Shown here piece after piece: positions 1 through 64,000 of a stretch of 64,000 bases of DNA. The stretch lies in the NCBI GenBank assembly GCA_937121175.1, contig CAKZKD010000003.1, positions 124,001 through 188,000 of the forward strand, in the 5' to 3' direction. The translations under genes and the position numbers were made by a program. Numbering within the stretch: the first letter of the stretch is position 1; each line of letters begins with the position of its first letter. The notes beneath the pieces were generated by a model that did no database searches, was not told the origin of the DNA, and saw nothing but the letters and a program-made list of their open reading frames with translations. The DNA is from an uncultured Flavobacteriales bacterium (GTDB lineage Bacteria; Bacteroidota; Bacteroidia; Flavobacteriales_G; Salibacteraceae).

Positions 1-1343
1 GCAATTGCATTTTCCATTGGATGACTTCCTTTGTTGAAGCGTTCAATGTGTTTTTTTGGAATCGAATAAGGATGATGAGACGATAACGTGAAAATCCCAG
101 AAAAGAAAGGTTCTTTAAATCCATTTAATGTATTGATAAAATAGTCAAAGTACGGTTCATCATAGATACCCCATGTTCCGTCAAAATCATTTTGGTTTGG
201 ATATTCGTTAAATCCAAAATATAAATCAAAGTCGCTGGATAAAATATAAGAATCAAAGCTCATGGTACCATTTCTGCCTCCATGAAAAAAACTTGTGTGA
301 TAACCAAAGGGTTTCAGATAGGTTGCAAAGCTGTTTAGCTTATTGCCTCCATAGATTCCAGTAATTATTGGGTGCTCACTTAGTGATGGCACTCCCGAGT
401 AAATGCTTGGAATTCCTTCAATTGATTTTTTACCATTCGCAAAGCAATTTTCAAAGCTCAGAGATTTCCTTTTAAGGCTATTAAAAAAGGGAGATAAATA
501 GCTCTTGTTTTCAGAACGAATGAATTCATTAGAGAAACTTTCAAGAGTAATTACAATTACATTTTTGTTTTGGAAAGTATCAGTAGGAGTGGGTTTATGA
601 ATAGGAGTGAAATATGAAGTTAGCTTTTCATCCGGGTAATAGCTTAGCTCCTCAAGGGCCGGTTTTCCAAGTGTTTTTATAAAAGTGAACGGAGTATTGA
701 GTACTAGAGGAATGTTTTGGGGTTTTGTATCTAGGGTTGCATCAATTATTTTTAACGGAATAAGTTGGATTCCTCCACGTGCCATGAGAACAAAGTTTCC
801 TAAGATTAAAATGGTAAGTAGCAGATTAATTAACTTAGTACCTTTTGAAAACTCCTCTGTATTTAGGTCATTAGTTGAGAATAACACTTTCGAAACCGCA
901 TATATTACCAAAGCAGCAACAAAAAATAAATACCAAAAGTCAATTAAAAATTGTGGAATTAATGGCCAGATATCTCCGCCGTCTGTAAAAAAATGCGAAA
1001 CCTCTGCCGTGGTTCTTGTTAGTGTAAATTGAAAGTATTTAAAATCTATAACCGAAAGTAATATAGATAGCACGGCACCCGCAAGTAGGAAGAAGGATTG
1101 GCTTTTTTTTATGAAAGAATTGTCCCACCAAATACCGATGATGCTAATAATGTGAAAAGGTAAAAACCAAAGTGCAATTGCTACTGCGTCAAACTTTAAG
1201 CCCGTAATAAAATCGGTAATTAATACATCGTCAAAAAAGCTCCAATTGAAAATTAAAAAGAGTAGGCGAAGCAAACTGTATAGGACGAACATAAGAGCAA
1301 CTCTTATGAAATATTGGATTATTCTTATGTCCACTGAAAACAT
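1..1343 (-). CDS. LTA synthase-like sulfatase family membrane protein (3' end outside window)
   Basis: The ORF track omits this gene because it runs off the window edge. Reading the minus strand from an ATG at 1343 gives 447 uninterrupted codons. The first ~200 residues hold several hydrophobic segments, as in LTA-synthase/OpgB-like integral membrane phosphotransferases. The extracellular sulfatase fold follows, starting at VIVITLESFSNEF. Further on come FANGKKSIEGIPSI, where the Ser is the probable nucleophile (Thr in LtaS), and FTLSSHHPY near the break, matching the metal-binding His region. Such enzymes transfer phospho-head groups (phosphoglycerol or phosphoethanolamine) to envelope glycans or lipids; the substrate here cannot be told. 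An in-frame stop lies just upstream, so this ATG is the first usable one. The C-terminus is missing. It is divergent from the E1 gene. Confidence 0.85.
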   Translation of the reverse strand, partial: MFSVDIRIIQYFIRVALMFVLYSLLRLLFLIFNWSFFDDVLITDFITGLKFDAVAIALWFLPFHIISIIGIWWDNSFIKKSQSFFLLAGAVLSILLSVIDFKYFQFTLTRTTAEVSHFFTDGGDIWPLIPQFLIDFWYLFFVAALVIYAVSKVLFSTNDLNTEEFSKGTKLINLLLTILILGNFVLMARGGIQLIPLKIIDATLDTKPQNIPLVLNTPFTFIKTLGKPALEELSYYPDEKLTSYFTPIHKPTPTDTFQNKNVIVITLESFSNEFIRSENKSYLSPFFNSLKRKSLSFENCFANGKKSIEGIPSIYSGVPSLSEHPIITGIYGGNKLNSFATYLKPFGYHTSFFHGGRNGTMSFDSYILSSDFDLYFGFNEYPNQNDFDGTWGIYDEPYFDYFINTLNGFKEPFFSGIFTLSSHHPYSIPKKHIERFNKGSHPMENAI

Positions 1344-1349
1344 TGCCAA

Positions 1350-1357
1350 CAAATTTA
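1350..1357 (-). promoter_or_regulatory. TAnnTTTG -7 box for the sulfatase gene
   Basis: The minus strand reads TAAATTTG, a perfect match to the Bacteroidota -7 consensus. It ends six bases before the ATG at 1343, so the transcript may be nearly leaderless. No convincing -33 TTG at standard spacing. Confidence 0.4.
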
Positions 1358-1456
1358 GTACAATGGTTATGCGCGCAATCTTTCATATTAATTTCTATTA
1401 AACATAATGGTTAAAAAAAACAGAAATTCACTGTTTTTCTTGGTGAGTTGAAACGT

Positions 1457-1464
1457 TACATTTG
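1457..1464 (+). promoter_or_regulatory. TAnnTTTG -7 box for the E1 gene
   Basis: TACATTTG is a perfect match to the Bacteroidota -7 consensus, 16 bases before the ATG at 1481. It lies inside the ORF-track version that begins at TTG 1448, which supports the ATG as the true start. Confidence 0.45.
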
Positions 1465-1480
1465 GCGAAAATCACACAAC

Positions 1481-3457
1481 ATGAATTTTGACCCAAAGGC
1501 ACTTACAAAAGAAGAGCTAAAGTCATTTTATAACAGAATTATTTTGCCTCGAGTCATAGAAGAAAAGATGCTTCTATTGTTGAGACAAGGCAAAATATCA
1601 AAATGGTTTAGTGGCTGGGGGCAAGAGGCTATTTCCGTAGGTGCAACATTGGCTATGGAATCTGACGAGGTAATTTTACCCATGCACCGAAATCTGGGAA
1701 TTTTTACTACCAGAGATATTCCCTTAAAAAGACTTTTTGCTCAATTTCAAGGAAAAGCTGAAGGTTATACGAAAGGAAGGGACCGGTCTTTTCATTTTGG
1801 TGCCATGGAGTATAATTTGGTTGGTATGATTTCTCACCTAGGCCCCCAATTGGGTATTGCAGATGGAATAGGACTCGCAAATAAAATTGATAAAAACCCA
1901 AAAGCTACATTGGTAATTTCTGGCGATGGTGGCGCGAGTGAAGGTGATTTTCACGAGGCATTAAACGTAGCTTCTGTTTGGCAATTACCCGTTATTTTTC
2001 TTATTGAAAGTAATCATTGGGGCTTAAGCACACCAAGCTCAGAACAATTCAATTTTGAAAGTTTTACCGCTAAAGGTCCAGCATACGGAATGGATGCTGT
2101 TTCTTGTGATGGCAATAATTTACTTGAGGTTTACCATACGGTAAAAACTGCCGCCGATAAAATAAGAAAGCAGCCGCAACCCATTCTAATAGAATGTAAA
2201 ACCTTCAGAATAAGGGGGCATGAAGAGGCAAGCGGAACGAAGTACTACCCCGAAGGATTGGTTGATAATTGGGAGGAAAACGATCCTATTTTAAATTTTG
2301 AGAATTGGTTGTTGGCTCAAAAAATTATAGATGAAGGATACAAAGAGCAAGTGCGGTTAGATTTTACATTGAAAGTAAAACAAGCTGTTGAAGCAGCAGA
2401 TGCATTGCCAGCTATCGAATTTGATGAGAGCACTGAGTTAGAAGATTTATTTCGGTATCACGAACAAGAGGTCAAACCTGCAACTGACAAATCTGAAGAA
2501 ATGCGGCTGATAGATGCAGTGCACAATGGTTTGAATCATGCCATGAAAAAGCATTCTGATTTAGTGCTAATGGGGCAGGACATCGCTGAATACGGTGGAG
2601 TCTTTAAAGCAACTGAAGGTTTTGTGGAAGAATTCGGAAAAGACCGAGTTCGAAATACACCACTTTGTGAATCAGCGATTCTAGGAGCTGCTTTAGGTTT
2701 ATCTATTTCTGGAAAAAAGGCAATGGTAGAAATGCAGTTTGCTGATTTTGTTACTTGCGGGTTTAATCAAATAATCAACAACCTCGCTAAAATTCACTGG
2801 CGTTGGGGCCAAAATGCCGATGTGGTGGTGCGCATGCCAACAGGAGCTGGTGTGGCGGCTGGCCCATTTCATTCGCAAAGTAACGAGGCGTGGTTTGTTC
2901 ATACGCCTGGACTTAAAGTAGTTTACCCTGCATTTCCTGAAGAAGCTAAAGGGTTGCTATTGGCTGCTTTTGAAGACCCCAATCCAGTATTGTTTTTTGA
3001 ACATAAAGCACTTTATCGAAGTACCAAAGAAGACGTTCCAACCGATTATTATACCGATGAAATTGGAAAAGCCAAAGTGCAACAAGTAGGAAGTAAGATT
3101 ACCCTAATTACCTACGGAATGGGCGTTCATTGGGCTTTGGAAGAAAGTAAAAACTTTGCTGAAGACTGCATTGAAATTATCAACCTACGAACTTTAGCTC
3201 CCTTAGATTGGAATACTATAGAATCCTCGGTTGCAAAAACTGGAAGAGTTTTAGTGCTTCATGAAGATTGCCAGCTCGGTGGAGTAGGGGCTGAAATTGC
3301 TGCTCAAATAGCAGAAAAATGTTTCAAGCACCTTGATGCTCCGGTTGCCCGGTTAGGAAGCTTGGACACACCGGTTCCATTTGCTGTTGACCTAGAAAAT
3401 GGTTTCTTAGCAAAAAGTAAGTTGAATGAAAAGCTTAGTGTTTTACTGAGTTTTTAA
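1481..3457 (+). CDS. 2-oxoacid dehydrogenase E1, fused alpha and beta subunits (probably branched-chain type)
   Basis: This is the thiamine-diphosphate-dependent E1 component of a 2-oxoacid dehydrogenase complex, which decarboxylates the keto acid and acylates the E2 lipoyl domain in the cytoplasm. The N-terminal half is E1-alpha with the ThDP/Mg motif GDGGASEGDFHEALN followed by IESNHWGLSTP. From about residue 345 the E1-beta half begins, with NTPLCESAILGAALG and the MEMQFADF region. The two subunits are fused into 658 residues, an arrangement common in Bacteroidota and usually annotated as branched-chain (2-oxoisovalerate) dehydrogenase; a pyruvate or mixed substrate is possible. No E2 or E3 gene is adjacent, so it is a stand-alone unit. 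I start at ATG 1481 rather than the track's TTG 1448 because a promoter box lies between them and homologous N-termini begin near MNFDPK. Confidence 0.88.
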   Translation: MNFDPKALTKEELKSFYNRIILPRVIEEKMLLLLRQGKISKWFSGWGQEAISVGATLAMESDEVILPMHRNLGIFTTRDIPLKRLFAQFQGKAEGYTKGRDRSFHFGAMEYNLVGMISHLGPQLGIADGIGLANKIDKNPKATLVISGDGGASEGDFHEALNVASVWQLPVIFLIESNHWGLSTPSSEQFNFESFTAKGPAYGMDAVSCDGNNLLEVYHTVKTAADKIRKQPQPILIECKTFRIRGHEEASGTKYYPEGLVDNWEENDPILNFENWLLAQKIIDEGYKEQVRLDFTLKVKQAVEAADALPAIEFDESTELEDLFRYHEQEVKPATDKSEEMRLIDAVHNGLNHAMKKHSDLVLMGQDIAEYGGVFKATEGFVEEFGKDRVRNTPLCESAILGAALGLSISGKKAMVEMQFADFVTCGFNQIINNLAKIHWRWGQNADVVVRMPTGAGVAAGPFHSQSNEAWFVHTPGLKVVYPAFPEEAKGLLLAAFEDPNPVLFFEHKALYRSTKEDVPTDYYTDEIGKAKVQQVGSKITLITYGMGVHWALEESKNFAEDCIEIINLRTLAPLDWNTIESSVAKTGRVLVLHEDCQLGGVGAEIAAQIAEKCFKHLDAPVARLGSLDTPVPFAVDLENGFLAKSKLNEKLSVLLSF

Positions 3458-3891
3458 TTCGTAACACCAAACCCTCCGCAACTAGTATTTACATTGCGTA
3501 ATATTTTGCCTTACTAGTCATTCTGAATTTGTAAGTCCAATAAATAGATAGGTTTCAGGTTGTCATAATTATCCGCTAGCTTATTGAGATCTTGAAAATA
3601 AATTCAGCTTTACCTCATGATTGATAATTTGTTTCTGCTTGAACCTAATTTTAGGTAAGCCACTTTTCAATTATTTCCTTTGTAACAAAAATCCTGTCGG
3701 TTCTACTTTATCGGATTCAGATAAATTGTCGTTTAATTCGTAATTATTAATCTTAATCCAATGAGTTTTGATTGTTAGTCATACGCAATTCCGCATTCTC
3801 ATTGAATGCTGAACAAATTTGAAAGACCTAATGATATTAACAATTTTTTGTTCATATTTGAGGGTTATTACAAAACCCAAAAATTATTAAA
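3458..3891. other. 434-bp AT-rich gap without a recognisable gene
   Basis: This gap separates the E1 gene from the giant T9SS gene. I see no tRNA, strong hairpin or convincing small ORF. ACTAGT occurs twice about 30 bp apart just after the E1 stop, without a T-tract. CATATTTG at 3853-3860 is a 7/8 match to the -7 consensus about 30 bases before the next ATG and is the best promoter candidate. The rest could be a regulatory leader or decayed sequence. Confidence 0.4.
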
Positions 3892-6800
3892 ATGAAGAAT
3901 CTGTATCAGTTGTTTCTTATTGTCGCTAGTTTAGCGGTATCAATTCAAGTTAACGCCCAATCTTTTTCCTACGATTTAACAAAATCTGCTTTAAATGTTG
4001 GTAATCCCGGTTTGAGAGGAACTACAGCAGATAACACGAGTACAGGGTCCACAATTATCCATCAGGAAAATGCCGGTGGAGGAAATACTACTAACGCTTG
4101 GTCTGGTGTTGTCAATATTCCATTTCCATTTTCTTTCTACGGAAGTCCAGTTTCAAACTTTTGTGTTTCTAAGAACGGGCTATTAACATTCAAAACTTCG
4201 TTAGCAGGAACAACTGTGGCAACGGCTCTGAATACAAATCAAGCTTTACCAAGCGCATCTGTGCCAGATTCTACGATAGCTTATTTTTGGGAAGATTTTG
4301 CAACGTCAGCCTTAGGCACTAATGATGATGTTCACATGTACACTCTTGGTTTTGCGCCCAATCGGGAATTGTTTATCCACAACTTTAGCTATAAAATGGG
4401 TACTTCGTCATTCAATTATTTCGCTGTGGTCTTACAAGAGACTACAAATAGAATATACATTGTCGACCAAAACTTTAAGAGTACAAATATTACAGCAACT
4501 GTAGGTGCTCAGTTAAACTCAACAACTGCGGTACAATTTACTTCAGGTTTGAACAGTACTGCAGGTTCTCCTAATATAGTATTCGGTGCAGGAAACCAAG
4601 TCGCTACAGATAACGAATACTATATTTTAACTCAGAAACAGTTAGTTAATAACAATTTAAAATTGGTTGACGTATATGCGAACGACTACTGTAATGGTTC
4701 AGATACTTTAAGAGCAATTGTTAAAAATGATGGAACGAACACAGTTTCTACCTACAATATCGGAGGTAATATAGCTTCCACTAATTTTACTCCGGCACAA
4801 TATACTTCTGCAATTGCAGCAGGTGCTACAGACACTGTAATTGTTGGTACGTACAATTTTGTTGCAGGCAATATCGCTAATGCGAACTTTTACACGTACA
4901 ATCCTAATAATGTAATTGATGCAGTCCCAGGTGATGATACATTAGGTGGGATGTACGGTGGATTAACTGGTACTTATACTGTGGGAGGAACTAGCCCTGA
5001 TTATATTGATTTGAATGCCGCTGTTAATTCATTGGAGAATAACTCATTATGTGGGGTAATAACTCTCCATATTAGACAAGGAACTTATTCTGCTCTTGAT
5101 GTAAAGCAATTTCCAGATGCATCAGCTATTAAATCAGTATCCTTTAGACCTGACCCTTCTAACACAGCTGATGTAATTATACGCAGTAGCGGGGACGCAT
5201 TGATACTAGACGGGGCAAATTTCGTAAGCTTTACTGGGCTGACTATCGAAACTACATCAGCCTCTAACAATGCTATTGAAATTAAGGGCTTAACGGAGAA
5301 TATTACCCTTGATAGTAACAAGATTATTGCCTCTGCATCTCCAAGTTCAACAACTTCTACAAATTCAGCCGTTATCTACAATCTATCAGGAGCAGCAAAC
5401 AAGGCTACAAATTTAAAAATCACGAATAATGAAATTTTAAATGGATCTTATGGGATTTACGCATATGGTGGTGCAACCACTGACTTAAAGTTGGGAACAG
5501 AGATTAATAATAATGAAATAACGAATTATACCTACCGAGGTGCAATGGTTTATTACACTGATGGAGCACAAATAAAGAATAACTACATACGGCATAAGGC
5601 GAATAGTTATACCGGGCCTTCTGGTATTTATGTTGCCTATTTGGATAAAGGGGAAATCTCTGGAAATGATATTTTGGTAACTGGAACAACAAACAGTTAT
5701 GGAATTTATATGTCGAACACTGATGGTACAGCTGGTGCTCCAGTTCAGGTTCATAACAATATGTTGAGTTTACCGAATGCCTCTACAAGTACCAGCAACA
5801 ATGGAATGTATATTACCAGCTCCACTTATGTAAAAGCATTTCACAACAGTGTTTACACTAAAACAACTTCCACAAGCACCTCTGCTGAAGCAGTTTATTT
5901 TTATGCCACAACAGGTAGTGAGTTTAGAAACAATGCGGTTGTTAATGACGGTACAGGACGTGCTTACTCCGTAAGCACAACTCCAACTAGAAGTAATAAT
6001 GCGTGGTTTACGCAGAATGCAACAACAGGAAACCAAGCAGTCGATGCTACCTCAGTTAATGTTAATGCCAACTTTTTTAATCCTTCTACTGGCGATTTGC
6101 ATGTAAATACAGCTGGGCTTAATGATGCGGGCACGCCAATCGCAACGGTTACTACCGACATTGATGGAGATGCACGAAGTGCAACAACTCCGGATATTGG
6201 TGCAGATGAATTTATTATTATCACCAGAGATGCTGCGGTAACAGAAGTCGCAAACCAAGTATTCTGTACAGGTGCAAATGATGTATTTGCAAAAGTAAAA
6301 AACCTAGGAATCAATACATTGACCAGTTTGTCAGTAGGTTGGGGTGTGTCAACTAATGGTGGTTCACCAGTTGCTCAGACTAATTTGGTTTTAACTGGAA
6401 TTAATTTAGCTCCCGGTGAAGATTCTTTGGTAAACCTAGGAAGCTTCTCATTTGCTTCAGGCAACTCTTATAGCATTTCTGCTTATTCATTTTCGCCTAA
6501 CGGATTAGGCGATCAGAAATTTGCAAATGATACTGCAAATACTTCTGGTTTGGAAACTAGTTTGCAAGGATCTTTTACGGTAGGTGGGACATCACCGGAC
6601 TACCCTACTATTGACAGTGCATTGTCTAATTTAAATTCAAAAGGAATTTGTGGTCATACAACTTTACTAATTCGTCAAGGTACCTATCCTAAGTTAATTG
6701 TGAATAGTATTAATGGAGCTAGTGCAACAAGTATTTTAACTATTCGTCCAGACCCTGCAAATACATCAGACGCCATTATTCGTACTACCTCCGGAGATGC

Positions 6801-9800
6801 TTTGTGGCTTATTGGATCTAAGTTCATTACTTTCAAGGGATTGACCATCGAAACAACTGCTACTTCAGGTAATGCAGTTCAAATTTCAGGACTAACGGAA
6901 AATATTACCTTGGACAGCAATAAACTAATTGCATCTGCATCGCCTAGTTCCACAACTTCGACTAACTCAGCAGTAATCTACAATTTTACTGGAGCAGCAA
7001 ACAAGGCAACAAACTTAAAAATCACGAACAATGAAATCCTAAATGGTTCATACTCAATTTATACCTATGGTGGTGGAACAACTGATTTACAAGCAGGTAC
7101 TGAAATTAGTAATAATGAAATAACTAATTATACCTATAGAGGGGTAATGGTTTATTACACGGACGGAGCACAAATAAAGAATAACTACATTCGTCATAAG
7201 TCAAACAGTTATACTGTTCCAGCGGGAATTTATACTCAATACTTGGATAAGGGTGAAATTTCTGGTAATGATGTTTTGGTAACTGGAACCACTAATAGTT
7301 ATGGAATTTACATGACCAACAGCGACGGTACTGCAGGTGACCCAGTTCAGATTCATAATAACATGTTGAGTTTACCAAACGCCTCTACAAGTACCAGTAA
7401 TAATGGAATGTATATTACTGGAACACACGTCAAGGCTTTCCACAACAGTGTTTACACTAAAACTACGTCCACTAGTACCTCTGCGGAAGCCGTATATTTT
7501 TATGCGACTACAGGTAGTGAGTTTAGAAACAATGCCGTGGTTAATGATGGAACAGGTCGTGCATATTCGGCCAGTGGTACTCCAACCAGAAGCAATAATG
7601 CTTGGTTTACACAAAATGCAACTTTAGGAAACCCAACTGTGGATGGTACATCAATAAATGTAAACCCAAACTTTTTTGATCCATCAATTGGCGATTTGCA
7701 CGTTAACTCTCAACCTTTGAAAGGTGCTGGTACACCAATAGCTTCTGTTACAACTGATATTGACGGAGACGCGAGAAATGCAACAACGCCAGATATTGGT
7801 GCTGATGAGTTTATTCTTATTAGTAGAGATGCAGGTGTTACAGAGGTTGCAAATCAAGTACTTTGTGTTGGAGCAAACGATGTTTTTGCTACTGTCAAGA
7901 ACCTTGGCATTGATACCCTTACCAGTTTATCTGTTGGTTGGACAGTAGCAACTAATAGTGCCGCTGCAGTTTCACAAACGAATCTGGTTCTAACAGGAAT
8001 AAATTTATTGCCTGGAGTTGACACTGTTGTTAGCCTTGGTAGCTTCACTTTTGCTGCCGGGAATACGTATGCATTTTCTGCCTATTCATTCTCACCTAAC
8101 GGGTTTGCTGATCAAAAATTAGAAAATGATACTGCTTCAATGAGTGGACTGAAAACCGGTATTTCTGGAACATTTACAGTTGGTGGAACTTCGCCAGATT
8201 TTGCCACCTTGAACTTGGCGGTTTCTGCCTTGGATAATGGAATTTGTGGGCCAGTTACATTTAATGTGAGACAAGGAACATACAACGAGCAAGTAAGTAT
8301 TTCTAACGTTAACGGTGGGGCTATGAGTTGGGTGACTTTTCAAGGAGACCCGGCAAATACGGCTGATGCACACATTAGTTTTGGTAGCGACAATGTTTGG
8401 AAAATCACAAACAGTTCGTACATTAGACTGGATGGTCTTAGTCTTGAAATGACTGGATTGGCAAATGTTCTTGAGTTCTCTGGAATGAACAACCACATTA
8501 CATTAAATGACAATAAGTTTGAGGGTTATAACACCACAACAAATAGTACTAATTATCATATAATTTATGACCCTAGTGGTGCAACAAATATGATAGATAA
8601 TATCACCATCACAAATAACGAAATTGTGAATGGAGCTTATGGTGTTTATATGAATGGAACCAGCACTACTGTGCAACAAGATTCTATAATAATAACTGGA
8701 AATGATTTTGTTGAACACGGTGAAGGAGGCGTTTATCTATATTACGCTAAGAATAGCTTAATCGATAATAACGATTTGTCTAGTAGAGCAGGGTTGTCAA
8801 GTTCCTATGGAATCTATGCTTATTATGCTGCAACAACAGATATTACCAACAATACTATTATGTTGCGTAGTTCAACAACTTCTTATGGAAATGGTCTTTA
8901 TATGTCCAACTGTAGAGGTACCGCAGGAAACCGATCTTTGGTTGCTAATAATATGGTAGCCATGATGGATCCATCGACAAATAGTACACACAGAAATTAT
9001 TTCTCGGGATGTAATTATAACGACATTGTAAATAATAGTTTTTATGCTCGAAGGAATTCTACCAGCACAATTGGTGGAGCAGTTTACCTTACAAGCGGAA
9101 CAAACCTAACTTTCCAGAACAACTCTATTTATAATAATGGCGATGGTTACGCTTTGGATTTGGCTACTACAGCTGGTCATACTAGAGATTACAACAATGT
9201 ATTTTCGACAGGAACAAACGGCCACGTAACAGGTGGAACGATTGGAACAAATTCAATTTCACTTGACCCTGTTTATGTTAATAATGCTTCGCCCACGACA
9301 GTTGATCTACACGCTGCCAGCGCAGTGCTTGACGGTCTAGGTACCCCTTTAGCTTTCGTTACGGAAGACATTGACGGTGATACCAGAAATGCAACAACTC
9401 CTGATATTGGCGCAGATGAATTTAACGCTTCTAAGGATGTAAGAATCAGCAATTATACGTTGCCAAGCGGACCTTGCTATAGTGATGCGGATACAGTGTG
9501 GATCGAACTTAAAAATGCTGGAATTTTTACGTTAGACTTCAGTGTTGATAACTTTACGGGATACTACAACGTTAGCAATGCTAGTAGCCAATCAGGTTCT
9601 CGGGTTTATAATAGCGGTACTTTGGCAGCAGGAGCGACTGTAACGGATTACATAATTTTAGATTTTTCTAACAGAAATACGCACGATATAGAACTTTTCT
9701 TAAGTTCAACTTGGGATGCGGATAATTCAAATGATACTGTACGGGTTTCATTAGAAGTGACTAAACCCGATGTTCCTAATATTGCAAACAATACTTTTTG

Positions 9801-12800
9801 TGATGGAGATTCATTAAATTTTGCAGCTAGTATCGCTGGCGGGGTGAATTATTCTTGGTACTCAGATTCGTTACTGACCTCTTCAGTTGGTTCTGGTGCA
9901 ATGATAAACTTAGGGTTTGCCTCGAGCTCAACTCCAGATTACTGGGTAACTGCAACAGGGTCTAATGGATGTGAAGGATTATCAACTAAGGTAACTTCAA
10001 CTGTAAATGCTTTACCTACAGTTAGTTTTGCTAGTGTGGGCAACGTTTGCGAGTCAAATAGCTCCATTTCATTGTCCGCAACTCCTTCGGGTGGTACGTT
10101 CTCAGGAACTGGAGTTTCTGGTTCTTCGGCTAATGCAGGAAGTATGTCAACAGGAAATAATGTACTTACCTATACTTATACCGATGGTAATTCATGTACA
10201 AACTCAGATACGTCGTTAGCAATTGTAAATTTGAATCCAACGGTGAATGCAACATTCACGAATTTAACTTCCTGTACAGTTGACAATGCTTCAATTTCTA
10301 TCTCGGCAAGTGGTGGAACAGGAACTTACACCTATTCAAATAATGCTGGTTCTAGTTTCCAGTCTTCTAATTCGTTTACAGGTTTAGGTTCTGGCTCATA
10401 CACGGTTGTAGTGAACGATGGAGTTTGTGAAGTAACAGATTCAATATACACTGCAGCTGCGCCATCTGCTCCTCCTTCGCCTAGTGCGTCAAATGGTGGA
10501 ACGTATTGTGATGGTGCTACTCTTAATAACCTAACGGGTGCATTTGGTACTGGTGGTGGAGCTGGATCTCTTAAATGGTTTACAGATGGTGCATTTACTC
10601 AGTCTGTTGGAACAGGAACAAGTGTTGCTCCATTAGATTCTATTGGTACCATTGTTTATTTTGTAATTGAAGAGGATGCAGGCTGTAAGTCTGCAGCTGA
10701 TACGGTTTCAGTAACTATCGATACGGTACCTGTTGTGAATCACCCTGCTGTGTCAGCAATTTGTGACAACGAAGCTCCAATAAGTTTAACCGGTGGTTCT
10801 CCAACTGGTGGTGCGTACTCAGGAACTGGTGTTTCTGGGAGTTCTTTTGATCCTTCAGTTGCTACAGCAGGAAATCACAATATAGTTTATACATATACAG
10901 ATGGAAATAACTGTAGCGAAGACGATACCATTACTATTACAGTAAATGGAAGTACAGCTGTTTCTCTTTCGGCTCTGTCAAATACTTGCGACAACGCTTC
11001 CGCTGTTGCTTTAACCGGCACTCCGACAGGTGGTACCTTCACTGGAACTGGAGTTAGTGGGTCAAACTTTAATCCTACTACTGCTGGAGCTAATACGCAT
11101 TCCGTTATATATTCATTTACAAATACTGATAACTGTACAACAACTGATACCCAAAGTGTGGTGGTGAATTCAGCTCCTTCAGTAAGTATAAGTTCAATTG
11201 CTGCTGCTTGTCTTGATGCAAGCCCTATTGCCTTGTCTGGTTTGCCTACAGGAACTGGAGGGATATTTAGTGGTGCTGGTGTTAGCGGTTCATCATTATC
11301 GCCTACCATGGCAACAGCCGGAACACATTCTATTACATATTCATATACTGATGCAAATAGTTGTACAGATTCAGCTTCTACTAATGCGGTTGTAAATGCG
11401 TTACCAGTTGTAACAGCAAGTGCATTAAGTAATATTTGTGGAAATGATGCTGCAATGACACTATCTAATGGTAGTGCCACACCAGCAGGAGGAACTGGAA
11501 CGTATGTAGGTTCTGGTGTAACTAGTGGAGTGTTTAATCCTTCTAGTGTAACTTCTGGGGCAACATATTCTTTAGGATATGCTTACGTTGATTTGAACGG
11601 ATGTACGGATACTGATTTTGCTAGCATTTTTGTTGATACCGTGCCTACAGTGACTGCTAGTGCGATTGCAGATATGTGTGCAGATACTGCAGATTTTGCT
11701 CTGTCTAACGGTTTACCGGCAGGTGGGTCTTATCTTGGTACTAATGTTACTGCTGGGAGTTTCTCTGCTGGCTCAGCCGGTGCTGGGGCTGCAACTGTAA
11801 ATTACAGTTTCGCAGACTTAAACGGTTGTGCTGATACAGCAACTTTCACTATTACTGTTAAAGCACTTCCTGTTGTTTCATTCACTAACCCTGCAAATGT
11901 GTGTGCAAACGATACAGCTTTTGGTCTTTCTAGTGGAACACCAGTAGGAGGAACATATTCAGGAACAGTTGTTACCGCTGGTAGAGTTAATCCAGCAGCA
12001 ATTGGTTCAGGTTCATACAATTTGCGGTACGATTTCACGAATACTCAAGGGTGTAAGAATTCGGATACGGCAGTTATCGTAGTCGATACGGTTCCAGTGG
12101 TAACATCAACGGCAATTTCTAATGCTTGCGATGGGGATGCTTCAATTACGTTAAGCTTTGGACTGCCATCAGGCGGAGTTTATTCACTGAATGGAACTAC
12201 ACTTTCAAGTTATGCACCTACTGCAGCTACAGTGGATACCATTATGTATGTATTTACAGATGGTAATGGTTGTTCAGACATGACAACAGAAACGATTACT
12301 GTAAATGCTTTGCCTACCGTAACCTTATCTGCTTTAAGTGCGGTATGTGCAAACACGCCTTCTTTCAGTCTTTCAGGAGGCGCGCCAACAGGCGGAACAT
12401 ATTCAGGTACGGGCGTAGCAGCAGGTTCGTTTGACGGAAGTACAGCGACAGCAGGAACTTACAAAATCACTTATGAATTCACAGATGCAAACAACTGTGT
12501 GAATATCGATACTCAGAACATTGTTGTAAATACAGTTGATGCCGCAAGTCTTACATTAATGACAGGAATTTGTAGCAACGATACGGTTCAAGCTTTAACT
12601 GGTGGTTTACCTGCAGGTGGTGTTTACAGTGGTTCAGCTGTAAACGGAAATGGCGAAATCGATCCATTATTAGCTACTTCATCTAATGTTTCGGTTACGT
12701 ACACATTTACGAATGCTAACAATTGTGTTGACTCTGCATCTCAAATGGTAATGATTGTTGCACCTCCGGTTTTCTCTATTACTGGAGAAAAAGAAGGTTG

Positions 12801-13275
12801 TGGTACTAACTATGCGGTTCTTAGAACGGATGCACCTGCTAACTCAATGTTCAATTGGAGTACTGGTGTAACTACAGACTCTGCTGAAGTTACCGATACT
12901 ACTGCCTCCACAATTTGGGTGGAAGTTACCGATACAACTACCATGTACAATTGCGCAAGTAGAGATACGGTTGAAGTAACGTACTTAGCAGTTTGTGTGA
13001 GTGTTGATGAAGCTCTTAAGAACACTGAAGCTTCTTTCTATCCTAATCCAAACAATGGAATCTTTAACTACAGATTATCTGGATTTGAAGGAATGGAAGT
13101 GAATTTAACCGTTGTTTCTATGGGGGGTCAACTGGTTTATGAAGCGTCTTTAGATAACCTTTCCGCTACTGAGAACGGAACCTTAGAATTAGACGCGTTT
13201 GAATCGGGTATATATTTTATAAATGTTTCTACGGAAAGTGGTTCTTCTACGTATAGAATTTCAATAAATAAATAA
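3892..13275 (+). CDS. Giant secreted T9SS protein: triplicated beta-helix/CARDB-like units plus Ig-like repeats
   Basis: This is a 3127-residue exported protein. A signal peptide ends near VNAQ (about residue 23). Residues ~25-275 form a nidogen-like beta-sandwich (FYG and NGLLTF motifs). From residue 364 a 533-residue unit occurs three times. Each unit has right-handed beta-helix strands rich in N, T and S and a DIDGDAR...PDIGADEF closing motif, and the first two also have a CARDB-like tail. Residues ~2040-2955 hold about ten ~75-residue Ig-like repeats of the GGTYSGTGV type, each with two conserved Cys that could pair. An SprB-like segment and one divergent Ig-like domain sit among them. 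The C-terminus from about 3045 (FYPNPNNG) is a type A T9SS sorting domain ending in YRISINK. Expected role is cell-surface adhesion or matrix; ligand unknown. It is monocistronic, with a strong terminator behind it. Confidence 0.88.
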   Translation: MKNLYQLFLIVASLAVSIQVNAQSFSYDLTKSALNVGNPGLRGTTADNTSTGSTIIHQENAGGGNTTNAWSGVVNIPFPFSFYGSPVSNFCVSKNGLLTFKTSLAGTTVATALNTNQALPSASVPDSTIAYFWEDFATSALGTNDDVHMYTLGFAPNRELFIHNFSYKMGTSSFNYFAVVLQETTNRIYIVDQNFKSTNITATVGAQLNSTTAVQFTSGLNSTAGSPNIVFGAGNQVATDNEYYILTQKQLVNNNLKLVDVYANDYCNGSDTLRAIVKNDGTNTVSTYNIGGNIASTNFTPAQYTSAIAAGATDTVIVGTYNFVAGNIANANFYTYNPNNVIDAVPGDDTLGGMYGGLTGTYTVGGTSPDYIDLNAAVNSLENNSLCGVITLHIRQGTYSALDVKQFPDASAIKSVSFRPDPSNTADVIIRSSGDALILDGANFVSFTGLTIETTSASNNAIEIKGLTENITLDSNKIIASASPSSTTSTNSAVIYNLSGAANKATNLKITNNEILNGSYGIYAYGGATTDLKLGTEINNNEITNYTYRGAMVYYTDGAQIKNNYIRHKANSYTGPSGIYVAYLDKGEISGNDILVTGTTNSYGIYMSNTDGTAGAPVQVHNNMLSLPNASTSTSNNGMYITSSTYVKAFHNSVYTKTTSTSTSAEAVYFYATTGSEFRNNAVVNDGTGRAYSVSTTPTRSNNAWFTQNATTGNQAVDATSVNVNANFFNPSTGDLHVNTAGLNDAGTPIATVTTDIDGDARSATTPDIGADEFIIITRDAAVTEVANQVFCTGANDVFAKVKNLGINTLTSLSVGWGVSTNGGSPVAQTNLVLTGINLAPGEDSLVNLGSFSFASGNSYSISAYSFSPNGLGDQKFANDTANTSGLETSLQGSFTVGGTSPDYPTIDSALSNLNSKGICGHTTLLIRQGTYPKLIVNSINGASATSILTIRPDPANTSDAIIRTTSGDALWLIGSKFITFKGLTIETTATSGNAVQISGLTENITLDSNKLIASASPSSTTSTNSAVIYNFTGAANKATNLKITNNEILNGSYSIYTYGGGTTDLQAGTEISNNEITNYTYRGVMVYYTDGAQIKNNYIRHKSNSYTVPAGIYTQYLDKGEISGNDVLVTGTTNSYGIYMTNSDGTAGDPVQIHNNMLSLPNASTSTSNNGMYITGTHVKAFHNSVYTKTTSTSTSAEAVYFYATTGSEFRNNAVVNDGTGRAYSASGTPTRSNNAWFTQNATLGNPTVDGTSINVNPNFFDPSIGDLHVNSQPLKGAGTPIASVTTDIDGDARNATTPDIGADEFILISRDAGVTEVANQVLCVGANDVFATVKNLGIDTLTSLSVGWTVATNSAAAVSQTNLVLTGINLLPGVDTVVSLGSFTFAAGNTYAFSAYSFSPNGFADQKLENDTASMSGLKTGISGTFTVGGTSPDFATLNLAVSALDNGICGPVTFNVRQGTYNEQVSISNVNGGAMSWVTFQGDPANTADAHISFGSDNVWKITNSSYIRLDGLSLEMTGLANVLEFSGMNNHITLNDNKFEGYNTTTNSTNYHIIYDPSGATNMIDNITITNNEIVNGAYGVYMNGTSTTVQQDSIIITGNDFVEHGEGGVYLYYAKNSLIDNNDLSSRAGLSSSYGIYAYYAATTDITNNTIMLRSSTTSYGNGLYMSNCRGTAGNRSLVANNMVAMMDPSTNSTHRNYFSGCNYNDIVNNSFYARRNSTSTIGGAVYLTSGTNLTFQNNSIYNNGDGYALDLATTAGHTRDYNNVFSTGTNGHVTGGTIGTNSISLDPVYVNNASPTTVDLHAASAVLDGLGTPLAFVTEDIDGDTRNATTPDIGADEFNASKDVRISNYTLPSGPCYSDADTVWIELKNAGIFTLDFSVDNFTGYYNVSNASSQSGSRVYNSGTLAAGATVTDYIILDFSNRNTHDIELFLSSTWDADNSNDTVRVSLEVTKPDVPNIANNTFCDGDSLNFAASIAGGVNYSWYSDSLLTSSVGSGAMINLGFASSSTPDYWVTATGSNGCEGLSTKVTSTVNALPTVSFASVGNVCESNSSISLSATPSGGTFSGTGVSGSSANAGSMSTGNNVLTYTYTDGNSCTNSDTSLAIVNLNPTVNATFTNLTSCTVDNASISISASGGTGTYTYSNNAGSSFQSSNSFTGLGSGSYTVVVNDGVCEVTDSIYTAAAPSAPPSPSASNGGTYCDGATLNNLTGAFGTGGGAGSLKWFTDGAFTQSVGTGTSVAPLDSIGTIVYFVIEEDAGCKSAADTVSVTIDTVPVVNHPAVSAICDNEAPISLTGGSPTGGAYSGTGVSGSSFDPSVATAGNHNIVYTYTDGNNCSEDDTITITVNGSTAVSLSALSNTCDNASAVALTGTPTGGTFTGTGVSGSNFNPTTAGANTHSVIYSFTNTDNCTTTDTQSVVVNSAPSVSISSIAAACLDASPIALSGLPTGTGGIFSGAGVSGSSLSPTMATAGTHSITYSYTDANSCTDSASTNAVVNALPVVTASALSNICGNDAAMTLSNGSATPAGGTGTYVGSGVTSGVFNPSSVTSGATYSLGYAYVDLNGCTDTDFASIFVDTVPTVTASAIADMCADTADFALSNGLPAGGSYLGTNVTAGSFSAGSAGAGAATVNYSFADLNGCADTATFTITVKALPVVSFTNPANVCANDTAFGLSSGTPVGGTYSGTVVTAGRVNPAAIGSGSYNLRYDFTNTQGCKNSDTAVIVVDTVPVVTSTAISNACDGDASITLSFGLPSGGVYSLNGTTLSSYAPTAATVDTIMYVFTDGNGCSDMTTETITVNALPTVTLSALSAVCANTPSFSLSGGAPTGGTYSGTGVAAGSFDGSTATAGTYKITYEFTDANNCVNIDTQNIVVNTVDAASLTLMTGICSNDTVQALTGGLPAGGVYSGSAVNGNGEIDPLLATSSNVSVTYTFTNANNCVDSASQMVMIVAPPVFSITGEKEGCGTNYAVLRTDAPANSMFNWSTGVTTDSAEVTDTTASTIWVEVTDTTTMYNCASRDTVEVTYLAVCVSVDEALKNTEASFYPNPNNGIFNYRLSGFEGMEVNLTVVSMGGQLVYEASLDNLSATENGTLELDAFESGIYFINVSTESGSSTYRISINK
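4981..9425 (+). repeat. Three in-gene units, exact 1599-bp period
   Basis: The VGGTSPD codons begin at 4981, 6580 and 8179, a spacing of 1599 bp (533 codons) both times. Units 1 and 2 are very similar at protein level, with long identical blocks such as LKITNNEILNGSY. Their DNA differs at many third-codon positions, so the duplication is not recent. Unit 3 keeps the architecture but is much more diverged, and lacks the complete CARDB-like tail. Confidence 0.85.
10015..12763 (+). repeat. Tandem Ig/PKD-like repeats in the giant T9SS protein
   Basis: About ten copies of a ~75-residue module occur here. Each has a Cys about 12 residues in (for example NTCDNAS), a central GG.(Y/F).GTGV turn, and a second Cys in a motif like NNC...DT. 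One SprB-like and one divergent Ig-like domain follow the first copy. The copies are diverged at DNA level, so this is an old protein-repeat array rather than satellite DNA. Confidence 0.8.
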
Positions 13276-13296
13276 GTTAGTTAATTCATATCAAAC

Positions 13297-13330
13297 AAAA
13301 AAGCCGCTACATAGCGGCATTTTTGTTTTT
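13297..13330 (+). terminator. Rho-independent terminator of the giant T9SS gene
   Basis: GCCGCT-ACAT-AGCGGC forms a perfect 6-bp GC-rich stem with a 4-base loop, flanked by A-runs upstream and ATTTTTGTTTTT downstream. It lies just after the stop codon. Confidence 0.85.
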
Positions 13331-13414
13331 AGAATTTATGAGTAGCGACGTTGGTGATGTTAAATGGTGTTGCAGAATAATTTTGGAAAACGTAGAATGT
13401 TAGACTTGTATAGT

Positions 13415-13476
13415 TATCCTGAAATCTAATCAGCACGTCTCTAAATTAATCTACACTGCAATCTAATTTCAGGATA
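13415..13476. repeat. 11-bp inverted repeat between convergent genes
   Basis: TATCCTGAAAT (13415-13425) and ATTTCAGGATA (13466-13476) are perfect reverse complements with a 40-base loop. ATCTAAT is also present near both arms as a direct repeat. It lies just past the hemN stop and has no T-tract, so a terminator role is uncertain. Confidence 0.4.
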
Positions 13477-13482
13477 TTTCCG

Positions 13483-14847
13483 TCATATAGTGCCTGAAAA
13501 TAGCTGTTGGTTAGGTTGCTTTTGGTGCAGACGAAGGTCAAACGCCATACAAATATTCCGAACGAATTTTTGCCCCATTTCTGTAACTATTAGCTTATTG
13601 CCTAGAATACTGCATAAGCCGTCAGATTCCATTTCGGCAAGCCTATCCATAATCACGTTCATTTTTAATAATTCGTACTCTGTTGTGCACCATTCGGTCT
13701 CAAAATGACACATCAGATTCAGAATGTGACGACGAATATGAAGGTCTGTTTTGCTCAAAAAGTGACCTTTAAAAACCGGTAGCTCCGAATTGTCTATCAA
13801 TCGTTCATATTCCTTAATGGTTTTTACATTCTGAGCGAATGCAGTCCAACTATCGCTGATCGAAGAAACCCCTATACCAATCATTAATTCGGTATGAGCC
13901 GTGGTATAACCCATAAAGTTTCTATGGAGCTTTTTAGACTGAACAGATTTACTCAAATCATCTGTTTTTAAAGCGAAATGATCCATACCAATTTCTACAA
14001 AATCGGCTTCTTCAAGTAACTGTTTACCCAATTCATACAATGCTCGTTTTTCGCTATCGGTTGGCAAATCTTTTTCGGAGTAAAGTCGCTGAGCTTTACT
14101 CACCCATGGAACGTGAGCATAACTGTAATAAGCAATTCTATCAGGTTTTAAGTCTATAGTTTCGGTGATAGTATTTTCAATGCTTTCAATAGTTTGTTTT
14201 GGTAATCCGAATATCAAATCGAAGTTAATACTGGTATATCCTATTGTTCTAGCATTTTGCACGACAGTAGCCACTTCTTCAACAGACTGGTATCGGTTTA
14301 TGACTCGTTGCACTTCGGGGTTAAAATCTTGTACGCCCAAACTCAGTCTTTTGAATCCAAGTTTGAATAGGGTTTCTAATTTTTCAGAGGTGGTGCTAGC
14401 AGGATGGGCTTCAAAACTAAATTCACTTTTTGAATTGGTTAATGAATTCTCCAGAATCCCTTCAATAAGCAGTTTCAGGTTTTGAGCGCTGAAAAATGTT
14501 GGAGTTCCACCACCTAAATGCAATTCTCTAAGAATTGGCTTTTCAGGTAGGAAATCACAATAGAGTTGCCACTCTTTTAAGACTCGTTCTATGTAGGGTT
14601 GTTCTACAGCATGTTGGGTGGTGATTTTTTTGTTGCATCCGCAGTAATGACATAAATGCTCACAGTAAGGTAAGTGAATGTACAGGCTAATTCCTTCAGT
14701 TGAATTGGTGGCCGAAAAAGTATCTATTACATTCGACTTCCACTTGTTCATATCAAAACCATGAGTTTCTTCCCAATAGGGTACTGTAGGATAGGAGGTG
14801 TACCTTGGTCCAGGTACATTATATTTTCTAATTAGCGCCTTGTTCAT
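13483..14847 (-). CDS. hemN: Oxygen-independent coproporphyrinogen III oxidase (HemN)
   Basis: This radical-SAM enzyme converts coproporphyrinogen III to protoporphyrinogen IX without oxygen, supplying heme at low O2 in the cytoplasm. The start MNKALIRKYNVPGPRYTSYP matches HemN N-termini. The cluster-binding motif CEHLCHYCGC holds the CxxxCxxC that ligates the 4Fe-4S cluster, with the extra Cys seen in true HemN rather than HemW. LHLGGGTPTF follows. Length (454 aa) is normal. I start at ATG 14847, not the track's 14865, by family alignment. An FNR-like palindrome is centred 44 bp upstream, matching one in front of the cbb3 operon in this window, so induction under microaerobic conditions is likely. 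Confidence 0.93.
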   Translation of the reverse strand: MNKALIRKYNVPGPRYTSYPTVPYWEETHGFDMNKWKSNVIDTFSATNSTEGISLYIHLPYCEHLCHYCGCNKKITTQHAVEQPYIERVLKEWQLYCDFLPEKPILRELHLGGGTPTFFSAQNLKLLIEGILENSLTNSKSEFSFEAHPASTTSEKLETLFKLGFKRLSLGVQDFNPEVQRVINRYQSVEEVATVVQNARTIGYTSINFDLIFGLPKQTIESIENTITETIDLKPDRIAYYSYAHVPWVSKAQRLYSEKDLPTDSEKRALYELGKQLLEEADFVEIGMDHFALKTDDLSKSVQSKKLHRNFMGYTTAHTELMIGIGVSSISDSWTAFAQNVKTIKEYERLIDNSELPVFKGHFLSKTDLHIRRHILNLMCHFETEWCTTEYELLKMNVIMDRLAEMESDGLCSILGNKLIVTEMGQKFVRNICMAFDLRLHQKQPNQQLFSGTI

Positions 14848-14884
14848 AGAAAAACAAAGTACCATCAGAATACAACAAAAAGAC

Positions 14885-14898
14885 TTGATTTAAGTCAG
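14885..14898. promoter_or_regulatory. FNR/FixK-like palindrome upstream of hemN
   Basis: TTGATTTAAGTCAG resembles the FNR consensus TTGAT-N4-ATCAA and is one base different from the site at 34982-34995 before ccoS. On the minus strand a weak -7 box (GTACTTTG) lies about 33 bases downstream of its centre. That spacing fits a class II activator site near -41.5. Confidence 0.6.
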
Positions 14899-14920
14899 TT
14901 TACGAGCAGATTTTTACTCG

Positions 14921-17077
14921 TTATTTGATCAAGTTCATTTCCTCTACTAAATGTCCTGAATCGGCATATTTATCGACAATAAACAGTACATAACGGATGT
15001 CCACCATAATGTTTCTGCATATAGTAGGGTCGAACATAATATCGCTCATGGTACTTTCCCAAGTACGGTCAAAATTTAATCCAATCAATTCACCGTTTCC
15101 ATTTAATGCTGGGCTTCCAGAATTTCCACCCGTGGTATGATTTGAAGCAATAAAACACACGTGCATTTTGCCATCAGAATCAGCATATTGTCCGTAATCT
15201 TTGTTCTCAATTAGAGTAACTAGTTTTTTTGGAACAGTAAATTCTTTCGTAGTATCTTTTTTAGCCAAAATTCCTTCTGTGGTTGTGAATGGGTAGTATT
15301 TCACACCATCCTTTGGCTCATAGCCATCCACTTTGCCGTAAGCAATCCTCAACGTGCTATTTGCATCTGGGTAGTATTTTTTATCTTTTGGTAGCAATGT
15401 CATTAAACCTTCCATGTAGGTTCTATTCAGTAAATTCAGTTCGTTGTTCAATCGAACTAGTTCTGGTCTTATGTTCTTCTGGTAATTGTTGTACAAACTC
15501 ATGCAAAGTTTGTAGGCTGGATCTTTTTGGATTTTTTTGAATGATTTTTCTCCTTTGTATTTATCTAAAAACGCATTCACTTTTTCTAACGAAGTAAAGT
15601 TTGATTTCTTGAATAGCCTAGCTGCATATTTTTCATAATCTCCTCCAAAATCATCTTCTACAGTTGCGTAAATGGCTGCTCGTTTAGTTTCATCCAAAAC
15701 AGATAAATATTGTTTTAACATGGCACCGAGTAACTTTTGGTCGGTAGCATCGTGGTAGTTTTTAAAATGTCCTTTTGCAGATTTCTTTAAACCCTCAAGT
15801 GTTTTCTCAAGATCTTCAGGTTTGAGTTTTTCCGGGTTCAATTTATTGAAGTTCATGGCAAACCGAATGACCTCAGGGCCGTAATAATAGATTTCAATAA
15901 ACATGTCCCAGCTGAAAGCATAAGGCTCTATCTCTTTATATAGGACTTCGAACTTATTCAGAATCTTGGTGTATTTAAGTCCGTGCTTGGGAATACTCAT
16001 ATTGGCATTTGCTAAAAACCGTTTCTCTAATTCTTGTTTTTTGGCAATTGCATCATTGGCAATTAGACCTTTATTTTGGCCAATCCATTTTTTCCAGGCG
16101 TTTGCAATTCTAGATTGTTTTGCGGCGTATTGAATTCTGACCTTATCGCTAGTTTTCATAGATGCCCCTATTATATCTAATGATATGTCTCTCATTTTTA
16201 TTCTATTTGGATTTTGTTTTTTGATCGTGTATTCCACCGCGTATGAGGTCAAATATTCACTTGTTCTACCAGGGAAACCGTAAATCATGGTAAAATCTCC
16301 TGGTTTAGTTCCATTCATATTAATGGGTAAAGAGTACCTTGGTTTGTAAGGAACATTATCGTCTGAAATATCCGCCGGCTTATTGTCTTTATCTGCATAA
16401 ATTCTGAACATGGAGAAATCTCCAGTGTGCCGCGGCCAAACCCAATTATCGGTATCAAACCCAAATTTCCCTATGGAAGAGGGAGGCGCACCAACCAATC
16501 TAACGTCATTGTACTTTTCCGTAAGAAACATATAATACTGATTGCCATAAAAGAATGGTCTTATAATGTACTCGTAGTGGGTTCCTTCTACAGCAGATTT
16601 TCCAATGACCTTGATAGTTGAATCTATAATAGCTTGCCTTTTCGCCTCTGGCATTCCATCTCGTGTATTTGCAAGTACCTTTTTTGTAACATCTTCTATT
16701 TTAATTATAAACGTTGCAAAAAGGTTAGGGTTTTTCAATTCTTCTTCTTTAGATTTTGCCCAAAACCCGTTGGTCAAATAGTCATTCTCTACTGAACTAT
16801 GCGTTTGAATTTGGTAGTAACCGCAATGATGGTTGGTTAGCAATAATCCGTTATCGCTAATCATTTCAGCTGTGCAACCGCCATTAAAATGGACAATGGC
16901 ATCTTTTAAACTTGATTTATTGAAATTGTAGAGGTCTTCCGCCGAAAGCTTCATTCCCATACTTTGCATATCAGATTCCACCAAGTTTTTAATTAAGGAA
17001 GGAATCCACATTCCTTCTTTTGCTCTTGAAGAGAATGTAAGGCCGAGAAGTAATACTGCTATGCAAAATTGTTTCAT
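14921..17077 (-). CDS. dpp11: S46 family dipeptidyl peptidase, DPP11-like
   Basis: This is an S46 serine exopeptidase that removes dipeptides from the N-terminus of oligopeptides, normally in the periplasm. A signal peptide occupies residues 1-19 (cleavage near SSRA-KEG). The catalytic His lies in LLTNHHCGYY and the catalytic Ser in TGGNSGSPALNGNGEL. The following GLNFDRTWE carries Arg at the position that is Arg in Porphyromonas DPP11 and Gly in DPP7. This predicts preference for Asp/Glu at P1 (known for the family; applied here by inference). Length (718 aa) is full. It lies upstream of hemN in the same direction with no obvious terminator between, so some read-through is possible. With DPP4 and the POT transporter in this window it suggests peptide catabolism. 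Confidence 0.9.
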   Translation of the reverse strand: MKQFCIAVLLLGLTFSSRAKEGMWIPSLIKNLVESDMQSMGMKLSAEDLYNFNKSSLKDAIVHFNGGCTAEMISDNGLLLTNHHCGYYQIQTHSSVENDYLTNGFWAKSKEEELKNPNLFATFIIKIEDVTKKVLANTRDGMPEAKRQAIIDSTIKVIGKSAVEGTHYEYIIRPFFYGNQYYMFLTEKYNDVRLVGAPPSSIGKFGFDTDNWVWPRHTGDFSMFRIYADKDNKPADISDDNVPYKPRYSLPINMNGTKPGDFTMIYGFPGRTSEYLTSYAVEYTIKKQNPNRIKMRDISLDIIGASMKTSDKVRIQYAAKQSRIANAWKKWIGQNKGLIANDAIAKKQELEKRFLANANMSIPKHGLKYTKILNKFEVLYKEIEPYAFSWDMFIEIYYYGPEVIRFAMNFNKLNPEKLKPEDLEKTLEGLKKSAKGHFKNYHDATDQKLLGAMLKQYLSVLDETKRAAIYATVEDDFGGDYEKYAARLFKKSNFTSLEKVNAFLDKYKGEKSFKKIQKDPAYKLCMSLYNNYQKNIRPELVRLNNELNLLNRTYMEGLMTLLPKDKKYYPDANSTLRIAYGKVDGYEPKDGVKYYPFTTTEGILAKKDTTKEFTVPKKLVTLIENKDYGQYADSDGKMHVCFIASNHTTGGNSGSPALNGNGELIGLNFDRTWESTMSDIMFDPTICRNIMVDIRYVLFIVDKYADSGHLVEEMNLIK

Positions 17078-17250
17078 GATAATTAATTTTTCGCGAAGCT
17101 AAACAATTCAATAGAGACGTTTGCCACTAGAATTTTATCTGCGTATGGTATTGGAAAGATCATTTAGAGAGGTATGTTTGGTGTGAAATAGATCGTAATA
17201 AGTGCTTGATATAGCCTGTAAACCTTGATTTTCATTGAATTGGAAGGGTG

Positions 17251-17290
17251 TTTATTAACAAATGGACTGTTTTATTAACAAAACCACCTG
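17251..17290 (+). repeat. Two tandem 20-bp direct repeats upstream of hup
   Basis: TTTATTAACAAATGGACTGT is followed directly by TTTATTAACAAAACCACCTG. The first 12 bases are identical, and the period is 20 bp, about two helical turns. The array ends 38 bp before the hup -7 box, a position suited to an activator or architectural-protein site. Confidence 0.6.
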
Positions 17291-17328
17291 TTTTGCCCGC
17301 TATCCCTTTAGCCGTGTAGTATTTCCTA

Positions 17329-17336
17329 TATTTTTG
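17329..17336 (+). promoter_or_regulatory. TAnnTTTG -7 box for hup
   Basis: TATTTTTG is a perfect match to the Bacteroidota -7 consensus, giving a leader of about 35-40 bases before the ATG at 17380. There is no TTG at the usual -33 spacing. Confidence 0.5.
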
Positions 17337-17379
17337 GTCACGAATTAATTAATTATTAACTACAAAATACATTAACAAG

Positions 17380-17652
17380 ATGAACAAGTCTGAATTAATC
17401 GAAGCAATGGCTGACAGCGCAGGAATTTCTAAAGCTGACGCTAAAAGAGCATTAGATGGATTTATTGGTGCAACTACTACTACGTTGAAAAAAGGTGGAA
17501 GAGTAGCATTAGTAGGTTTTGGATCTTTCTCAGTATCTAACCGTTCTGCTAGAACAGGTCGTAACCCACAAACAGGAAAGGAAATTCAAATTGCAGCAAA
17601 AAATGTTGTAAAATTCAAAGCTGGTGCTGAACTATCTGGTTCTGTAAACTAA
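17380..17652 (+). CDS. hup: HU family DNA-binding protein
   Basis: HU is a small dimeric nucleoid protein that bends and compacts DNA. The 90-residue sequence begins [15 protein letters not shown]. It contains the family signature [21 protein letters not shown] in the DNA-binding arm and ends with the usual FKAGAEL region. Full length. It is transcribed alone: its own -7 box and 20-bp repeats lie upstream and a strong terminator follows. The next gene downstream encodes another very basic protein. Confidence 0.95.
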
Positions 17653-17671
17653 GCGAAAGTCTTTTTATAAG

Positions 17672-17705
17672 AAACCCGTGCTAGTGTTCTAGTACGGGTT
17701 TTTTT
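17672..17705 (+). terminator. Terminator after hup
   Basis: AAACCCGTGCTAG-TGTT-CTAGTACGGGTTT forms a 13-bp stem with one G-T wobble and a four-base loop, followed by a T-run. Confidence 0.9.
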
Positions 17706-17791
17706 GTGCATTATTTTCGCGAAATACATTTCATTCTTGCTCTGTTCAGCTATTTTGTCTAATTTGGTTGACCTTAAAATAAAATTAAGCA

Positions 17792-18067
17792 ATGGGTAAA
17801 GGAGATAAGAAATCAGGTAGAGGAAAACGAGCTAGACGTTCATACGGAAATACTAGAAAACGTTCTAGGGATATAACCACACAGGCAGAAAGAGATAATT
17901 TGGTCAAAAAGGAGAAGGCTGAGAAAAAGGCGAAGAAAGCCCCTGCTGAGGCAGAACAAGCTGAAGAGCCCAAGGCGAAAAAAGTAGCGCCTGCTAAAAA
18001 AGCTGCCGCTAAAAAAGCACCAGCAAAAAAAACTGCTACTAAAAAGGCAGCCGAGAAAAAAGATTAG
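17792..18067 (+). CDS. bTHX-type 30S ribosomal protein with a Lys/Ala-rich histone H1-like tail
   Basis: The first ~25 residues, MGKGDKKSGRGKRARRSYGN, match the small 30S protein THX (bTHX), which sits in a cavity in the 30S head; Bacteroidota versions start MGKGD.K. THX is normally under about 60 residues. Here the protein continues to 91 residues with an acidic/basic linker (AEAEQAEEPKAKK) and a tail of AKKA/PAKK repeats like histone H1 or Hc1 proteins. The tail could bind rRNA or DNA. Start at ATG 17792. It is flanked by strong terminators on both sides, so it is its own unit. The THX call is good; the function of the tail is inference. Confidence 0.72.
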   Translation: MGKGDKKSGRGKRARRSYGNTRKRSRDITTQAERDNLVKKEKAEKKAKKAPAEAEQAEEPKAKKVAPAKKAAAKKAPAKKTATKKAAEKKD

Positions 18068-18087
18068 AACTTTTAAAAACTCATTTA

Positions 18088-18126
18088 AAGGTCTTGTTTG
18101 TGAAATTCAAACAAGACCTTTTTTTT
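18088..18126 (+). terminator. Terminator after the bTHX-like gene
   Basis: AAGGTCTTGTTTG-TGAAATT-CAAACAAGACCTT is a perfect 13-bp stem with a 7-base loop and a run of T. Confidence 0.92.
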
Positions 18127-18179
18127 GTTTAAAATGTACTTGTACGTTCGTGAATTACACCCGAGCATATCAAATATTC

Positions 18180-18187
18180 TACATTTG
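18180..18187 (+). promoter_or_regulatory. TAnnTTTG -7 box for the DUF4199/glycosyltransferase pair
   Basis: TACATTTG is a perfect -7 match 27 bases before the ATG at 18215 and follows the previous terminator. No clear -33 element. Confidence 0.5.
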
Positions 18188-18214
18188 CGAATTGATAGAA
18201 TTAATTAAAGGATT

Positions 18215-18742
18215 ATGACGATAAGTAAAAATATGAATGCTTTAATGAACTATGGTGGTGTTCTAGGAGTGGCGCTAGTCGTAGTAGCATTAGTAGTTTA
18301 TATCTTGGGGTTAGAGCAGGATGGGGTTGTAGCAAATGTATTTACCTATACCATTATCATAGGTGGGCTTTTCTTTTTCATGAAAAAGTATCGTGATGAA
18401 CAAAGTGAGGGTTACGTTTCGTTTGGTGCAGCGTTAGGTTCTGGTTCTCTTATGATGCTTTTTGCTGGAATTATTGGGACATTTTACAATTGGCTGTCAC
18501 TGTCTTTTTTGTATCCTGAAATGGTGGAGAAAGTAAAAGAAAAATCCTACGAACAATACATTTCAATGGGAATGTCAGAAGAAGCAGCTATTGACGCACT
18601 TAATCAAGCAATTCCTTATTTGACACCAGGTTGGATGGCTTTTTTCGGTTTTTTTGGATATATAATTATGGGTGTTATTTTTTCATTGATAATTTCGTTT
18701 TTTATAAAACGAGAAAATCCGAACCCTTTTCAAGAAGTTTAG
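18215..18742 (+). CDS. DUF4199 family membrane protein
   Basis: This 175-residue protein has four hydrophobic segments (about residues 13-33, 42-57, 73-92 and 141-165) and a short cytoplasmic C-terminus. The pattern FFFMKKYRDE...GYVSFGAALG is typical of DUF4199, a Bacteroidota family of unknown function. The charged stretch between TM3 and TM4 (MVEKVKEKSYEQYI) is also typical. It is followed after four bases by a GT2 glycosyltransferase with a TTG start. That pairing is common in the phylum and suggests translational coupling and a shared envelope role. Confidence 0.8.
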   Translation: MTISKNMNALMNYGGVLGVALVVVALVVYILGLEQDGVVANVFTYTIIIGGLFFFMKKYRDEQSEGYVSFGAALGSGSLMMLFAGIIGTFYNWLSLSFLYPEMVEKVKEKSYEQYISMGMSEEAAIDALNQAIPYLTPGWMAFFGFFGYIIMGVIFSLIISFFIKRENPNPFQEV

Positions 18743-18746
18743 TCCA

Positions 18747-19694
18747 TTGAATATTTCACTAGTAATACCGGCATTTAACGAAGAAGAATCGTTATCCGAA
18801 TTGTGTTCTTGGATCGATAAAGTGCTTGTAGATCATAAACTTACTTACGAAGTAATTTTAATTGACGATGGTAGCTCCGATACAACTTGGAAGGTGTATT
18901 CTGATTTGGCCAAAACAAATCCTAACCTTAAGGGAATTCGGTTCAATAGAAATTACGGCAAAAGTGCAGCGTTGAACAATGGGTTTGCAAAAGCTCAAGG
19001 CGAAGTTGTAGTTACGATGGATGCCGATTTACAGGATAGTCCAGAAGAATTGCCGGATTTGTACAAAATGATTACCAAGGATGGTTACGATTTGGTGAGC
19101 GGGTGGAAGAAGAAACGCTTTGACCCTTTATCGAAAACAATTCCCACCAAATTGTATAATTGGGCAACGCGAAAAATGACAGGGATTTATTTACATGATT
19201 TTAATTGTGGGCTTAAAGCTTACAAAAATGAAGTAGTAAAATCCGTTGAAGTGTATGGTGAAATGCATCGCTATATTCCGATATTGGCAAAACGGGCTGG
19301 ATTTGATTCGATTGGAGAAAAAGTGGTTCAACATCAATCTAGAAAATACGGCTCAACGAAATTTGGTTTGGAGCGTTTCATTAATGGACCTCTAGATTTA
19401 TTGAGCATAACATTTGTTTCTAAATTCGGAAGGCGGCCAATGCACCTATTTGGTTCGTTTGGAATGTTAATGTTCGTTTTTGGCTTTCTTACGAGCCTCT
19501 ATATCGGTGGCGAAAAGTTGTACTATTTAAGCCAAAAAGTACCTGCTAGACTAGTGGCCGATAATCCTTGGTTTTATATTGCTCTTGTTTGTATGATTCT
19601 GGGAACACAGCTGTTCCTAGCCGGGTTTTTAGGTGAATTGGTGTCGAGGAATAATCCTGAACGGAATAATTATAAGGTTCGGGAAGAATTTTAA
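18747..19694 (+). CDS. GT2 glycosyltransferase, dolichol/undecaprenyl-phosphate type
   Basis: A GT-A fold inverting transferase of the DPM1/ArnC/GtrB type, expected to move a sugar from a nucleotide donor to a polyprenyl phosphate at the inner membrane. It has LIDDGSSDTTW (nucleotide binding), DADLQDSPEELP (metal-binding DxD region) and a QHQSRKYGSTKFG stretch. Two C-terminal TM segments lie at about 230-252 and 272-293. The start is TTG 18747: no ATG or GTG lies in frame before the conserved core, and the N-terminus MNISLVIPAFNEEES is exactly where family members begin. It is four bases behind the DUF4199 stop. Its stop abuts the stop of the convergent glycosyltransferase with no bases between. 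Confidence 0.87.
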   Translation: MNISLVIPAFNEEESLSELCSWIDKVLVDHKLTYEVILIDDGSSDTTWKVYSDLAKTNPNLKGIRFNRNYGKSAALNNGFAKAQGEVVVTMDADLQDSPEELPDLYKMITKDGYDLVSGWKKKRFDPLSKTIPTKLYNWATRKMTGIYLHDFNCGLKAYKNEVVKSVEVYGEMHRYIPILAKRAGFDSIGEKVVQHQSRKYGSTKFGLERFINGPLDLLSITFVSKFGRRPMHLFGSFGMLMFVFGFLTSLYIGGEKLYYLSQKVPARLVADNPWFYIALVCMILGTQLFLAGFLGELVSRNNPERNNYKVREEF

Positions 19695-20696
19695 TTATTT
19701 AAAGAAAAACTCAGGCAAAGCCAGTCTTTCATCCTTTTTCTGAATATTTATTACCCATTGGGCTTTTATAAACCCCCAACCGTAGCTGTAAAATTGAATA
19801 AGAGCAGCAAAAACAGCACCTAAGGCAATAATTACACTTTTTGTTCTGAGTAAGCAATCTCCAAAAAGTAAAACTAGGTAAGCAAGAGCCAGAAATGTGA
19901 AAATGGGAAATTGAACTCCACCGACTATAAGTAGGGAGAATACCAAACTAAAAACAGTAGGGAACCAATAGGTGATTTTTGATGTACCGGGATGCCATTT
20001 ATTGAGAATAACTCGAACAACACCAAACTTATAGACTTGTTTCGAGAACTTCGGAAAATCAATTCTACGCTTGTGATAAACAAATGCATTTTTGATTAAG
20101 GTGGTTTTGAAACCAGCATTCCAAATTCTGAAACTTAAATCAGGATCTTCACCCGGATGGATTTTACCGTAACCTCCAACTTTTAGATAAACTTCTTTCG
20201 AAATTCCCATGTTGAAACTTCGAGGTTGAAATTTTCCCAAGGCCTCATTGCCACCTCTAATACCACCAGTAGTAAGAAACGAAGTCATCACATAATTAAT
20301 AGATTTTTGTGTATCCGAAAATGATGGATGCGCTGCATCAGGACCTCCAAAGCAGTCAACGTATTTTAGTCCTAATTCTTTGCGGACATTTTCGAGGTAT
20401 TGGGGTGGAATGAGGCAATCAGAGTCGAAAATGATGAAGTAGTTTCCATTAGCCTGTTCCATTCCAAAATTTCGACTTGGACCAGGCCCTGAATTTGGCT
20501 TGAAGTGGTAGATAATATTCAGCTCATTAGAATATTTTTCACAAACATCTTTGCATGGTAAAGAAGAACCATCTTCAATCATGAGTACCTCAAAGTCTTT
20601 GTCCGTCTGTTTGGCCAAAGACTCTAACAATTCCTCGACCTCTTCAGGTCTGTTATATACCGGAACTATTAACGAAAAATTGAGTTGTGTGCTCAT
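19695..20696 (-). CDS. GT2 family glycosyltransferase
   Basis: A 333-residue GT-A glycosyltransferase. N-terminal LIVPVYNRPEEVEELL and IEDGSS bind the nucleotide sugar. IIFDSDCLIPPQYL contains the DxD-type metal site, and GEDPDLSFRIWNAG is the acceptor/catalytic ED motif. Two to three TM segments follow after residue ~245, so it is membrane anchored. Donor and acceptor are unknown. A perfect -7 box ends only five bases before the ATG. It is a single gene facing the other GT2 gene tail to tail. Confidence 0.85.
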   Translation of the reverse strand: MSTQLNFSLIVPVYNRPEEVEELLESLAKQTDKDFEVLMIEDGSSLPCKDVCEKYSNELNIIYHFKPNSGPGPSRNFGMEQANGNYFIIFDSDCLIPPQYLENVRKELGLKYVDCFGGPDAAHPSFSDTQKSINYVMTSFLTTGGIRGGNEALGKFQPRSFNMGISKEVYLKVGGYGKIHPGEDPDLSFRIWNAGFKTTLIKNAFVYHKRRIDFPKFSKQVYKFGVVRVILNKWHPGTSKITYWFPTVFSLVFSLLIVGGVQFPIFTFLALAYLVLLFGDCLLRTKSVIIALGAVFAALIQFYSYGWGFIKAQWVINIQKKDERLALPEFFFK

Positions 20697-20701
20697 GTCA
20701 G

Positions 20702-20709
20702 CAAAGGTA
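20702..20709 (-). promoter_or_regulatory. TAnnTTTG -7 box for the GT2 gene
   Basis: The minus strand reads TACCTTTG, ending five bases before the ATG at 20696. With a typical -7 to start distance the transcript would begin at or next to the start codon. Confidence 0.4.
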
Positions 20710-20737
20710 AGTGTTGATTTTCATTTTAAGGTGTGAA

Positions 20738-20773
20738 CAAAAAAAAGCCTCAGCATGGAAATACTGAGGCTTT
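20738..20773 (-). terminator. Terminator of the 760-aa T9SS protein gene
   Basis: AAAGCCTCAG (20744-20753) and CTGAGGCTTT (20764-20773) form a perfect 10-bp stem. Read on the minus strand it is followed by a T-run (the plus-strand A-run at 20738-20746). Confidence 0.88.
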
Positions 20774-20795
20774 AAAGTGATTTTGAAACAGATGA

Positions 20796-23078
20796 TTATT
20801 TACTAATCATGATTTTTTCAACTTTTGATGCTCCACCTAGATTTATGTTTACGAAATACATGCCTGTAGGTAAATCACCAATATCAATTGTTGATTCAGA
20901 CATTAGGTAATCAATAGTTGTGTTCATCATTTGCTGACCAACACCATTAGTTATTGATACAGAAACATTCTCATACTCTACTGTCGAAGAAACAGTAAAG
21001 AACGAACCAGAATTAGCAGAGATAAGCGTAGGGAAGAGGCTAATATTTTCAAGCTCTTCTTGTGCAATTAAATCTTCGTCTTCTTCTAAATCCGAGAAAT
21101 CATCATCGTACTCAATTACTCCACTATGATAAGCAAAGTTGCTTTTCTTTGACTTTACAGGAGTAATACATGATGGTGTTCTTTCCTCTGGAGTAGTGTA
21201 ACATCCACTGTAAAAAGTAAGGTCATTAATTCTAACCTTAGCGTCGCCTATTAGGGTAGAAGCTGCAGAACCGGTATTAATAGTGTAAATGTTTGAATGA
21301 ACTCCAACACCTTTAGTTTTGATAATGTTCGATACATATAAATCACCACTAGAATTGAAATCCATACCAGAAATTAAAGAGATACCATGTCTTCCGACTG
21401 CAGTTACCTTGCAGTTTGAAGAATTTACAGAAAACAGATGAGATTTGGTTAATAGATACATGTTGTCGTTTGAATCAAATGCAATATCGCCTCTACCTTT
21501 CTTCTGACCTTTCTTGAATCCGAAGAAATTAGCATAAAATGATGCCGCTCCTGTTGTAGTATTAATGGTGTACACCTTTTTACCTCTTGAAGCAAATAAG
21601 GTTCCTTGAGAGTTGAAAGCAAGACGATAAACATTGTTGCAGAATCCAGTTGTTCCAACTATTTCTGAAGTTCCATTCTCTAAATTATATCTACCCAAAT
21701 TGTATGGGTGTACGTTTTGAATAAAGTACAAATAGCTACTATTAGGATCATCGGCAAGAGCTGCAGATTTAAAAGGAATATCTGAAGTTTCAATAGAAGC
21801 ATTAGCCCCGTCTAAATGGTATATTCTTTTGTTCTTAGCAGACTTTCCACCCTTAATTCCAAATAGATTATCACCGCCAGTGTTGCAGTTTCGCTTCGCA
21901 TATACGTTTACGTCTCCACGGCCACCCGTATATTGAGCGCTAGCTTTAGCAACAGTATAAGTAAACCAACCTCCTAATCCAAAAACTTCAGTGTTTTGAG
22001 ATGTAGCGGCTTTACCCAATTGCATCGCAATAGTGAGGTTTGCCGGCTGGTGAGATAAATTTAATACAGTGCCCTTGTAGTTATTTCTACCTGTTAGTGT
22101 ATTTGGCTTAGAAGGGTCAAGAATGTAGTACGTCCAATCTGTGTGACTACCATTAGACTTATTGTAGGTGTCGTAAAAAATGTTTCCAGAAGTAGCAGAC
22201 CAATCAGACCAATCTTTAGCATTGTGGAAATACATGTTTACTTCAAAGGCTTTTTCTGGAACATCAACCCAATTAACTCCGTCACTGTTATTTGAAATCA
22301 TATAAACTTCTCCGTAAAGGTGAGCAGTACCATCTTGATAGGTCGTTAGTTTGCCACCTTTAGAACCGAATACAAATCGTTGAACGCCCAAGTTATCATC
22401 GTTGATATACAACGCGTGAGAATAAGGTTTGATGTCTGTATAATCGAAACGGTAAACATCGAAATAATCATCTACATTTTTCTTTGGACAAATAGCAGTA
22501 CAAAAACCTCCTGAAGTGGAATACAATACTTCTCCAAGCTCATCTAAAATTTGACCTGAGAACATACCGCCTAATCCGTAGATTGCATTTACACCATTTG
22601 CTCCGTATCCAATTTGAATACCGCAAGAACTCGAACCTGTAAGCGTCATTTCAAAGTCACCATAGTTTCCCGAAAGGTCTTCTAAAACGGGGTCTTCATC
22701 AGCATCAATATCATAATAAGTCCAGTTTGTATGTTGACCTGCAGTAAGGTTTTGGGGGTCACAAAAATTTCCGTTTGCAGCGGTTTGTTGGGCCCAAGTT
22801 TTCTTGTTTTTTAATGGAATCTCAATATAAAAACGTTCTGTTGCATCACTTTTGTTTACCAGCTTACCAGTAATCAATGCAGAGCCGTCAGCGAATTCTG
22901 ATAGTTGACCAGAATTGTTTTCAAAGACATATTTCTGCATTCCAGTTTTCCAACTAGGGCGTAACCAAATGGCTAGTCCATCGCTTTCGTTAAGGAAATC
23001 ATATTTAGTGAGGTTTACAGTCGCAAAAGAACTTATTGACACCAGAAATGCGAGAAACAATGAGTATAAATTTTTCAT
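20796..23078 (-). CDS. Secreted T9SS protein with a duplicated N-terminal domain and propeller-like middle
   Basis: A 760-residue exported protein of unknown function. Signal peptide at residues 1-19 (ISSFA-TVN). Two copies of a ~150-residue domain follow (about 20-190 and 215-385). Each has a FxDG(S/T)A strand, an (H)T(N/D)WTYY motif and a closing YGLGG(M/W)F motif. The middle (about 400-645) has repeated ..YLYFIQN, LAFNSQGTLFASRG and IAFDSNDNMYLL segments like a DUF6923/NHL-type beta-propeller. The last ~80 residues (SLFPTLISANSG to KVEKIMISK) are a T9SS type A sorting domain. An acidic linker (DDDFSDLEEDEDL) precedes it. Own terminator; CATCTTTG at 23106-23113 is a near-match -7 box. Confidence 0.8.
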   Translation of the reverse strand: MKNLYSLFLAFLVSISSFATVNLTKYDFLNESDGLAIWLRPSWKTGMQKYVFENNSGQLSEFADGSALITGKLVNKSDATERFYIEIPLKNKKTWAQQTAANGNFCDPQNLTAGQHTNWTYYDIDADEDPVLEDLSGNYGDFEMTLTGSSSCGIQIGYGANGVNAIYGLGGMFSGQILDELGEVLYSTSGGFCTAICPKKNVDDYFDVYRFDYTDIKPYSHALYINDDNLGVQRFVFGSKGGKLTTYQDGTAHLYGEVYMISNNSDGVNWVDVPEKAFEVNMYFHNAKDWSDWSATSGNIFYDTYNKSNGSHTDWTYYILDPSKPNTLTGRNNYKGTVLNLSHQPANLTIAMQLGKAATSQNTEVFGLGGWFTYTVAKASAQYTGGRGDVNVYAKRNCNTGGDNLFGIKGGKSAKNKRIYHLDGANASIETSDIPFKSAALADDPNSSYLYFIQNVHPYNLGRYNLENGTSEIVGTTGFCNNVYRLAFNSQGTLFASRGKKVYTINTTTGAASFYANFFGFKKGQKKGRGDIAFDSNDNMYLLTKSHLFSVNSSNCKVTAVGRHGISLISGMDFNSSGDLYVSNIIKTKGVGVHSNIYTINTGSAASTLIGDAKVRINDLTFYSGCYTTPEERTPSCITPVKSKKSNFAYHSGVIEYDDDFSDLEEDEDLIAQEELENISLFPTLISANSGSFFTVSSTVEYENVSVSITNGVGQQMMNTTIDYLMSESTIDIGDLPTGMYFVNINLGGASKVEKIMISK

Positions 23079-23161
23079 AATCTATTTTAAAAAAGGTTTA
23101 GAGTGCAAAGATGTGTGAAACTTGGTTGTTTGAGATGTTTCTTGACGATAGTTTAAGTAGC

Positions 23162-24274
23162 TTATCTAACTACAAATTGTTTGGATTGACGGGCGTGGTT
23201 ATTGTCTTCTAGTACGAGACTGTATACACCAGGTTTTAGGTTCGAGACCGTCATAGTTTCAATGGACTCTTTGTTTTCGGTTTGATAGGGTTTTGCTTCA
23301 ATAATACGTCCGGTTATATCCATAATTTGAATGTAATTTACGTTGTAAGCATAACCAATATAAAAGTTTAACTGACCGTTATTAACAGGGTTCTGTAAAA
23401 TTGAAAACTTTGGTTTCCCTGAAATTATTTCAGATTCCATAGCATCAACTAATAGAATTTTACTGTATTCATTTTCACCATTAAAGTCTACTTGATGAAG
23501 TCTGTAATAAAATAGGTTACTGCTGGCTGTCGCATCTGTATAACTATAAGTTTGTTTTTCGTTAGTTGTCCCGCTACCTTCTATAGAATCTAGTTGATTC
23601 CAAGATAATCCGTCAATACTTCTTTCCACCACGAAATAATCATTATTTATTTCACTTGCCGTCTCCCAAGTTAAAAGAACATTGTTTTTATTTTTCCTTT
23701 CTACTATGAAGTTGACAAGGGTTACCGGCAAAGGCCAATTACCTACAATGGTAATGGAATAACCTGTGTAACAAAGTGGGTCATCCTCCTCGTTGTCGCG
23801 AGCCCGAACAAACCAACTTCCAAACGGGCTTTCTTGCTCATACGCTGCAAGCGATTGATTTGCATCAAAGGTGCCCGTCTGAGGGAAAGAAGGTAGAGCC
23901 GTATTGTTTTCAAAACTCATTGTCACCGATCCACCATTAGTTGTACTCGTAAAGTCATTAAAGTTGATAAGCCTTCTATTGCTTGTAGGTAATGCTCCGG
24001 GGCCCCTGAGTTGAAATCTAATTTCTTCATTAAAGGGATTGCCGCCGCCAGGGTTAGCACAAGTATTATCTACTTTATTAAAGGAAACACTTACCGAGAT
24101 GGACTCTATTATCATTCCTGCAGGAAAGTCAACATTACTTACAAACGATACTGAAGGGGGATTCCCATTTCCATTATCAACGGAAATGTTCCCAGACCAT
24201 GATTTTGTAACTGAAATTTGAGCAATAGAGCTACTCCCTATTAAAGTTGAAAGAAGTAATATTAGGTACTTCAT
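23162..24274 (-). CDS. Secreted T9SS protein with an N-terminal P/Homo B-like domain
   Basis: A 370-residue exported protein. The signal peptide ends near SSSIAQ. Residues ~25-180 resemble the P/Homo B (proprotein convertase) beta-sandwich, with EEIRFQLRGP and ESPFGSWFVRARDNEEDD and a closing YSITIVG. Residues ~185-275 are a fibronectin-III-like module common before T9SS tails (VTLVNFIVERK..., LTWETASEINNDYF). The C-terminus (about 290-370, FSILQNPVNNGQLNF to QFVVR) is the type A sorting domain. No protease domain is present, so the P-domain probably works as a binding or stabilising module. Catalytic function not evident. Confidence 0.82.
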   Translation of the reverse strand: MKYLILLLSTLIGSSSIAQISVTKSWSGNISVDNGNGNPPSVSFVSNVDFPAGMIIESISVSVSFNKVDNTCANPGGGNPFNEEIRFQLRGPGALPTSNRRLINFNDFTSTTNGGSVTMSFENNTALPSFPQTGTFDANQSLAAYEQESPFGSWFVRARDNEEDDPLCYTGYSITIVGNWPLPVTLVNFIVERKNKNNVLLTWETASEINNDYFVVERSIDGLSWNQLDSIEGSGTTNEKQTYSYTDATASSNLFYYRLHQVDFNGENEYSKILLVDAMESEIISGKPKFSILQNPVNNGQLNFYIGYAYNVNYIQIMDITGRIIEAKPYQTENKESIETMTVSNLKPGVYSLVLEDNNHARQSKQFVVR

Positions 24275-24306
24275 ATTAGTCTAGTTCATCTAGTTTGTTG
24301 CGTGTG

Positions 24307-24314
24307 CAAAAGTA
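24307..24314 (-). promoter_or_regulatory. TAnnTTTG -7 box for the P-domain T9SS gene
   Basis: The minus strand reads TACTTTTG followed by CAC, a perfect -7 match 32 bases before the ATG at 24274. Confidence 0.45.
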
Positions 24315-24380
24315 GCAGTTTTTTTTAAATATGTACTTCTAATCAGCAGATTGCGGGGGTTTTTTGTCGAATATTGTAGT

Positions 24381-25628
24381 GTGAAATCAGAAATTATTAC
24401 CATAGGAGATGAAATTCTCATTGGTCAAATTGTTGACACCAATTCAGCTTGGATGGCGAATATATTGCACGATAACGGAATAGAAATCGGGCAAATTACT
24501 TCAGTTTCTGACGAAAAAAAACACATCATTGAGGCACTTGATAATGCATTTAAAAGGGCAGATTTAATTCTGATGACCGGTGGATTAGGACCTACGAAAG
24601 ACGATATTACAAAAGCTACCTTGTGTGCATACTTTGATGACGAGTTGGAATTTCGTGAAAATGTATTTGTACAAGTAAAATCTTTATTTGATTCGTATGG
24701 TGTAAAAATGCCAGCGGTTAATCGCATGCAGGCTGAGGTGCCTAGTACGTGTATTACTCTCATGAACAAAAAGGGAACTGCTCCCGGAATGTGGTTTGAA
24801 AATGAGGGGAAAGTTCTTGTGAGCATGCCTGGGGTGCCTTACGAAATGAAATACTTGGTAGAACATGAAGTATTACCTCGCGTAAAAAAACAATTCAAAA
24901 CCCCAGAATTGGTATATCAAACCGTGTTAACTCAAGGAATTGGCGAGTCTTCATTAATGGAAATATTAGGAGGGTGGGAGAAAGCAGTTTTGGATAACGG
25001 TTTGAAACTAGCTTGGTTGCCAGCGGCTGGAAAAGTTCGTTTGCGAGTAAGCGGAAAAGGTAATAGTAGATTGGCTTTAGAAACTAAAATTGCTCAATAC
25101 GTCAATCAGCTGCCAGCGCTTATTCCTGATTATTATGTTGGATTTGATGCCGATGAATTGCAAGTTGTCGTCGGAAAGCTCTTGCAAAAACAAAATGCAA
25201 CTTTATCTACCGCAGAATCATGCACTGGAGGCCATATTGCTCATTTAATCACATTGGTTTCTGGTTCTTCAGCTTATTTTGAAGGCTCAGTGGTTTCTTA
25301 TTCAAATCGGATTAAAGAAACGGCATTAGGCGTTCATTGGGAAAGCCTCAAAAAACACGGAGCAGTCTCTAAGCAAGTAGTAGAAGAAATGGCGATTGGA
25401 GTAAAAAATAAATTGGGTACTGATTATTCCTTGGCCACGTCTGGAATTGCTGGCCCAAGCGGAGGTACAGAGGATAAACCTGTGGGAACGATTTGGATCG
25501 CTGTGGCAACACCAAATGGAGTTAGAAGCGAACTCTTTAAATTCGGGGACGATCGGGAAAAGAACATTTTAAGAACTAGCCAAACTGCATTAAGAATGTT
25601 GCAAAAAGAATTATTAAAAAGGAGTTGA
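24381..25628 (+). CDS. cinA: CinA family protein (MoaB-like domain plus NMN amidohydrolase domain)
   Basis: CinA proteins hydrolyse nicotinamide mononucleotide and ADP-ribose-type compounds in pyridine-nucleotide recycling. The N-terminal MoCF_biosynth/MoaB-like domain (about 1-170) has IITIGDEILIGQIVDTNS and LMTGGLGPTKDD. The C-terminal PncC domain (about 255-412) has STAESCTGGHIAH and SGIAGPSGGTEDKPVGT. Length (415 aa) is normal. I use GTG 24381 (V-K-S-E-I-I-T); the track's TTG 24351 adds an unlikely RGFFVEYCS leader. It lies 51 bp before rpmB, whose promoter box falls just after the cinA stop. Confidence 0.9.
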   Translation: MKSEIITIGDEILIGQIVDTNSAWMANILHDNGIEIGQITSVSDEKKHIIEALDNAFKRADLILMTGGLGPTKDDITKATLCAYFDDELEFRENVFVQVKSLFDSYGVKMPAVNRMQAEVPSTCITLMNKKGTAPGMWFENEGKVLVSMPGVPYEMKYLVEHEVLPRVKKQFKTPELVYQTVLTQGIGESSLMEILGGWEKAVLDNGLKLAWLPAAGKVRLRVSGKGNSRLALETKIAQYVNQLPALIPDYYVGFDADELQVVVGKLLQKQNATLSTAESCTGGHIAHLITLVSGSSAYFEGSVVSYSNRIKETALGVHWESLKKHGAVSKQVVEEMAIGVKNKLGTDYSLATSGIAGPSGGTEDKPVGTIWIAVATPNGVRSELFKFGDDREKNILRTSQTALRMLQKELLKRS

Positions 25629-25648
25629 TTTTTCTCAAGGAAAAGCAA

Positions 25649-25656
25649 TATATTTG
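25649..25656 (+). promoter_or_regulatory. rpmB promoter (-33 TTG, -7 TATATTTG)
   Basis: TATATTTG is a perfect -7 match. A TTG lies 21 bases upstream, the same spacing as in the promoter at 53962. The expected leader is about 18-24 bases. Confidence 0.6.
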
Positions 25657-25679
25657 CCGCCTCAAAAAATCGGACGAAA

Positions 25680-25919
25680 ATGGCTAATATCTGTCAAATT
25701 ACAGGAAAGAAAGCAATGACGGGAAACAACGTTTCTCACGCAATGAATAAAACAAAACGTAAGTTTAAGCCAAACTTGCAGGTTAAGAAGTTTTACATTC
25801 CGGAAGAGGATAAGTGGATTACACTTAAAATTTCTGCTTCAGGAATTCGTCACATTAACAAGTTAGGAATAACAGACGCTATTAAAAAAGCAAAAGAGAA
25901 AGGCTATTTTACAGCCTAG
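25680..25919 (+). CDS. rpmB: 50S ribosomal protein L28
   Basis: L28 is a small basic protein of the large ribosomal subunit. The 79 residues start [21 protein letters not shown], which is diagnostic, and continue with [14 protein letters not shown]. Only one Cys remains, so it is the zinc-free (C-minus) form. In many Bacteroidota rpmB is followed by rpmG and a DUF4295 gene. Here a terminator and an unrelated lipoprotein gene follow, so that cluster is broken. Confidence 0.96.
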
Positions 25920-25943
25920 TTAGCTTTTGTTTTAAAGATATTG

Positions 25944-25978
25944 AACCTCGACACGGAAACGTTTCGAGGTTTTTTTTT
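25944..25978 (+). terminator. Terminator after rpmB
   Basis: AACCTCGA pairs with TCGAGGTT. After one mismatch ACG pairs with CGT around a GAAA tetraloop. A run of nine T follows. The ORF-track start at 25941 lies inside it, which argues for the later start of the next gene. Confidence 0.88.
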
Positions 25979-26006
25979 GAATTACCTTAGAGGAATATTT
26001 ACCAAA

Positions 26007-27146
26007 ATGAGTCCAGTGCTAAAAGTTGGTTTTTTTGTTTTTGTTGCTGCCTTGTATTCTTGTTCAGTCGATTCGGAGAAACCATCCTTCCAAGATTGGA
26101 GTGGGGAGATAAAAGCTGGACCTTATAATCCTTCTCAAATTAAAACTGCGCAACTCATCTCTAAACCATTTAAGATAGACACGGTTTATCGGTCAATGAA
26201 AGGGCCTGTTGATGAAGAAGAATTTTATTTAGCGGACTCAGGAGAAGTGATTTGGTTTACCGGTTATAAAGTTGAGGTTATAAACGAAACTGGAGAAGTG
26301 TTGGAAGATGGTTTTATGTGCCATAACAATTTGAACTTAGACAGCAAACGTCATTTTCCATGGCAACCTCAAAATTTCGATTATCAAAATCGTGTTTTTA
26401 CTCTAACGCAAGGCGTTACAGAAATAAAATTACCAGAAGGTTACGCCATTCCGATTCCAGGAGAACAGGGGCTGAAAATTATGTACCAAGCCCTGAATCA
26501 CAACTATTCGAGTATAGATACCACAGTGCATCACCGCGTGACGCTAGAGTATTTTCTGGCATCTGAAATAGATTTTGAACTGAAACCTGTTTTTATGCAA
26601 ACCCTGTGGTTGGTGAAGCAATACGAAGGACCAGAGGGAAATATGGGAGAGGAGCCTACCAAAAATGCTAATAATGTTACTTCTATAGACAACGAAAATT
26701 ATCACCCTGCTCAACAGCCAACCTGTGGTGTTGATATGCTCGCCAATAACAAATCCTTAAAAGGGTTGGATATGTACTTTGATAGTTTCGGAAGAAAATA
26801 TACCGGACACTGGAAAATTGCTCCAGGTATTGAAGATATTCAAATGAATGTAACTAAAATGTTGAATTTGTCTGAAAAGAAAAAAGTAGTAATGGCAGTA
26901 GGTCATGTGCATCCATTTTGCGAGAAAATTGGACTTATTGATGAAAAGAATAATGATGAAATATTGACCTTAACTATGCAGCAAGCAGATTCTGGGATAG
27001 GATTAAATGAAATAGAAACTTTTGTTCCAACAACTGATATTTGGCTGTCGCCAAAATCATCTTATGCCCTTAGTTCGACATATAACAACACAGGATCGGA
27101 CACCTTATCGGCCATGTCGGTGATGTATGTGTATATGGAAGAATAA
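26007..27146 (+). CDS. Lipoprotein of unknown function with His/Cys motifs
   Basis: A 379-residue exported lipoprotein: the lipobox ALYSC gives Cys at about residue 20, so it is membrane anchored. No family is certain. A mainly beta protein is suggested. Conserved-looking metal-type motifs are MCHNNL (~100), VHHRV (~175), QPTCGVD (~240) and GHVHPFC (~302). A paired beta-sandwich with His-x-His is reminiscent of PHM-like copper monooxygenases or the SURNod19 family, but this is a weak guess. I start at ATG 26007; the track's TTG 25941 is inside the rpmB terminator and would bury the signal sequence. It stands alone between rpmB and the photolyase. Confidence 0.62.
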   Translation: MSPVLKVGFFVFVAALYSCSVDSEKPSFQDWSGEIKAGPYNPSQIKTAQLISKPFKIDTVYRSMKGPVDEEEFYLADSGEVIWFTGYKVEVINETGEVLEDGFMCHNNLNLDSKRHFPWQPQNFDYQNRVFTLTQGVTEIKLPEGYAIPIPGEQGLKIMYQALNHNYSSIDTTVHHRVTLEYFLASEIDFELKPVFMQTLWLVKQYEGPEGNMGEEPTKNANNVTSIDNENYHPAQQPTCGVDMLANNKSLKGLDMYFDSFGRKYTGHWKIAPGIEDIQMNVTKMLNLSEKKKVVMAVGHVHPFCEKIGLIDEKNNDEILTLTMQQADSGIGLNEIETFVPTTDIWLSPKSSYALSSTYNNTGSDTLSAMSVMYVYMEE

Positions 27147-27184
27147 AAGGGAAACCTTATCACCGTTTCGTTGTCTTTTTAATA

Positions 27185-28483
27185 ATGGAAAAGATTACCC
27201 TTTTTTGGCATCGCAGAGATTTAAGGAATTATGATAATGCTGGCTTGCATGCAGCCCTAACTTCCAGCAAGAACGTTCAGCCCATTTTTATTTTCGACAC
27301 CAAAATTTTAGATAGACTCCCAAAAGAGGACAAGCGCATTGATTTTATTAATGATGCAATTCTAAAGCTTGATAAGGCATACCAAGAATTTGGAACTAAG
27401 CTTTGGGTCTTTTATGGTTCACCACTGGAAGTTCTAAAACAATTGGACCAAGATTATTCTGTTTTGGCATTATACACCAATCGAGATTATGAGCCTTATG
27501 CGCACGAAAGGGATAAAGCAGTTTACGAGTATTTTCAAGCCAAGGGGATACCTTTTGTCGGAAAGAAAGACCATATCGTTTTTGAAAAGAATGAAGTCTT
27601 AAAGTCAGATGGTGACCCTTACGTTGTTTTTACACCTTACAGTAAAATATGGAAGAATCAGCTTACTGAGTTTTATTATAAGGCCTATCCGATAGAAAAA
27701 TATAAAGGGAACTTCAATAAAACCGATGAACATAAATTGGATAGTGTTTATGATCATGGGTTTACTGCTACTAACACCAAATTTTCTGAGCCTAGCTTTG
27801 ACCAAAAAGTAATTACCAACTACAAAGAAATTCGAGATTTTCCGGCAAAAGATGGTACAACCAGACTAAGTGTGCACTTACGTTTTGGCACAGTTTCGAT
27901 TCGAGAATGTGTAACTAAAGCGTTGGAACTTGGGAGTGAAACTTGGCTGAATGAGCTCATTTGGCGAGATTTTTACCATTCTGTCCTATATCATTTTCCG
28001 CACGTTGCCACAAATGCATTTCGTTCAAAGTATGAAGCCGTAGAATGGGAGAAAAACGAAGAACATTTTAAAGCATGGTGTGACGGAAAAACAGGTTATC
28101 CTTTGGTTGATGCAGGTATGCGCGAATTGAATGAAACGGGTTTTATGCATAATAGAGTACGCATGGTGGTCGCTTCTTTTCTTACAAAACACTTATTGCT
28201 CGATTGGCGATGGGGAGAGGCATATTTTGCCAAAAAGTTACTGGACTTTGATTTAGCTGCAAATAGCGGTGGCTGGCAATGGGCAGCAGGATGTGGTACG
28301 GACGCAGCGCCATATTTTAGGGTATTTAATCCTACCTCGCAACTGGAGAAGTTTGATAAGAACAAAACCTATGTAAAGCATTGGGTTCCTGAGTTTGGAA
28401 CTGAGGATTATCCCGAGCCGATTGTCGAACATAAGTTTGCTCGACAAAGGGCATTAGATAGGTATAAAGAGGCGTTGAGTTAA
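27185..28483 (+). CDS. phrB: Deoxyribodipyrimidine photolyase / cryptochrome family
   Basis: A class I photolyase-type flavoprotein that repairs UV pyrimidine dimers using light. The N-terminal Rossmann antenna domain starts ITLFWHRRDLRNYDNAGL. The C-terminal FAD domain includes TTRLSVHLRFGTVS, LIWRDFYHSVLYHFP, GYPLVDAGMRELNETGFMHN, RMVVASFLTKHLLLDWRWGE and DFDLAANSGGWQWAAGCGTD. The last has the Trp/Asn pattern of active photolyases. At 432 residues it is slightly shorter than E. coli PhrB (472). DASH versus CPD specificity is not certain; the lack of a long C-terminal extension favours CPD photolyase. Its 3' end overlaps the convergent SafE-like gene by four bases. Confidence 0.9.
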   Translation: MEKITLFWHRRDLRNYDNAGLHAALTSSKNVQPIFIFDTKILDRLPKEDKRIDFINDAILKLDKAYQEFGTKLWVFYGSPLEVLKQLDQDYSVLALYTNRDYEPYAHERDKAVYEYFQAKGIPFVGKKDHIVFEKNEVLKSDGDPYVVFTPYSKIWKNQLTEFYYKAYPIEKYKGNFNKTDEHKLDSVYDHGFTATNTKFSEPSFDQKVITNYKEIRDFPAKDGTTRLSVHLRFGTVSIRECVTKALELGSETWLNELIWRDFYHSVLYHFPHVATNAFRSKYEAVEWEKNEEHFKAWCDGKTGYPLVDAGMRELNETGFMHNRVRMVVASFLTKHLLLDWRWGEAYFAKKLLDFDLAANSGGWQWAAGCGTDAAPYFRVFNPTSQLEKFDKNKTYVKHWVPEFGTEDYPEPIVEHKFARQRALDRYKEALS

Positions 28484-29193
28484 GATTTAGTAGAAACACA
28501 TTGCGCAGCATTATCACTATTTTGAGGCAGTGCAGGGCTAAGGTATTTAATATCAAGATTCAATCCGCGGAGAATGAACAAGATACCAATTAAAGCGGCA
28601 AAGTAGGGGAGTGCTCTTCTAATACCAACACGCCATTTTTCTTTGACCAAAGAAGGTGAAAAGGCTATAAACAACATGGCAGGTACAGTTCCCAATCCGA
28701 AGATTAACATGTAGATGGCGCTTTCTGAAATTCCATAACTTGTAATAGCTCCCGCGGCAGCAAAATAGACCAGCCCACATGGGAGCAAGCCGTTCAAAAT
28801 CCCCATAGACAAAAAGGCAAGGGTGTTTCTTTTTGAAATGAAGTGTTGCATTGATATTTTTAGCTTATTCAATTTAGAAGCTAAAAAATTATTCTGCTCA
28901 AATAATTTTTCAAAACTGTAGGGGGTTAATGCTGCTACAAGTATCAGTACGCCCATACCAATAGAAAAGTACTGCTGGAAGCCAAAGAATGAAACACCGA
29001 TTCCTAGAATCCCTAATCCAAGACCAATAAGGGAATAGGTGAAAATTCGACCTACATTATAAGTAAGAATGGAAAGTAGTTTACCAGTTACTGACATTTT
29101 ACCAATTGGCAGTGCAAGTGCAATAGGTCCACACATTCCAACACAATGCAAGCTGCCCAGAAACCCAATCAAAAAAGCAGTAACCAGATGCAC
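28480..29193 (-). CDS. SafE/UreH-like membrane protein of the cbb3 cluster
   Basis: A 237-residue membrane protein with about six TM segments. It belongs to the sulfite exporter TauE/SafE-like (DsbD_2/UreH-type) family. The N-terminal motif GSLHCVGMCGPIALALP and a second half with NGLLPCGLVYFA place Cys/Met residues in the membrane. In many bacteria this gene closes the cco accessory cluster after ccoG and ccoH, and copper delivery to the oxidase is the usual proposal (inference). It lies 2 bp from ccoH, so it is surely co-transcribed. It overlaps the photolyase gene tail to tail. Confidence 0.8.
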   Translation of the reverse strand: MHLVTAFLIGFLGSLHCVGMCGPIALALPIGKMSVTGKLLSILTYNVGRIFTYSLIGLGLGILGIGVSFFGFQQYFSIGMGVLILVAALTPYSFEKLFEQNNFLASKLNKLKISMQHFISKRNTLAFLSMGILNGLLPCGLVYFAAAGAITSYGISESAIYMLIFGLGTVPAMLFIAFSPSLVKEKWRVGIRRALPYFAALIGILFILRGLNLDIKYLSPALPQNSDNAAQCVSTKS

Positions 29194-29195
29194 CT

Positions 29196-29627
29196 TTACT
29201 GAATAAAAATGTTCTTTTCGAAATAGTACTCGATATTACCTTTAATCCACTCTACCCGCAACTGGTAACGACCTTTTTGTAAATCATTAGTAGAAATGCG
29301 CTGTTCTAATCCTGCTGCTAATGAAAGGGCATAACGTCTGTCTAGTTTCTTGTCTGAAGGCCTATAAAAATAGATAGAACCACTGTCAGCAACGTGCGGC
29401 ATTGTTATTTGATAATTTTGACCTTGCTGAACCAGCGTTATTTCGGAATCTAATTCAGAATAGTTTTTAGATTTATCAATCTGATTTTGGAACTGTAGTT
29501 CTTTTGCGTAGTAGTCTTCTGTCTCCAAATCAAAATCTACCATCATTGCAGAAATAACCAAGTATGAAATGTAAGCTATAAAACCTATCATACCTAATGC
29601 TAAACCATGTCCCCAGTGAAATCTCAT
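29196..29627 (-). CDS. ccoH: CcoH/FixH family cbb3 assembly protein
   Basis: A 143-residue single-pass membrane protein (TM about residues 8-30) with a periplasmic domain, needed for stable cbb3 oxidase assembly. MRFHWGHGLALGMIGF and VDFDLETEDYYAKELQFQNQID are typical FixH sequence. It lies between ccoG and the SafE-like gene. The 72-bp gap to ccoG contains a perfect 13-bp inverted repeat. Confidence 0.88.
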   Translation of the reverse strand: MRFHWGHGLALGMIGFIAYISYLVISAMMVDFDLETEDYYAKELQFQNQIDKSKNYSELDSEITLVQQGQNYQITMPHVADSGSIYFYRPSDKKLDRRYALSLAAGLEQRISTNDLQKGRYQLRVEWIKGNIEYYFEKNIFIQ

Positions 29628-29636
29628 ATTTTTTCT

Positions 29637-29694
29637 GTATTACGTACAAATGTATTACGTAAAACGTTTTAACGCGGAACGTTGTACGTAATAC
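29637..29694. repeat. 13-bp inverted repeat with internal direct copy, ccoG-ccoH gap
   Basis: GTATTACGTACAA (29637-29649) and TTGTACGTAATAC (29682-29694) are perfect reverse complements. A second TGTATTACGT sits directly after the left arm, and AAAACGTTTT lies in the loop. It could be an mRNA processing hairpin, a dispersed palindromic repeat or an operator; there is no terminator T-tract. Confidence 0.6.
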
Positions 29695-29699
29695 GTGGC

Positions 29700-31127
29700 C
29701 TAAAGGCCACCGGGCCCCATAAAATTAGTACTAATCGTTTCCAACTTTCTGTCTCCATCGTACACATTGAGTTTTATTTTGGTTTTTCGTCCGTCTAATG
29801 AATCCGGTTGAATGAGAATAAACATTGCACCTTCAGCACTTTCTCTTTCGTTAACTTCTGTTTTTTGACCCACCAATTGGATAGTTCCTTTTGGTTCCAC
29901 AAGCTCAAATCTAAATTGGAAACCCTCACTAGTTTTATTAATTACCTTGTAATTGTAGAGGTTTTTAATTCGGCCATCTTCGTGTTCTAAGTAGAGCATA
30001 CCAGGAGTTCGTAAAAGGGTAGTTTCTACATCAGTTCTTCCAAACAAAAAGGCTCCGAAAATGATAATCAAGACACCCAAAAGTACCGTGTAGGAAATAA
30101 TTCTAGGTGTAAATTTAAATTCTTCTTTATCGTGGATATTGGCTTCTGAGTAATATCCAATCAAGTTAGGTTCTAGCCCAACATTGGTCATCATTTCATC
30201 GCAAGCATCAATACAAGCCGTGCAGTTTACACACTCCAATTGAGTTCCGTTACGAATGTCAATTCCAGTTGGGCAAACATCAACGCAATGCCCGCAATCA
30301 ATACAATCACCTTTTCCAGCTTCTTCTCGAACTTCTTTTTTACCTTTCCATTTTCCACGATTTTCACCACGCACATAATTATAAGCTACAACCACAGAGT
30401 TGCGGTCAAGCATCACACCTTGGAGTCTTCCGTAGGGACAAACTGCAATACATACTTGCTCTCTGAATCGGGCAAATACGCCGTAAAATACGCCAGTAAA
30501 TAAAACAAGGGCTGACAACGTTCCAATGTGAGCAAAAGGCCCATCAGTTTGCATGGCTAGTAATTCCTCATTACCAATAATGTAGGCTAAAAATGTGTTA
30601 GATATAGCAAATGAGATACTGAAGAAGATGGCATGCTTGATACCTTTTTTTGTGATTTTTTCTTTATCCCATTTTTGTTTTTTGAGTTTCTTTTGGTGTT
30701 TGTAATCGCCTTCAATCCAATACTCTATTTTACGAAATACCATTTCCATAAAAATAGTTTGAGGGCAAACCCAGCCGCAGAATACTCGACCAAAAACTAC
30801 AGTAAACAATACTACAAATACAACCCCGGTTATCATGGCTAACGCAAACAGGTGAATGTCTTGCGGCCAAAATACTTGACCAAAAATTGAAAACTTGTTG
30901 TCAATAATATTGATTAGTAAAAATGGCTCACCATCAATTTTTATCCATGGTCCGGCAAAAAGAAGGGCGAGAAGTAAGTACGAGAGGAGGCTGCGGTAAT
31001 TGTAAAGTTTTCCTTTTGGTTTTTTTGCAAAAATCCAATTTCGTTTACCGTCTTCATTTATAGTACCAATCGAATCTCTAAAGGACTCGTCTGGTTTGTA
31101 GTCAATTCCTGGTGTTTGTTCAGCCAT
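29700..31127 (-). CDS. ccoG: CcoG, cbb3 oxidase accessory polyferredoxin
   Basis: CcoG (FixG/RdxA) is a membrane iron-sulfur protein that reduces copper for insertion into the cbb3 oxidase. Several TM segments (about residues 40-60, 85-112, 160-180, 200-220) carry FCGWVCPQ and REQVCIAVCPYGR. These are followed by two 4Fe-4S ferredoxin motifs, CIDCGHCVDVCP and CVNCTACIDACDE. A C-terminal TM (~340-362) and an Ig-like periplasmic FixG_C domain close the 475-residue protein. Start ATG 31127. It is downstream of the ccoP terminator, so expression of ccoG-ccoH-safE depends on read-through or an unseen promoter. Confidence 0.95.
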   Translation of the reverse strand: MAEQTPGIDYKPDESFRDSIGTINEDGKRNWIFAKKPKGKLYNYRSLLSYLLLALLFAGPWIKIDGEPFLLINIIDNKFSIFGQVFWPQDIHLFALAMITGVVFVVLFTVVFGRVFCGWVCPQTIFMEMVFRKIEYWIEGDYKHQKKLKKQKWDKEKITKKGIKHAIFFSISFAISNTFLAYIIGNEELLAMQTDGPFAHIGTLSALVLFTGVFYGVFARFREQVCIAVCPYGRLQGVMLDRNSVVVAYNYVRGENRGKWKGKKEVREEAGKGDCIDCGHCVDVCPTGIDIRNGTQLECVNCTACIDACDEMMTNVGLEPNLIGYYSEANIHDKEEFKFTPRIISYTVLLGVLIIIFGAFLFGRTDVETTLLRTPGMLYLEHEDGRIKNLYNYKVINKTSEGFQFRFELVEPKGTIQLVGQKTEVNERESAEGAMFILIQPDSLDGRKTKIKLNVYDGDRKLETISTNFMGPGGL

Positions 31128-31154
31128 TGTTTGTGATGTTTGTTACACTTAATG

Positions 31155-31183
31155 GAATAAAAAAATCCTCCCGAAGGAGGATT
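31155..31183 (-). terminator. Terminator/attenuator between ccoP and ccoG
   Basis: On the minus strand AATCCTCC-TTCG-GGAGGATT forms an 8-bp stem capped by a UUCG tetraloop, followed by TTTTTATT. It sits directly after the ccoP stop (31190). It would separate structural from accessory cco genes and lower expression of the latter. Confidence 0.88.
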
Positions 31184-31189
31184 CTAAAA

Positions 31190-32362
31190 TTAACTTTCTT
31201 TATTCTCTTTCTTCTCAACGGGGATGTCAGGATTATCGTCCGCTACTGCAGTAGAATCCATAACTGGTTCTGCAGTTGTACTATCTGCAGGTGTATCTTC
31301 GACTTTTTCTACCCAAATTTTTCCTTGAGGTTCTTTTTGATTCGGAGGATTTGTTCCTTGCAAGGTCAAAATATAGCTAGCAACTTCTTGCATTTGTTTA
31401 GGACTCAATTGCGCTTCCCAAGGAATCATTCCTTTTTCCGGAACGCCATATTTTACAGTAGTAAATACATTTTTTATACCTCCTCCATGCAACCAGTATT
31501 CGTCGCTAAAGTTTGGCCCAACTCCACCTTCACCCATTTGACCATGGCAAGCAGCACAATTAGAGATATAAACGCCTTTTCCTTTTTCTAAAGAACCCGC
31601 ATCGGTAATTAAAGTAACATTGGTTTCGTCAATTGCATTATCCATTTTGCTCATGTACAATTCTTTTGCAACTCGAGCTTCTTCCATTGCCATTTCAAAT
31701 TCACCGGCTTGATTAATTCCAGGGCCAAATTGGTAGTAACCAATATATACCACAGCAAATAAAATGGTTAAGTAAAAACCATACAGCCACCATGGTGGAA
31801 GGTTGTTGTCCAATTCGCGAATTCCGTCGTGTTCGTGTTCAAACATGATTTCTCCTTCGTCTTCAATCGCAACATAATCGGTAAGAGCACTTGTCCAACT
31901 ATCTTCTTCTACTGTTTCTTCTTCAATGGTGCCTCGAATAGCTTTTATCATGGTACGCATAACGCCTACTTGATAAAACAATAGGAAAACTAAAATACCA
32001 TTCATTGCCAGTAGTGCGTTGAACAGTTCGCTGCCCATAACGAATGCATTGGCAATAGCACCATCTTGTGCATACGCTTGAGTAGTAGCCAAAAGGAGTA
32101 AAAGGGGTAGCAAAACTTTGGCACTTGATGCGGCAGCTTTTTCTCTTACAATAGCCCAAACATTTTTGTCAGAAGCTAGAGATTTAATCGTTCCCAGAAC
32201 AATAAGGTTCGCAATTGCCAAAATAGTGGCTAATCCGATTAACGCCCATAAAAGAGTAGAGTCGTCAACAACGCCAGTGCCATCGGCTTGGGCAAATCCT
32301 GAAGTACCTCCGAGCAAAAGTGCTACGGTACTTATTGTGGTCATGAATCTTCTATTTTTCAT
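31190..32362 (-). CDS. ccoP: CcoP, cbb3 oxidase cytochrome c subunit III (single heme)
   Basis: CcoP brings electrons to the cbb3 oxidase at the membrane. The N-terminal ~150 residues contain two similar blocks, each with a signal-like hydrophobic run ending in an AQ-D(G) site (GFAQADG, AYAQDGA) and a following TM. Then comes the FixP_N-type segment (LPPWWLYGFYLTILFAVVYIG). The C-terminal cytochrome domain has one CAACHGQMGEGG heme site and a Met ligand region (KGMIPWEAQLS). Classical proteobacterial CcoP has two CxxCH motifs; I find only one here. The Pro/Glu/Asp-rich tail has no known role. I start at ATG 32362 (MKNRRF), which overlaps ccoQ by 11 bp; the track's 32425 lies deeper in ccoQ. 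Confidence 0.88.
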   Translation of the reverse strand: MKNRRFMTTISTVALLLGGTSGFAQADGTGVVDDSTLLWALIGLATILAIANLIVLGTIKSLASDKNVWAIVREKAAASSAKVLLPLLLLLATTQAYAQDGAIANAFVMGSELFNALLAMNGILVFLLFYQVGVMRTMIKAIRGTIEEETVEEDSWTSALTDYVAIEDEGEIMFEHEHDGIRELDNNLPPWWLYGFYLTILFAVVYIGYYQFGPGINQAGEFEMAMEEARVAKELYMSKMDNAIDETNVTLITDAGSLEKGKGVYISNCAACHGQMGEGGVGPNFSDEYWLHGGGIKNVFTTVKYGVPEKGMIPWEAQLSPKQMQEVASYILTLQGTNPPNQKEPQGKIWVEKVEDTPADSTTAEPVMDSTAVADDNPDIPVEKKENKES

Positions 32363-32561
32363 TTTCACTGTTTTTATTGAATGGATAATCATTGCCATTT
32401 TCGAGTGGTAGATGGGCAATTTCATCCACCTTGCTTTTTTTCATGGTATAAATCCAAACGGTAACCGCTACAAAAAAGCTAAAGAATATTACGAAGGAAA
32501 GCACCGGGAAAATTTCAATTCCGTCGATACTTGTCATATGTCCTTTAATGAATTTGAGCAT
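32352..32561 (-). CDS. ccoQ: CcoQ-like small cbb3 oxidase subunit
   Basis: A 69-residue single-TM protein (LSFVIFFSFFVAVTVWIYTM) with a short cytoplasmic tail, positioned between ccoNO and ccoP as CcoQ/FixQ always is. It starts 2 bp after the ccoNO stop and overlaps ccoP by 11 bp. Sequence similarity in CcoQ is low, so the call rests mainly on size, topology and position. Confidence 0.82.
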   Translation of the reverse strand: MLKFIKGHMTSIDGIEIFPVLSFVIFFSFFVAVTVWIYTMKKSKVDEIAHLPLENGNDYPFNKNSENEK

Positions 32562-32563
32562 GA

Positions 32564-34708
32564 TTATTTAGTTAAATCTTTGTTTTTAATATCTGTTCCA
32601 AGTCGCTGTAGGTAGGCAATTAGCGCAACAATTTCCTTGTCTTTGTCTGTTTTGATTTTATCTCCCGCCAGATTATCTACAATTTTTTGTGCTTGAGCCT
32701 GTGCATCGGCAATGGCTCGTTCAGCATATCCTTCTGCATAAGGGACTCCTAAGGTTTGCATTGCACTGATTTTCTTTGGTAACATTTCGTAGTCAATGTT
32801 ATCCTCTAGTAACCATGGGTATGCTGGCATAATAGAACCTGGAGACATAGTTCTTGGGTCTAGCATGTGATTAAAGTGCCAGCTATCTGGATATTTGTTC
32901 CCCACACGGTGCAAATCTGGTCCTGTTCGTTTACTTCCCCATTGGAACGGGTGGTCGTAAACAAATTCACCTGCTTTAGAGTACTCTTGGTCCACAGGGT
33001 CGTAACGAACCACCTCGGAACGGAAAGGACGAATCATCTGAGAATGACAGGTATAGCAGCCTTCTCGTATGTACAAGTCTCTACCTTCTAATTCGAGTGG
33101 AGTATAAGGTTTTACACTTGTAATGGTTGGAACATTAGATTTTATCAAGAATGTTGGGATAATTTCAAAGATTCCACCAATAGCGACAACCACTAAACTG
33201 AATACCAACATTTGAATTGGTTTTCTTTCAATAACTCTGTGCCAGTACTCATTTGTGCTTGGCGTATAGGTAACAGGAAGAGCAGGAGCTTGGTCTGCTT
33301 CTGTAGCAGCAAATGTTCCTTGAGCCGCAGTTTTCATTAAGTTGTAAACCATTACTCCAGCACCAGTAAAGTACAATAGGCCACCAAGAACTCTTAATTG
33401 ATACATGCCTTGAATTTGGGTAACCGTTTCCAAGAAGTTAGGGTAGGCTAGAGCACCTTCAGCAGTAAACTCTTCCCACATTAAACTTTGAGCAAAACCA
33501 GCCCAGTACAATGGAAGTGCATATAGAATAATACCTAACGTGCCAATCCAAAAGTGAGTGTTTGCCAGTGACTGAGAGTACAACTTCGTATTCCACATTT
33601 TCGGTATTAAGTAGTATAACATACCAAAGGTTAGGAATCCATTCCAACCCAATCCACCAATGTGAACGTGCCCTACTATCCAATCGGTGTAATGTCCAAC
33701 TGCGTTTACACTTTTAATAGATAGTAATGGACCTTCAAATGTGGCCATTCCATAACAAGTAAGCGCCACCACCATAAACTTAAGAACTGCATCGTCTCTT
33801 ACTCTATCCCATGCTCCACGTAGGGTAAGTAGTCCATTGAGCATACCACCCCAAGATGGTGCAATTAGCATAACACTAAATGCAACGCCTAAAGTTTGAG
33901 CCCAGTCTGGTAATGCCGTATATAACAAGTGATGAGGACCAGCCCAGATGTACAAGAAAATTAATGCCCAGAAGTGCACAATAGATAACCGGTAGGAGAA
34001 CACTGGACGATTTGCTGCCTTAGGAATGAAGTAGTACATAAGACCTAAGTAAGGAGTAGTAAGGAAAAATGCAACCGCATTATGACCGTACCACCATTGC
34101 ACCAATGCATCTTGAACACCAGCGTACCAGCTATAGGATTTCATGAAACTAATTGGAAGCTCAAAACTGTTGACAATGTGCAACATCGCAACCGTTATAA
34201 ATGTTCCGATGTAAAACCAAATAGCTACATATAAATGACGTTCTCTTCTTTTGATAATGGTCATAAACATGTTCACACCGAATGCAACCCAAATAAGAGC
34301 AATTAGAATATCAATCCACCATTCTAGTTCTGCGTATTCTTTACCAGTAGTCATTCCTAAAGGAAGAGTAACTGCCGCACAAACAATAATGAATTGCCAG
34401 CCCCAAAAGTTTAGGTTTGATAAGGCTTTACTCCACATGGGGGCTTTTAGTAATCGAGGTAATGAGTAATAAACCCCTGCAAAAATTCCATTACCGACAA
34501 ATGCAAAAATCACTGCATTGGTATGCAATGGTCTAATTCGACCATAGGAAATGTATTTTAATAAGAAATTATCGTTAAAGAAATCGGCAAAGGCAAGTTG
34601 AGAGGCTACAATAAGCCCAACCAACATTCCTACTAAGCCAAAAACCGCAGAAGCAATAATGAAGTTTTTCACTATTGCATTGTCATATTCAAACTTTTCC
34701 AGTTCCAT
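32564..34708 (-). CDS. ccoNO: CcoN-CcoO fusion, cbb3-type cytochrome c oxidase subunits I and II
   Basis: The catalytic core of the high-affinity cbb3 terminal oxidase, which reduces O2 and pumps protons at the cytoplasmic membrane. Residues ~1-480 are CcoN with about 12-13 TM segments. His ligand regions include RPLHTNAVIFAF, WYGHNAVAFFLT, AGPHHLLYTALPDW and DWIVGHVHIGGLGWNG. Residues ~510-714 are CcoO: one TM anchor and a mono-heme domain with EGCYTCHSQMIRPFRSE and Met ligand segment PGSIMPAYPWL. The fusion in one 714-residue chain is usual in Bacteroidota. It overlaps the ccoS 3' end by 20 bp. Confidence 0.96.
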   Translation of the reverse strand: MELEKFEYDNAIVKNFIIASAVFGLVGMLVGLIVASQLAFADFFNDNFLLKYISYGRIRPLHTNAVIFAFVGNGIFAGVYYSLPRLLKAPMWSKALSNLNFWGWQFIIVCAAVTLPLGMTTGKEYAELEWWIDILIALIWVAFGVNMFMTIIKRRERHLYVAIWFYIGTFITVAMLHIVNSFELPISFMKSYSWYAGVQDALVQWWYGHNAVAFFLTTPYLGLMYYFIPKAANRPVFSYRLSIVHFWALIFLYIWAGPHHLLYTALPDWAQTLGVAFSVMLIAPSWGGMLNGLLTLRGAWDRVRDDAVLKFMVVALTCYGMATFEGPLLSIKSVNAVGHYTDWIVGHVHIGGLGWNGFLTFGMLYYLIPKMWNTKLYSQSLANTHFWIGTLGIILYALPLYWAGFAQSLMWEEFTAEGALAYPNFLETVTQIQGMYQLRVLGGLLYFTGAGVMVYNLMKTAAQGTFAATEADQAPALPVTYTPSTNEYWHRVIERKPIQMLVFSLVVVAIGGIFEIIPTFLIKSNVPTITSVKPYTPLELEGRDLYIREGCYTCHSQMIRPFRSEVVRYDPVDQEYSKAGEFVYDHPFQWGSKRTGPDLHRVGNKYPDSWHFNHMLDPRTMSPGSIMPAYPWLLEDNIDYEMLPKKISAMQTLGVPYAEGYAERAIADAQAQAQKIVDNLAGDKIKTDKDKEIVALIAYLQRLGTDIKNKDLTK

Positions 34709-34889
34709 GGAGATTTGTTTTTGTATTTGATTTTGAAATTATTTCTGAATTCTTGTTTTCGAAAAGCATTCTGACTGAGGGAGTATAGTCGTCTTCGAAT
34801 TGTCCGGAGCGGATGGACCAAATGAATGCTCCTAAAAAAATTAGTGCTACGAAAATGCTTGCACCAAGTAATATGAATATTACACTCAT
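34689..34889 (-). CDS. ccoS: CcoS, cbb3 oxidase maturation protein
   Basis: CcoS is a small one-TM protein needed for cofactor insertion into CcoN. The 66 residues start MSVIFILLGASIFVALIFLG and continue with the family motif WSIRSGQFEDDYTPSVRMLF. I start at ATG 34889 rather than the track's 34910 (MVLQTTTM) by family length. It is first in the operon. In most relatives ccoI directly precedes it, but here ccoI is about 13 kb away. Confidence 0.92.
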   Translation of the reverse strand: MSVIFILLGASIFVALIFLGAFIWSIRSGQFEDDYTPSVRMLFENKNSEIISKSNTKTNLHGTGKV

Positions 34890-34907
34890 GGTAGTAGTTT
34901 GTAATAC

Positions 34908-34915
34908 CAAAAGTA
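34908..34915 (-). promoter_or_regulatory. TAnnTTTG -7 box for the ccoS-NO-Q-P operon
   Basis: The minus strand reads TACTTTTG, ending 18 bases before the ccoS ATG. There is no -33 TTG at normal spacing, consistent with activator dependence. Confidence 0.5.
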
Positions 34916-34981
34916 AATGCGTGAATATGGGTGGATTGTGACCTATGCTACGGGCTAATCTGACTTTCGATAGTAAGAAAA

Positions 34982-34995
34982 TTGACTTAAGTCAG
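34982..34995. promoter_or_regulatory. FNR/FixK-like palindrome upstream of ccoS
   Basis: TTGACTTAAGTCAG has a perfect 12-bp palindromic core (TGACTTAAGTCA) like Crp/Fnr-family operators. It is centred about 99 bp before the ccoS ATG, between the stop of the giant T9SS gene and ccoS. Its partner is at 14885-14898 before hemN. Confidence 0.65.
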
Positions 34996-35050
34996 TATTC
35001 TGAAGTTTTGTTAATTAATGGAAGTAAAACGTTAGATAAATCGATTTTAT

Positions 35051-38000
35051 TTACTGCACAATCAGCTTATGACTGTGATTTTCACCATCGACCGATACGT
35101 TAATCATATAACTTCCTGCAGCTAATTTCTGATTCATTTCAATAGCTACAACAGAATATTCCCCTTGGTTAATTACCGTAAAATCAGTTAGATAGGATTT
35201 ACCAATGAAGTCATTTATTAGCACGTTAATTTCTGCAGCGTCAGCGTTTGGAATTTTCATGTACATGTTATGTCCATTACTAGGGTTGGGGTATAACTCA
35301 ACATGCATATCGTTAGGGTGCTCACTTAACTCAAACAATACTTTTTCTAAGTCGAAATATTCAGTTTTTCCGTCAAAATCCGTTTGACTCAAACGGTAGT
35401 ATGAGATACCATCTGAAGGATTGTAGTCTTTTTCATGGTATTCCGTTTGTTCATTTGTAGTTCCTTGTCCTGCAACTTGAACAACTTCTTCAAATGTGTT
35501 TAGGTCTTTTGTTTTTTCTACGGTAAAGAAGTCATTGTTGATTTCAGAAGAGGTAATCCAAAATAAATCAACCACTTTTTCTCCTGAGTTTGGCTTAGCT
35601 TCAAATTTGGTTAATTCAACTGGAAGCGGGTTATTGTTGGTGTTGGAAGCAAGTACAAAAGGGCTAAAAGTGGTTACTCGGGCAGGAGTTCTCAATCTTC
35701 CAGCGGTTGTATTCCCCTCAAAATTTCCTCCGCCATGGTTGTCCCATAGACTTACTCCATCCCAACGAGCAACCAATAAGTCATTAATATCTGTAACTCC
35801 ACCGCTATTGGTGTCCCAATATAACCATACATAAACATTATTTGAACCTGCAACTCTGTCCAATATCCAATACTCAGTTGTGCTAATGTGTTCTATTCCA
35901 GCAGCATAAGAGGCTGAACCATAAGCCCAGTTTGTTGTTGGGTCAACTTCAAAGTACTGTGCTCTAAAACGACCAGACGATGAATTTGGACTATGGCTTG
36001 CAATTCTAATTTCACGGTATTGGCCGTTGTCTCCAGTGGGGAAGGTAAAATCGTCATTTCCAATTTTTTCGATTGGACCATCAACGTGTGATGCATCAGA
36101 AGCACCTGTGACAGTTGCATTATCTCTTATATAAACCAGCCCAGAAGTGGAGGTGTTTAGGACTCCGTCAGTAAAGGTTACTGTAGTAGGAATTTCAATT
36201 GGTGCATTAAGTGTAACGCCAGTCGAAGTATTATTTAAGGTCATTCTTCTTACCAACGTAATTCCTGAAGCCCCTAAATCATTAAAAGATTGTGCTGCCG
36301 AGCCATCCCATATAATCGTACCATTGTTTTGAGCCAAATACAGTTGACTATTAGAATTGACGTTAATATCTCCAGCAAAAGTGCTGGGTTGATTGTAAGC
36401 AGGATGTAAAGTTCCTGCTGTCTTTATGAATGTAGCATTACCGTTGTAATCGTTTGCAACATTATTAGCCAATCTTAAGCGACCCGAACTGCCCATATTA
36501 ATTGTGACATTCCCATTGAAAGTATTGTCTCCGTATGAATCGTTATTAGTAGAACCTGTCATAGTTAAGGAAAAGTCCCCAGAATAAGTGGTTGTTCTTC
36601 CATAATATCTCGGTGCTGACACTGTCATGTTCCCACCAAATGAAGAGGTATAAGGATAGTAGCGAGCTGTTCCGGTCAAGGTTAGGGTTGAAGCTGCGTT
36701 ACCAAGCTGAGTGAAGTTTCTGATTTGTAGCTCTCCTGCAACGTAACCAGCTCCTCCGGTTGAAATTGAACCACCAGCTGATTGAGTTGCATTACCATTA
36801 GAACTTCCAAAGTAAATACCGTCACAAGAAGCGTTGGTAGATTCTAAGCTGATATTTCCACCATAATTAATTAAACTATTCGTTTCTTGATTACAATATA
36901 CTTGACTGTTACCTGCAGCTGAAGAATTTGTAATCGAAAGGTCACCAGATAAAGTAATATCTCCGCGTCTTCCAAAGTAACATCGGCTAGTAGAACCAGA
37001 ACCAGCATTTGTAAGAGTTGCATTTCCACCAATTGTCAAAGAACTAGCGTTTTCGTTACTGATGTAAATATTCACCGTTCCAGTACCATTATTAGTTGCT
37101 GTTAAATTACCACCAATGGCATTCCCTGCAGAATTGTGAGCAATGTACATGTTATCAGATCCTGTAGCTATCATAGTTAAGCCAGATGCCCAAGTGTCGG
37201 CAGTTCCGTTGCCCATAAGGAAATAACCAGAACCTGAGTTTCTCATAATGCACGCACCAGTAAAACTGTTTCCACCTGGAGAAGCGTCATCAGTTGCTCC
37301 GGTTTTTTCTAAATCTGAAGTACCTGAATAGGTTGTGCCACGAGTGTAAAACCTCGGCGCCTCAAAATTTACATTCCCTCCCCAGGCAGCATCATACTGA
37401 ACCATATAGGCTGTTCCTGTTAACGCTAAAGCTTGTGCCGTTCCGCCAGTTTGCGTAAAGTTTCTAAACCGAAGTTCGCCTGCAACAAAACCACCACCAG
37501 AAACGGTAATCGTTCTAGTATTTGCTAAAATTCCTGATCCACCATTTTGCCCAAAGCGAACACCATCTCCAGAAGCATTAGTATTTTCAACGGTGATGTT
37601 TCCATTGTACATATTCAACCCATTTCCTCGGTCGTTGCAGTAAACCTCAGAATTAGTGGCAGAACTTGTATTACTAATACTTAAATCGCCATTAAATGTC
37701 ATGTCCCCATTATAACCAATGTAGGTTCGTTTAGTAGTACCTGCACCTGTGTTCGTGTAACTACTATTGCCTCCAATAGAAACCACCGAAGTAGAACCCA
37801 TTCCACTATACATTTCACCTGTAGTAGCAGTGCTTGAATTAACAGCGGTTAGATTTCCAGAAACTGTTAGGTCTCCGTTCTCTGTCAAACGAATTCTTTT
37901 AGTCGTCCCTGATGCACTGTTTGTCGCGCTTAAGTTGCCATTAATAATTACAGCACTGTTCGTAGCGTTGGCCATTCGAACTTCTGCATTAGCACCTGTT

Positions 38001-41000
38001 CCGTTATTAATTAGTGTCACATTATTATTGAATGTAATATCACCAGAGTTGCCAACATAAATAGTGCTACTCGTTGCATTACTGAGGTTAGAAATAGCAG
38101 TGGTTCCAGTAACCACAAGAGTTGAGTTCGTATTATCAGAAATGTAAATTCTATTGTCTGTACCTGTTCCGTTGTCTGTTACAGTAAAATTTCCTCCTAT
38201 AGTATTTCCTGCACTATTTCGGGCTATATACATGAAACGGTTAGAGTTGTTGGTCATTGTTAAGTCGGCACCAAATGTATCTGGACTACCTTCTCCCATA
38301 GAAAAGGTATTTGTTCCGTTATTTATTAGAGATGTATTTCCAGTGAAAGCATTTCCTCCCGGACTTCTATCGTCACCAGCGTTCGTTTTTGTTAATGAAG
38401 AAGTTCCTTGATATGCGGTTCCTCTTGTGTACATCCTACCAGACGAAAAAGTTACATTTCCACCCCAGTCTGAATCGTAGTTGTAAATGTATCCGGTGCC
38501 AGTATTAGTTAGTGTTTGTGCAGTAGGTCCAACTTGCGTAAAGTTCCTAAATCGCAAATCACCACCAATAAAACCACCTCCACCAACTGTAATCGTTCTG
38601 GTTGCAGCTAGAGTACCCGTTCCTTGTTGCCAACCAAACCAAACACCGTCGCTTGCTGCATTAGTTGACTCTACAACTATATTTCCGTTGTATGTCCCAA
38701 CACTACTAGGTCTGTCGTTACAATAAATATGAGAATTGGTTGCCGAAGAACTATTTGTAATTGACAGGGTAGATGTAACCGTAACATCACCATTATTACC
38801 AAAATAAATACGCTTGTCATTTCCAGCACCAGAGTTTGTTAAAGTCGCTGTTCCGCCGATTGACACAGTTGAACCAGAGCCACTTGCTATGTATGCTGTC
38901 CCATTCGTTGAGGTAGTGTTGTTGTTTAGTATGAGATTTCCTGTTAAAGTAACATCCCCACTATTTCCAAAATAGCTGTTATGAGTAGTACTTCCAGAAC
39001 TTGTATTTGTTAGCGTTGCGTTTCCTCCAATGGTAACTAATGATGTGGCATTTTGAGCTACAGAAATATTGGAGGAAGTACCCGTAGAATTGCTATTTAT
39101 TACTAAATCTCCGGTTAGTGTTACATCTCCATCGTCTCCAAAATAAAAGTTGAACGCACTGTTACTAGGAGAGTTTGTAATCGTTGCATTTCCTCCTATC
39201 GAAAGGGTAGAGGCGGCGAGATCACTTATGTATATATAGCGAGTAGTTGTAACGTTTGCTGTGTTATTAATCACAAGATTACCTGTTATGCTATTTCCGG
39301 CACTGTTGTATGCTAAATACATATTATGCGAGCCCGAATTATTCATGGTTAAATTAGCAGAAAATGTGTCTGGAGCTCCATCTCCAAATAGTAAGTAACC
39401 TGATCCTTGGTTGTTTAATGTGCAATTTCCCGTAAAAGTATTTCCACGTGAGTTTCTATCGTCTGACGCACCAGTCTTTGTTAGTACCGATGTGCCTTGA
39501 TAAGTTGTACCCCGGGATACAATTCTACCCGAACTAAATGAAATGTTTCCACCCCAATCGGAATCCCAATTATAAATGTAACCGAGGCCTGAGTTAACCA
39601 ATGATTGCGGGGTAGCTCCAACTTGAGTGAAGTTTTTAAAGTAGATATCTCCTGCAGTTATACCACCTCCAGATGCTGTAACTGTTCTTGTTGCTGCGAG
39701 AGTACCGCTACCACCAGCGTTTGAAGTTCCAAAGAATACCCCGTCAGAAGCAGCGTTGCTATTTTCTAGGGTAATATTGCCATTATATGCATTTACGCTA
39801 CCGGGCTGATGATTGCAATAGATTTGTGAATTAGTGGCCGAACTGGTGTTCTCTATATCTAAATCACCGTTAAAAGTAACATCACCATAGTGACCAAGGT
39901 ACATTCTTTTTGTGGTTCCAGCTCCAGTATTTATAAATGAGGCATTTCCTCCAATGGTTACCGTTGATAGCGCATTATTTGCAACATAAGTGTTTGCATT
40001 AGTTCCAGAAGCTGAGACATCAACCGTAAGCGTTCCTCCTATAGTAACGTCTCCTTGCTCGCCTATGAAATTTATATGATTATTACTGGAGTTAGTTCCT
40101 GTCAGTGATACATTTCCTGTAACTGCTAAACTTGAAGCACTACTATTCGCAAGTACAATTCTTGAGTTATTTGCAGTAGCTGAATTCGTTGTAGTTAGGT
40201 TACCACTTACGTTTACATCTCCAACATGAGCAAAATAAATATTGGCTTCGTTGGTAGAGGTTGCAGCATTGTGTGCAGTCGCATTTCCTGTAATGTTCAG
40301 TCCAGATGTATCAACAGAACATAAGTACATGTTAGATGTGGACACAGAGCCTGTGTTATTCATAATTAGATTACCACCGATTGTACTGGCTGGAGCGCGA
40401 TAAGCAAAATAAAAGGTGCTTGAACCTGAATTGTTAAGAGTAACATCCGCAGAGAAAACATCGTTTGTACCATCTCCAAAACGCAATTCACCAGAACCAC
40501 TATTTGTAATAATTGCATTTCCGGTAACTGTATTACCTCCATCGCTTTCGTCTCTCGATCCTGCTGTTTTTTCCAATGTCAAAGTTCCTTGATAGGTGTT
40601 GAATTGACTGATAATTCTTCCAGAAGTAAAATCAATATTACCTCCCCAATTGGAGTTTTCAATAAAAATTAATCCTGTTCCGCTATTAGTGAAAGTTTGA
40701 GCTGTGGGACCAACTTGAGTAAACCTTCTTAAATATAAGTCGCCGGATATAAACCCTCCAGCTCCAACAGAAATTGTTCTGGTAGCGGCAAGAGTTGCGG
40801 AGCCACCACTATTTCCGAAAAACACTCCATCGCTTCCGGCAATGGTGCTACTTAGAATAATATTTCCATTATAGACTCCAACACTATTGGCATTTTGGTT
40901 ACAAGAAATGCGACTGCTTCCCGCAGTCGATGAGTTAATAAGAGTCATGTCGCCATTTACCGTAATATCTCCATTTTCTCCAATAAACATTCTAGCATTA

Positions 41001-44000
41001 GCTCCACCACCAGATTGTGTATAGTTTAAGTCGCCTTGAATAGTAACCGAAGAGTTCGAGCCTTGAGCAATGTACGAATCTGGAGTAGTGGAGGTGGTTG
41101 CTCGATTCCAAGTAACGTTTCCACCGACTGTTACATCACCTTCTCTTCCTAATCTTTCACTTGAAGTAGTCGAGCTAGCAGAAGCTGTAATGTCAACATT
41201 TCCAGTAATTGCGAGAGTAGAAGCAATTTGATCAGAAAAATAGAGCCAAGTACTGGACCCTGTTCCTGAATTGGTGGCAGTTAGATTTCCAGCGATAGTA
41301 TTTCCTGCACCGTTGTAGGCCAAGTAAATTCCTCTGGTACCAGAATTATTAACCGTTAAGTTGCCTCCATAAGTATCAGCTGTTCCATCGCTCATTAGAA
41401 TATATCCAGCATTAGTACAGTTCAAAATAGCATCTCCGTCAAATGTGTTTCCACCGGCAGAGCGGTCATCACTGGCACCGTTTTTTGTAAGTGAGGAAGT
41501 TCCTCTGTAATGAGTACCTCTCGTAATCATTCTGGGTCCTGAAAAAACAACGTCTCCTCCCCAATCACTATCATAATTATAAATAATACCCGTACCACCG
41601 GTTATGGCAAGCGATTGCGCTGTAGCTCCTGTTTGGGTAAAATTTCTGAAATATAAATCTCCAGAAATAAACCCTCCACCACCAACAGAAATAGTTCTCG
41701 TAGCAGCTAGAGTCGAACTCCCTCCCGCGTTTCCAAAGAAAACTCCATCGCAAGCCGCATTTGTAGATTCAACGGTAATGTTTCCGCCATAGGTTGCAAC
41801 ACTATTCGTATTGTGATTACAATAAACCTGTGAATTGGTTGCTGAACTAATGTTTGAAATACTTAGATCTCCAGTTAGCGCAATATCTCCCTGATTTCCA
41901 AAATAGACTCTTTTAGTGGTTGAGGCTCCTGTATTTGTTATTATTGTGTTTCCTCCAATAGTTAATAAAGAAGTAGCATTTTGAGAAGCGTAAATTTCTG
42001 ACGATGTACCAGTTCCTGAATTCGTTAAGGTCAAGTTCCCGGTTAAATTAATATCACCATCATCAGAGAAGTAAACCCGACTGTTCGAGGCGGACGAAGT
42101 GACATTCACAATTGCATTGCCACCTATTGAAAGTGCAGCGGTTGCGCCATCACTGATGTATATGTACGAATTGGTTCCACTTGTAGCTTGATTTATAGTT
42201 AAGTCACCCGCAATAGAATTACCAGCACTGTTATATGCCAAATACATATTTCTAGATCCGGTATTGTTCATGGTTACATTGGCCCCGAAAGTATCTCCTG
42301 TGCCATTCCCCATTAAAAAATAACCGCCTGCACTTGAACAGTTCAGTATTGTATTACCGTCAAATTGATTTCCACCTAAGGATTGGTCATCTCCCGCTCC
42401 ATTTTTTGTTAAGGTACATGTTCCACGGTATCTCGTTCCTCTGGTGAACATTCTGGGTGAAGAAAAAACAACGTTTCCGCCAAAATCGCAATCGTGAATG
42501 TCTAGAGCTCCAGTACCAGCGATAGCTAGAGATTGGGCCGTTGAGCCAGTTTGAGTAAAGTTTCGAATGCGCAAATCTCCACTTGTAAATCCACCCCCAC
42601 CAACTGAAATGGTTCTCGTGGCGGCTAAGGTTGATGACCCTCCACTTTCTCCAAAATAAACTCCATCAGTACCTGCTCCAGTTGACTCAACTATAATGTT
42701 ACCGTTGTATATATTCGTACTATTAGAGCTATTATTACAATAAATTAAACTGTTTGTTGCAGTACTAGTATTTGTAAGTGACATGTTTCCATTTACCGTA
42801 ACGTCTCCATTAGACCCAATATAAAAACGGCCATTGCTGGTGCCTCCACCATTTGCGACTGTTAAATCTCCATTAATGGTAACTGCAGAAGTAGCTGATT
42901 GTGCAATGTATGTTTCGGTAGATGATACGTTAGCTGTATTGGTCCATGTTAGATTTCCTCCGATTGTTATAACTCCGTTATCCGCTATTCGACTATGACA
43001 ATTTGTAGCAGTTCCAGAAACAGTCATATTGAAGTTTCCGGTTATATTTAGGTTTGCAGTACCTCCAGCACAGACATAAATGAATGCGGTAGTTCCTGAT
43101 CCAGAGTTCGTTGCAGATAAGTTTCCACCTAGAGTATGACCAGGTCCATTATTTGCCAAATAAATACCACTAGTTCCTGTGTTATTCATTGTAACGTCGG
43201 CTGCAAAATTGTCCGCAGTGCCATTTCCCATCATAAAGTAGCCACCACCTGAACAGTTTAGAACAACATTGCCGTCGAATTGATTTCCACCAGGAGATTG
43301 ATCGTTTGAAGTACCATTTTTTGTGAGGGTGGCTGTGCCTCTGAATCTAGAGTCCCTAGTATAAACTCGTGGCGCTGAGAAAACTACATTTCCACCCCAA
43401 TCGCAACCATCCAAATAAAGGTAGCCCGTACCCGTTAGGGCCAAATTTTGATTTGTTGCACCAGTTAGGGTAACATCTTTTAGACGAAGCTCACCCGCTG
43501 TAAAACCTGAACCACCAATTGTTATGGTTCGCGTTGCTGCTAATGTCGCTGAGCCGTTGCTGTTTTGACCAATTCGAACTCCGAGACCATTTGTGGAGTT
43601 TACAACAATATTTTGATTGAATTGGGTGCCGGCCGAATTGTATGCCAGATAAATACCACTGGTGCCAGTGTTTGTACAAGTCAAAGCTCCGTTGTAGGTA
43701 TCCGAAGCAGTATTGCCTGTCATTAAATAGCCTGAACCCGAACAAATAAAAGATGTGGTACCGTTAAAAGTATTTCCTCCAGTTCCAACATCGTTACCAG
43801 CTCCATTTTTGGTAAAGATTGCGGTACCATTGTAAACAGAACCATTGAGATAAAGACGGTTTGACGTTACTGAAATATCTGGATTGAAGGTAGTTCCTCT
43901 TAATTGAGTTGTTGCCGTTGAGGTTATAGACAATGCTCCTCCAGAAGTATTATTAAAAGTCCCGTCTTCGAAATCATTATTGATAGCACCATTAATGGTG

Positions 44001-44299
44001 AGGTTATTACCGTTAAGGTCTATAGTTGCTGTGAAACCAACTGAGATATCTATTCCTCCAATGGTGGGGGCCATATCTAGGGTGAGATTCACGTTTCCAT
44101 TTGAGTTAAATAAGGCTCTGTCTCCGGCAATCGGCACAGATGCTCCACCAGCTCCACCGCTTGTTGTGGACCAGTTGCCTGTTTCATTCCAATTGTTATT
44201 CGTGGTCCCAATCCAGTAACGATCTACAGCAAATATTTCTATGGTAAATAGAAATAGGACGGTACAAATGAATAATTTATTTAAAGACATGTTTTGCAT
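35051..44299 (-). CDS. Giant secreted T9SS repeat protein with nested beta-strand repeats
   Basis: A 3082-residue exported protein made almost entirely of short beta-strand repeats. Signal peptide about residues 1-24 (IEIFA-VDRYW). The first module (WIGTTNNNWNETGNWS) is the G8-like/autotransporter-associated start seen in Bacteroidota filamentous adhesins. Eight large repeats follow. Most carry TLAATRTI, a GG(G)F..G(D/E)L strand, an R(N)FTQ.G segment, an S(D)WGGN(V) strand and a NGA(G/S)DD...GGN(T/Q)F block. Between these are ~28-residue subrepeats of the GGNATLTNTGSG type. Residues ~2720-2900 form a distinct domain ending near TTFSPFVLAS. Then come a fibronectin-like linker (VELTKFEAKP) and the C-terminal T9SS type A domain (YPNPSNGHNMYMK to HKLIVQ). 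Predicted long beta-helical surface fibre; ligand unknown. MSLNKLF at 44290 is an alternative start. Confidence 0.86.
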   Translation of the reverse strand: MQNMSLNKLFICTVLFLFTIEIFAVDRYWIGTTNNNWNETGNWSTTSGGAGGASVPIAGDRALFNSNGNVNLTLDMAPTIGGIDISVGFTATIDLNGNNLTINGAINNDFEDGTFNNTSGGALSITSTATTQLRGTTFNPDISVTSNRLYLNGSVYNGTAIFTKNGAGNDVGTGGNTFNGTTSFICSGSGYLMTGNTASDTYNGALTCTNTGTSGIYLAYNSAGTQFNQNIVVNSTNGLGVRIGQNSNGSATLAATRTITIGGSGFTAGELRLKDVTLTGATNQNLALTGTGYLYLDGCDWGGNVVFSAPRVYTRDSRFRGTATLTKNGTSNDQSPGGNQFDGNVVLNCSGGGYFMMGNGTADNFAADVTMNNTGTSGIYLANNGPGHTLGGNLSATNSGSGTTAFIYVCAGGTANLNITGNFNMTVSGTATNCHSRIADNGVITIGGNLTWTNTANVSSTETYIAQSATSAVTINGDLTVANGGGTSNGRFYIGSNGDVTVNGNMSLTNTSTATNSLIYCNNSSNSTNIYNGNIIVESTGAGTDGVYFGESGGSSTLAATRTISVGGGGFTSGDLRIRNFTQTGSTAQSLAIAGTGALDIHDCDFGGNVVFSSPRMFTRGTRYRGTCTLTKNGAGDDQSLGGNQFDGNTILNCSSAGGYFLMGNGTGDTFGANVTMNNTGSRNMYLAYNSAGNSIAGDLTINQATSGTNSYIYISDGATAALSIGGNAIVNVTSSASNSRVYFSDDGDINLTGNLTLTNSGTGTSSEIYASQNATSLLTIGGNTIITNTGASTTKRVYFGNQGDIALTGDLSISNISSATNSQVYCNHNTNSVATYGGNITVESTNAACDGVFFGNAGGSSTLAATRTISVGGGGFISGDLYFRNFTQTGATAQSLAITGGTGIIYNYDSDWGGDVVFSGPRMITRGTHYRGTSSLTKNGASDDRSAGGNTFDGDAILNCTNAGYILMSDGTADTYGGNLTVNNSGTRGIYLAYNGAGNTIAGNLTATNSGTGSSTWLYFSDQIASTLAITGNVDITASASSTTSSERLGREGDVTVGGNVTWNRATTSTTPDSYIAQGSNSSVTIQGDLNYTQSGGGANARMFIGENGDITVNGDMTLINSSTAGSSRISCNQNANSVGVYNGNIILSSTIAGSDGVFFGNSGGSATLAATRTISVGAGGFISGDLYLRRFTQVGPTAQTFTNSGTGLIFIENSNWGGNIDFTSGRIISQFNTYQGTLTLEKTAGSRDESDGGNTVTGNAIITNSGSGELRFGDGTNDVFSADVTLNNSGSSTFYFAYRAPASTIGGNLIMNNTGSVSTSNMYLCSVDTSGLNITGNATAHNAATSTNEANIYFAHVGDVNVSGNLTTTNSATANNSRIVLANSSASSLAVTGNVSLTGTNSSNNHINFIGEQGDVTIGGTLTVDVSASGTNANTYVANNALSTVTIGGNASFINTGAGTTKRMYLGHYGDVTFNGDLDIENTSSATNSQIYCNHQPGSVNAYNGNITLENSNAASDGVFFGTSNAGGSGTLAATRTVTASGGGITAGDIYFKNFTQVGATPQSLVNSGLGYIYNWDSDWGGNISFSSGRIVSRGTTYQGTSVLTKTGASDDRNSRGNTFTGNCTLNNQGSGYLLFGDGAPDTFSANLTMNNSGSHNMYLAYNSAGNSITGNLVINNTANVTTTRYIYISDLAASTLSIGGNATITNSPSNSAFNFYFGDDGDVTLTGDLVINSNSTGTSSNISVAQNATSLVTIGGNATLTNTSSGSTTHNSYFGNSGDVTLTGNLILNNNTTSTNGTAYIASGSGSTVSIGGTATLTNSGAGNDKRIYFGNNGDVTVTSTLSITNSSSATNSHIYCNDRPSSVGTYNGNIVVESTNAASDGVWFGWQQGTGTLAATRTITVGGGGFIGGDLRFRNFTQVGPTAQTLTNTGTGYIYNYDSDWGGNVTFSSGRMYTRGTAYQGTSSLTKTNAGDDRSPGGNAFTGNTSLINNGTNTFSMGEGSPDTFGADLTMTNNSNRFMYIARNSAGNTIGGNFTVTDNGTGTDNRIYISDNTNSTLVVTGTTAISNLSNATSSTIYVGNSGDITFNNNVTLINNGTGANAEVRMANATNSAVIINGNLSATNSASGTTKRIRLTENGDLTVSGNLTAVNSSTATTGEMYSGMGSTSVVSIGGNSSYTNTGAGTTKRTYIGYNGDMTFNGDLSISNTSSATNSEVYCNDRGNGLNMYNGNITVENTNASGDGVRFGQNGGSGILANTRTITVSGGGFVAGELRFRNFTQTGGTAQALALTGTAYMVQYDAAWGGNVNFEAPRFYTRGTTYSGTSDLEKTGATDDASPGGNSFTGACIMRNSGSGYFLMGNGTADTWASGLTMIATGSDNMYIAHNSAGNAIGGNLTATNNGTGTVNIYISNENASSLTIGGNATLTNAGSGSTSRCYFGRRGDITLSGDLSITNSSAAGNSQVYCNQETNSLINYGGNISLESTNASCDGIYFGSSNGNATQSAGGSISTGGAGYVAGELQIRNFTQLGNAASTLTLTGTARYYPYTSSFGGNMTVSAPRYYGRTTTYSGDFSLTMTGSTNNDSYGDNTFNGNVTINMGSSGRLRLANNVANDYNGNATFIKTAGTLHPAYNQPSTFAGDINVNSNSQLYLAQNNGTIIWDGSAAQSFNDLGASGITLVRRMTLNNTSTGVTLNAPIEIPTTVTFTDGVLNTSTSGLVYIRDNATVTGASDASHVDGPIEKIGNDDFTFPTGDNGQYREIRIASHSPNSSSGRFRAQYFEVDPTTNWAYGSASYAAGIEHISTTEYWILDRVAGSNNVYVWLYWDTNSGGVTDINDLLVARWDGVSLWDNHGGGNFEGNTTAGRLRTPARVTTFSPFVLASNTNNNPLPVELTKFEAKPNSGEKVVDLFWITSSEINNDFFTVEKTKDLNTFEEVVQVAGQGTTNEQTEYHEKDYNPSDGISYYRLSQTDFDGKTEYFDLEKVLFELSEHPNDMHVELYPNPSNGHNMYMKIPNADAAEINVLINDFIGKSYLTDFTVINQGEYSVVAIEMNQKLAAGSYMINVSVDGENHSHKLIVQ
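36700..43600 (-). repeat. Eight large repeats with two length classes in the giant T9SS gene
   Basis: Using the codons of the RTI motif as anchor, copies lie near 43527, 42612, 41694, 40776, 39684, 38595, 37512 and about 36766 (the last diverged). Spacings are 915, 918, 918, 1092, 1089, 1083 and about 746 bp: three units of ~306 codons, three of ~363 codons and a short last one. The ~57-codon difference equals two ~28-residue subrepeats. Confidence 0.75.
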
Positions 44300-44433
44300 T
44301 TTATTCTAGAACATGCAATGCTCCAAAAAGGTTACTGTAAAGAGTATTAATTAAGATAAGTAGAGCGTTTTTTAGACGTATGACGTTTCAGAGAAATAGA
44401 CTAGACAAAACTGTTTTCATAATGTCTTTTTGG

Positions 44434-45564
44434 TCAATATAGGTTATAAAGCATTAACCGGCCTTCCAAAGGTCCATTCCATAAAGGTATTCTCCTTTTT
44501 GGTTTTAACCCTAGGGCTTTAATTGCCGGAATATTTGCACTGAATATAGCGGCGGTCCAGCCCTTATAATCAGATTTTAACTTGTCTCCTATTTCCGCAT
44601 AGAATTGTTTAGCATCGGCCAATGTAATTCTTTTGTCATACGGTGGATTCATTATTAACAAACCAGATTCTGCTGGCGCAGGAGAAGTAAAGAAGTCTTT
44701 TTTGAAAACGTCAACAAAGTGTTCAAAACCGGCTGATGCTAGATTCATTCTCGCATCTTCTAGTGCATACGGATGATTATCTGAACCTGTAATTGGAGTT
44801 TTGCTGTTTCTTTGTTCCCCATCCATTGACTTTTTAAGGGCTAACCAGTCCGCTCGTTCGAACATTCTCCATTGTTTAAAACAAAAATTATTTCGGAATT
44901 TTCCGGCGGCTACATTGCGTGAATTCATGTAAGCCTCGGTAAGTAGAGTGCCGCTTCCACACATTCCGTCAAATAAATAGGAGTTTCCATCCCAATTGGA
45001 TAATTGAATCAGACCTGCAGCGAGGACTTCGCTCAGAGGTGCTTTTCCGCTTACGGTTTTGTAACCTCTTTTGTGAAGGGAATCACCAGAGCTATCTAAT
45101 GAAATTGTACAACGGTTTCCAGCAATAAGCAGATGAATTCTAATGTCTGCATTTTTCAAATCAACATCAGGTCGTTCCGAACCCAAGTCAATAAACCGAT
45201 CGCAAATAGAATCTTTTAATAATTGAGCAGCGAAAACACTGTTTTTGAACACTTCTGTTCTTACAACGGCATCTATGGCGATGGTTTTTTGCGGATAAAA
45301 ATATTTTTCCCATTCAATTTTTTTACCGTGATCGTATAAGTCGTCGTTACTGTTTATCTCGAAAGAGACCAAGTTAATTAAGACTCTTAAGGCAGTTCGT
45401 AGTGTGTAATTTGAGCGGTAAACATCGTCCATGTTACCAACAAAAGCAACACCTCTTTTCCGGATTTCATGTTTGGAACCAATTTTGTTTTGTCGGAGTT
45501 CTTCTAATAAAACTTCTTCAAGCCCTTGGTAGGTGGTTACGTAAATTACAAACTCAGATTTCAT
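44434..45564 (-). CDS. THUMP-domain class I RNA methyltransferase (RlmL N-terminal-like)
   Basis: An SAM-dependent N2-guanine methyltransferase of the YcbY/RlmL type, acting on 23S rRNA (G2445 in E. coli) in the cytoplasm. Residues ~1-160 are the ferredoxin-like plus THUMP RNA-binding part (TTYQGLEEVLLEEL, RIHLLIAGNRCTISLD). SLHKRGYK and APLSEVLAAGLI introduce the Rossmann domain with YLFDGMCGSGTLLTEA (SAM binding) and the catalytic LIMNPPYDKRI. At 376 aa it corresponds only to the RlmL N-terminal enzyme, without the RlmK half, as is usual outside Gammaproteobacteria. CATCTTTG at 45579-45586 is a near-match -7 box. Confidence 0.9.
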   Translation of the reverse strand: MKSEFVIYVTTYQGLEEVLLEELRQNKIGSKHEIRKRGVAFVGNMDDVYRSNYTLRTALRVLINLVSFEINSNDDLYDHGKKIEWEKYFYPQKTIAIDAVVRTEVFKNSVFAAQLLKDSICDRFIDLGSERPDVDLKNADIRIHLLIAGNRCTISLDSSGDSLHKRGYKTVSGKAPLSEVLAAGLIQLSNWDGNSYLFDGMCGSGTLLTEAYMNSRNVAAGKFRNNFCFKQWRMFERADWLALKKSMDGEQRNSKTPITGSDNHPYALEDARMNLASAGFEHFVDVFKKDFFTSPAPAESGLLIMNPPYDKRITLADAKQFYAEIGDKLKSDYKGWTAAIFSANIPAIKALGLKPKRRIPLWNGPLEGRLMLYNLY

Positions 45565-45713
45565 AGTTCCATTTTTTGCAAAGATGCTTTATCTGACTCG
45601 GTTTTTGTATGAAGTTTTAAAACAACAAACAATAGACATTTTAATACGTTATATGGTAAATAAGAGCAGTGGTTTGACGAAGATTTTTATCCTCTTCTCG
45701 AGCTTATTTCTAT

Positions 45714-45721
45714 TAATTTTG
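45714..45721 (+). promoter_or_regulatory. TAnnTTTG -7 box for the coiled-coil protein gene
   Basis: TAATTTTG is a perfect -7 match 21 bases before ATG 45743. It lies downstream of the track's start (45584), supporting the shorter protein. Confidence 0.45.
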
Positions 45722-45742
45722 CAGCAATTTTTTCAACAAAAG

Positions 45743-47986
45743 ATGACTAGAATTTTTTCCTTATTTTTTGCCTTAACCACTATGGTTCCATTATTTGGTC
45801 AGATGGAGAAGTACCATGTGGAAGGTGATATGAAGGATGGTTTTTCAGATATGTCCCATGCCTTTGTAATTGTTTATGTAAATGGGCAAAAAGTAAAGCG
45901 AATACCTGCTGATGGTAGTGGTAAATTCGAATTTGATTTAGATTTTGGTAAAAATTATGTTTTGGAGTTTATTAATCAAGGATATGCTTCAAAAAAGGTG
46001 GACATGCTATTCCAGAACGTTACTCCAGAAATGATTTATATTGGCTGTGACCCTAAGCCAATTCAAGTAAGCATGATACAAAAGGTGGAAGGGATTGATT
46101 ATTCTGTTTTGGATAAATCGGTTGGACAAATCTTCTTTAACCCAGAAGATAAATGTTTCGATTGGGATGCTGATTACACCTTAAAGGCAATGGAAAAAAT
46201 CAGAGAATTAGAGGATGAACTTGATGAAAAACGTGAGGATTTCGAAGAAAACAAAGCTGCTGCTGAAAAAGCACTTTCTAAAGGAAATTTTGATGAAGCA
46301 AGAAAAAGTGCAGAAGCAGCAATGGCTGCTATGCCAAATAATGAAGAGGCAAAAAAACTATTGACATCAATCAGTGAACAAGAAAAGGCGGCTAAAGATG
46401 CCGAATTGGCCGCTAAAGCTGAAGAAGAAGCTAAAGCTGCAGCCGACGCAGAAAAAGCAAAAAAAGATGAGTTCGACAATTTAGTTGCTGCTGGTGATAA
46501 AGCATTGAAAGCTGAAAATTTTGATGAGGCAACGACAAAATATGAAGAAGCAGCTAAAATTCTTCCAGAGCAAACCTCAGTAAAAACTAAACTTCAAATT
46601 GTAGCGGATACCCAAGCGAAACGCACTGCTGAGGAAGAGGCTAAGAAAAAGGCAGAAGCTGATGCGTTAGCTGCGGAAGAGGCAGCAAAGCTTAAAGCCG
46701 CTGAAGAGGAAGCTTCTGCCAAAGCTGCCGAAGAGGAAGCAAAGAAACAAGAAGAATTAGCTGCCGCCGAAGCGAAAAAAGCGGAAGAAGAAGCCAAAGC
46801 AAAAGAAGAGGAAGCTGCAGCGGCTGCCAAATTAGCCGAGGAAGAAGCCAAGAAAAAAGCTGAAGCAGATGAGGCTGCGGCGAAAGCAGCGGAAGAAGCT
46901 AAAAAACAAGAAGAAGAATTGGCTGCAACTGAAGCCCAAAAAGCCGAAGAAGCTGCAGCTGTCAAAGCAGAGGAAGAAGCTGCGGCTGCAAAGGCTGCAG
47001 AGGTAGAGGCCAAAAAGAAAGCAATAGCTGCGGGTAAATCTGAAAAAGAGGCAGAAAAAGAAGCACAGAAAAAGGCTGAAGAACTGGCGAAAGCTAAGGC
47101 CAAAGAAGAGGAGTTGGCTGCTAAAGCAGTGGAATCTGAGGCTAAAGCCAAAGCGGAAGCTGCCACGGCAGAGGCGGAGGAAGCTAAAAAGAAGGCTGAG
47201 GAACAGGCGAAAGCCAAAGCTAAAGAAGATGAGTTGGCTGCTAAAGCAGCGAAATCCGAGGCTGAAGTTAAAAGTAAGGCTGAAGAAGAAGCTAAGAATA
47301 AAGAAAAAGAGGCAGCTGTTGCCGCAAAAGCTGCGGAAGTAGAAGAAGCGAAACGAAAAGAAGAAGAACAGGCTGCAGCTGAGGCAAAGAAAAAAGCGGA
47401 AGTCAAAAAGCCAGAACCCAAAAAGGAAGAAAAGAAGAAAACAGTGGTGCCGAAAGTATTACCTAAACCAAAGCCTGTGGTTAAAAAAACTCCAGTAAAA
47501 AAGCCTGCACCGAAACCAGTTGTTACAGCCAAAACTAAAAAGGCTCAAGTGAATGCAGAAAAGAAAAAGGATTTACATGCTTCGGCAAAAAAAGTAACGA
47601 AGCCTAAAGATAAACACGATGATATTCACGCCAAATTAGATCAAGCAGCAGCTGCACAAAATCCGACAACCACTAGTATTCACGAACATCACGATTGGGA
47701 TATGATGAAGCCTGGTGTTCACGAAGAAATTGCTGTCGAATATCCAATCGGAGTTACAGAAGAAGTTTACATGAAGGGAAATAAAGAAATTCTAGAGCGT
47801 GTAGTAGTTAAAGATGGTTTGGGAAGTATTTATTGGAGAGTTAAACATCCATGGGGTGGAGTTTATTATTTCAAGAATGCGAATGTTGCGATTAGTGCTG
47901 TAGAATTCGATTTGTTTACCCGGATTAAGGATGCAGATGGAAATGTTATTGAACCTTATCACATAGACAGAGTTGAGGATCATTGA
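45743..47986 (+). CDS. Secreted Ala/Glu/Lys-rich coiled-coil protein with TPR-like repeats and unknown C-terminal domain
   Basis: A 747-residue exported protein of unknown role. Signal peptide about 1-19 (MVPLFGQ). Residues ~22-85 look like a small carboxypeptidase-regulatory-like beta domain ([20 protein letters not shown]). Then come two TPR-like helical pairs ([20 protein letters not shown] and [19 protein letters not shown]). A ~330-residue charged coiled coil built on [11 protein letters not shown] repeats follows, TolA-like. Next are a Lys/Pro-rich spacer ([18 protein letters not shown]) and a ~100-residue C-terminal globular domain ([18 protein letters not shown] to HIDRVEDH). Such a layout suits an envelope-spanning or scaffold protein. 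I start at ATG 45743, where a signal peptide begins just after a -7 box; the track's 45584 start adds 53 unlikely residues. The 3' end overlaps yidD by 7 bp. Confidence 0.72.
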
Positions 47987-48225
47987 TTTTTTGGCGGAAC
48001 TGGATCATACCCACTTTTCCCCCAAGGATGACACGTTGAAATTCTTTTAGCTCCCATCCAAATTCCTATAAACGGCCCGTGAACTTGAATAGCTTCAAAT
48101 GTGTATCTACTGCAAGTTGGCAAGTGTCTGCAGTTTTGACCCAGTAGTGGAGATATTGTCCACTGATAAACTCGAATCATTACCAGTAAGGGAAACGATA
48201 GAATTTTATACAACCACTTTACCAT
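47980..48225 (-). CDS. yidD: Membrane protein insertion efficiency factor YidD
   Basis: An 81-residue membrane-associated protein that helps YidC-dependent insertion. The family signature [24 protein letters not shown] and later [13 protein letters not shown] are complete, with the three conserved Cys. It is usually found with rnpA and yidC; here it is alone behind ccoI with its own promoter box. Its stop overlaps the end of the convergent coiled-coil gene. Confidence 0.95.
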
Positions 48226-48245
48226 TAGTACTTTAATTTTGGAAG

Positions 48246-48253
48246 CAAATGTA
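48246..48253 (-). promoter_or_regulatory. TAnnTTTG -7 box for yidD
   Basis: The minus strand reads TACATTTG, a perfect match in the short ccoI-yidD gap, 20 bases before the yidD ATG. Confidence 0.45.
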
Positions 48254-48259
48254 ATCAGC

Positions 48260-50662
48260 TTATTTAGTCTTTAATTGTATTGTATTAATTCCTAAGGTAA
48301 CAAACAGCACAATTGAAATACTACTCAATGGCATCAGAATAGCCGCAACTACAGGGGTAAGTAATCCTTGAATTGCAAAGCCAAGCCCTACAATATTGTA
48401 TAAAAAAGAAAGTGCAAAACTATATTTAACAACCCTAATGCTCGCTTTAGAAAATTGAAGAAAGTCGAATAAACTCTTAAACTCATTGGCATCTAGAATT
48501 GCGTCGCAAGCAGGAGAGAAGGCATAGACATCCTCAGAAATGGATATTCCAACGGTAGCTTCTTTTAACGCCCCAGCATCGTTTAAGCCATCCCCAATCA
48601 TGAGTGTTGTTTTTCCTTGTTGGTTTAATTGGCTTAAATAATCCAGCTTTTGTTGAGGACTCTGATTGAATAGCACTTTTCCAGAATCGCCGAAATATTT
48701 TTTCCATTTTTCTTCTTCCCCGGAATTATCGCCAGATACCAAATGAATTTCATGCCCAAAATGCTTCAATTTTTTAAGCAATTCTTCAGTACCCGTTCGG
48801 TTGTTTTTTTGGATGGTGAAATAGCCAACGTATTGGTCGTCAACATTTACATGAACAGTTGGTATTGTTGATTCATGCGAACTTCCAACCCAAATAGCCG
48901 AACCAATCCTAATTTTAGTCTCGCCAATTTTCCCAGAAATTCCTAGCCCTATTTCTTCGTTATATTCTTTTACCTCTGTGTGATTGGTTGAATTAATTTC
49001 CAATTTTATATGATTGTAAATAGCTTTACTCAAGGGATGTGCAGAGCTCTTGGTTAGCAACGCAATTGAGTTCTTTTGGGTCTTAGTCAACGATCTTTCT
49101 CCATAAAAATGAATGCGCTGTTTTTTACTTTCAGTAAGGGTTCCTGTTTTATCGAAAACTATGGTATCAATTTTCGAAAGTTGCTCCACAGTGGTTGAGT
49201 TTTTAAGAAAAAAACCATTTTTTCCTAACCTACGAATCGCGTTACCTAATGCAAAAGGTAATGCTAATGCCAAAGCGCATGGGCATGCAATAATGAGAAC
49301 CGCAGTGAATGTTTCGATAGCCAACTCTGGCCGTACAACCCACCAAAATAGGCCTGTAACAATAGAAATTAGAATAATAATGATGGTGAAATGTTGGCTA
49401 ACTTTATCCACCAAGTTAGTGAGGGCAGGGGTCTCGGTTGAGTTAAATACCGATTGATTCCAAAGGTCCGTCAAGTAACTCTGAGATACCTTTTCTTGTA
49501 CAATAAACTCTGCTGAATTCCCAATATACCTACCTCCTGCAAATACGGATTCTCCTTTGGTTTTTGATATGGGTTCAGATTCCCCGGTAACAAACGAATA
49601 ATCAATTTTTGCTTCTTCCGAAATAAGCATACTATCTGCAGGAATCAGCTCTAGATTGCGCACTCTAATTTGGTCGCCTTTATCAAGTTGGTTCACCAAA
49701 ATACTTTCCTCAGTATCATCAGTTACTCGAGTAACGGCCAATGGAAAATAACTTTTGTAATCGCGTTCAAAACTCAACGCACTATAGGTTTTATGTTGAA
49801 ACCATTTTCCAATTAACAAGAAGAAAACGAGGCCAGTAAGGCTATCAATATATCCAGCTCCTGTATGCGTAATTATCTCAAAGGCACTTCTGAGAAACAG
49901 AACAATAATTCCAATAGAAATAGGAACATCGATATTAATAATGCGATGTTTTAATCCCTTGTAGGCACTAATAAAATACTCGATGCCAGCATAAAAAACT
50001 ACTGGTAAGGAAAAGGCTAAGTTGAGCCAAGAAAAAAGTCGAACGTAATCTGACTCATCTTGAAATTGATGACTAAAATACTCCGGAAAGCTCATGAGCA
50101 TTATGTTTCCAAAGCAAAATCCAGCAACCCCCAATTTAATTAATAATGTGCGAGTTGCTTTTTGAGCGGCATTACTTTTATTATTCGCCAGATTGATTGC
50201 TGGAGGGTATCCAACAGAAGCCATAATTTCCACAACAGACCTCAAACCTGACTCTTCTGAGTTAAAGTAAATAGTAACTTCTTTTTTTACAAAATTGACT
50301 TGCGAGGAAACAACTCCTTTTACGAGCCTATTCAGGTTTTCAAGAAGCCAAATACAACTTGAACAGTGAATATTAGGCACAAACAGCCGCAACATTCTTT
50401 GCTTCCCTTCTTTAAATTTATAAAGTTGGTCAGCAATTTCGTCACTATCTAAATAGGCATATTTTTCACCAAAATTGGTTTGTTCTATTTTTAGGTTCGG
50501 CTGGTCAATCTCGTAATAATCGCATAGGTCATTGGCCGATAGAATTTCAAACACGGTTTTACAACCGATGCAACAAAACACTTGGTCCTGCAACCAAACG
50601 GTAGAATCAAGGCAAGGGTCGCCGCAATGCTTGCAATTGTGTGGTGTGTTTGCTTTGTTCAA
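48260..50662 (-). CDS. ccoI: CcoI-type copper P1B-ATPase
   Basis: A heavy-metal P-type ATPase of the CcoI/FixI group that exports copper across the inner membrane for cbb3 oxidase assembly. The N-terminus has a Cys-rich YHS-like cluster (CKHCGDPC and CCIGC) and an HMA domain with [12 protein letters not shown] (GMxCxxC variant). TM segments follow. TGESEPISK is the actuator loop, [11 protein letters not shown] the CPC ion site, DKTGTLTE the phosphorylation site and [13 protein letters not shown] the hinge. At 800 residues it is full length. The N-terminal Cys cluster separates CcoI from CopA/ZntA exporters. No FNR-like palindrome is visible just upstream, unlike ccoS. Confidence 0.9.
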
Positions 50663-50816
50663 CTCAAATTAATGAACCACAAATTTCAACTCTAAATGTC
50701 CTAAAGAATATGACAAATCTCAATTGAAAAGTTGAGGTAAGATAATTATGATTGGAATTCTATTTCGATTTGAAATAACTTGTATTTTAGAAACGTAAAT
50801 TTTAACACCAATTCTC

Positions 50817-51755
50817 ATGATAGGTATAGTAATAACAGTAGTTCTAATAATAGCATTATTTGATGCTGTGGTAATTGTTCCAGAGAAGTCGTCAAGAGTT
50901 ATCCAGCGGCTTGGTAAGTTCAATCGAATTGCAGGCCCTGGGCTTAGTTTTAAACTTCCTATAATCGACAGAGTTGCTGGAAGTATTTCTCTCAAAATTC
51001 AGCAATTGGACGTAGATATTGAAACGAAAACTATGGATAACGTTTTCGTGGATATGAAGGTGTCGGTACAATATGTTATTCAACCGTTAAAAATTTGGGA
51101 TGCTTTTTACAAACTCGAAGATCCCGTGCAACAAATTGCTTCTTATGTATTTGATGATGTACGAGCTGAGGTTCCTAAGTTGGAATTAGATGATGTGTTC
51201 TCAAGAAAAGAAGACATAGCAATAGCTGTAAAGCGAAACCTTTCTGAAGCAATGGATACTTATGGTTTTGAAATAGTAAAAACATTGGTGACAGATATAA
51301 ATCCGGATGCACGGGTCAAGGATTCAATGAACAGAATTAACGCGGCCAAGCGAGACAAAGAAGCGGCTCGAGAAGAAGCAGAAGGTGATAAAATAACTAT
51401 TGTAAAACGGGCAGAAGCTGATGCTGAAAGTAAGCGTCTGCAAGGAGAAGGTGTGGCTCAACAACGACTTGAAATTATTAGAGGTTTTAAAGAATCGGTC
51501 GAAGATTTCCAAAAATCCCTAAGTTCGATTGATGCTCAAGAAATTATGCAGTTTGTGTTGATGACTCAGTATTTTGATACGTTGAATAGCATAGGAAGTA
51601 GCTCGAAAAGCAACACGCTAATGGTACCGCATTCACCTGCTGCCATGAACGATTTTTATCAGCAAATTATTGAAGGTACTGTAATGGCCAAAAAAGCTGA
51701 AGAAGGTGATATAAGTAGGAGAGAAGAGATGGGTGAAAAAGGCGAGGAAAGATAA
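50817..51755 (+). CDS. SPFH/band 7 (stomatin-like) membrane protein
   Basis: A 312-residue protein with one N-terminal TM (about 2-20) followed by the SPFH domain: VVIVPEKSSRVIQRLGKFNRI, AGPGLSFKLPIIDRV and VDMKVSVQYVI. A coiled coil (about 175-230, AAKRDKEAAREEAEGDKITI) drives oligomerisation. Stomatin-type SPFH proteins form large rings in membrane microdomains and often regulate proteases. No NfeD partner gene is next to it. The gene ends 1 bp before the stop of the convergent MltF-like gene. Expected role is membrane organisation or quality control; not more specific. Confidence 0.88.
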   Translation: MIGIVITVVLIIALFDAVVIVPEKSSRVIQRLGKFNRIAGPGLSFKLPIIDRVAGSISLKIQQLDVDIETKTMDNVFVDMKVSVQYVIQPLKIWDAFYKLEDPVQQIASYVFDDVRAEVPKLELDDVFSRKEDIAIAVKRNLSEAMDTYGFEIVKTLVTDINPDARVKDSMNRINAAKRDKEAAREEAEGDKITIVKRAEADAESKRLQGEGVAQQRLEIIRGFKESVEDFQKSLSSIDAQEIMQFVLMTQYFDTLNSIGSSSKSNTLMVPHSPAAMNDFYQQIIEGTVMAKKAEEGDISRREEMGEKGEER

Positions 51756-51756
51756 T

Positions 51757-53172
51757 CTACTCAGCCGCTATTAGATTCTTGTAATGCTCATAGCCTTCAA
51801 AAATGTTTTTAACATAATTGTACGGCTCTTTCCCTCTGCAATATCCGTGTTTACAAACTTCGTCGGAGTAATATTTCTGTTCAGATTTTAATAAAACATA
51901 ATCCTCAACATTGTCGTCCCAAATAGCTGGGTTCGCTCCGTATTTATCAGCTAAGTTTTTAGCGTCAATAATGTGTCCCAAACCTACGTTATAGGAGGCT
52001 AAGACAAATTTTTGCACTTGTATGGAATCCTCAATAGTTTTCTCCCAAAAGTTTTGAATCCATTTCAGGTAACTGACACCAGCCCTAATGTTTGCAGCCG
52101 GAGAAGTCATATTTGAACTATCTATACCGTAAGCGGCGGCGGTATGAGGAACTAACTGCATTAGACCATAGGCTCCAATCCAAGATTCCGCATCGGCATC
52201 GAATTTTGACTCCTGAAAAACCTGTGCAGCCAATAGTCGCCAATCCCAACCTATGGCTCGTACTTCTTTCTTTAAGATTTCATCATAAGGTGAAATTTGC
52301 CCACCAGAAACAGAAGAAAAATCGCTTTGTAGTTTCTTCTTGAGTTTGCTCCTTGCTTTAAAATATTTGAGGTAGATGGTGTAAAAATCCTTTTGTTCTT
52401 TTTCCAATTTGAGCCATTCATTGGCCGCATTCAATAAATTAGAATCTGGATGCCTAAATGCCCAAGCTATATTTTGTTCCAAACTAATGTCTAAATCAAT
52501 GTTAAGGTTTCCGTGCATTTTTTGCTGGACTTTGGCAATATTTTCGTCGGCCACGGTGTAGTCAATTGTGCCCTTAGAAACAGCTTCCACCAATTGGAGG
52601 GTTTTATTCATTACAATGCTGGTATCGGTATTATCTACTGCTACAATATTGATGGGCTCACCAAGTTCCCCACTTAGGTTTTGGAGTCGTTCAATAAAAG
52701 AGGAGTTAGACCAAACATGAATCGTTTTATCAGAAAGTTCTTCAAGCGAGGTTAGCATAGAATCGCTGCGCCTTTGTACAAGTACTTGGTGTGTTTTGTG
52801 AATTGGATTGGAGAACGAAACGTATTTTTTGCGGTTTGAAGTTGCAGTAATGTTTGCTGCCACCACATCTCCTTCGCCGTTATTCAAAAGTTGCGTTAAA
52901 CTATCGAGATTGTACACAACTCTAACCTCAAGTTCCACTTTTAAGTAATTCGCAAATCGTTCGAGTAGTTCGTATTCAAACCCCATGGGTTGGCCTTTGT
53001 AAATAAAATAACTTGTTGTAGAATTATCCACTAATGCGATAAGCGAACCTCTTTTTTGTATAGAATCTAAATCGAAAGTATAAGGTAACGGTTCTTCCAT
53101 TTTTTTTGGTTGTTCTTCAACGCAGGATAGCATGAAGATTATGGAGGAAATAATTAAAAGAAAAACCCGCAT
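51757..53172 (-). CDS. mltF: MltF-like lytic transglycosylase lipoprotein
   Basis: A two-domain periplasmic lipoprotein. The lipobox FMLSC anchors it at Cys ~17. Residues ~35-265 are a solute-binding (SBP_bac_3) domain (SLIALVDNSTTSYFIYKGQPMGFEYEL split by short turns). The C-terminal SLT domain (about 290-470) has the catalytic Glu in QVFQESKFD, followed by GAYGLMQLVPHTAAAYG and SYNVGLGHI. It cleaves peptidoglycan glycan strands; the SBP domain senses muropeptides in MltF (family knowledge). It is the last gene of a likely three-gene unit with a small TM protein and a thioredoxin-like protein. Confidence 0.9.
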   Translation of the reverse strand: MRVFLLIISSIIFMLSCVEEQPKKMEEPLPYTFDLDSIQKRGSLIALVDNSTTSYFIYKGQPMGFEYELLERFANYLKVELEVRVVYNLDSLTQLLNNGEGDVVAANITATSNRKKYVSFSNPIHKTHQVLVQRRSDSMLTSLEELSDKTIHVWSNSSFIERLQNLSGELGEPINIVAVDNTDTSIVMNKTLQLVEAVSKGTIDYTVADENIAKVQQKMHGNLNIDLDISLEQNIAWAFRHPDSNLLNAANEWLKLEKEQKDFYTIYLKYFKARSKLKKKLQSDFSSVSGGQISPYDEILKKEVRAIGWDWRLLAAQVFQESKFDADAESWIGAYGLMQLVPHTAAAYGIDSSNMTSPAANIRAGVSYLKWIQNFWEKTIEDSIQVQKFVLASYNVGLGHIIDAKNLADKYGANPAIWDDNVEDYVLLKSEQKYYSDEVCKHGYCRGKEPYNYVKNIFEGYEHYKNLIAAE

Positions 53173-53181
53173 GGGTCTAAA

Positions 53182-53367
53182 TTACAGAATCTTTACAATT
53201 AACCAATAAAACGCCAGAACCAAAAAAATAACAATGAATAGCTTGTAAATACCCTTGTAATACTGCTTGATCAATTTACGATCTTTCCAATAGGCAGCTA
53301 TCATAACCAAGATGAAAACAACTATAAAACATCCTGCAAATTGAACCTGACCTTGAGTAAATTCCAT
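53182..53367 (-). CDS. Small two-TM membrane protein, unknown function
   Basis: A 61-residue protein with two hydrophobic helices (about 10-27 and 43-60) around a basic loop (WKDRKLIKQYYKGIYK). It is tightly spaced between the thioredoxin-like gene (5 bp) and the mltF-like gene (9 bp), so it is probably real and co-transcribed. No family is recognised. Confidence 0.65.
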   Translation of the reverse strand: MEFTQGQVQFAGCFIVVFILVMIAAYWKDRKLIKQYYKGIYKLFIVIFLVLAFYWLIVKIL

Positions 53368-53372
53368 ACAAT

Positions 53373-53942
53373 TTATTGATTTGGGTTTTTAGCAGGAGTC
53401 TGCTGGTTTTGTTGCTGGACCTGCATTTCTTGTTGTACTTGCTTTACTACATAATTGTGGTACTGCTGGTATTGATTGGTTCCGAAAAACAACAAAATAC
53501 TAGCGAATGGAGCCGACTCTTTATAGCCAGGAACTACATGAATTCGATTCGAATTTTCGTCTAAGATGGCGTACGAAGGATATGACATCTGACCATCCAA
53601 TAAAGAATAGGCAAACAGATGAGTACCTCTTTTCCCACCGGGATTAAGGTTGTAAAAATCGAAATTATTGAACCGCACCGAATCTTTTTGTTCTGCATTA
53701 AATTTTACTGCATAGAAATATTGATTCATAAACTGAACCACGTTTGGGTCTTTGAAAGTAGATGCATCCATTCGTTTGCACCAACCGCACCAGTCAGTAT
53801 ATAGGTCTATGAAAATTTTCTTTTTTTCACTTTTCATAGCCTCTTCTGCCTGCTCAATCGTTAGCCAATTAATTTGGTTTTGTGCTTGACTTTTAACTTG
53901 GATCGTGAAGGCAAATAGAAGAGAAAAAACTAAATATTTCAT
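53373..53942 (-). CDS. Exported thioredoxin-fold protein (Thioredoxin_7/DUF255-like)
   Basis: A 189-residue periplasmic protein. The signal peptide covers about 1-20 (VKSQAQ). The active site is WCGWC in DLYTDWCGWCKRMDASTF, the DsbD-gamma/Thioredoxin_7 pattern, followed by VVQFMNQYFYAVKFNAEQ. The tail is Gln-rich (QQEMQVQQQNQQ) and probably unstructured. Likely a thiol reductase or exchange protein. It heads a unit with the small TM gene and mltF, with a well-formed promoter upstream. Confidence 0.85.
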   Translation of the reverse strand: MKYLVFSLLFAFTIQVKSQAQNQINWLTIEQAEEAMKSEKKKIFIDLYTDWCGWCKRMDASTFKDPNVVQFMNQYFYAVKFNAEQKDSVRFNNFDFYNLNPGGKRGTHLFAYSLLDGQMSYPSYAILDENSNRIHVVPGYKESAPFASILLFFGTNQYQQYHNYVVKQVQQEMQVQQQNQQTPAKNPNQ

Positions 53943-53961
53943 GTCTGTGTTTATTTCAATG

Positions 53962-53969
53962 CAAATATA
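53962..53969 (-). promoter_or_regulatory. Promoter of the thioredoxin-like/mltF unit
   Basis: The minus strand reads TATATTTG (perfect -7) 19 bases before the ATG, with a TTG 21 bases further upstream. The -33 TTG falls in the loop of the neighbouring terminator. Confidence 0.6.
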
Positions 53970-53979
53970 CCAGCATTAA

Positions 53980-54006
53980 AAAAAGCGGAACAAGTCCGCT
54001 TTTTTA
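53980..54006 (-). terminator. Terminator of the POT transporter gene
   Basis: AAAAAGCGGA and TCCGCTTTTT are perfect inverted copies with a 5-base loop. The AT flanks supply a T-run on both strands; it serves the POT gene ending at 54035. Confidence 0.85.
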
Positions 54007-54034
54007 ATTTCATTTTTTTAATGCTTAGGGTTGA

Positions 54035-55519
54035 TTACTCAACGCCGTGCATTAATTTCTTTATGGGTTTATTGAGCAAGATGATTAAAAATGCAAATCC
54101 TAATAGCACAAATCCAATGGTGGTGAAAATTGAAATATACTGCTCAAGACCAGCTTGACCAGTTAATGGTTCTCCACCATGACTTCCAGTTATTGATGCA
54201 ATTTTTCCACCCACATAGTTGGCAATCGCGAAACTAAGGAACCATGCTCCCATTGCTGTACCTGCAATGTTTTTGGGTGCCAATTTTGTAACCATCGAAA
54301 GTCCAATTGGTGACAAGAATAATTCCCCAGTTGTGTGCAACATGTACAAAAAGAATAATGTCATTAATGGAACTTGGAAAGACTCATTTACGAACTGCAT
54401 TCCAACTTGGGTAAGCAAGAAACCAGCTGCCAACTGAATTATTCCAAAGGCGAATTTCAATGGAATACTAGGGTTTTTACCCATTGCAGACAACTTGACC
54501 CACATAATTGAGAAAATAGATCCAAAGGTGATTATAAAGAATGGGTTGAAAAACTGGGTCATTGATGCAGGCATTTCCCAACCAAATATCATTCTATCTA
54601 CATTTCTATCCGCAAATAGTGTAAGCGAAGTTCCAGCTTGTTCGAAGCATGCCCAGAACGAAATATTAATAACCATAAATATGATTAAAGCAATCATTCT
54701 ATCCTTCCAGATAGCAACGTTGTTTTCACTATCAGCTTTACTTCCAGCAGAAATTAAAGACCATGAAACATAGCCAAACAATCCAAGTAGAATGTAGTCT
54801 AACCACTGGTTTTGCATAATTAGAACGTAGCAAAGTGGAATAAGTAAGAAAGACCCGATTGTAATTAACTGTTGATTAGTCAACCCCATTAATGATTTCT
54901 TTTTGCCTGCTTCAGTCACCTCGAGGCCAGGAGCAGCAGAGTATGATTTACGTTGACTCCAAAAAATGAAAATACCGAGTAACATGCCAATTCCAGCAAG
55001 TCCGAAACCTTTGTCAAAACCGTAAGTTTCTCCAACATAGGCAACTAAAGTTGTTGCCAATAATGCGCCTACGTTAATTCCAATATAAAAAATGGTAAAG
55101 CCAGAATCCCTTCTTGGGTCATTGTCAGTATAGAGTTTACCCACGATGGTAGAAATATTTGCTTTGAAATATCCATTACCAATAATCAGAGCACCCATTC
55201 CAATTAGCATAGTGTTTTCCGTACCTCCAAGAATTAAAAATTCTCCTAATGCCATCATCAATCCACCTAAAATCACAGCATAGCGGTAGCCTAGGAACTG
55301 ATCAGCCAAACGTCCACCTAAAATTGGTGCAGCATAGACCAAACCTGTGTATGCACCATAAATTAATGAAGCTTCTGCATCACCTTTTAATAAAGATTTT
55401 ACTAAATAAAGAGTAAGGAGTGTACGCATTCCATAATAGCAGAAACGTTCCCACATTTCAGAAAAGAACAAGGTCATTAAACCATCTGGGTGTCCTTGTT
55501 TTACTGGTGTATTAGACAT
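54035..55519 (-). CDS. POT/PTR family proton-coupled oligopeptide transporter
   Basis: A 494-residue MFS transporter with 12-14 TM segments that imports di- and tripeptides with protons. The family hallmark ExxERFxYYG is present as EMWERFCYYGMRT in helix 1, with GGRLADQFLGYRYAV in loop 2-3 and GYFKANISTIVG. The FFSIYxx-like FTIFYIGINVGALLA helix follows. Substrates are inferred to be the dipeptides released by DPP4 (next gene upstream) and the DPP11-like enzyme. It has its own terminator. Confidence 0.92.
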   Translation of the reverse strand: MSNTPVKQGHPDGLMTLFFSEMWERFCYYGMRTLLTLYLVKSLLKGDAEASLIYGAYTGLVYAAPILGGRLADQFLGYRYAVILGGLMMALGEFLILGGTENTMLIGMGALIIGNGYFKANISTIVGKLYTDNDPRRDSGFTIFYIGINVGALLATTLVAYVGETYGFDKGFGLAGIGMLLGIFIFWSQRKSYSAAPGLEVTEAGKKKSLMGLTNQQLITIGSFLLIPLCYVLIMQNQWLDYILLGLFGYVSWSLISAGSKADSENNVAIWKDRMIALIIFMVINISFWACFEQAGTSLTLFADRNVDRMIFGWEMPASMTQFFNPFFIITFGSIFSIMWVKLSAMGKNPSIPLKFAFGIIQLAAGFLLTQVGMQFVNESFQVPLMTLFFLYMLHTTGELFLSPIGLSMVTKLAPKNIAGTAMGAWFLSFAIANYVGGKIASITGSHGGEPLTGQAGLEQYISIFTTIGFVLLGFAFLIILLNKPIKKLMHGVE

Positions 55520-55607
55520 ATTGTATGTTTTAGATTTTTATTGAAGCTGACGAATATAAAATAATTGTTCGTCAAAAGCTTTGCACACTTTTTAATGGAT
55601 GCTTAAT

Positions 55608-57782
55608 CTATAAGTTTTCTTCTACATATTCGGTAAGTAGTTTGAATAAATGATACCTAGTATTTCCTCCATAAATTCCATGATTTTTATTCGGGTACAT
55701 CATAAAATCAAATTGTTTGTTGGCACGTTGCAAAGCGGTTACCATTTCAATAGAGTTTTGAAAATGGACATTATCATCTCCAGTTCCGTGTACAAGCAAA
55801 TAATTGCCTTTTAGCTTATCTACATGCGTAATAGGCGAGTTTTCGTCGTATCCTTCATTTTCATCTGGAGTTTGCATGTAACGCTCCGTGTAAATCGAGT
55901 CATAATATTTCCAGTTAGTAACTGGAGCCACTGCCATTGCAGTTTTAAAGACATCTACACCCTTAAATAAACAAAGTGAACTCATGTAACCGCCATAACT
56001 CCAACCCCAGATTCCTATTCTGGTTTCGTCTATATACGAACGACTAGCCAACCACTTAGCCGCAGTTATTTGGTCCTCGGTTTCATATTTCCCTAATTGT
56101 TTGTAGGTGACTTTTTTGAATTCTTCTCCTCGTGCTCCAGTTCCACGGTTGTCTACTGAAACGATAATATATCCTTTTTGAGCCATCATTTGATACCATA
56201 AATAGTTGGCACCGCCCCAAGAATTTTTTACAGTTTGGGATCCAGGGCCTCCATATACGTACATTAACACTGGATATTTTTTATTTTCATCAAAATTTGG
56301 TGGTTTTATCACATAGCTATTCAAGGATTGGCCTTGGGCTGGAATGCTAATAAACTCTGGCTCCGAAAAATTATAGCCTTCAATTATTTCGCCTAATTTT
56401 TTGTTGTCTTTTAATACTCTAATTTCTTTTCCCGAGTTTTTGTGCAGGCTTATGTAAACTGGCCTAGAGGCAGTGCTATGATAATTAATAAATGAATTAA
56501 AGCCAGTGCTAAATGAGGCTTCGTTCCAACCGGCTTTTTTAGATAATTTTTTCTTGTTTTCGCCTTTCAAGGAGATGGAATAAACTTGACGCTCAAGAGG
56601 AGAAATTTCGGCAGATTGGTAATAGATTATTTCGTTTTCTTCGTCAAAACCATACACTTCCGTAACATCCCAGTTTCCTTTGGTTATTTGGTAATTTTCA
56701 TTTTTATCCCAGCTCTGATAATGCAGATGGTTAAATCCAGACTTTTCGGAGGTGTATATTATCCCTTTATTTTCACCTACTATGAAGAAGTTGTCTGTAA
56801 TATCAACGTAGTAATCGCTAAACTCGCCTAAAAGAAGGTCTTTTGGTTGACCGTCTGTACCAGCAAGTACTAATTTCAAATCGTTCTGATGTCTATTCAT
56901 GCAATAGATTACAACTTGTTCATCGGTTTTGCTCCACTTTACTCTTGGAATGTATTCTAAGCCTTCTTCATCAAAAAAGTTGGTGGTGCCTTCCGTTACG
57001 TTTACAATACCGATGGTAACTTTAGAGTTTTGCTCGCCTGCCTTTGGATATTTAAAAAGGTTGTCTTTTGGATAAAGCGATCCGTATATTGGCATGTTAA
57101 ATTCTGGAACCTTTGATTCATCAAACCGATAAAAAGCAATGTATTTTCCAGATGGTGACCAAAAAAAGGCTTTGTCAAAAGCAAATTCTTCTTCATACAC
57201 CCAATCCGTGGCCCCGTTGATTATTTCATTTTTCTTACCATCAGTGGTCAATTGTTTTACTTGGTTGGTCGTTAGGTTTTTTACAAATAAATTGTTCTCT
57301 TGTACGAATGCTATTTTATCTGCTTTTGGCGAAAACGTTGCATAGCGTTGCTTTCCTTTGGCCAATAGCTCTACTTTATTTGTTTCAAAGTCAAAAACGT
57401 AATAGTTTGATTTTGTGGAGTGTCTATAAATAGATTCAGTATTCGCACTGAACAATAACTTTTTTTCATCTGCAGAAAACGTATAACTGTCAATTTTGAA
57501 GGGAGAACCATTCGAATTAGGAAATTCTAATTTGGCCAAATCCACGATGGTTTTTACGAATTTACCGTTAGAATATGCATACTGATTTATTTTTTGAGTA
57601 CTGCCTCTGTCAGCTTCTAATAACGTATAATGTACACCGTCTTCCATAGAATTTAAACCATAAACATATTCGGGTCTAAATTTACCTGATGCCCAAATGT
57701 CTTCGAGAGTGATTTGCTGTTGAGCGTGCGCTGAACCAATAATCAATACTAGACCAATAATACTTGAAATAAGAGTTTTCAT
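55608..57782 (-). CDS. dpp4: Dipeptidyl peptidase IV (S9B family)
   Basis: A serine exopeptidase releasing X-Pro or X-Ala dipeptides, active in the periplasm or at the cell surface. The signal peptide spans residues 1-21 (GSAHAQ). The eight-bladed propeller (about 35-470) includes DWVYEEEFAF with the Glu pair that binds the substrate N-terminus. The alpha/beta-hydrolase domain (about 485-724) carries the triad in GWSYGGYMSS (Ser), HGTGDDNVHFQNS (Asp) and NKNHGIYG (His). Length 724 aa is normal. I start at ATG 57782 (MKTLISSI), not the track's 57803, because the signal peptide begins there. It is 88 bp from the POT gene and in the same direction. Confidence 0.93.
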   Translation of the reverse strand: MKTLISSIIGLVLIIGSAHAQQQITLEDIWASGKFRPEYVYGLNSMEDGVHYTLLEADRGSTQKINQYAYSNGKFVKTIVDLAKLEFPNSNGSPFKIDSYTFSADEKKLLFSANTESIYRHSTKSNYYVFDFETNKVELLAKGKQRYATFSPKADKIAFVQENNLFVKNLTTNQVKQLTTDGKKNEIINGATDWVYEEEFAFDKAFFWSPSGKYIAFYRFDESKVPEFNMPIYGSLYPKDNLFKYPKAGEQNSKVTIGIVNVTEGTTNFFDEEGLEYIPRVKWSKTDEQVVIYCMNRHQNDLKLVLAGTDGQPKDLLLGEFSDYYVDITDNFFIVGENKGIIYTSEKSGFNHLHYQSWDKNENYQITKGNWDVTEVYGFDEENEIIYYQSAEISPLERQVYSISLKGENKKKLSKKAGWNEASFSTGFNSFINYHSTASRPVYISLHKNSGKEIRVLKDNKKLGEIIEGYNFSEPEFISIPAQGQSLNSYVIKPPNFDENKKYPVLMYVYGGPGSQTVKNSWGGANYLWYQMMAQKGYIIVSVDNRGTGARGEEFKKVTYKQLGKYETEDQITAAKWLASRSYIDETRIGIWGWSYGGYMSSLCLFKGVDVFKTAMAVAPVTNWKYYDSIYTERYMQTPDENEGYDENSPITHVDKLKGNYLLVHGTGDDNVHFQNSIEMVTALQRANKQFDFMMYPNKNHGIYGGNTRYHLFKLLTEYVEENL

Positions 57783-57877
57783 AAGTGCAATTTTAAGTAG
57801 CAATAATAGTGAATTAGCAACTCTTTAAAGAATATTGAATGCACATTATTACCAGTGGCAAGGCACACTTAAAAGAT

Positions 57878-57885
57878 TATTTTTG
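57878..57885 (+). promoter_or_regulatory. TAnnTTTG -7 box for the glycan operon
   Basis: TATTTTTG is a perfect -7 match ending nine bases before ATG 57895. It lies after the track's start (57835) and supports the shorter SpsF. Confidence 0.45.
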
Positions 57886-57894
57886 ATTTGTAAT

Positions 57895-58659
57895 ATGGCA
57901 GATAAATTCGGTGTAGTAATTCAAGCGAGAATGGGGTCAACACGACTTCCAAAAAAAATGACCATGCCATTTGGCGAGTCGGATACAGTGCTTTCGTTCA
58001 TCATTAAAAGAATTCAATTAGCCTTTCCAAATCAATGTATAGTTTTAGCTACCTCGAATAGTGAAAAAGACCAAGTGTTGGTCGAAATTGCCAAAGACAT
58101 AGGGGTCGAGCATTTTTGTGGAAGTGAAAATGATGTTTTAGAACGCTTTATTGGTGCGGCAGAAAAGTTTGGAATTACGACAACACTGCGTGTGTGTGCC
58201 GACAATCCTTTTTTGTCAATTGATTACCTTGCTGCCATTTCGGCTGAGTACCAAGTTAGGTCAGTTGATTATTTATCGTACCGATTGCAAGACGGAACAC
58301 CTGTAATGAAATCACACGTCGGGTTTTTTACTGAGATTATTAGTCTTGACGCACTGAAGAAAGCAGCTGAATGTACCGACAAGGCTTTTTATCACGAACA
58401 CGTAACCAATTACATTTATGGAAACCCAGATAAATTTAAGGTTTTATTTATCAATATTCCAGAAAATATTGATCAAAGTAACTACCGATTAACGTTGGAT
58501 ACTATTGAGGACTACAACGTGCTAAACGCGGTGGAAAAATACTGCAGAATGAACTTTACGGGAGCTGATATTTATTCTCCAAACCTAGTTTTAAAAGCAG
58601 TCGAAGAATTGAATCTATACAAACAAATGGACGAATCGATAAAGAATAATCCAAAATGA
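57895..58659 (+). CDS. spsF: SpsF-like cytidylyltransferase family protein
   Basis: A 254-residue nucleotidyltransferase of the SpsF/CMP-KDO synthetase type. The N-terminus GVVIQARMGSTRLPKKM is the nucleotide-binding loop, and VCADNPFLSIDYL carries the metal-binding Asp. In surface-glycan loci SpsF is thought to activate nonulosonic or related sugars with CMP (inference). I start at ATG 57895 (MADKFGVV) by family alignment. The ATG of neuB overlaps its stop as ATGA, so the two are translationally coupled. Confidence 0.87.
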   Translation: MADKFGVVIQARMGSTRLPKKMTMPFGESDTVLSFIIKRIQLAFPNQCIVLATSNSEKDQVLVEIAKDIGVEHFCGSENDVLERFIGAAEKFGITTTLRVCADNPFLSIDYLAAISAEYQVRSVDYLSYRLQDGTPVMKSHVGFFTEIISLDALKKAAECTDKAFYHEHVTNYIYGNPDKFKVLFINIPENIDQSNYRLTLDTIEDYNVLNAVEKYCRMNFTGADIYSPNLVLKAVEELNLYKQMDESIKNNPK

Positions 58660-59696
58660 ACGATATATACATCATAGGCGAAATAGGACAGAACCACAAT
58701 GGTTCTGTTGAGTTGGCTAACGTAATTATTGACCTGATTTCAAAGCCAATAGAGGAGTCACTGTTTAACCTTGAGTTAAAAGGAATGGATGCTGTAAAGC
58801 TCACCAAAAGAGATTTGAATTACGAATTGTCGGCCTCACAAATGGATAGGATTTACGATACACCAAATTCATTTGGAAGGACGTATGGCGAGCATCGCGA
58901 TTTCTTGGAACTGAACGACGAAGAGCATTTTGAGGTTTACAAACACGCTAAGTCAAAAGGATTAGATTTTGTAGAAACATTGTGCGCGCCTTCCTGCACC
59001 TCAATGTTTAAATATTTTGAACCAGACTATCTTAAAGTAGCGAGCAGAGATTTGACTAATCTGCCCTTGTTAGAAGTTTTGGCTGAAACTAAAATTCCAA
59101 TTATCGTTTCTACTGGTATGGCTGGTAAAAAAGAATTGGACAATGCCTTAGAATTAATAACGAAGTATCATAATGATGTTTCCATATTGCATTGTGTTTC
59201 AGAATACCCAACTAAACCCCACAACGTAAACCTGAACACGATTCCGTATTTAATGGAAAACTACCCAGATTATACCGTTGGATACTCAGATCACACCATT
59301 GGAATTTCTGCGCCAGTTGCGGCCTGTGCTATGGGAGCCAAGATTGTTGAAAAACACATTACGCTTGATCGCAGAATGAAAGGTACTGACCAAGCCGGAA
59401 GTTTGGGTCCAGATGGAGTGAATAGAATGATTCGCGACCTTCGATTATTGGAGCAATCATTTGGTGAAAAAGACATTTTTATTTCTGAATCTGTTGATGG
59501 TTCCCGTTATAAACTGGAGCGAAGTATAGCCTCAAGCAGAGCAATTAAAGCAGGTGAAACTGTTCAAGAATCAGATTTGCACATGCTAAGTCCAGGAGAT
59601 GGATACAAGTGGGCCGACAGAGCAGAATTAGTTGGGAAACAGGCAATATCGGATATTCCAAAGAATGAAATCATTTATCCTAAATTTCTTGCCTAA
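58656..59696 (+). CDS. neuB: NeuB-type N-acetylneuraminate/nonulosonate synthase
   Basis: This enzyme condenses phosphoenolpyruvate with an N-acetylated hexose (ManNAc or a bacillosamine-derived sugar) to form a nine-carbon acid. The TIM barrel (about 1-275) has IGEIGQNHNG, LKVASRDLTNLPLLE, STGMAGKKELDNAL, VGYSDHTIGI and EKHITLDRRMKGTDQ. The C-terminal SAF/antifreeze-like domain (about 285-346) has SRAIKAGETVQESDL. Length 346 is normal. Whether the product is sialic, legionaminic or pseudaminic acid cannot be read from one gene. It overlaps spsF (4 bp) and the HAD gene (1 bp). Confidence 0.92.
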   Translation: MNDIYIIGEIGQNHNGSVELANVIIDLISKPIEESLFNLELKGMDAVKLTKRDLNYELSASQMDRIYDTPNSFGRTYGEHRDFLELNDEEHFEVYKHAKSKGLDFVETLCAPSCTSMFKYFEPDYLKVASRDLTNLPLLEVLAETKIPIIVSTGMAGKKELDNALELITKYHNDVSILHCVSEYPTKPHNVNLNTIPYLMENYPDYTVGYSDHTIGISAPVAACAMGAKIVEKHITLDRRMKGTDQAGSLGPDGVNRMIRDLRLLEQSFGEKDIFISESVDGSRYKLERSIASSRAIKAGETVQESDLHMLSPGDGYKWADRAELVGKQAISDIPKNEIIYPKFLA

Positions 59697-60199
59697 TGCA
59701 ACTGCCTAAGCTTATTCTTACTGATATTGATGGCGTTTGGACAGACGGTTCCATGTACTATTCTAGCGATGGAGCCGAGTTTAAACGATTCAATACCTTT
59801 GATAGTTTCGGTGTTTTGTTGGCTCGCAAGGCAGGAATTCCAGTTGGGATAATAACCGGAGAAGACACCGAAATGGTGGAACGAAGGTCCAAAAAATTAA
59901 AACTAGAATTTTTAGTGCAAGGTTCAAGTGATAAAGTTGCCGACGCTACTGAAATTTGCAAGCAATTAGGTATTCAGCTATCCGACGTAGCCTACATTGG
60001 CGATGATATTGGTGATTATAAATTACTTCAAGCATGCGGTATTTCGGGGGCACCATCAAATGCAGCTGAGTTTGTAAAGCAAGAAGTAGATTATGTAACT
60101 TCACTAGGCGGGGGTTCTGGCGCGTTCAGAGATTTTGTGGAGTACATTTTTAAGGAAGTTGGTGTTTACGATAAATACCTCGACCAGCTAAAGCAGTAA
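59696..60199 (+). CDS. KdsC-like HAD phosphatase
   Basis: A 167-residue C0-type HAD hydrolase. The nucleophile loop is LTDIDGVWTDGSMYY, the second motif IITGED, the Lys is in SSDKVADA and the metal Asp pair in GDDIGDYKLL. These enzymes dephosphorylate KDO-8-P or nonulosonate-9-P. The one-base overlap with neuB suggests it acts on the NeuB product, which would imply a phosphorylated (9-phosphate) pathway like the eukaryotic/Bacteroidetes KDN or Neu5Ac-9-P route (inference). Confidence 0.88.
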   Translation: MQLPKLILTDIDGVWTDGSMYYSSDGAEFKRFNTFDSFGVLLARKAGIPVGIITGEDTEMVERRSKKLKLEFLVQGSSDKVADATEICKQLGIQLSDVAYIGDDIGDYKLLQACGISGAPSNAAEFVKQEVDYVTSLGGGSGAFRDFVEYIFKEVGVYDKYLDQLKQ

Positions 60200-60212
60200 T
60201 GAAAACTGGTGC

Positions 60213-61559
60213 ATGGGTTTCAATAGTTTCATTAAAGAGTTTGATAAAAAACACCAAGCTACCCAAGTATTATTCAAAGGCATAAACATTTGGCCTTACC
60301 TCCGGTTTTACGAATTGGACGTTCAGCATTTTAAAGAAAACAGGAAAGTAAAAGTTAGTTCAAGCCACATTGGTGTTGTATTATCGAGTCTGTTTTACGG
60401 TGTTTTTAATTGGTTTCGAGCTTATGATGCCGTAGTTTTTATGGTAGCCTCTGACCGTCGATTGGTAGATGGAACGTGGAGTTGTAAAACCGATAGAGTA
60501 GCGAAGCACTTTAAAAAAGTGCTGTTTATCGAAATGCCAAATACACAGAATAAAAAGCCTGTTCCGGCTGAGGTTGAATACGTTTCAAGTTCTGGCATTC
60601 TGTACTTGTTAGAAGCATTGTTAAAGTTCTTTCTCAAATTTTCAAAACTTCAATTAGCCTCGGACATTAACCTACAAATTAATTCTTCCCAAATTCTAAA
60701 TCAATTTCGTGCTCGGTACCTAGTAACCCAGTTTATTGTGCGCAACTTGAAACCAAAAGTCGCGTTTGTAAATGCCGCTTACGTTGATATGCCCAGAGTA
60801 TTGGCCTTAAAAGAAGCAGGAGTTACAGTGATTGAGATGCAACATGGAAATATTAATGAACACCACCATGGCTATCAAATTTATTGTCCGATTCACGCAA
60901 GTTTAAAACCCGACTTTCTGTTCAGTTTTGGTTTAGCCGAACAAGAAATGTTCAAGCATTCGAATTACATTGAAAGTGAGTGTGTTGTTCCGGTTGGTTC
61001 CTTTTATCTGGAACAAATTTCTACCAAATCGTCAAAAAGCGAAGTGGTAAATCAACTGAAAGAAGAAGGGAAGATAATTGTGGCGGTATCTGGCCAAGAT
61101 GCATACGACAAAGAATTGATTCAATTTATTAGCGAAGTTGGGCAAACGAAGAACGAAATAGCTTTTCTATACATGCCGCGGTCGAGAGGAAAATCAAGTT
61201 TGAGCGCCAAGTTTAAGCTCCCTTCAAATATGCACTTTGATGACACACTTAATGTGTACGAGGCCATGAAATTGTCCGATATACACACCACTGTAAACTC
61301 TACATGTGCTCTTGAATCTATTGCTTTGGGGACTCCAAATTTGTTATTCAATTTTGAAAATAAAGCGCATTCTTATTTTTCTAAAATAATAACCGACCAA
61401 AGTTCAACGTCTTACACGTCAAATCCTTCAGATTTTGTAGCGTTTGCAACAAAAATGGCTTCCCTAACTTCAACAGAAGTAATGGCGGCTAATGAAAATG
61501 TGTTTAAGCCGAAATTTTCCGAAAATTTTGACTCAGCAATGGAGGGGATAAATGCTTAA
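60213..61559 (+). CDS. Putative GT-B glycosyltransferase of the glycan locus (candidate NulO transferase)
   Basis: A 448-residue cytoplasmic protein not assignable to a named family by eye. The first half has FKGINIWPYLRFY, a motif seen in uncharacterised capsule/LPS proteins. The centre has VIEMQHGNINEHHHGYQIY, a Q-H-G...H-x-G-Y pattern found in GT-B enzymes such as capsule and Kdo/NulO transferases. The C-terminal half has NVYEAMKLSDIHTTVNSTCALESIALGTPNL split by loops, the typical nucleotide-sugar site with Glu. Context with spsF, neuB and a HAD phosphatase makes a CMP-nonulosonate donor plausible. It starts 13 bp after the HAD gene, and overlaps wzx by 8 bp. Confidence 0.6.
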   Translation: MGFNSFIKEFDKKHQATQVLFKGINIWPYLRFYELDVQHFKENRKVKVSSSHIGVVLSSLFYGVFNWFRAYDAVVFMVASDRRLVDGTWSCKTDRVAKHFKKVLFIEMPNTQNKKPVPAEVEYVSSSGILYLLEALLKFFLKFSKLQLASDINLQINSSQILNQFRARYLVTQFIVRNLKPKVAFVNAAYVDMPRVLALKEAGVTVIEMQHGNINEHHHGYQIYCPIHASLKPDFLFSFGLAEQEMFKHSNYIESECVVPVGSFYLEQISTKSSKSEVVNQLKEEGKIIVAVSGQDAYDKELIQFISEVGQTKNEIAFLYMPRSRGKSSLSAKFKLPSNMHFDDTLNVYEAMKLSDIHTTVNSTCALESIALGTPNLLFNFENKAHSYFSKIITDQSSTSYTSNPSDFVAFATKMASLTSTEVMAANENVFKPKFSENFDSAMEGINA

Positions 61560-62808
61560 GAGCGGAAATAAAAAATTAGTAGGTAATTTCCTTACTTATG
61601 GTGCAACAAACTCGCTTGCATCAGGATTGCCACTTCTTATTCTTCCTTTTTTAACCAAGTTTTTATCTCCAGAAGATATAGCGCTTATAGCTGTATTTCA
61701 ATTACTTTTTAATGTGCTCAATCCGTTCGTTGGGGTTAACGGAGTTGCGCTGTCAAGTGTAGTTTATTATGAAAAAACCGAACAAGATTTTGTAAAGCAC
61801 AGAAACGCTTTTTTTAGTTTAATTCTGCTATCGAGTATCGTCATTGCGGTACTGTTTTATGCTTTTCAGAATTTCTTAATCGAGATTACAGCAATTCCAT
61901 TAAAATGGCTTCTTTTTATTATCGTTTACGCATCATTTGAAAAGGTAGCAGAATTTCTTTTAGCGCATAAAAGGCTGTTAAATAAGGCATTGCATTTTGC
62001 AATTTGGCGCATAGCTCGTGTAGCTTTGGAGGTAGGTTTAACTGTGTATTTTTTGTTATATGTCAATCAAAACTGGGAATCTCGCGCTCTTGGAATTGCC
62101 ACGGCCGGTATCGCAATTGGTATAATTGCACTTGCGTATTACCTAAGAAAAGATTTTTCCTTATCCACAAACAAAGGTGAGATAAAGGAGATTTTAAATT
62201 TTGGATTACCGTACATACCCCACGTACTCGGCGGAGTAGTTCTAACGTATATGGATATTTTGTTTGTTAGGAATATGGTAGGTAATGAGGCCACTGGTTT
62301 CTATGCAGTTGGCTATCAAATAGGGATGATAGTTAGCTTGGTTCAAAACTCGTTTAATCAAGCGTGGGTACCATGGTTTTTTGCCAAACTAAAAGTGATT
62401 AATGATGACATAAGAACGCAACTCGTAAAGATTACCTACGGCTATTTCATTGCACTTTCAGTTTTTACCGCAGTTCTTGTAGTTACGCTTCCGTATGTGT
62501 TCGAATTGTTTTTCGATGAGCGATATACTCAGGCCATTCAATATGTTGGCTGGATTGCAGCTGGATATGCGGTGAATGGAATGTACAAAATGGTGGTTAA
62601 CTACCTGGTATTTTTAAAGCGAACCACCACAATTGCTTCCGTAACCATTGTGGTTGCTGTGCTTAATTTGGTATTGAATTACGTTTTAATCGATAAATTC
62701 GGAGCCATTGGTGCGGCACAATCCACATTTATTTGTTTTGCTATTCAATTTGTTGTGATTTGGGTAATCAGTAATAAGCAATATCCAATGAACTGGCTAA
62801 TGAGATAA
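61552..62808 (+). CDS. Wzx-type flippase (polysaccharide biosynthesis/MATE-like)
   Basis: A 418-residue membrane protein with about 12 TM helices. The start NFLTYGATNSLASGLPLLILPFLTKFLSPED is typical of Wzx/RfbX flippases that move lipid-linked oligosaccharides across the inner membrane. The later segment GLPYIPHVLGGVVLTYMD is family-like as well. It overlaps the glycosyltransferase gene by 8 bp and ends with no gap before the polymerase gene, so all are one operon. Confidence 0.88.
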   Translation: MLKSGNKKLVGNFLTYGATNSLASGLPLLILPFLTKFLSPEDIALIAVFQLLFNVLNPFVGVNGVALSSVVYYEKTEQDFVKHRNAFFSLILLSSIVIAVLFYAFQNFLIEITAIPLKWLLFIIVYASFEKVAEFLLAHKRLLNKALHFAIWRIARVALEVGLTVYFLLYVNQNWESRALGIATAGIAIGIIALAYYLRKDFSLSTNKGEIKEILNFGLPYIPHVLGGVVLTYMDILFVRNMVGNEATGFYAVGYQIGMIVSLVQNSFNQAWVPWFFAKLKVINDDIRTQLVKITYGYFIALSVFTAVLVVTLPYVFELFFDERYTQAIQYVGWIAAGYAVNGMYKMVVNYLVFLKRTTTIASVTIVVAVLNLVLNYVLIDKFGAIGAAQSTFICFAIQFVVIWVISNKQYPMNWLMR

Positions 62809-63993
62809 ATGATTGGACTTTTTACATATCTACCTACTGTATATGGCGTGCCACAGTTCACGTTTTTACTAGTTGTGCTTTTTGTTTTGATAAGAGATAG
62901 AGCGACAATTTTATTTCAATGTAAGGCCTTGTTTCAGAACCCAAAATCGGCGTCGGTCAATACATTGCTCATAATGGCAATATTGGTACTCAGTAGCATT
63001 AATTATTTTTTTGGATTTCATGAAACGCGATGGTCGGTTAACACCATTCACTTTACACTACTTTTTATTCCAACTCTAATTATTGCCCAGTTTTTAAGGG
63101 AATCGGATATTCGAATTTTATTGTATTGCATTGCCTTTGAATGTTTTATAAGCTTTGTAGAGTTTGGACTTGGGGTAAATACCATTTTCTTTTGGAGCCC
63201 AAAATTTACGCAGTTCCAACAAAACGACTTACTCTATTTCTCAAGACCGTTTGGTTTAAGCGCCAACTCTAGTGTTCTTGCTTTCAAAGCATTTATAGGC
63301 CTTTTGTTACTATATACGTATTCGTTTAAAGCGAATACAAGGAAAACCCTAACCATTGTTTTACTAGCAACCGTTATTATCACATTCGCGCGAACTGTTT
63401 CCATAGCATTGATAGTGCTGTTTGCAATTCTGAGTGTTGAGTATTTTTTCTCTAAAGAGAAAAGGAGCAGAACGCATTGGTTTGTATTTGGCTTGCTACT
63501 ATTTATGGTGTCTATTGCATCTATTGGCGGAATAGTTTACTATTATGACGTAATTGTAGCCCAGTTTACACGAAATACGGGAACCTTAGAAATGAGTGGT
63601 AGAGAGGCAATTTGGCCGTTCTTCTCAAACTTTGTATCTGAACATTTTTGGATTGGAAATGGATCTGTTAAAGTGTGGTTTGATAAATATCATGCTCACA
63701 ATTCATTCCTGCAACTACTTGCAAATCATGGAATTGCAATTGCATCGGCCTATTTTATACTCATAATCTGGAATCTGAAAAGAAGAAATGCAAAGGCGAT
63801 AATTCCAATTCTGATTTACAGTATAGCTCAATACGGAATCTTCTGGGGAGTGAGCTTAATGGACATTGTGTTTTTCCATTTTCTGCTGAGCTACAGCCCA
63901 ACTGAAGAATCAAATCGTTTTAACGAACTTCCACACCTCCTGAAGCAGGATAATGCCAATACCCACAATAACCCCAAGGAAAGTTATTCCTAA
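62809..63993 (+). CDS. Wzy/O-antigen ligase-type polymerase
   Basis: A 394-residue protein with about 10-11 TM helices and one large periplasmic loop (about 245-300). The loop ends in the Wzy_C-like motif YHAHNSFLQLLANHGI, characteristic of O-antigen polymerases and WaaL-type ligases. Polymerase versus ligase cannot be decided from sequence. The ATG directly follows the wzx stop. The hydrophilic Asn-rich tail ends 7 bp before the window edge, and the operon probably continues beyond it. Confidence 0.85.
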   Translation: MIGLFTYLPTVYGVPQFTFLLVVLFVLIRDRATILFQCKALFQNPKSASVNTLLIMAILVLSSINYFFGFHETRWSVNTIHFTLLFIPTLIIAQFLRESDIRILLYCIAFECFISFVEFGLGVNTIFFWSPKFTQFQQNDLLYFSRPFGLSANSSVLAFKAFIGLLLLYTYSFKANTRKTLTIVLLATVIITFARTVSIALIVLFAILSVEYFFSKEKRSRTHWFVFGLLLFMVSIASIGGIVYYYDVIVAQFTRNTGTLEMSGREAIWPFFSNFVSEHFWIGNGSVKVWFDKYHAHNSFLQLLANHGIAIASAYFILIIWNLKRRNAKAIIPILIYSIAQYGIFWGVSLMDIVFFHFLLSYSPTEESNRFNELPHLLKQDNANTHNNPKESYS

Positions 63994-64000
63994 TATCCAA

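Follow-up and report, generated by a model that had tools for sequence, protein, structure and literature searches.

Which enzyme transfers the activated sugar is the question raised by a six-gene operon in a 64,000-nucleotide stretch of DNA (hereafter, the window) from an uncultured Flavobacteriales bacterium. Loci for nonulosonic acid (NulO) biosynthesis are numerous and known NulO transferases few by comparison, and a search of the open literature yielded no report of a bacterial Kdn transferase. The fourth gene of the operon had been put forward in a preliminary description as a candidate new NulO transferase. On the basis of profile comparisons, motifs and gene neighborhoods, we give a probability of about 70% to the reading that its product is a CMP-NulO transferase, probably using CMP-Kdn, that acts on a surface polysaccharide and has an altered donor-phosphate site.

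The six-gene operon and a predicted Kdn pathway

The six genes lie on the same strand and encode, in this order, an SpsF-like enzyme, a NeuB-type synthase, a phosphatase, the candidate transferase, a Wzx flippase and a Wzy-like protein (Table 1). According to the ORF coordinates, overlaps are present at the SpsF/NeuB (4 nt), NeuB/phosphatase (1 nt) and candidate transferase/Wzx (8 nt) junctions. The earlier term "overlapping six-gene operon" thus holds for most junctions, the exceptions being a 13-nt gap between the phosphatase and candidate transferase genes and the abutting Wzx and Wzy genes. The start of the SpsF-like gene is likely the ATG at 57892, with the longest ORF beginning at TTG 57835. 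Scanning the operon for promoters and terminators yielded no more than was found in shuffled sequence.

Table 1 Coordinates of the operon genes and of the motifs in the candidate transferase (window positions).
Feature	Position	Strand	Basis or remark
SpsF-like CMP-sugar cytidylyltransferase	57892..58659	+	Pfam CTP_transf_3 1.3e-19; PDB 6oew cytidylyltransferase 8.5e-33
NeuB-type ulosonic acid synthase, probably Kdn-9-phosphate synthase	58656..59696	+	Pfam NeuB 3.7e-62 and SAF domain
HAD phosphatase, KDN-9-phosphate phosphatase type	59696..60199	+	NF058599 equivalog 222 bits; best PDB match 3e81, 3.2e-49
Candidate CMP-NulO (probably CMP-Kdn) transferase, GT-B-like	60213..61559	+	448 aa, no Pfam family
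E208-x-Q210-H211-G212...H218-H219-G220-Y221 motif	60834..60878	+	Codons 208-222
(K/R)xHP donor-binding motif position, here L319-Y-M-P-R323	61167..61181	+	Window clade retains Pro, lacks K/R and His
S363-T364-C-A-L-E368, S(S/T)xxxE phosphate/ribose-binding motif position	61299..61316	+	Alignment
Wzx-type flippase	61552..62808	+	Pfam Polysacc_synt 7.4e-20
Wzy/O-antigen-ligase-like polymerase	62809..63993	+	Pfam Wzy_C 9.6e-8

The phosphatase, initially labeled kdsC, is better described as a KDN-9-phosphate phosphatase: it scores above the 180-bit cut-off of the corresponding equivalog model, and its best PDB match is an entry that we take to be the KDN-9-P phosphatase BT1713. The NeuB-type synthase scores too low for the NCBIfam cut-off of either model, NeuB or PseI; a homologue with 71% identity adjoins a KDN-9-P phosphatase gene at another locus (L073). 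Genes for NeuC, PseB/C/G/H and LegB/C were absent from the six-gene operon. Given the phosphatase assignment and the absence of these genes, the simplest reading of the operon is a Kdn pathway that would proceed from Man-6-P through Kdn-9-P and Kdn to CMP-Kdn. The NeuB-type synthase would condense mannose-6-phosphate with PEP, the HAD phosphatase would release Kdn, and the SpsF-like enzyme would activate it. The product of the fourth gene would then transfer the nine-carbon ulosonic acid, Kdn being the likeliest candidate, from the CMP donor onto a lipid-linked repeat unit, to be flipped by Wzx and polymerized by the Wzy-like protein in a Wzx/Wzy-dependent surface polysaccharide pathway.

Downstream on the same contig lie genes for a Wzz-like protein, a DUF6044 membrane protein, one GT4 enzyme and a WecB-like epimerase, followed by another Wzy_C protein, a DegT aminotransferase and a Bac_transf initiating transferase. 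The only other glycosyltransferase (GT) genes in the surveyed cluster encode the GT4 enzyme and one lipid-phosphate sugar transferase, which by elimination favors the fourth gene for the transferase role. The DUF6044 protein (L040:1742-3463, minus strand, 1.5e-139) is possibly a GT-C-like enzyme. Elsewhere in the window, positions 3892-13275 (plus strand) encode a probable type IX-secreted surface protein of 3127 aa, in which beta-helix/NosD-like repeats are combined with a C-terminal sorting domain of the Por secretion type, and a 3082-aa ORF at 35051-44299 (minus strand) has no Pfam match at 1e-5.

Family, predicted fold and conserved motifs of the 448-aa protein

The ORF of the fourth gene begins with ATG and contains no internal stops. 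It is a real gene, as it is intact and has full-length relatives (25-42% identity) within its own taxonomic order and in one farther genome of the phylum; a chance ORF was rejected. Many remoter relatives are spread over the class and phylum, and the nearest relative with a name comes from a Crocinitomicaceae metagenome-assembled genome. The genome-contig search for related loci returned one homologue, three scans of viral contigs returned none, and an alignment of seven relatives contained no stretch conserved enough to serve as a search query.

The preliminary description could not place the protein in a CAZy family. No Pfam model matches it at E<1, including those for GT29, GT38, GT42, GT52 and GT80, and none of 31 family members matches the Pfam sialyltransferase models at E<=0.1. 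The outcome named beforehand as refuting the proposal, a clear hit on a non-GT family or on a GT other than a NulO transferase, likewise did not arise in these searches. The Capsule_synth model (PF05159), which stands for KpsC/KpsS and is related to GT118, is not matched by the protein itself and only weakly by two of the 31 relatives (best 1.2e-4), and three members match Glyphos_transf weakly. The one noteworthy NCBIfam match is also weak: the BFO_1060 family glycosyltransferase model NF046086 (E 4e-6, 26.1 bits; curated cut-off 200 bits). This model is matched by 19 of the 31 members; TIGR04396, a surface carbohydrate biosynthesis protein model, is matched by nine relatives (best 6e-11) and not by the window protein. 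The protein belongs to an uncharacterized family that is found with NulO genes and is distantly related to a GT family named by NCBI, so that "new" applies to it in a relative sense.

The HH profile-profile E-values are from pairwise comparisons, so their ranking and the controls weigh more than the absolute numbers. The family profile (A4) matched best that of BFO_1060 (A8; probability 99%, E 2.4e-18, 237 columns), with homology over the C-terminal nucleotide domain, and the A1 profile also matched it (96.1%, 2.9e-9). Lower-ranking matches of the family profile were to the WecB-like (97.6%, 3.6e-12), Capsule_synth (96.3%, 1.9e-9) and GT4 (87.8%, 3.3e-6) sets, with the GT2 and NeuB controls at 0.1-0.3%. 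The profile of the close clade alone matched the PF05159 set poorly (8.5%). These matches support a predicted GT-B fold and place the family among GT-B enzymes, with BFO_1060 the closest of those tested; as the WecB and Capsule_synth profiles match too, the fold alone leaves the donor unfixed.

When the family profile was compared with PDB sequences, WecB-type epimerases ranked at the top, followed by KpsC chains (E 0.01-0.05) and then a WbbB-type chain; we take PDB entry 5fa0 to be WbbB. Entry 8csb is WbbB as well (PMC12887879). Cofilin in the same list is an evident chance match. An AlphaFold model built from two input sequences, the window protein and L068, was of low confidence (pLDDT 41.6, pTM 0.41) and carries little weight, so the Foldseek result obtained with it, WecB and MurG on top with TM below 0.3, is weak support.

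The QHG...HHGY motif highlighted in the preliminary description is present and is not a chance feature, since Q210, H211 and Y221 are invariant in the 31-member alignment, whose members are mostly 13-18% identical. G212, P233, G262, P322 and S363 are nearly invariant. In the profile alignment, H211 falls at about the Glu of the BFO_1060 SEG motif, and H211 or E208 is therefore the likely catalytic base.

The two C-terminal motifs can be read against the characterized CMP-ulosonate site, in which Pro packs on the cytosine, His and two Ser contact the phosphate and Glu contacts the ribose; sialyltransferases share the (K/R)xHP motif with retaining Kdo transferases, and the H227A variant of KrkA is inactive (PMC12887879). 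The S(S/T)xxxE motif is present in the window protein with the spacing of KrkA S271/S272/E276 (PMC12887879). Its first position is Ser in 29 of the 31 members (Pro in L031, Thr in L078), and the E368 position, five residues on, is Glu or Asp in all 31. The (K/R)xHP motif occurs in 22 of the 23 members outside the clade of the window protein and in none of the eight within it. These eight form one branch (support 100/98) with variants such as LYMPR, VYIPR, VFVPR and LFLPR, in which the residue after Pro is always basic (Arg in seven, Lys in L069).

Retaining Kdo transferases have a QxxxD nucleophile motif, which the window protein lacks: counted from the conserved Gln (QHGNI), there is no Asp at +4. 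A retaining Kdo-type mechanism was accordingly rejected, and inversion is probable. Donor, acceptor, stereochemistry and activity being predictions, the enzyme would hold the nucleotide in the C-terminal domain through the P322-R323 and S363-T364...E368 loops, the E-x-QHG loop would supply the base for a probably inverting transfer, and R323 may stand in for the HP histidine lost in the window clade.

Co-location with NulO genes and competing readings

Within about 10 kb on each side, where the contig allowed, NeuB was found at 21 of 28 family loci compared with 2 of 20 Wzx-anchored control loci from the same class (Fisher p = 8e-6); the seven family loci lacking NeuB include two stretches under 4 kb. 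The NeuB-bearing loci come from many genera. A strong NeuB match is present in 12 of 13 tested carrier genomes; in a sample of the class, any NeuB match was recorded in 101 of 149 genomes, many of these matches being weak and probably representing DAHP synthases. In the window clade, NeuB is found at six of the eight loci (among them L026, L031 and L069), and at one more, L028, a cytidylyltransferase gene lies next to the family gene. L027 has the same order of NeuB, KDN-9-P phosphatase and family gene, and L030 carries NeuB, a cytidylyltransferase-phosphatase fusion, the family gene, Wzx and Wzy. At L029, there is no NulO gene within ~8 kb, and NeuB is encoded elsewhere in the genome. At L073, which belongs to another branch, the synthase and phosphatase genes mentioned above accompany an HP-bearing family member.

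The wider family also occurs in Leg- and Pse-type loci. Two legionaminic-type clusters contain two family members each (L032:7666-9198 and 13486-15045; L033:7160-8662 and 13516-15018), which suggests that a single locus gives rise to two related sugars or linkages.

The original proposal of a NulO transferase is supported in large part, though not fully: the co-location with NeuB above the control level and BFO_1060 as the closest profile tested speak for it, the loss of the (K/R)xHP residues weakens it, and transfer itself is a prediction. This loss leaves room for a different donor and is the main doubt about the CMP-NulO transferase reading, although most members of the clade still lie beside NulO genes. 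The fourth gene product could instead be a GT-B enzyme of the same polysaccharide that uses, for example, a UDP- or GDP-sugar and adds a residue beside the NulO, with the NulO transferred by the GT4 enzyme or by one encoded elsewhere. Among the profiles, the second-best match is to WecB, which uses a UDP-sugar and also heads the weak lists of PDB and Foldseek matches, and L029 retains the gene-Wzx-Wzy order away from NulO genes. We nevertheless regard such a role as unlikely, though worth bearing in mind: six or seven of the eight window-clade loci contain NulO genes, the HP-bearing relatives are likewise found with NulO genes across Bacteroidota, and the best profile relative is itself a NulO-locus family. 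To our knowledge, moreover, no CMP-NulO transferase is known in GT4.

The absence of the HP histidine from the whole clade, together with Pro in place of Ser in the ST motif of L031, would also fit a degenerate GT-B protein that aids polysaccharide assembly without transferring sugar. The conservation of the E-x-QHG, PR and ST..E positions at 25-42% identity in different genera, and the lack of another plausible NulO transferase in the surveyed cluster, make this very improbable. Equally slight is the chance that a NulO transferase at this locus handles an acid other than Kdn, such as Neu5Ac, Leg or Pse. The Leg- and Pse-type loci of the wider family and the sub-threshold scores of the NeuB-type enzyme point that way, whereas the phosphatase score and the gene content of the operon point to Kdn; the identity of the NulO leaves the transferase reading unchanged.

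Returning to the CMP-NulO transferase reading, a bolder version of it, in which the proteins constitute a new Bacteroidota family of such enzymes and one clade, including the window protein, transfers Kdn with the neighboring Arg instead of the HP histidine on which other CMP-ulosonate transferases rely, is tentative and has somewhat less than an even chance. The family represents a defined candidate set across Kdn-, Leg- and Pse-type loci, and its HP-less clade would test the dispensability of the HP histidine. With only three genes, the donor pathway is compact enough for a practical one-pot assay.

Comparison with known transferase systems

The bacterial sialyltransferases of GT38, GT42, GT52 and GT80 resemble the predicted enzyme in their CMP-NulO donors and the wider family in their HP and S/T motifs; membership in these Pfam families was rejected by the searches above. 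The retaining CMP-Kdo/CMP-Pse transferases GT99 (WbbB), GT107 (KpsC), GT140 (KrkA) and GT118 (KpsS1) share with it the predicted GT-B C-terminal nucleotide site. The wider family has their (K/R)xHP and S(S/T)xxxE motifs and weak profile matches to KpsC and the PF05159 set, but no QxxxD at the QHG position, and the window clade lacks K/R and His.

BFO_1060 family members that score above the cut-off have NeuB or PseI genes adjacent at 12 of 13 loci. One such true BFO_1060 glycosyltransferase is encoded in the same genome as the window protein, in a legionaminic-type cluster on the same contig about 60-80 kb upstream of the first base of the window (L153, G000:C3:45000-64900). This second NulO cluster also encodes NeuB above the NCBI cut-off, LegB/LegC-like proteins, a hydrolysing-epimerase-like protein, a cytidylyltransferase and HisF/HisH/PtmG-like proteins, and the bacterium probably makes two different nonulosonic acids.

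In Tannerella forsythia, knockouts identified GtfS and TFUB4_00887 as NulO transferases; the two T. forsythia enzymes are 445 and 442 aa long, have D/E-D/E-G and HP motifs and attach pseudaminic or legionaminic acid, and the gene for the 445-aa enzyme adjoins pseI (PMC6388019, PMC6120980). The name BFO_1060 was not found in the literature searched, so we infer from the name and locus that the BFO_1060 family probably includes GtfS/TFUB4_00887, BFO_1060 being the same gene in another strain. The window protein differs from BFO_1060 in having QHG for SEG, another N-terminal region (IWPYLR motif) and, together with its clade, no HP, and it scores 26 bits against the 200-bit cut-off. Both are nonetheless GT-B-like, BFO_1060 proteins being about 440-490 aa long and encoded beside PseI/NeuB in NulO loci, and the C-terminal P, ST..E and acid/His-G positions are common to the two families.
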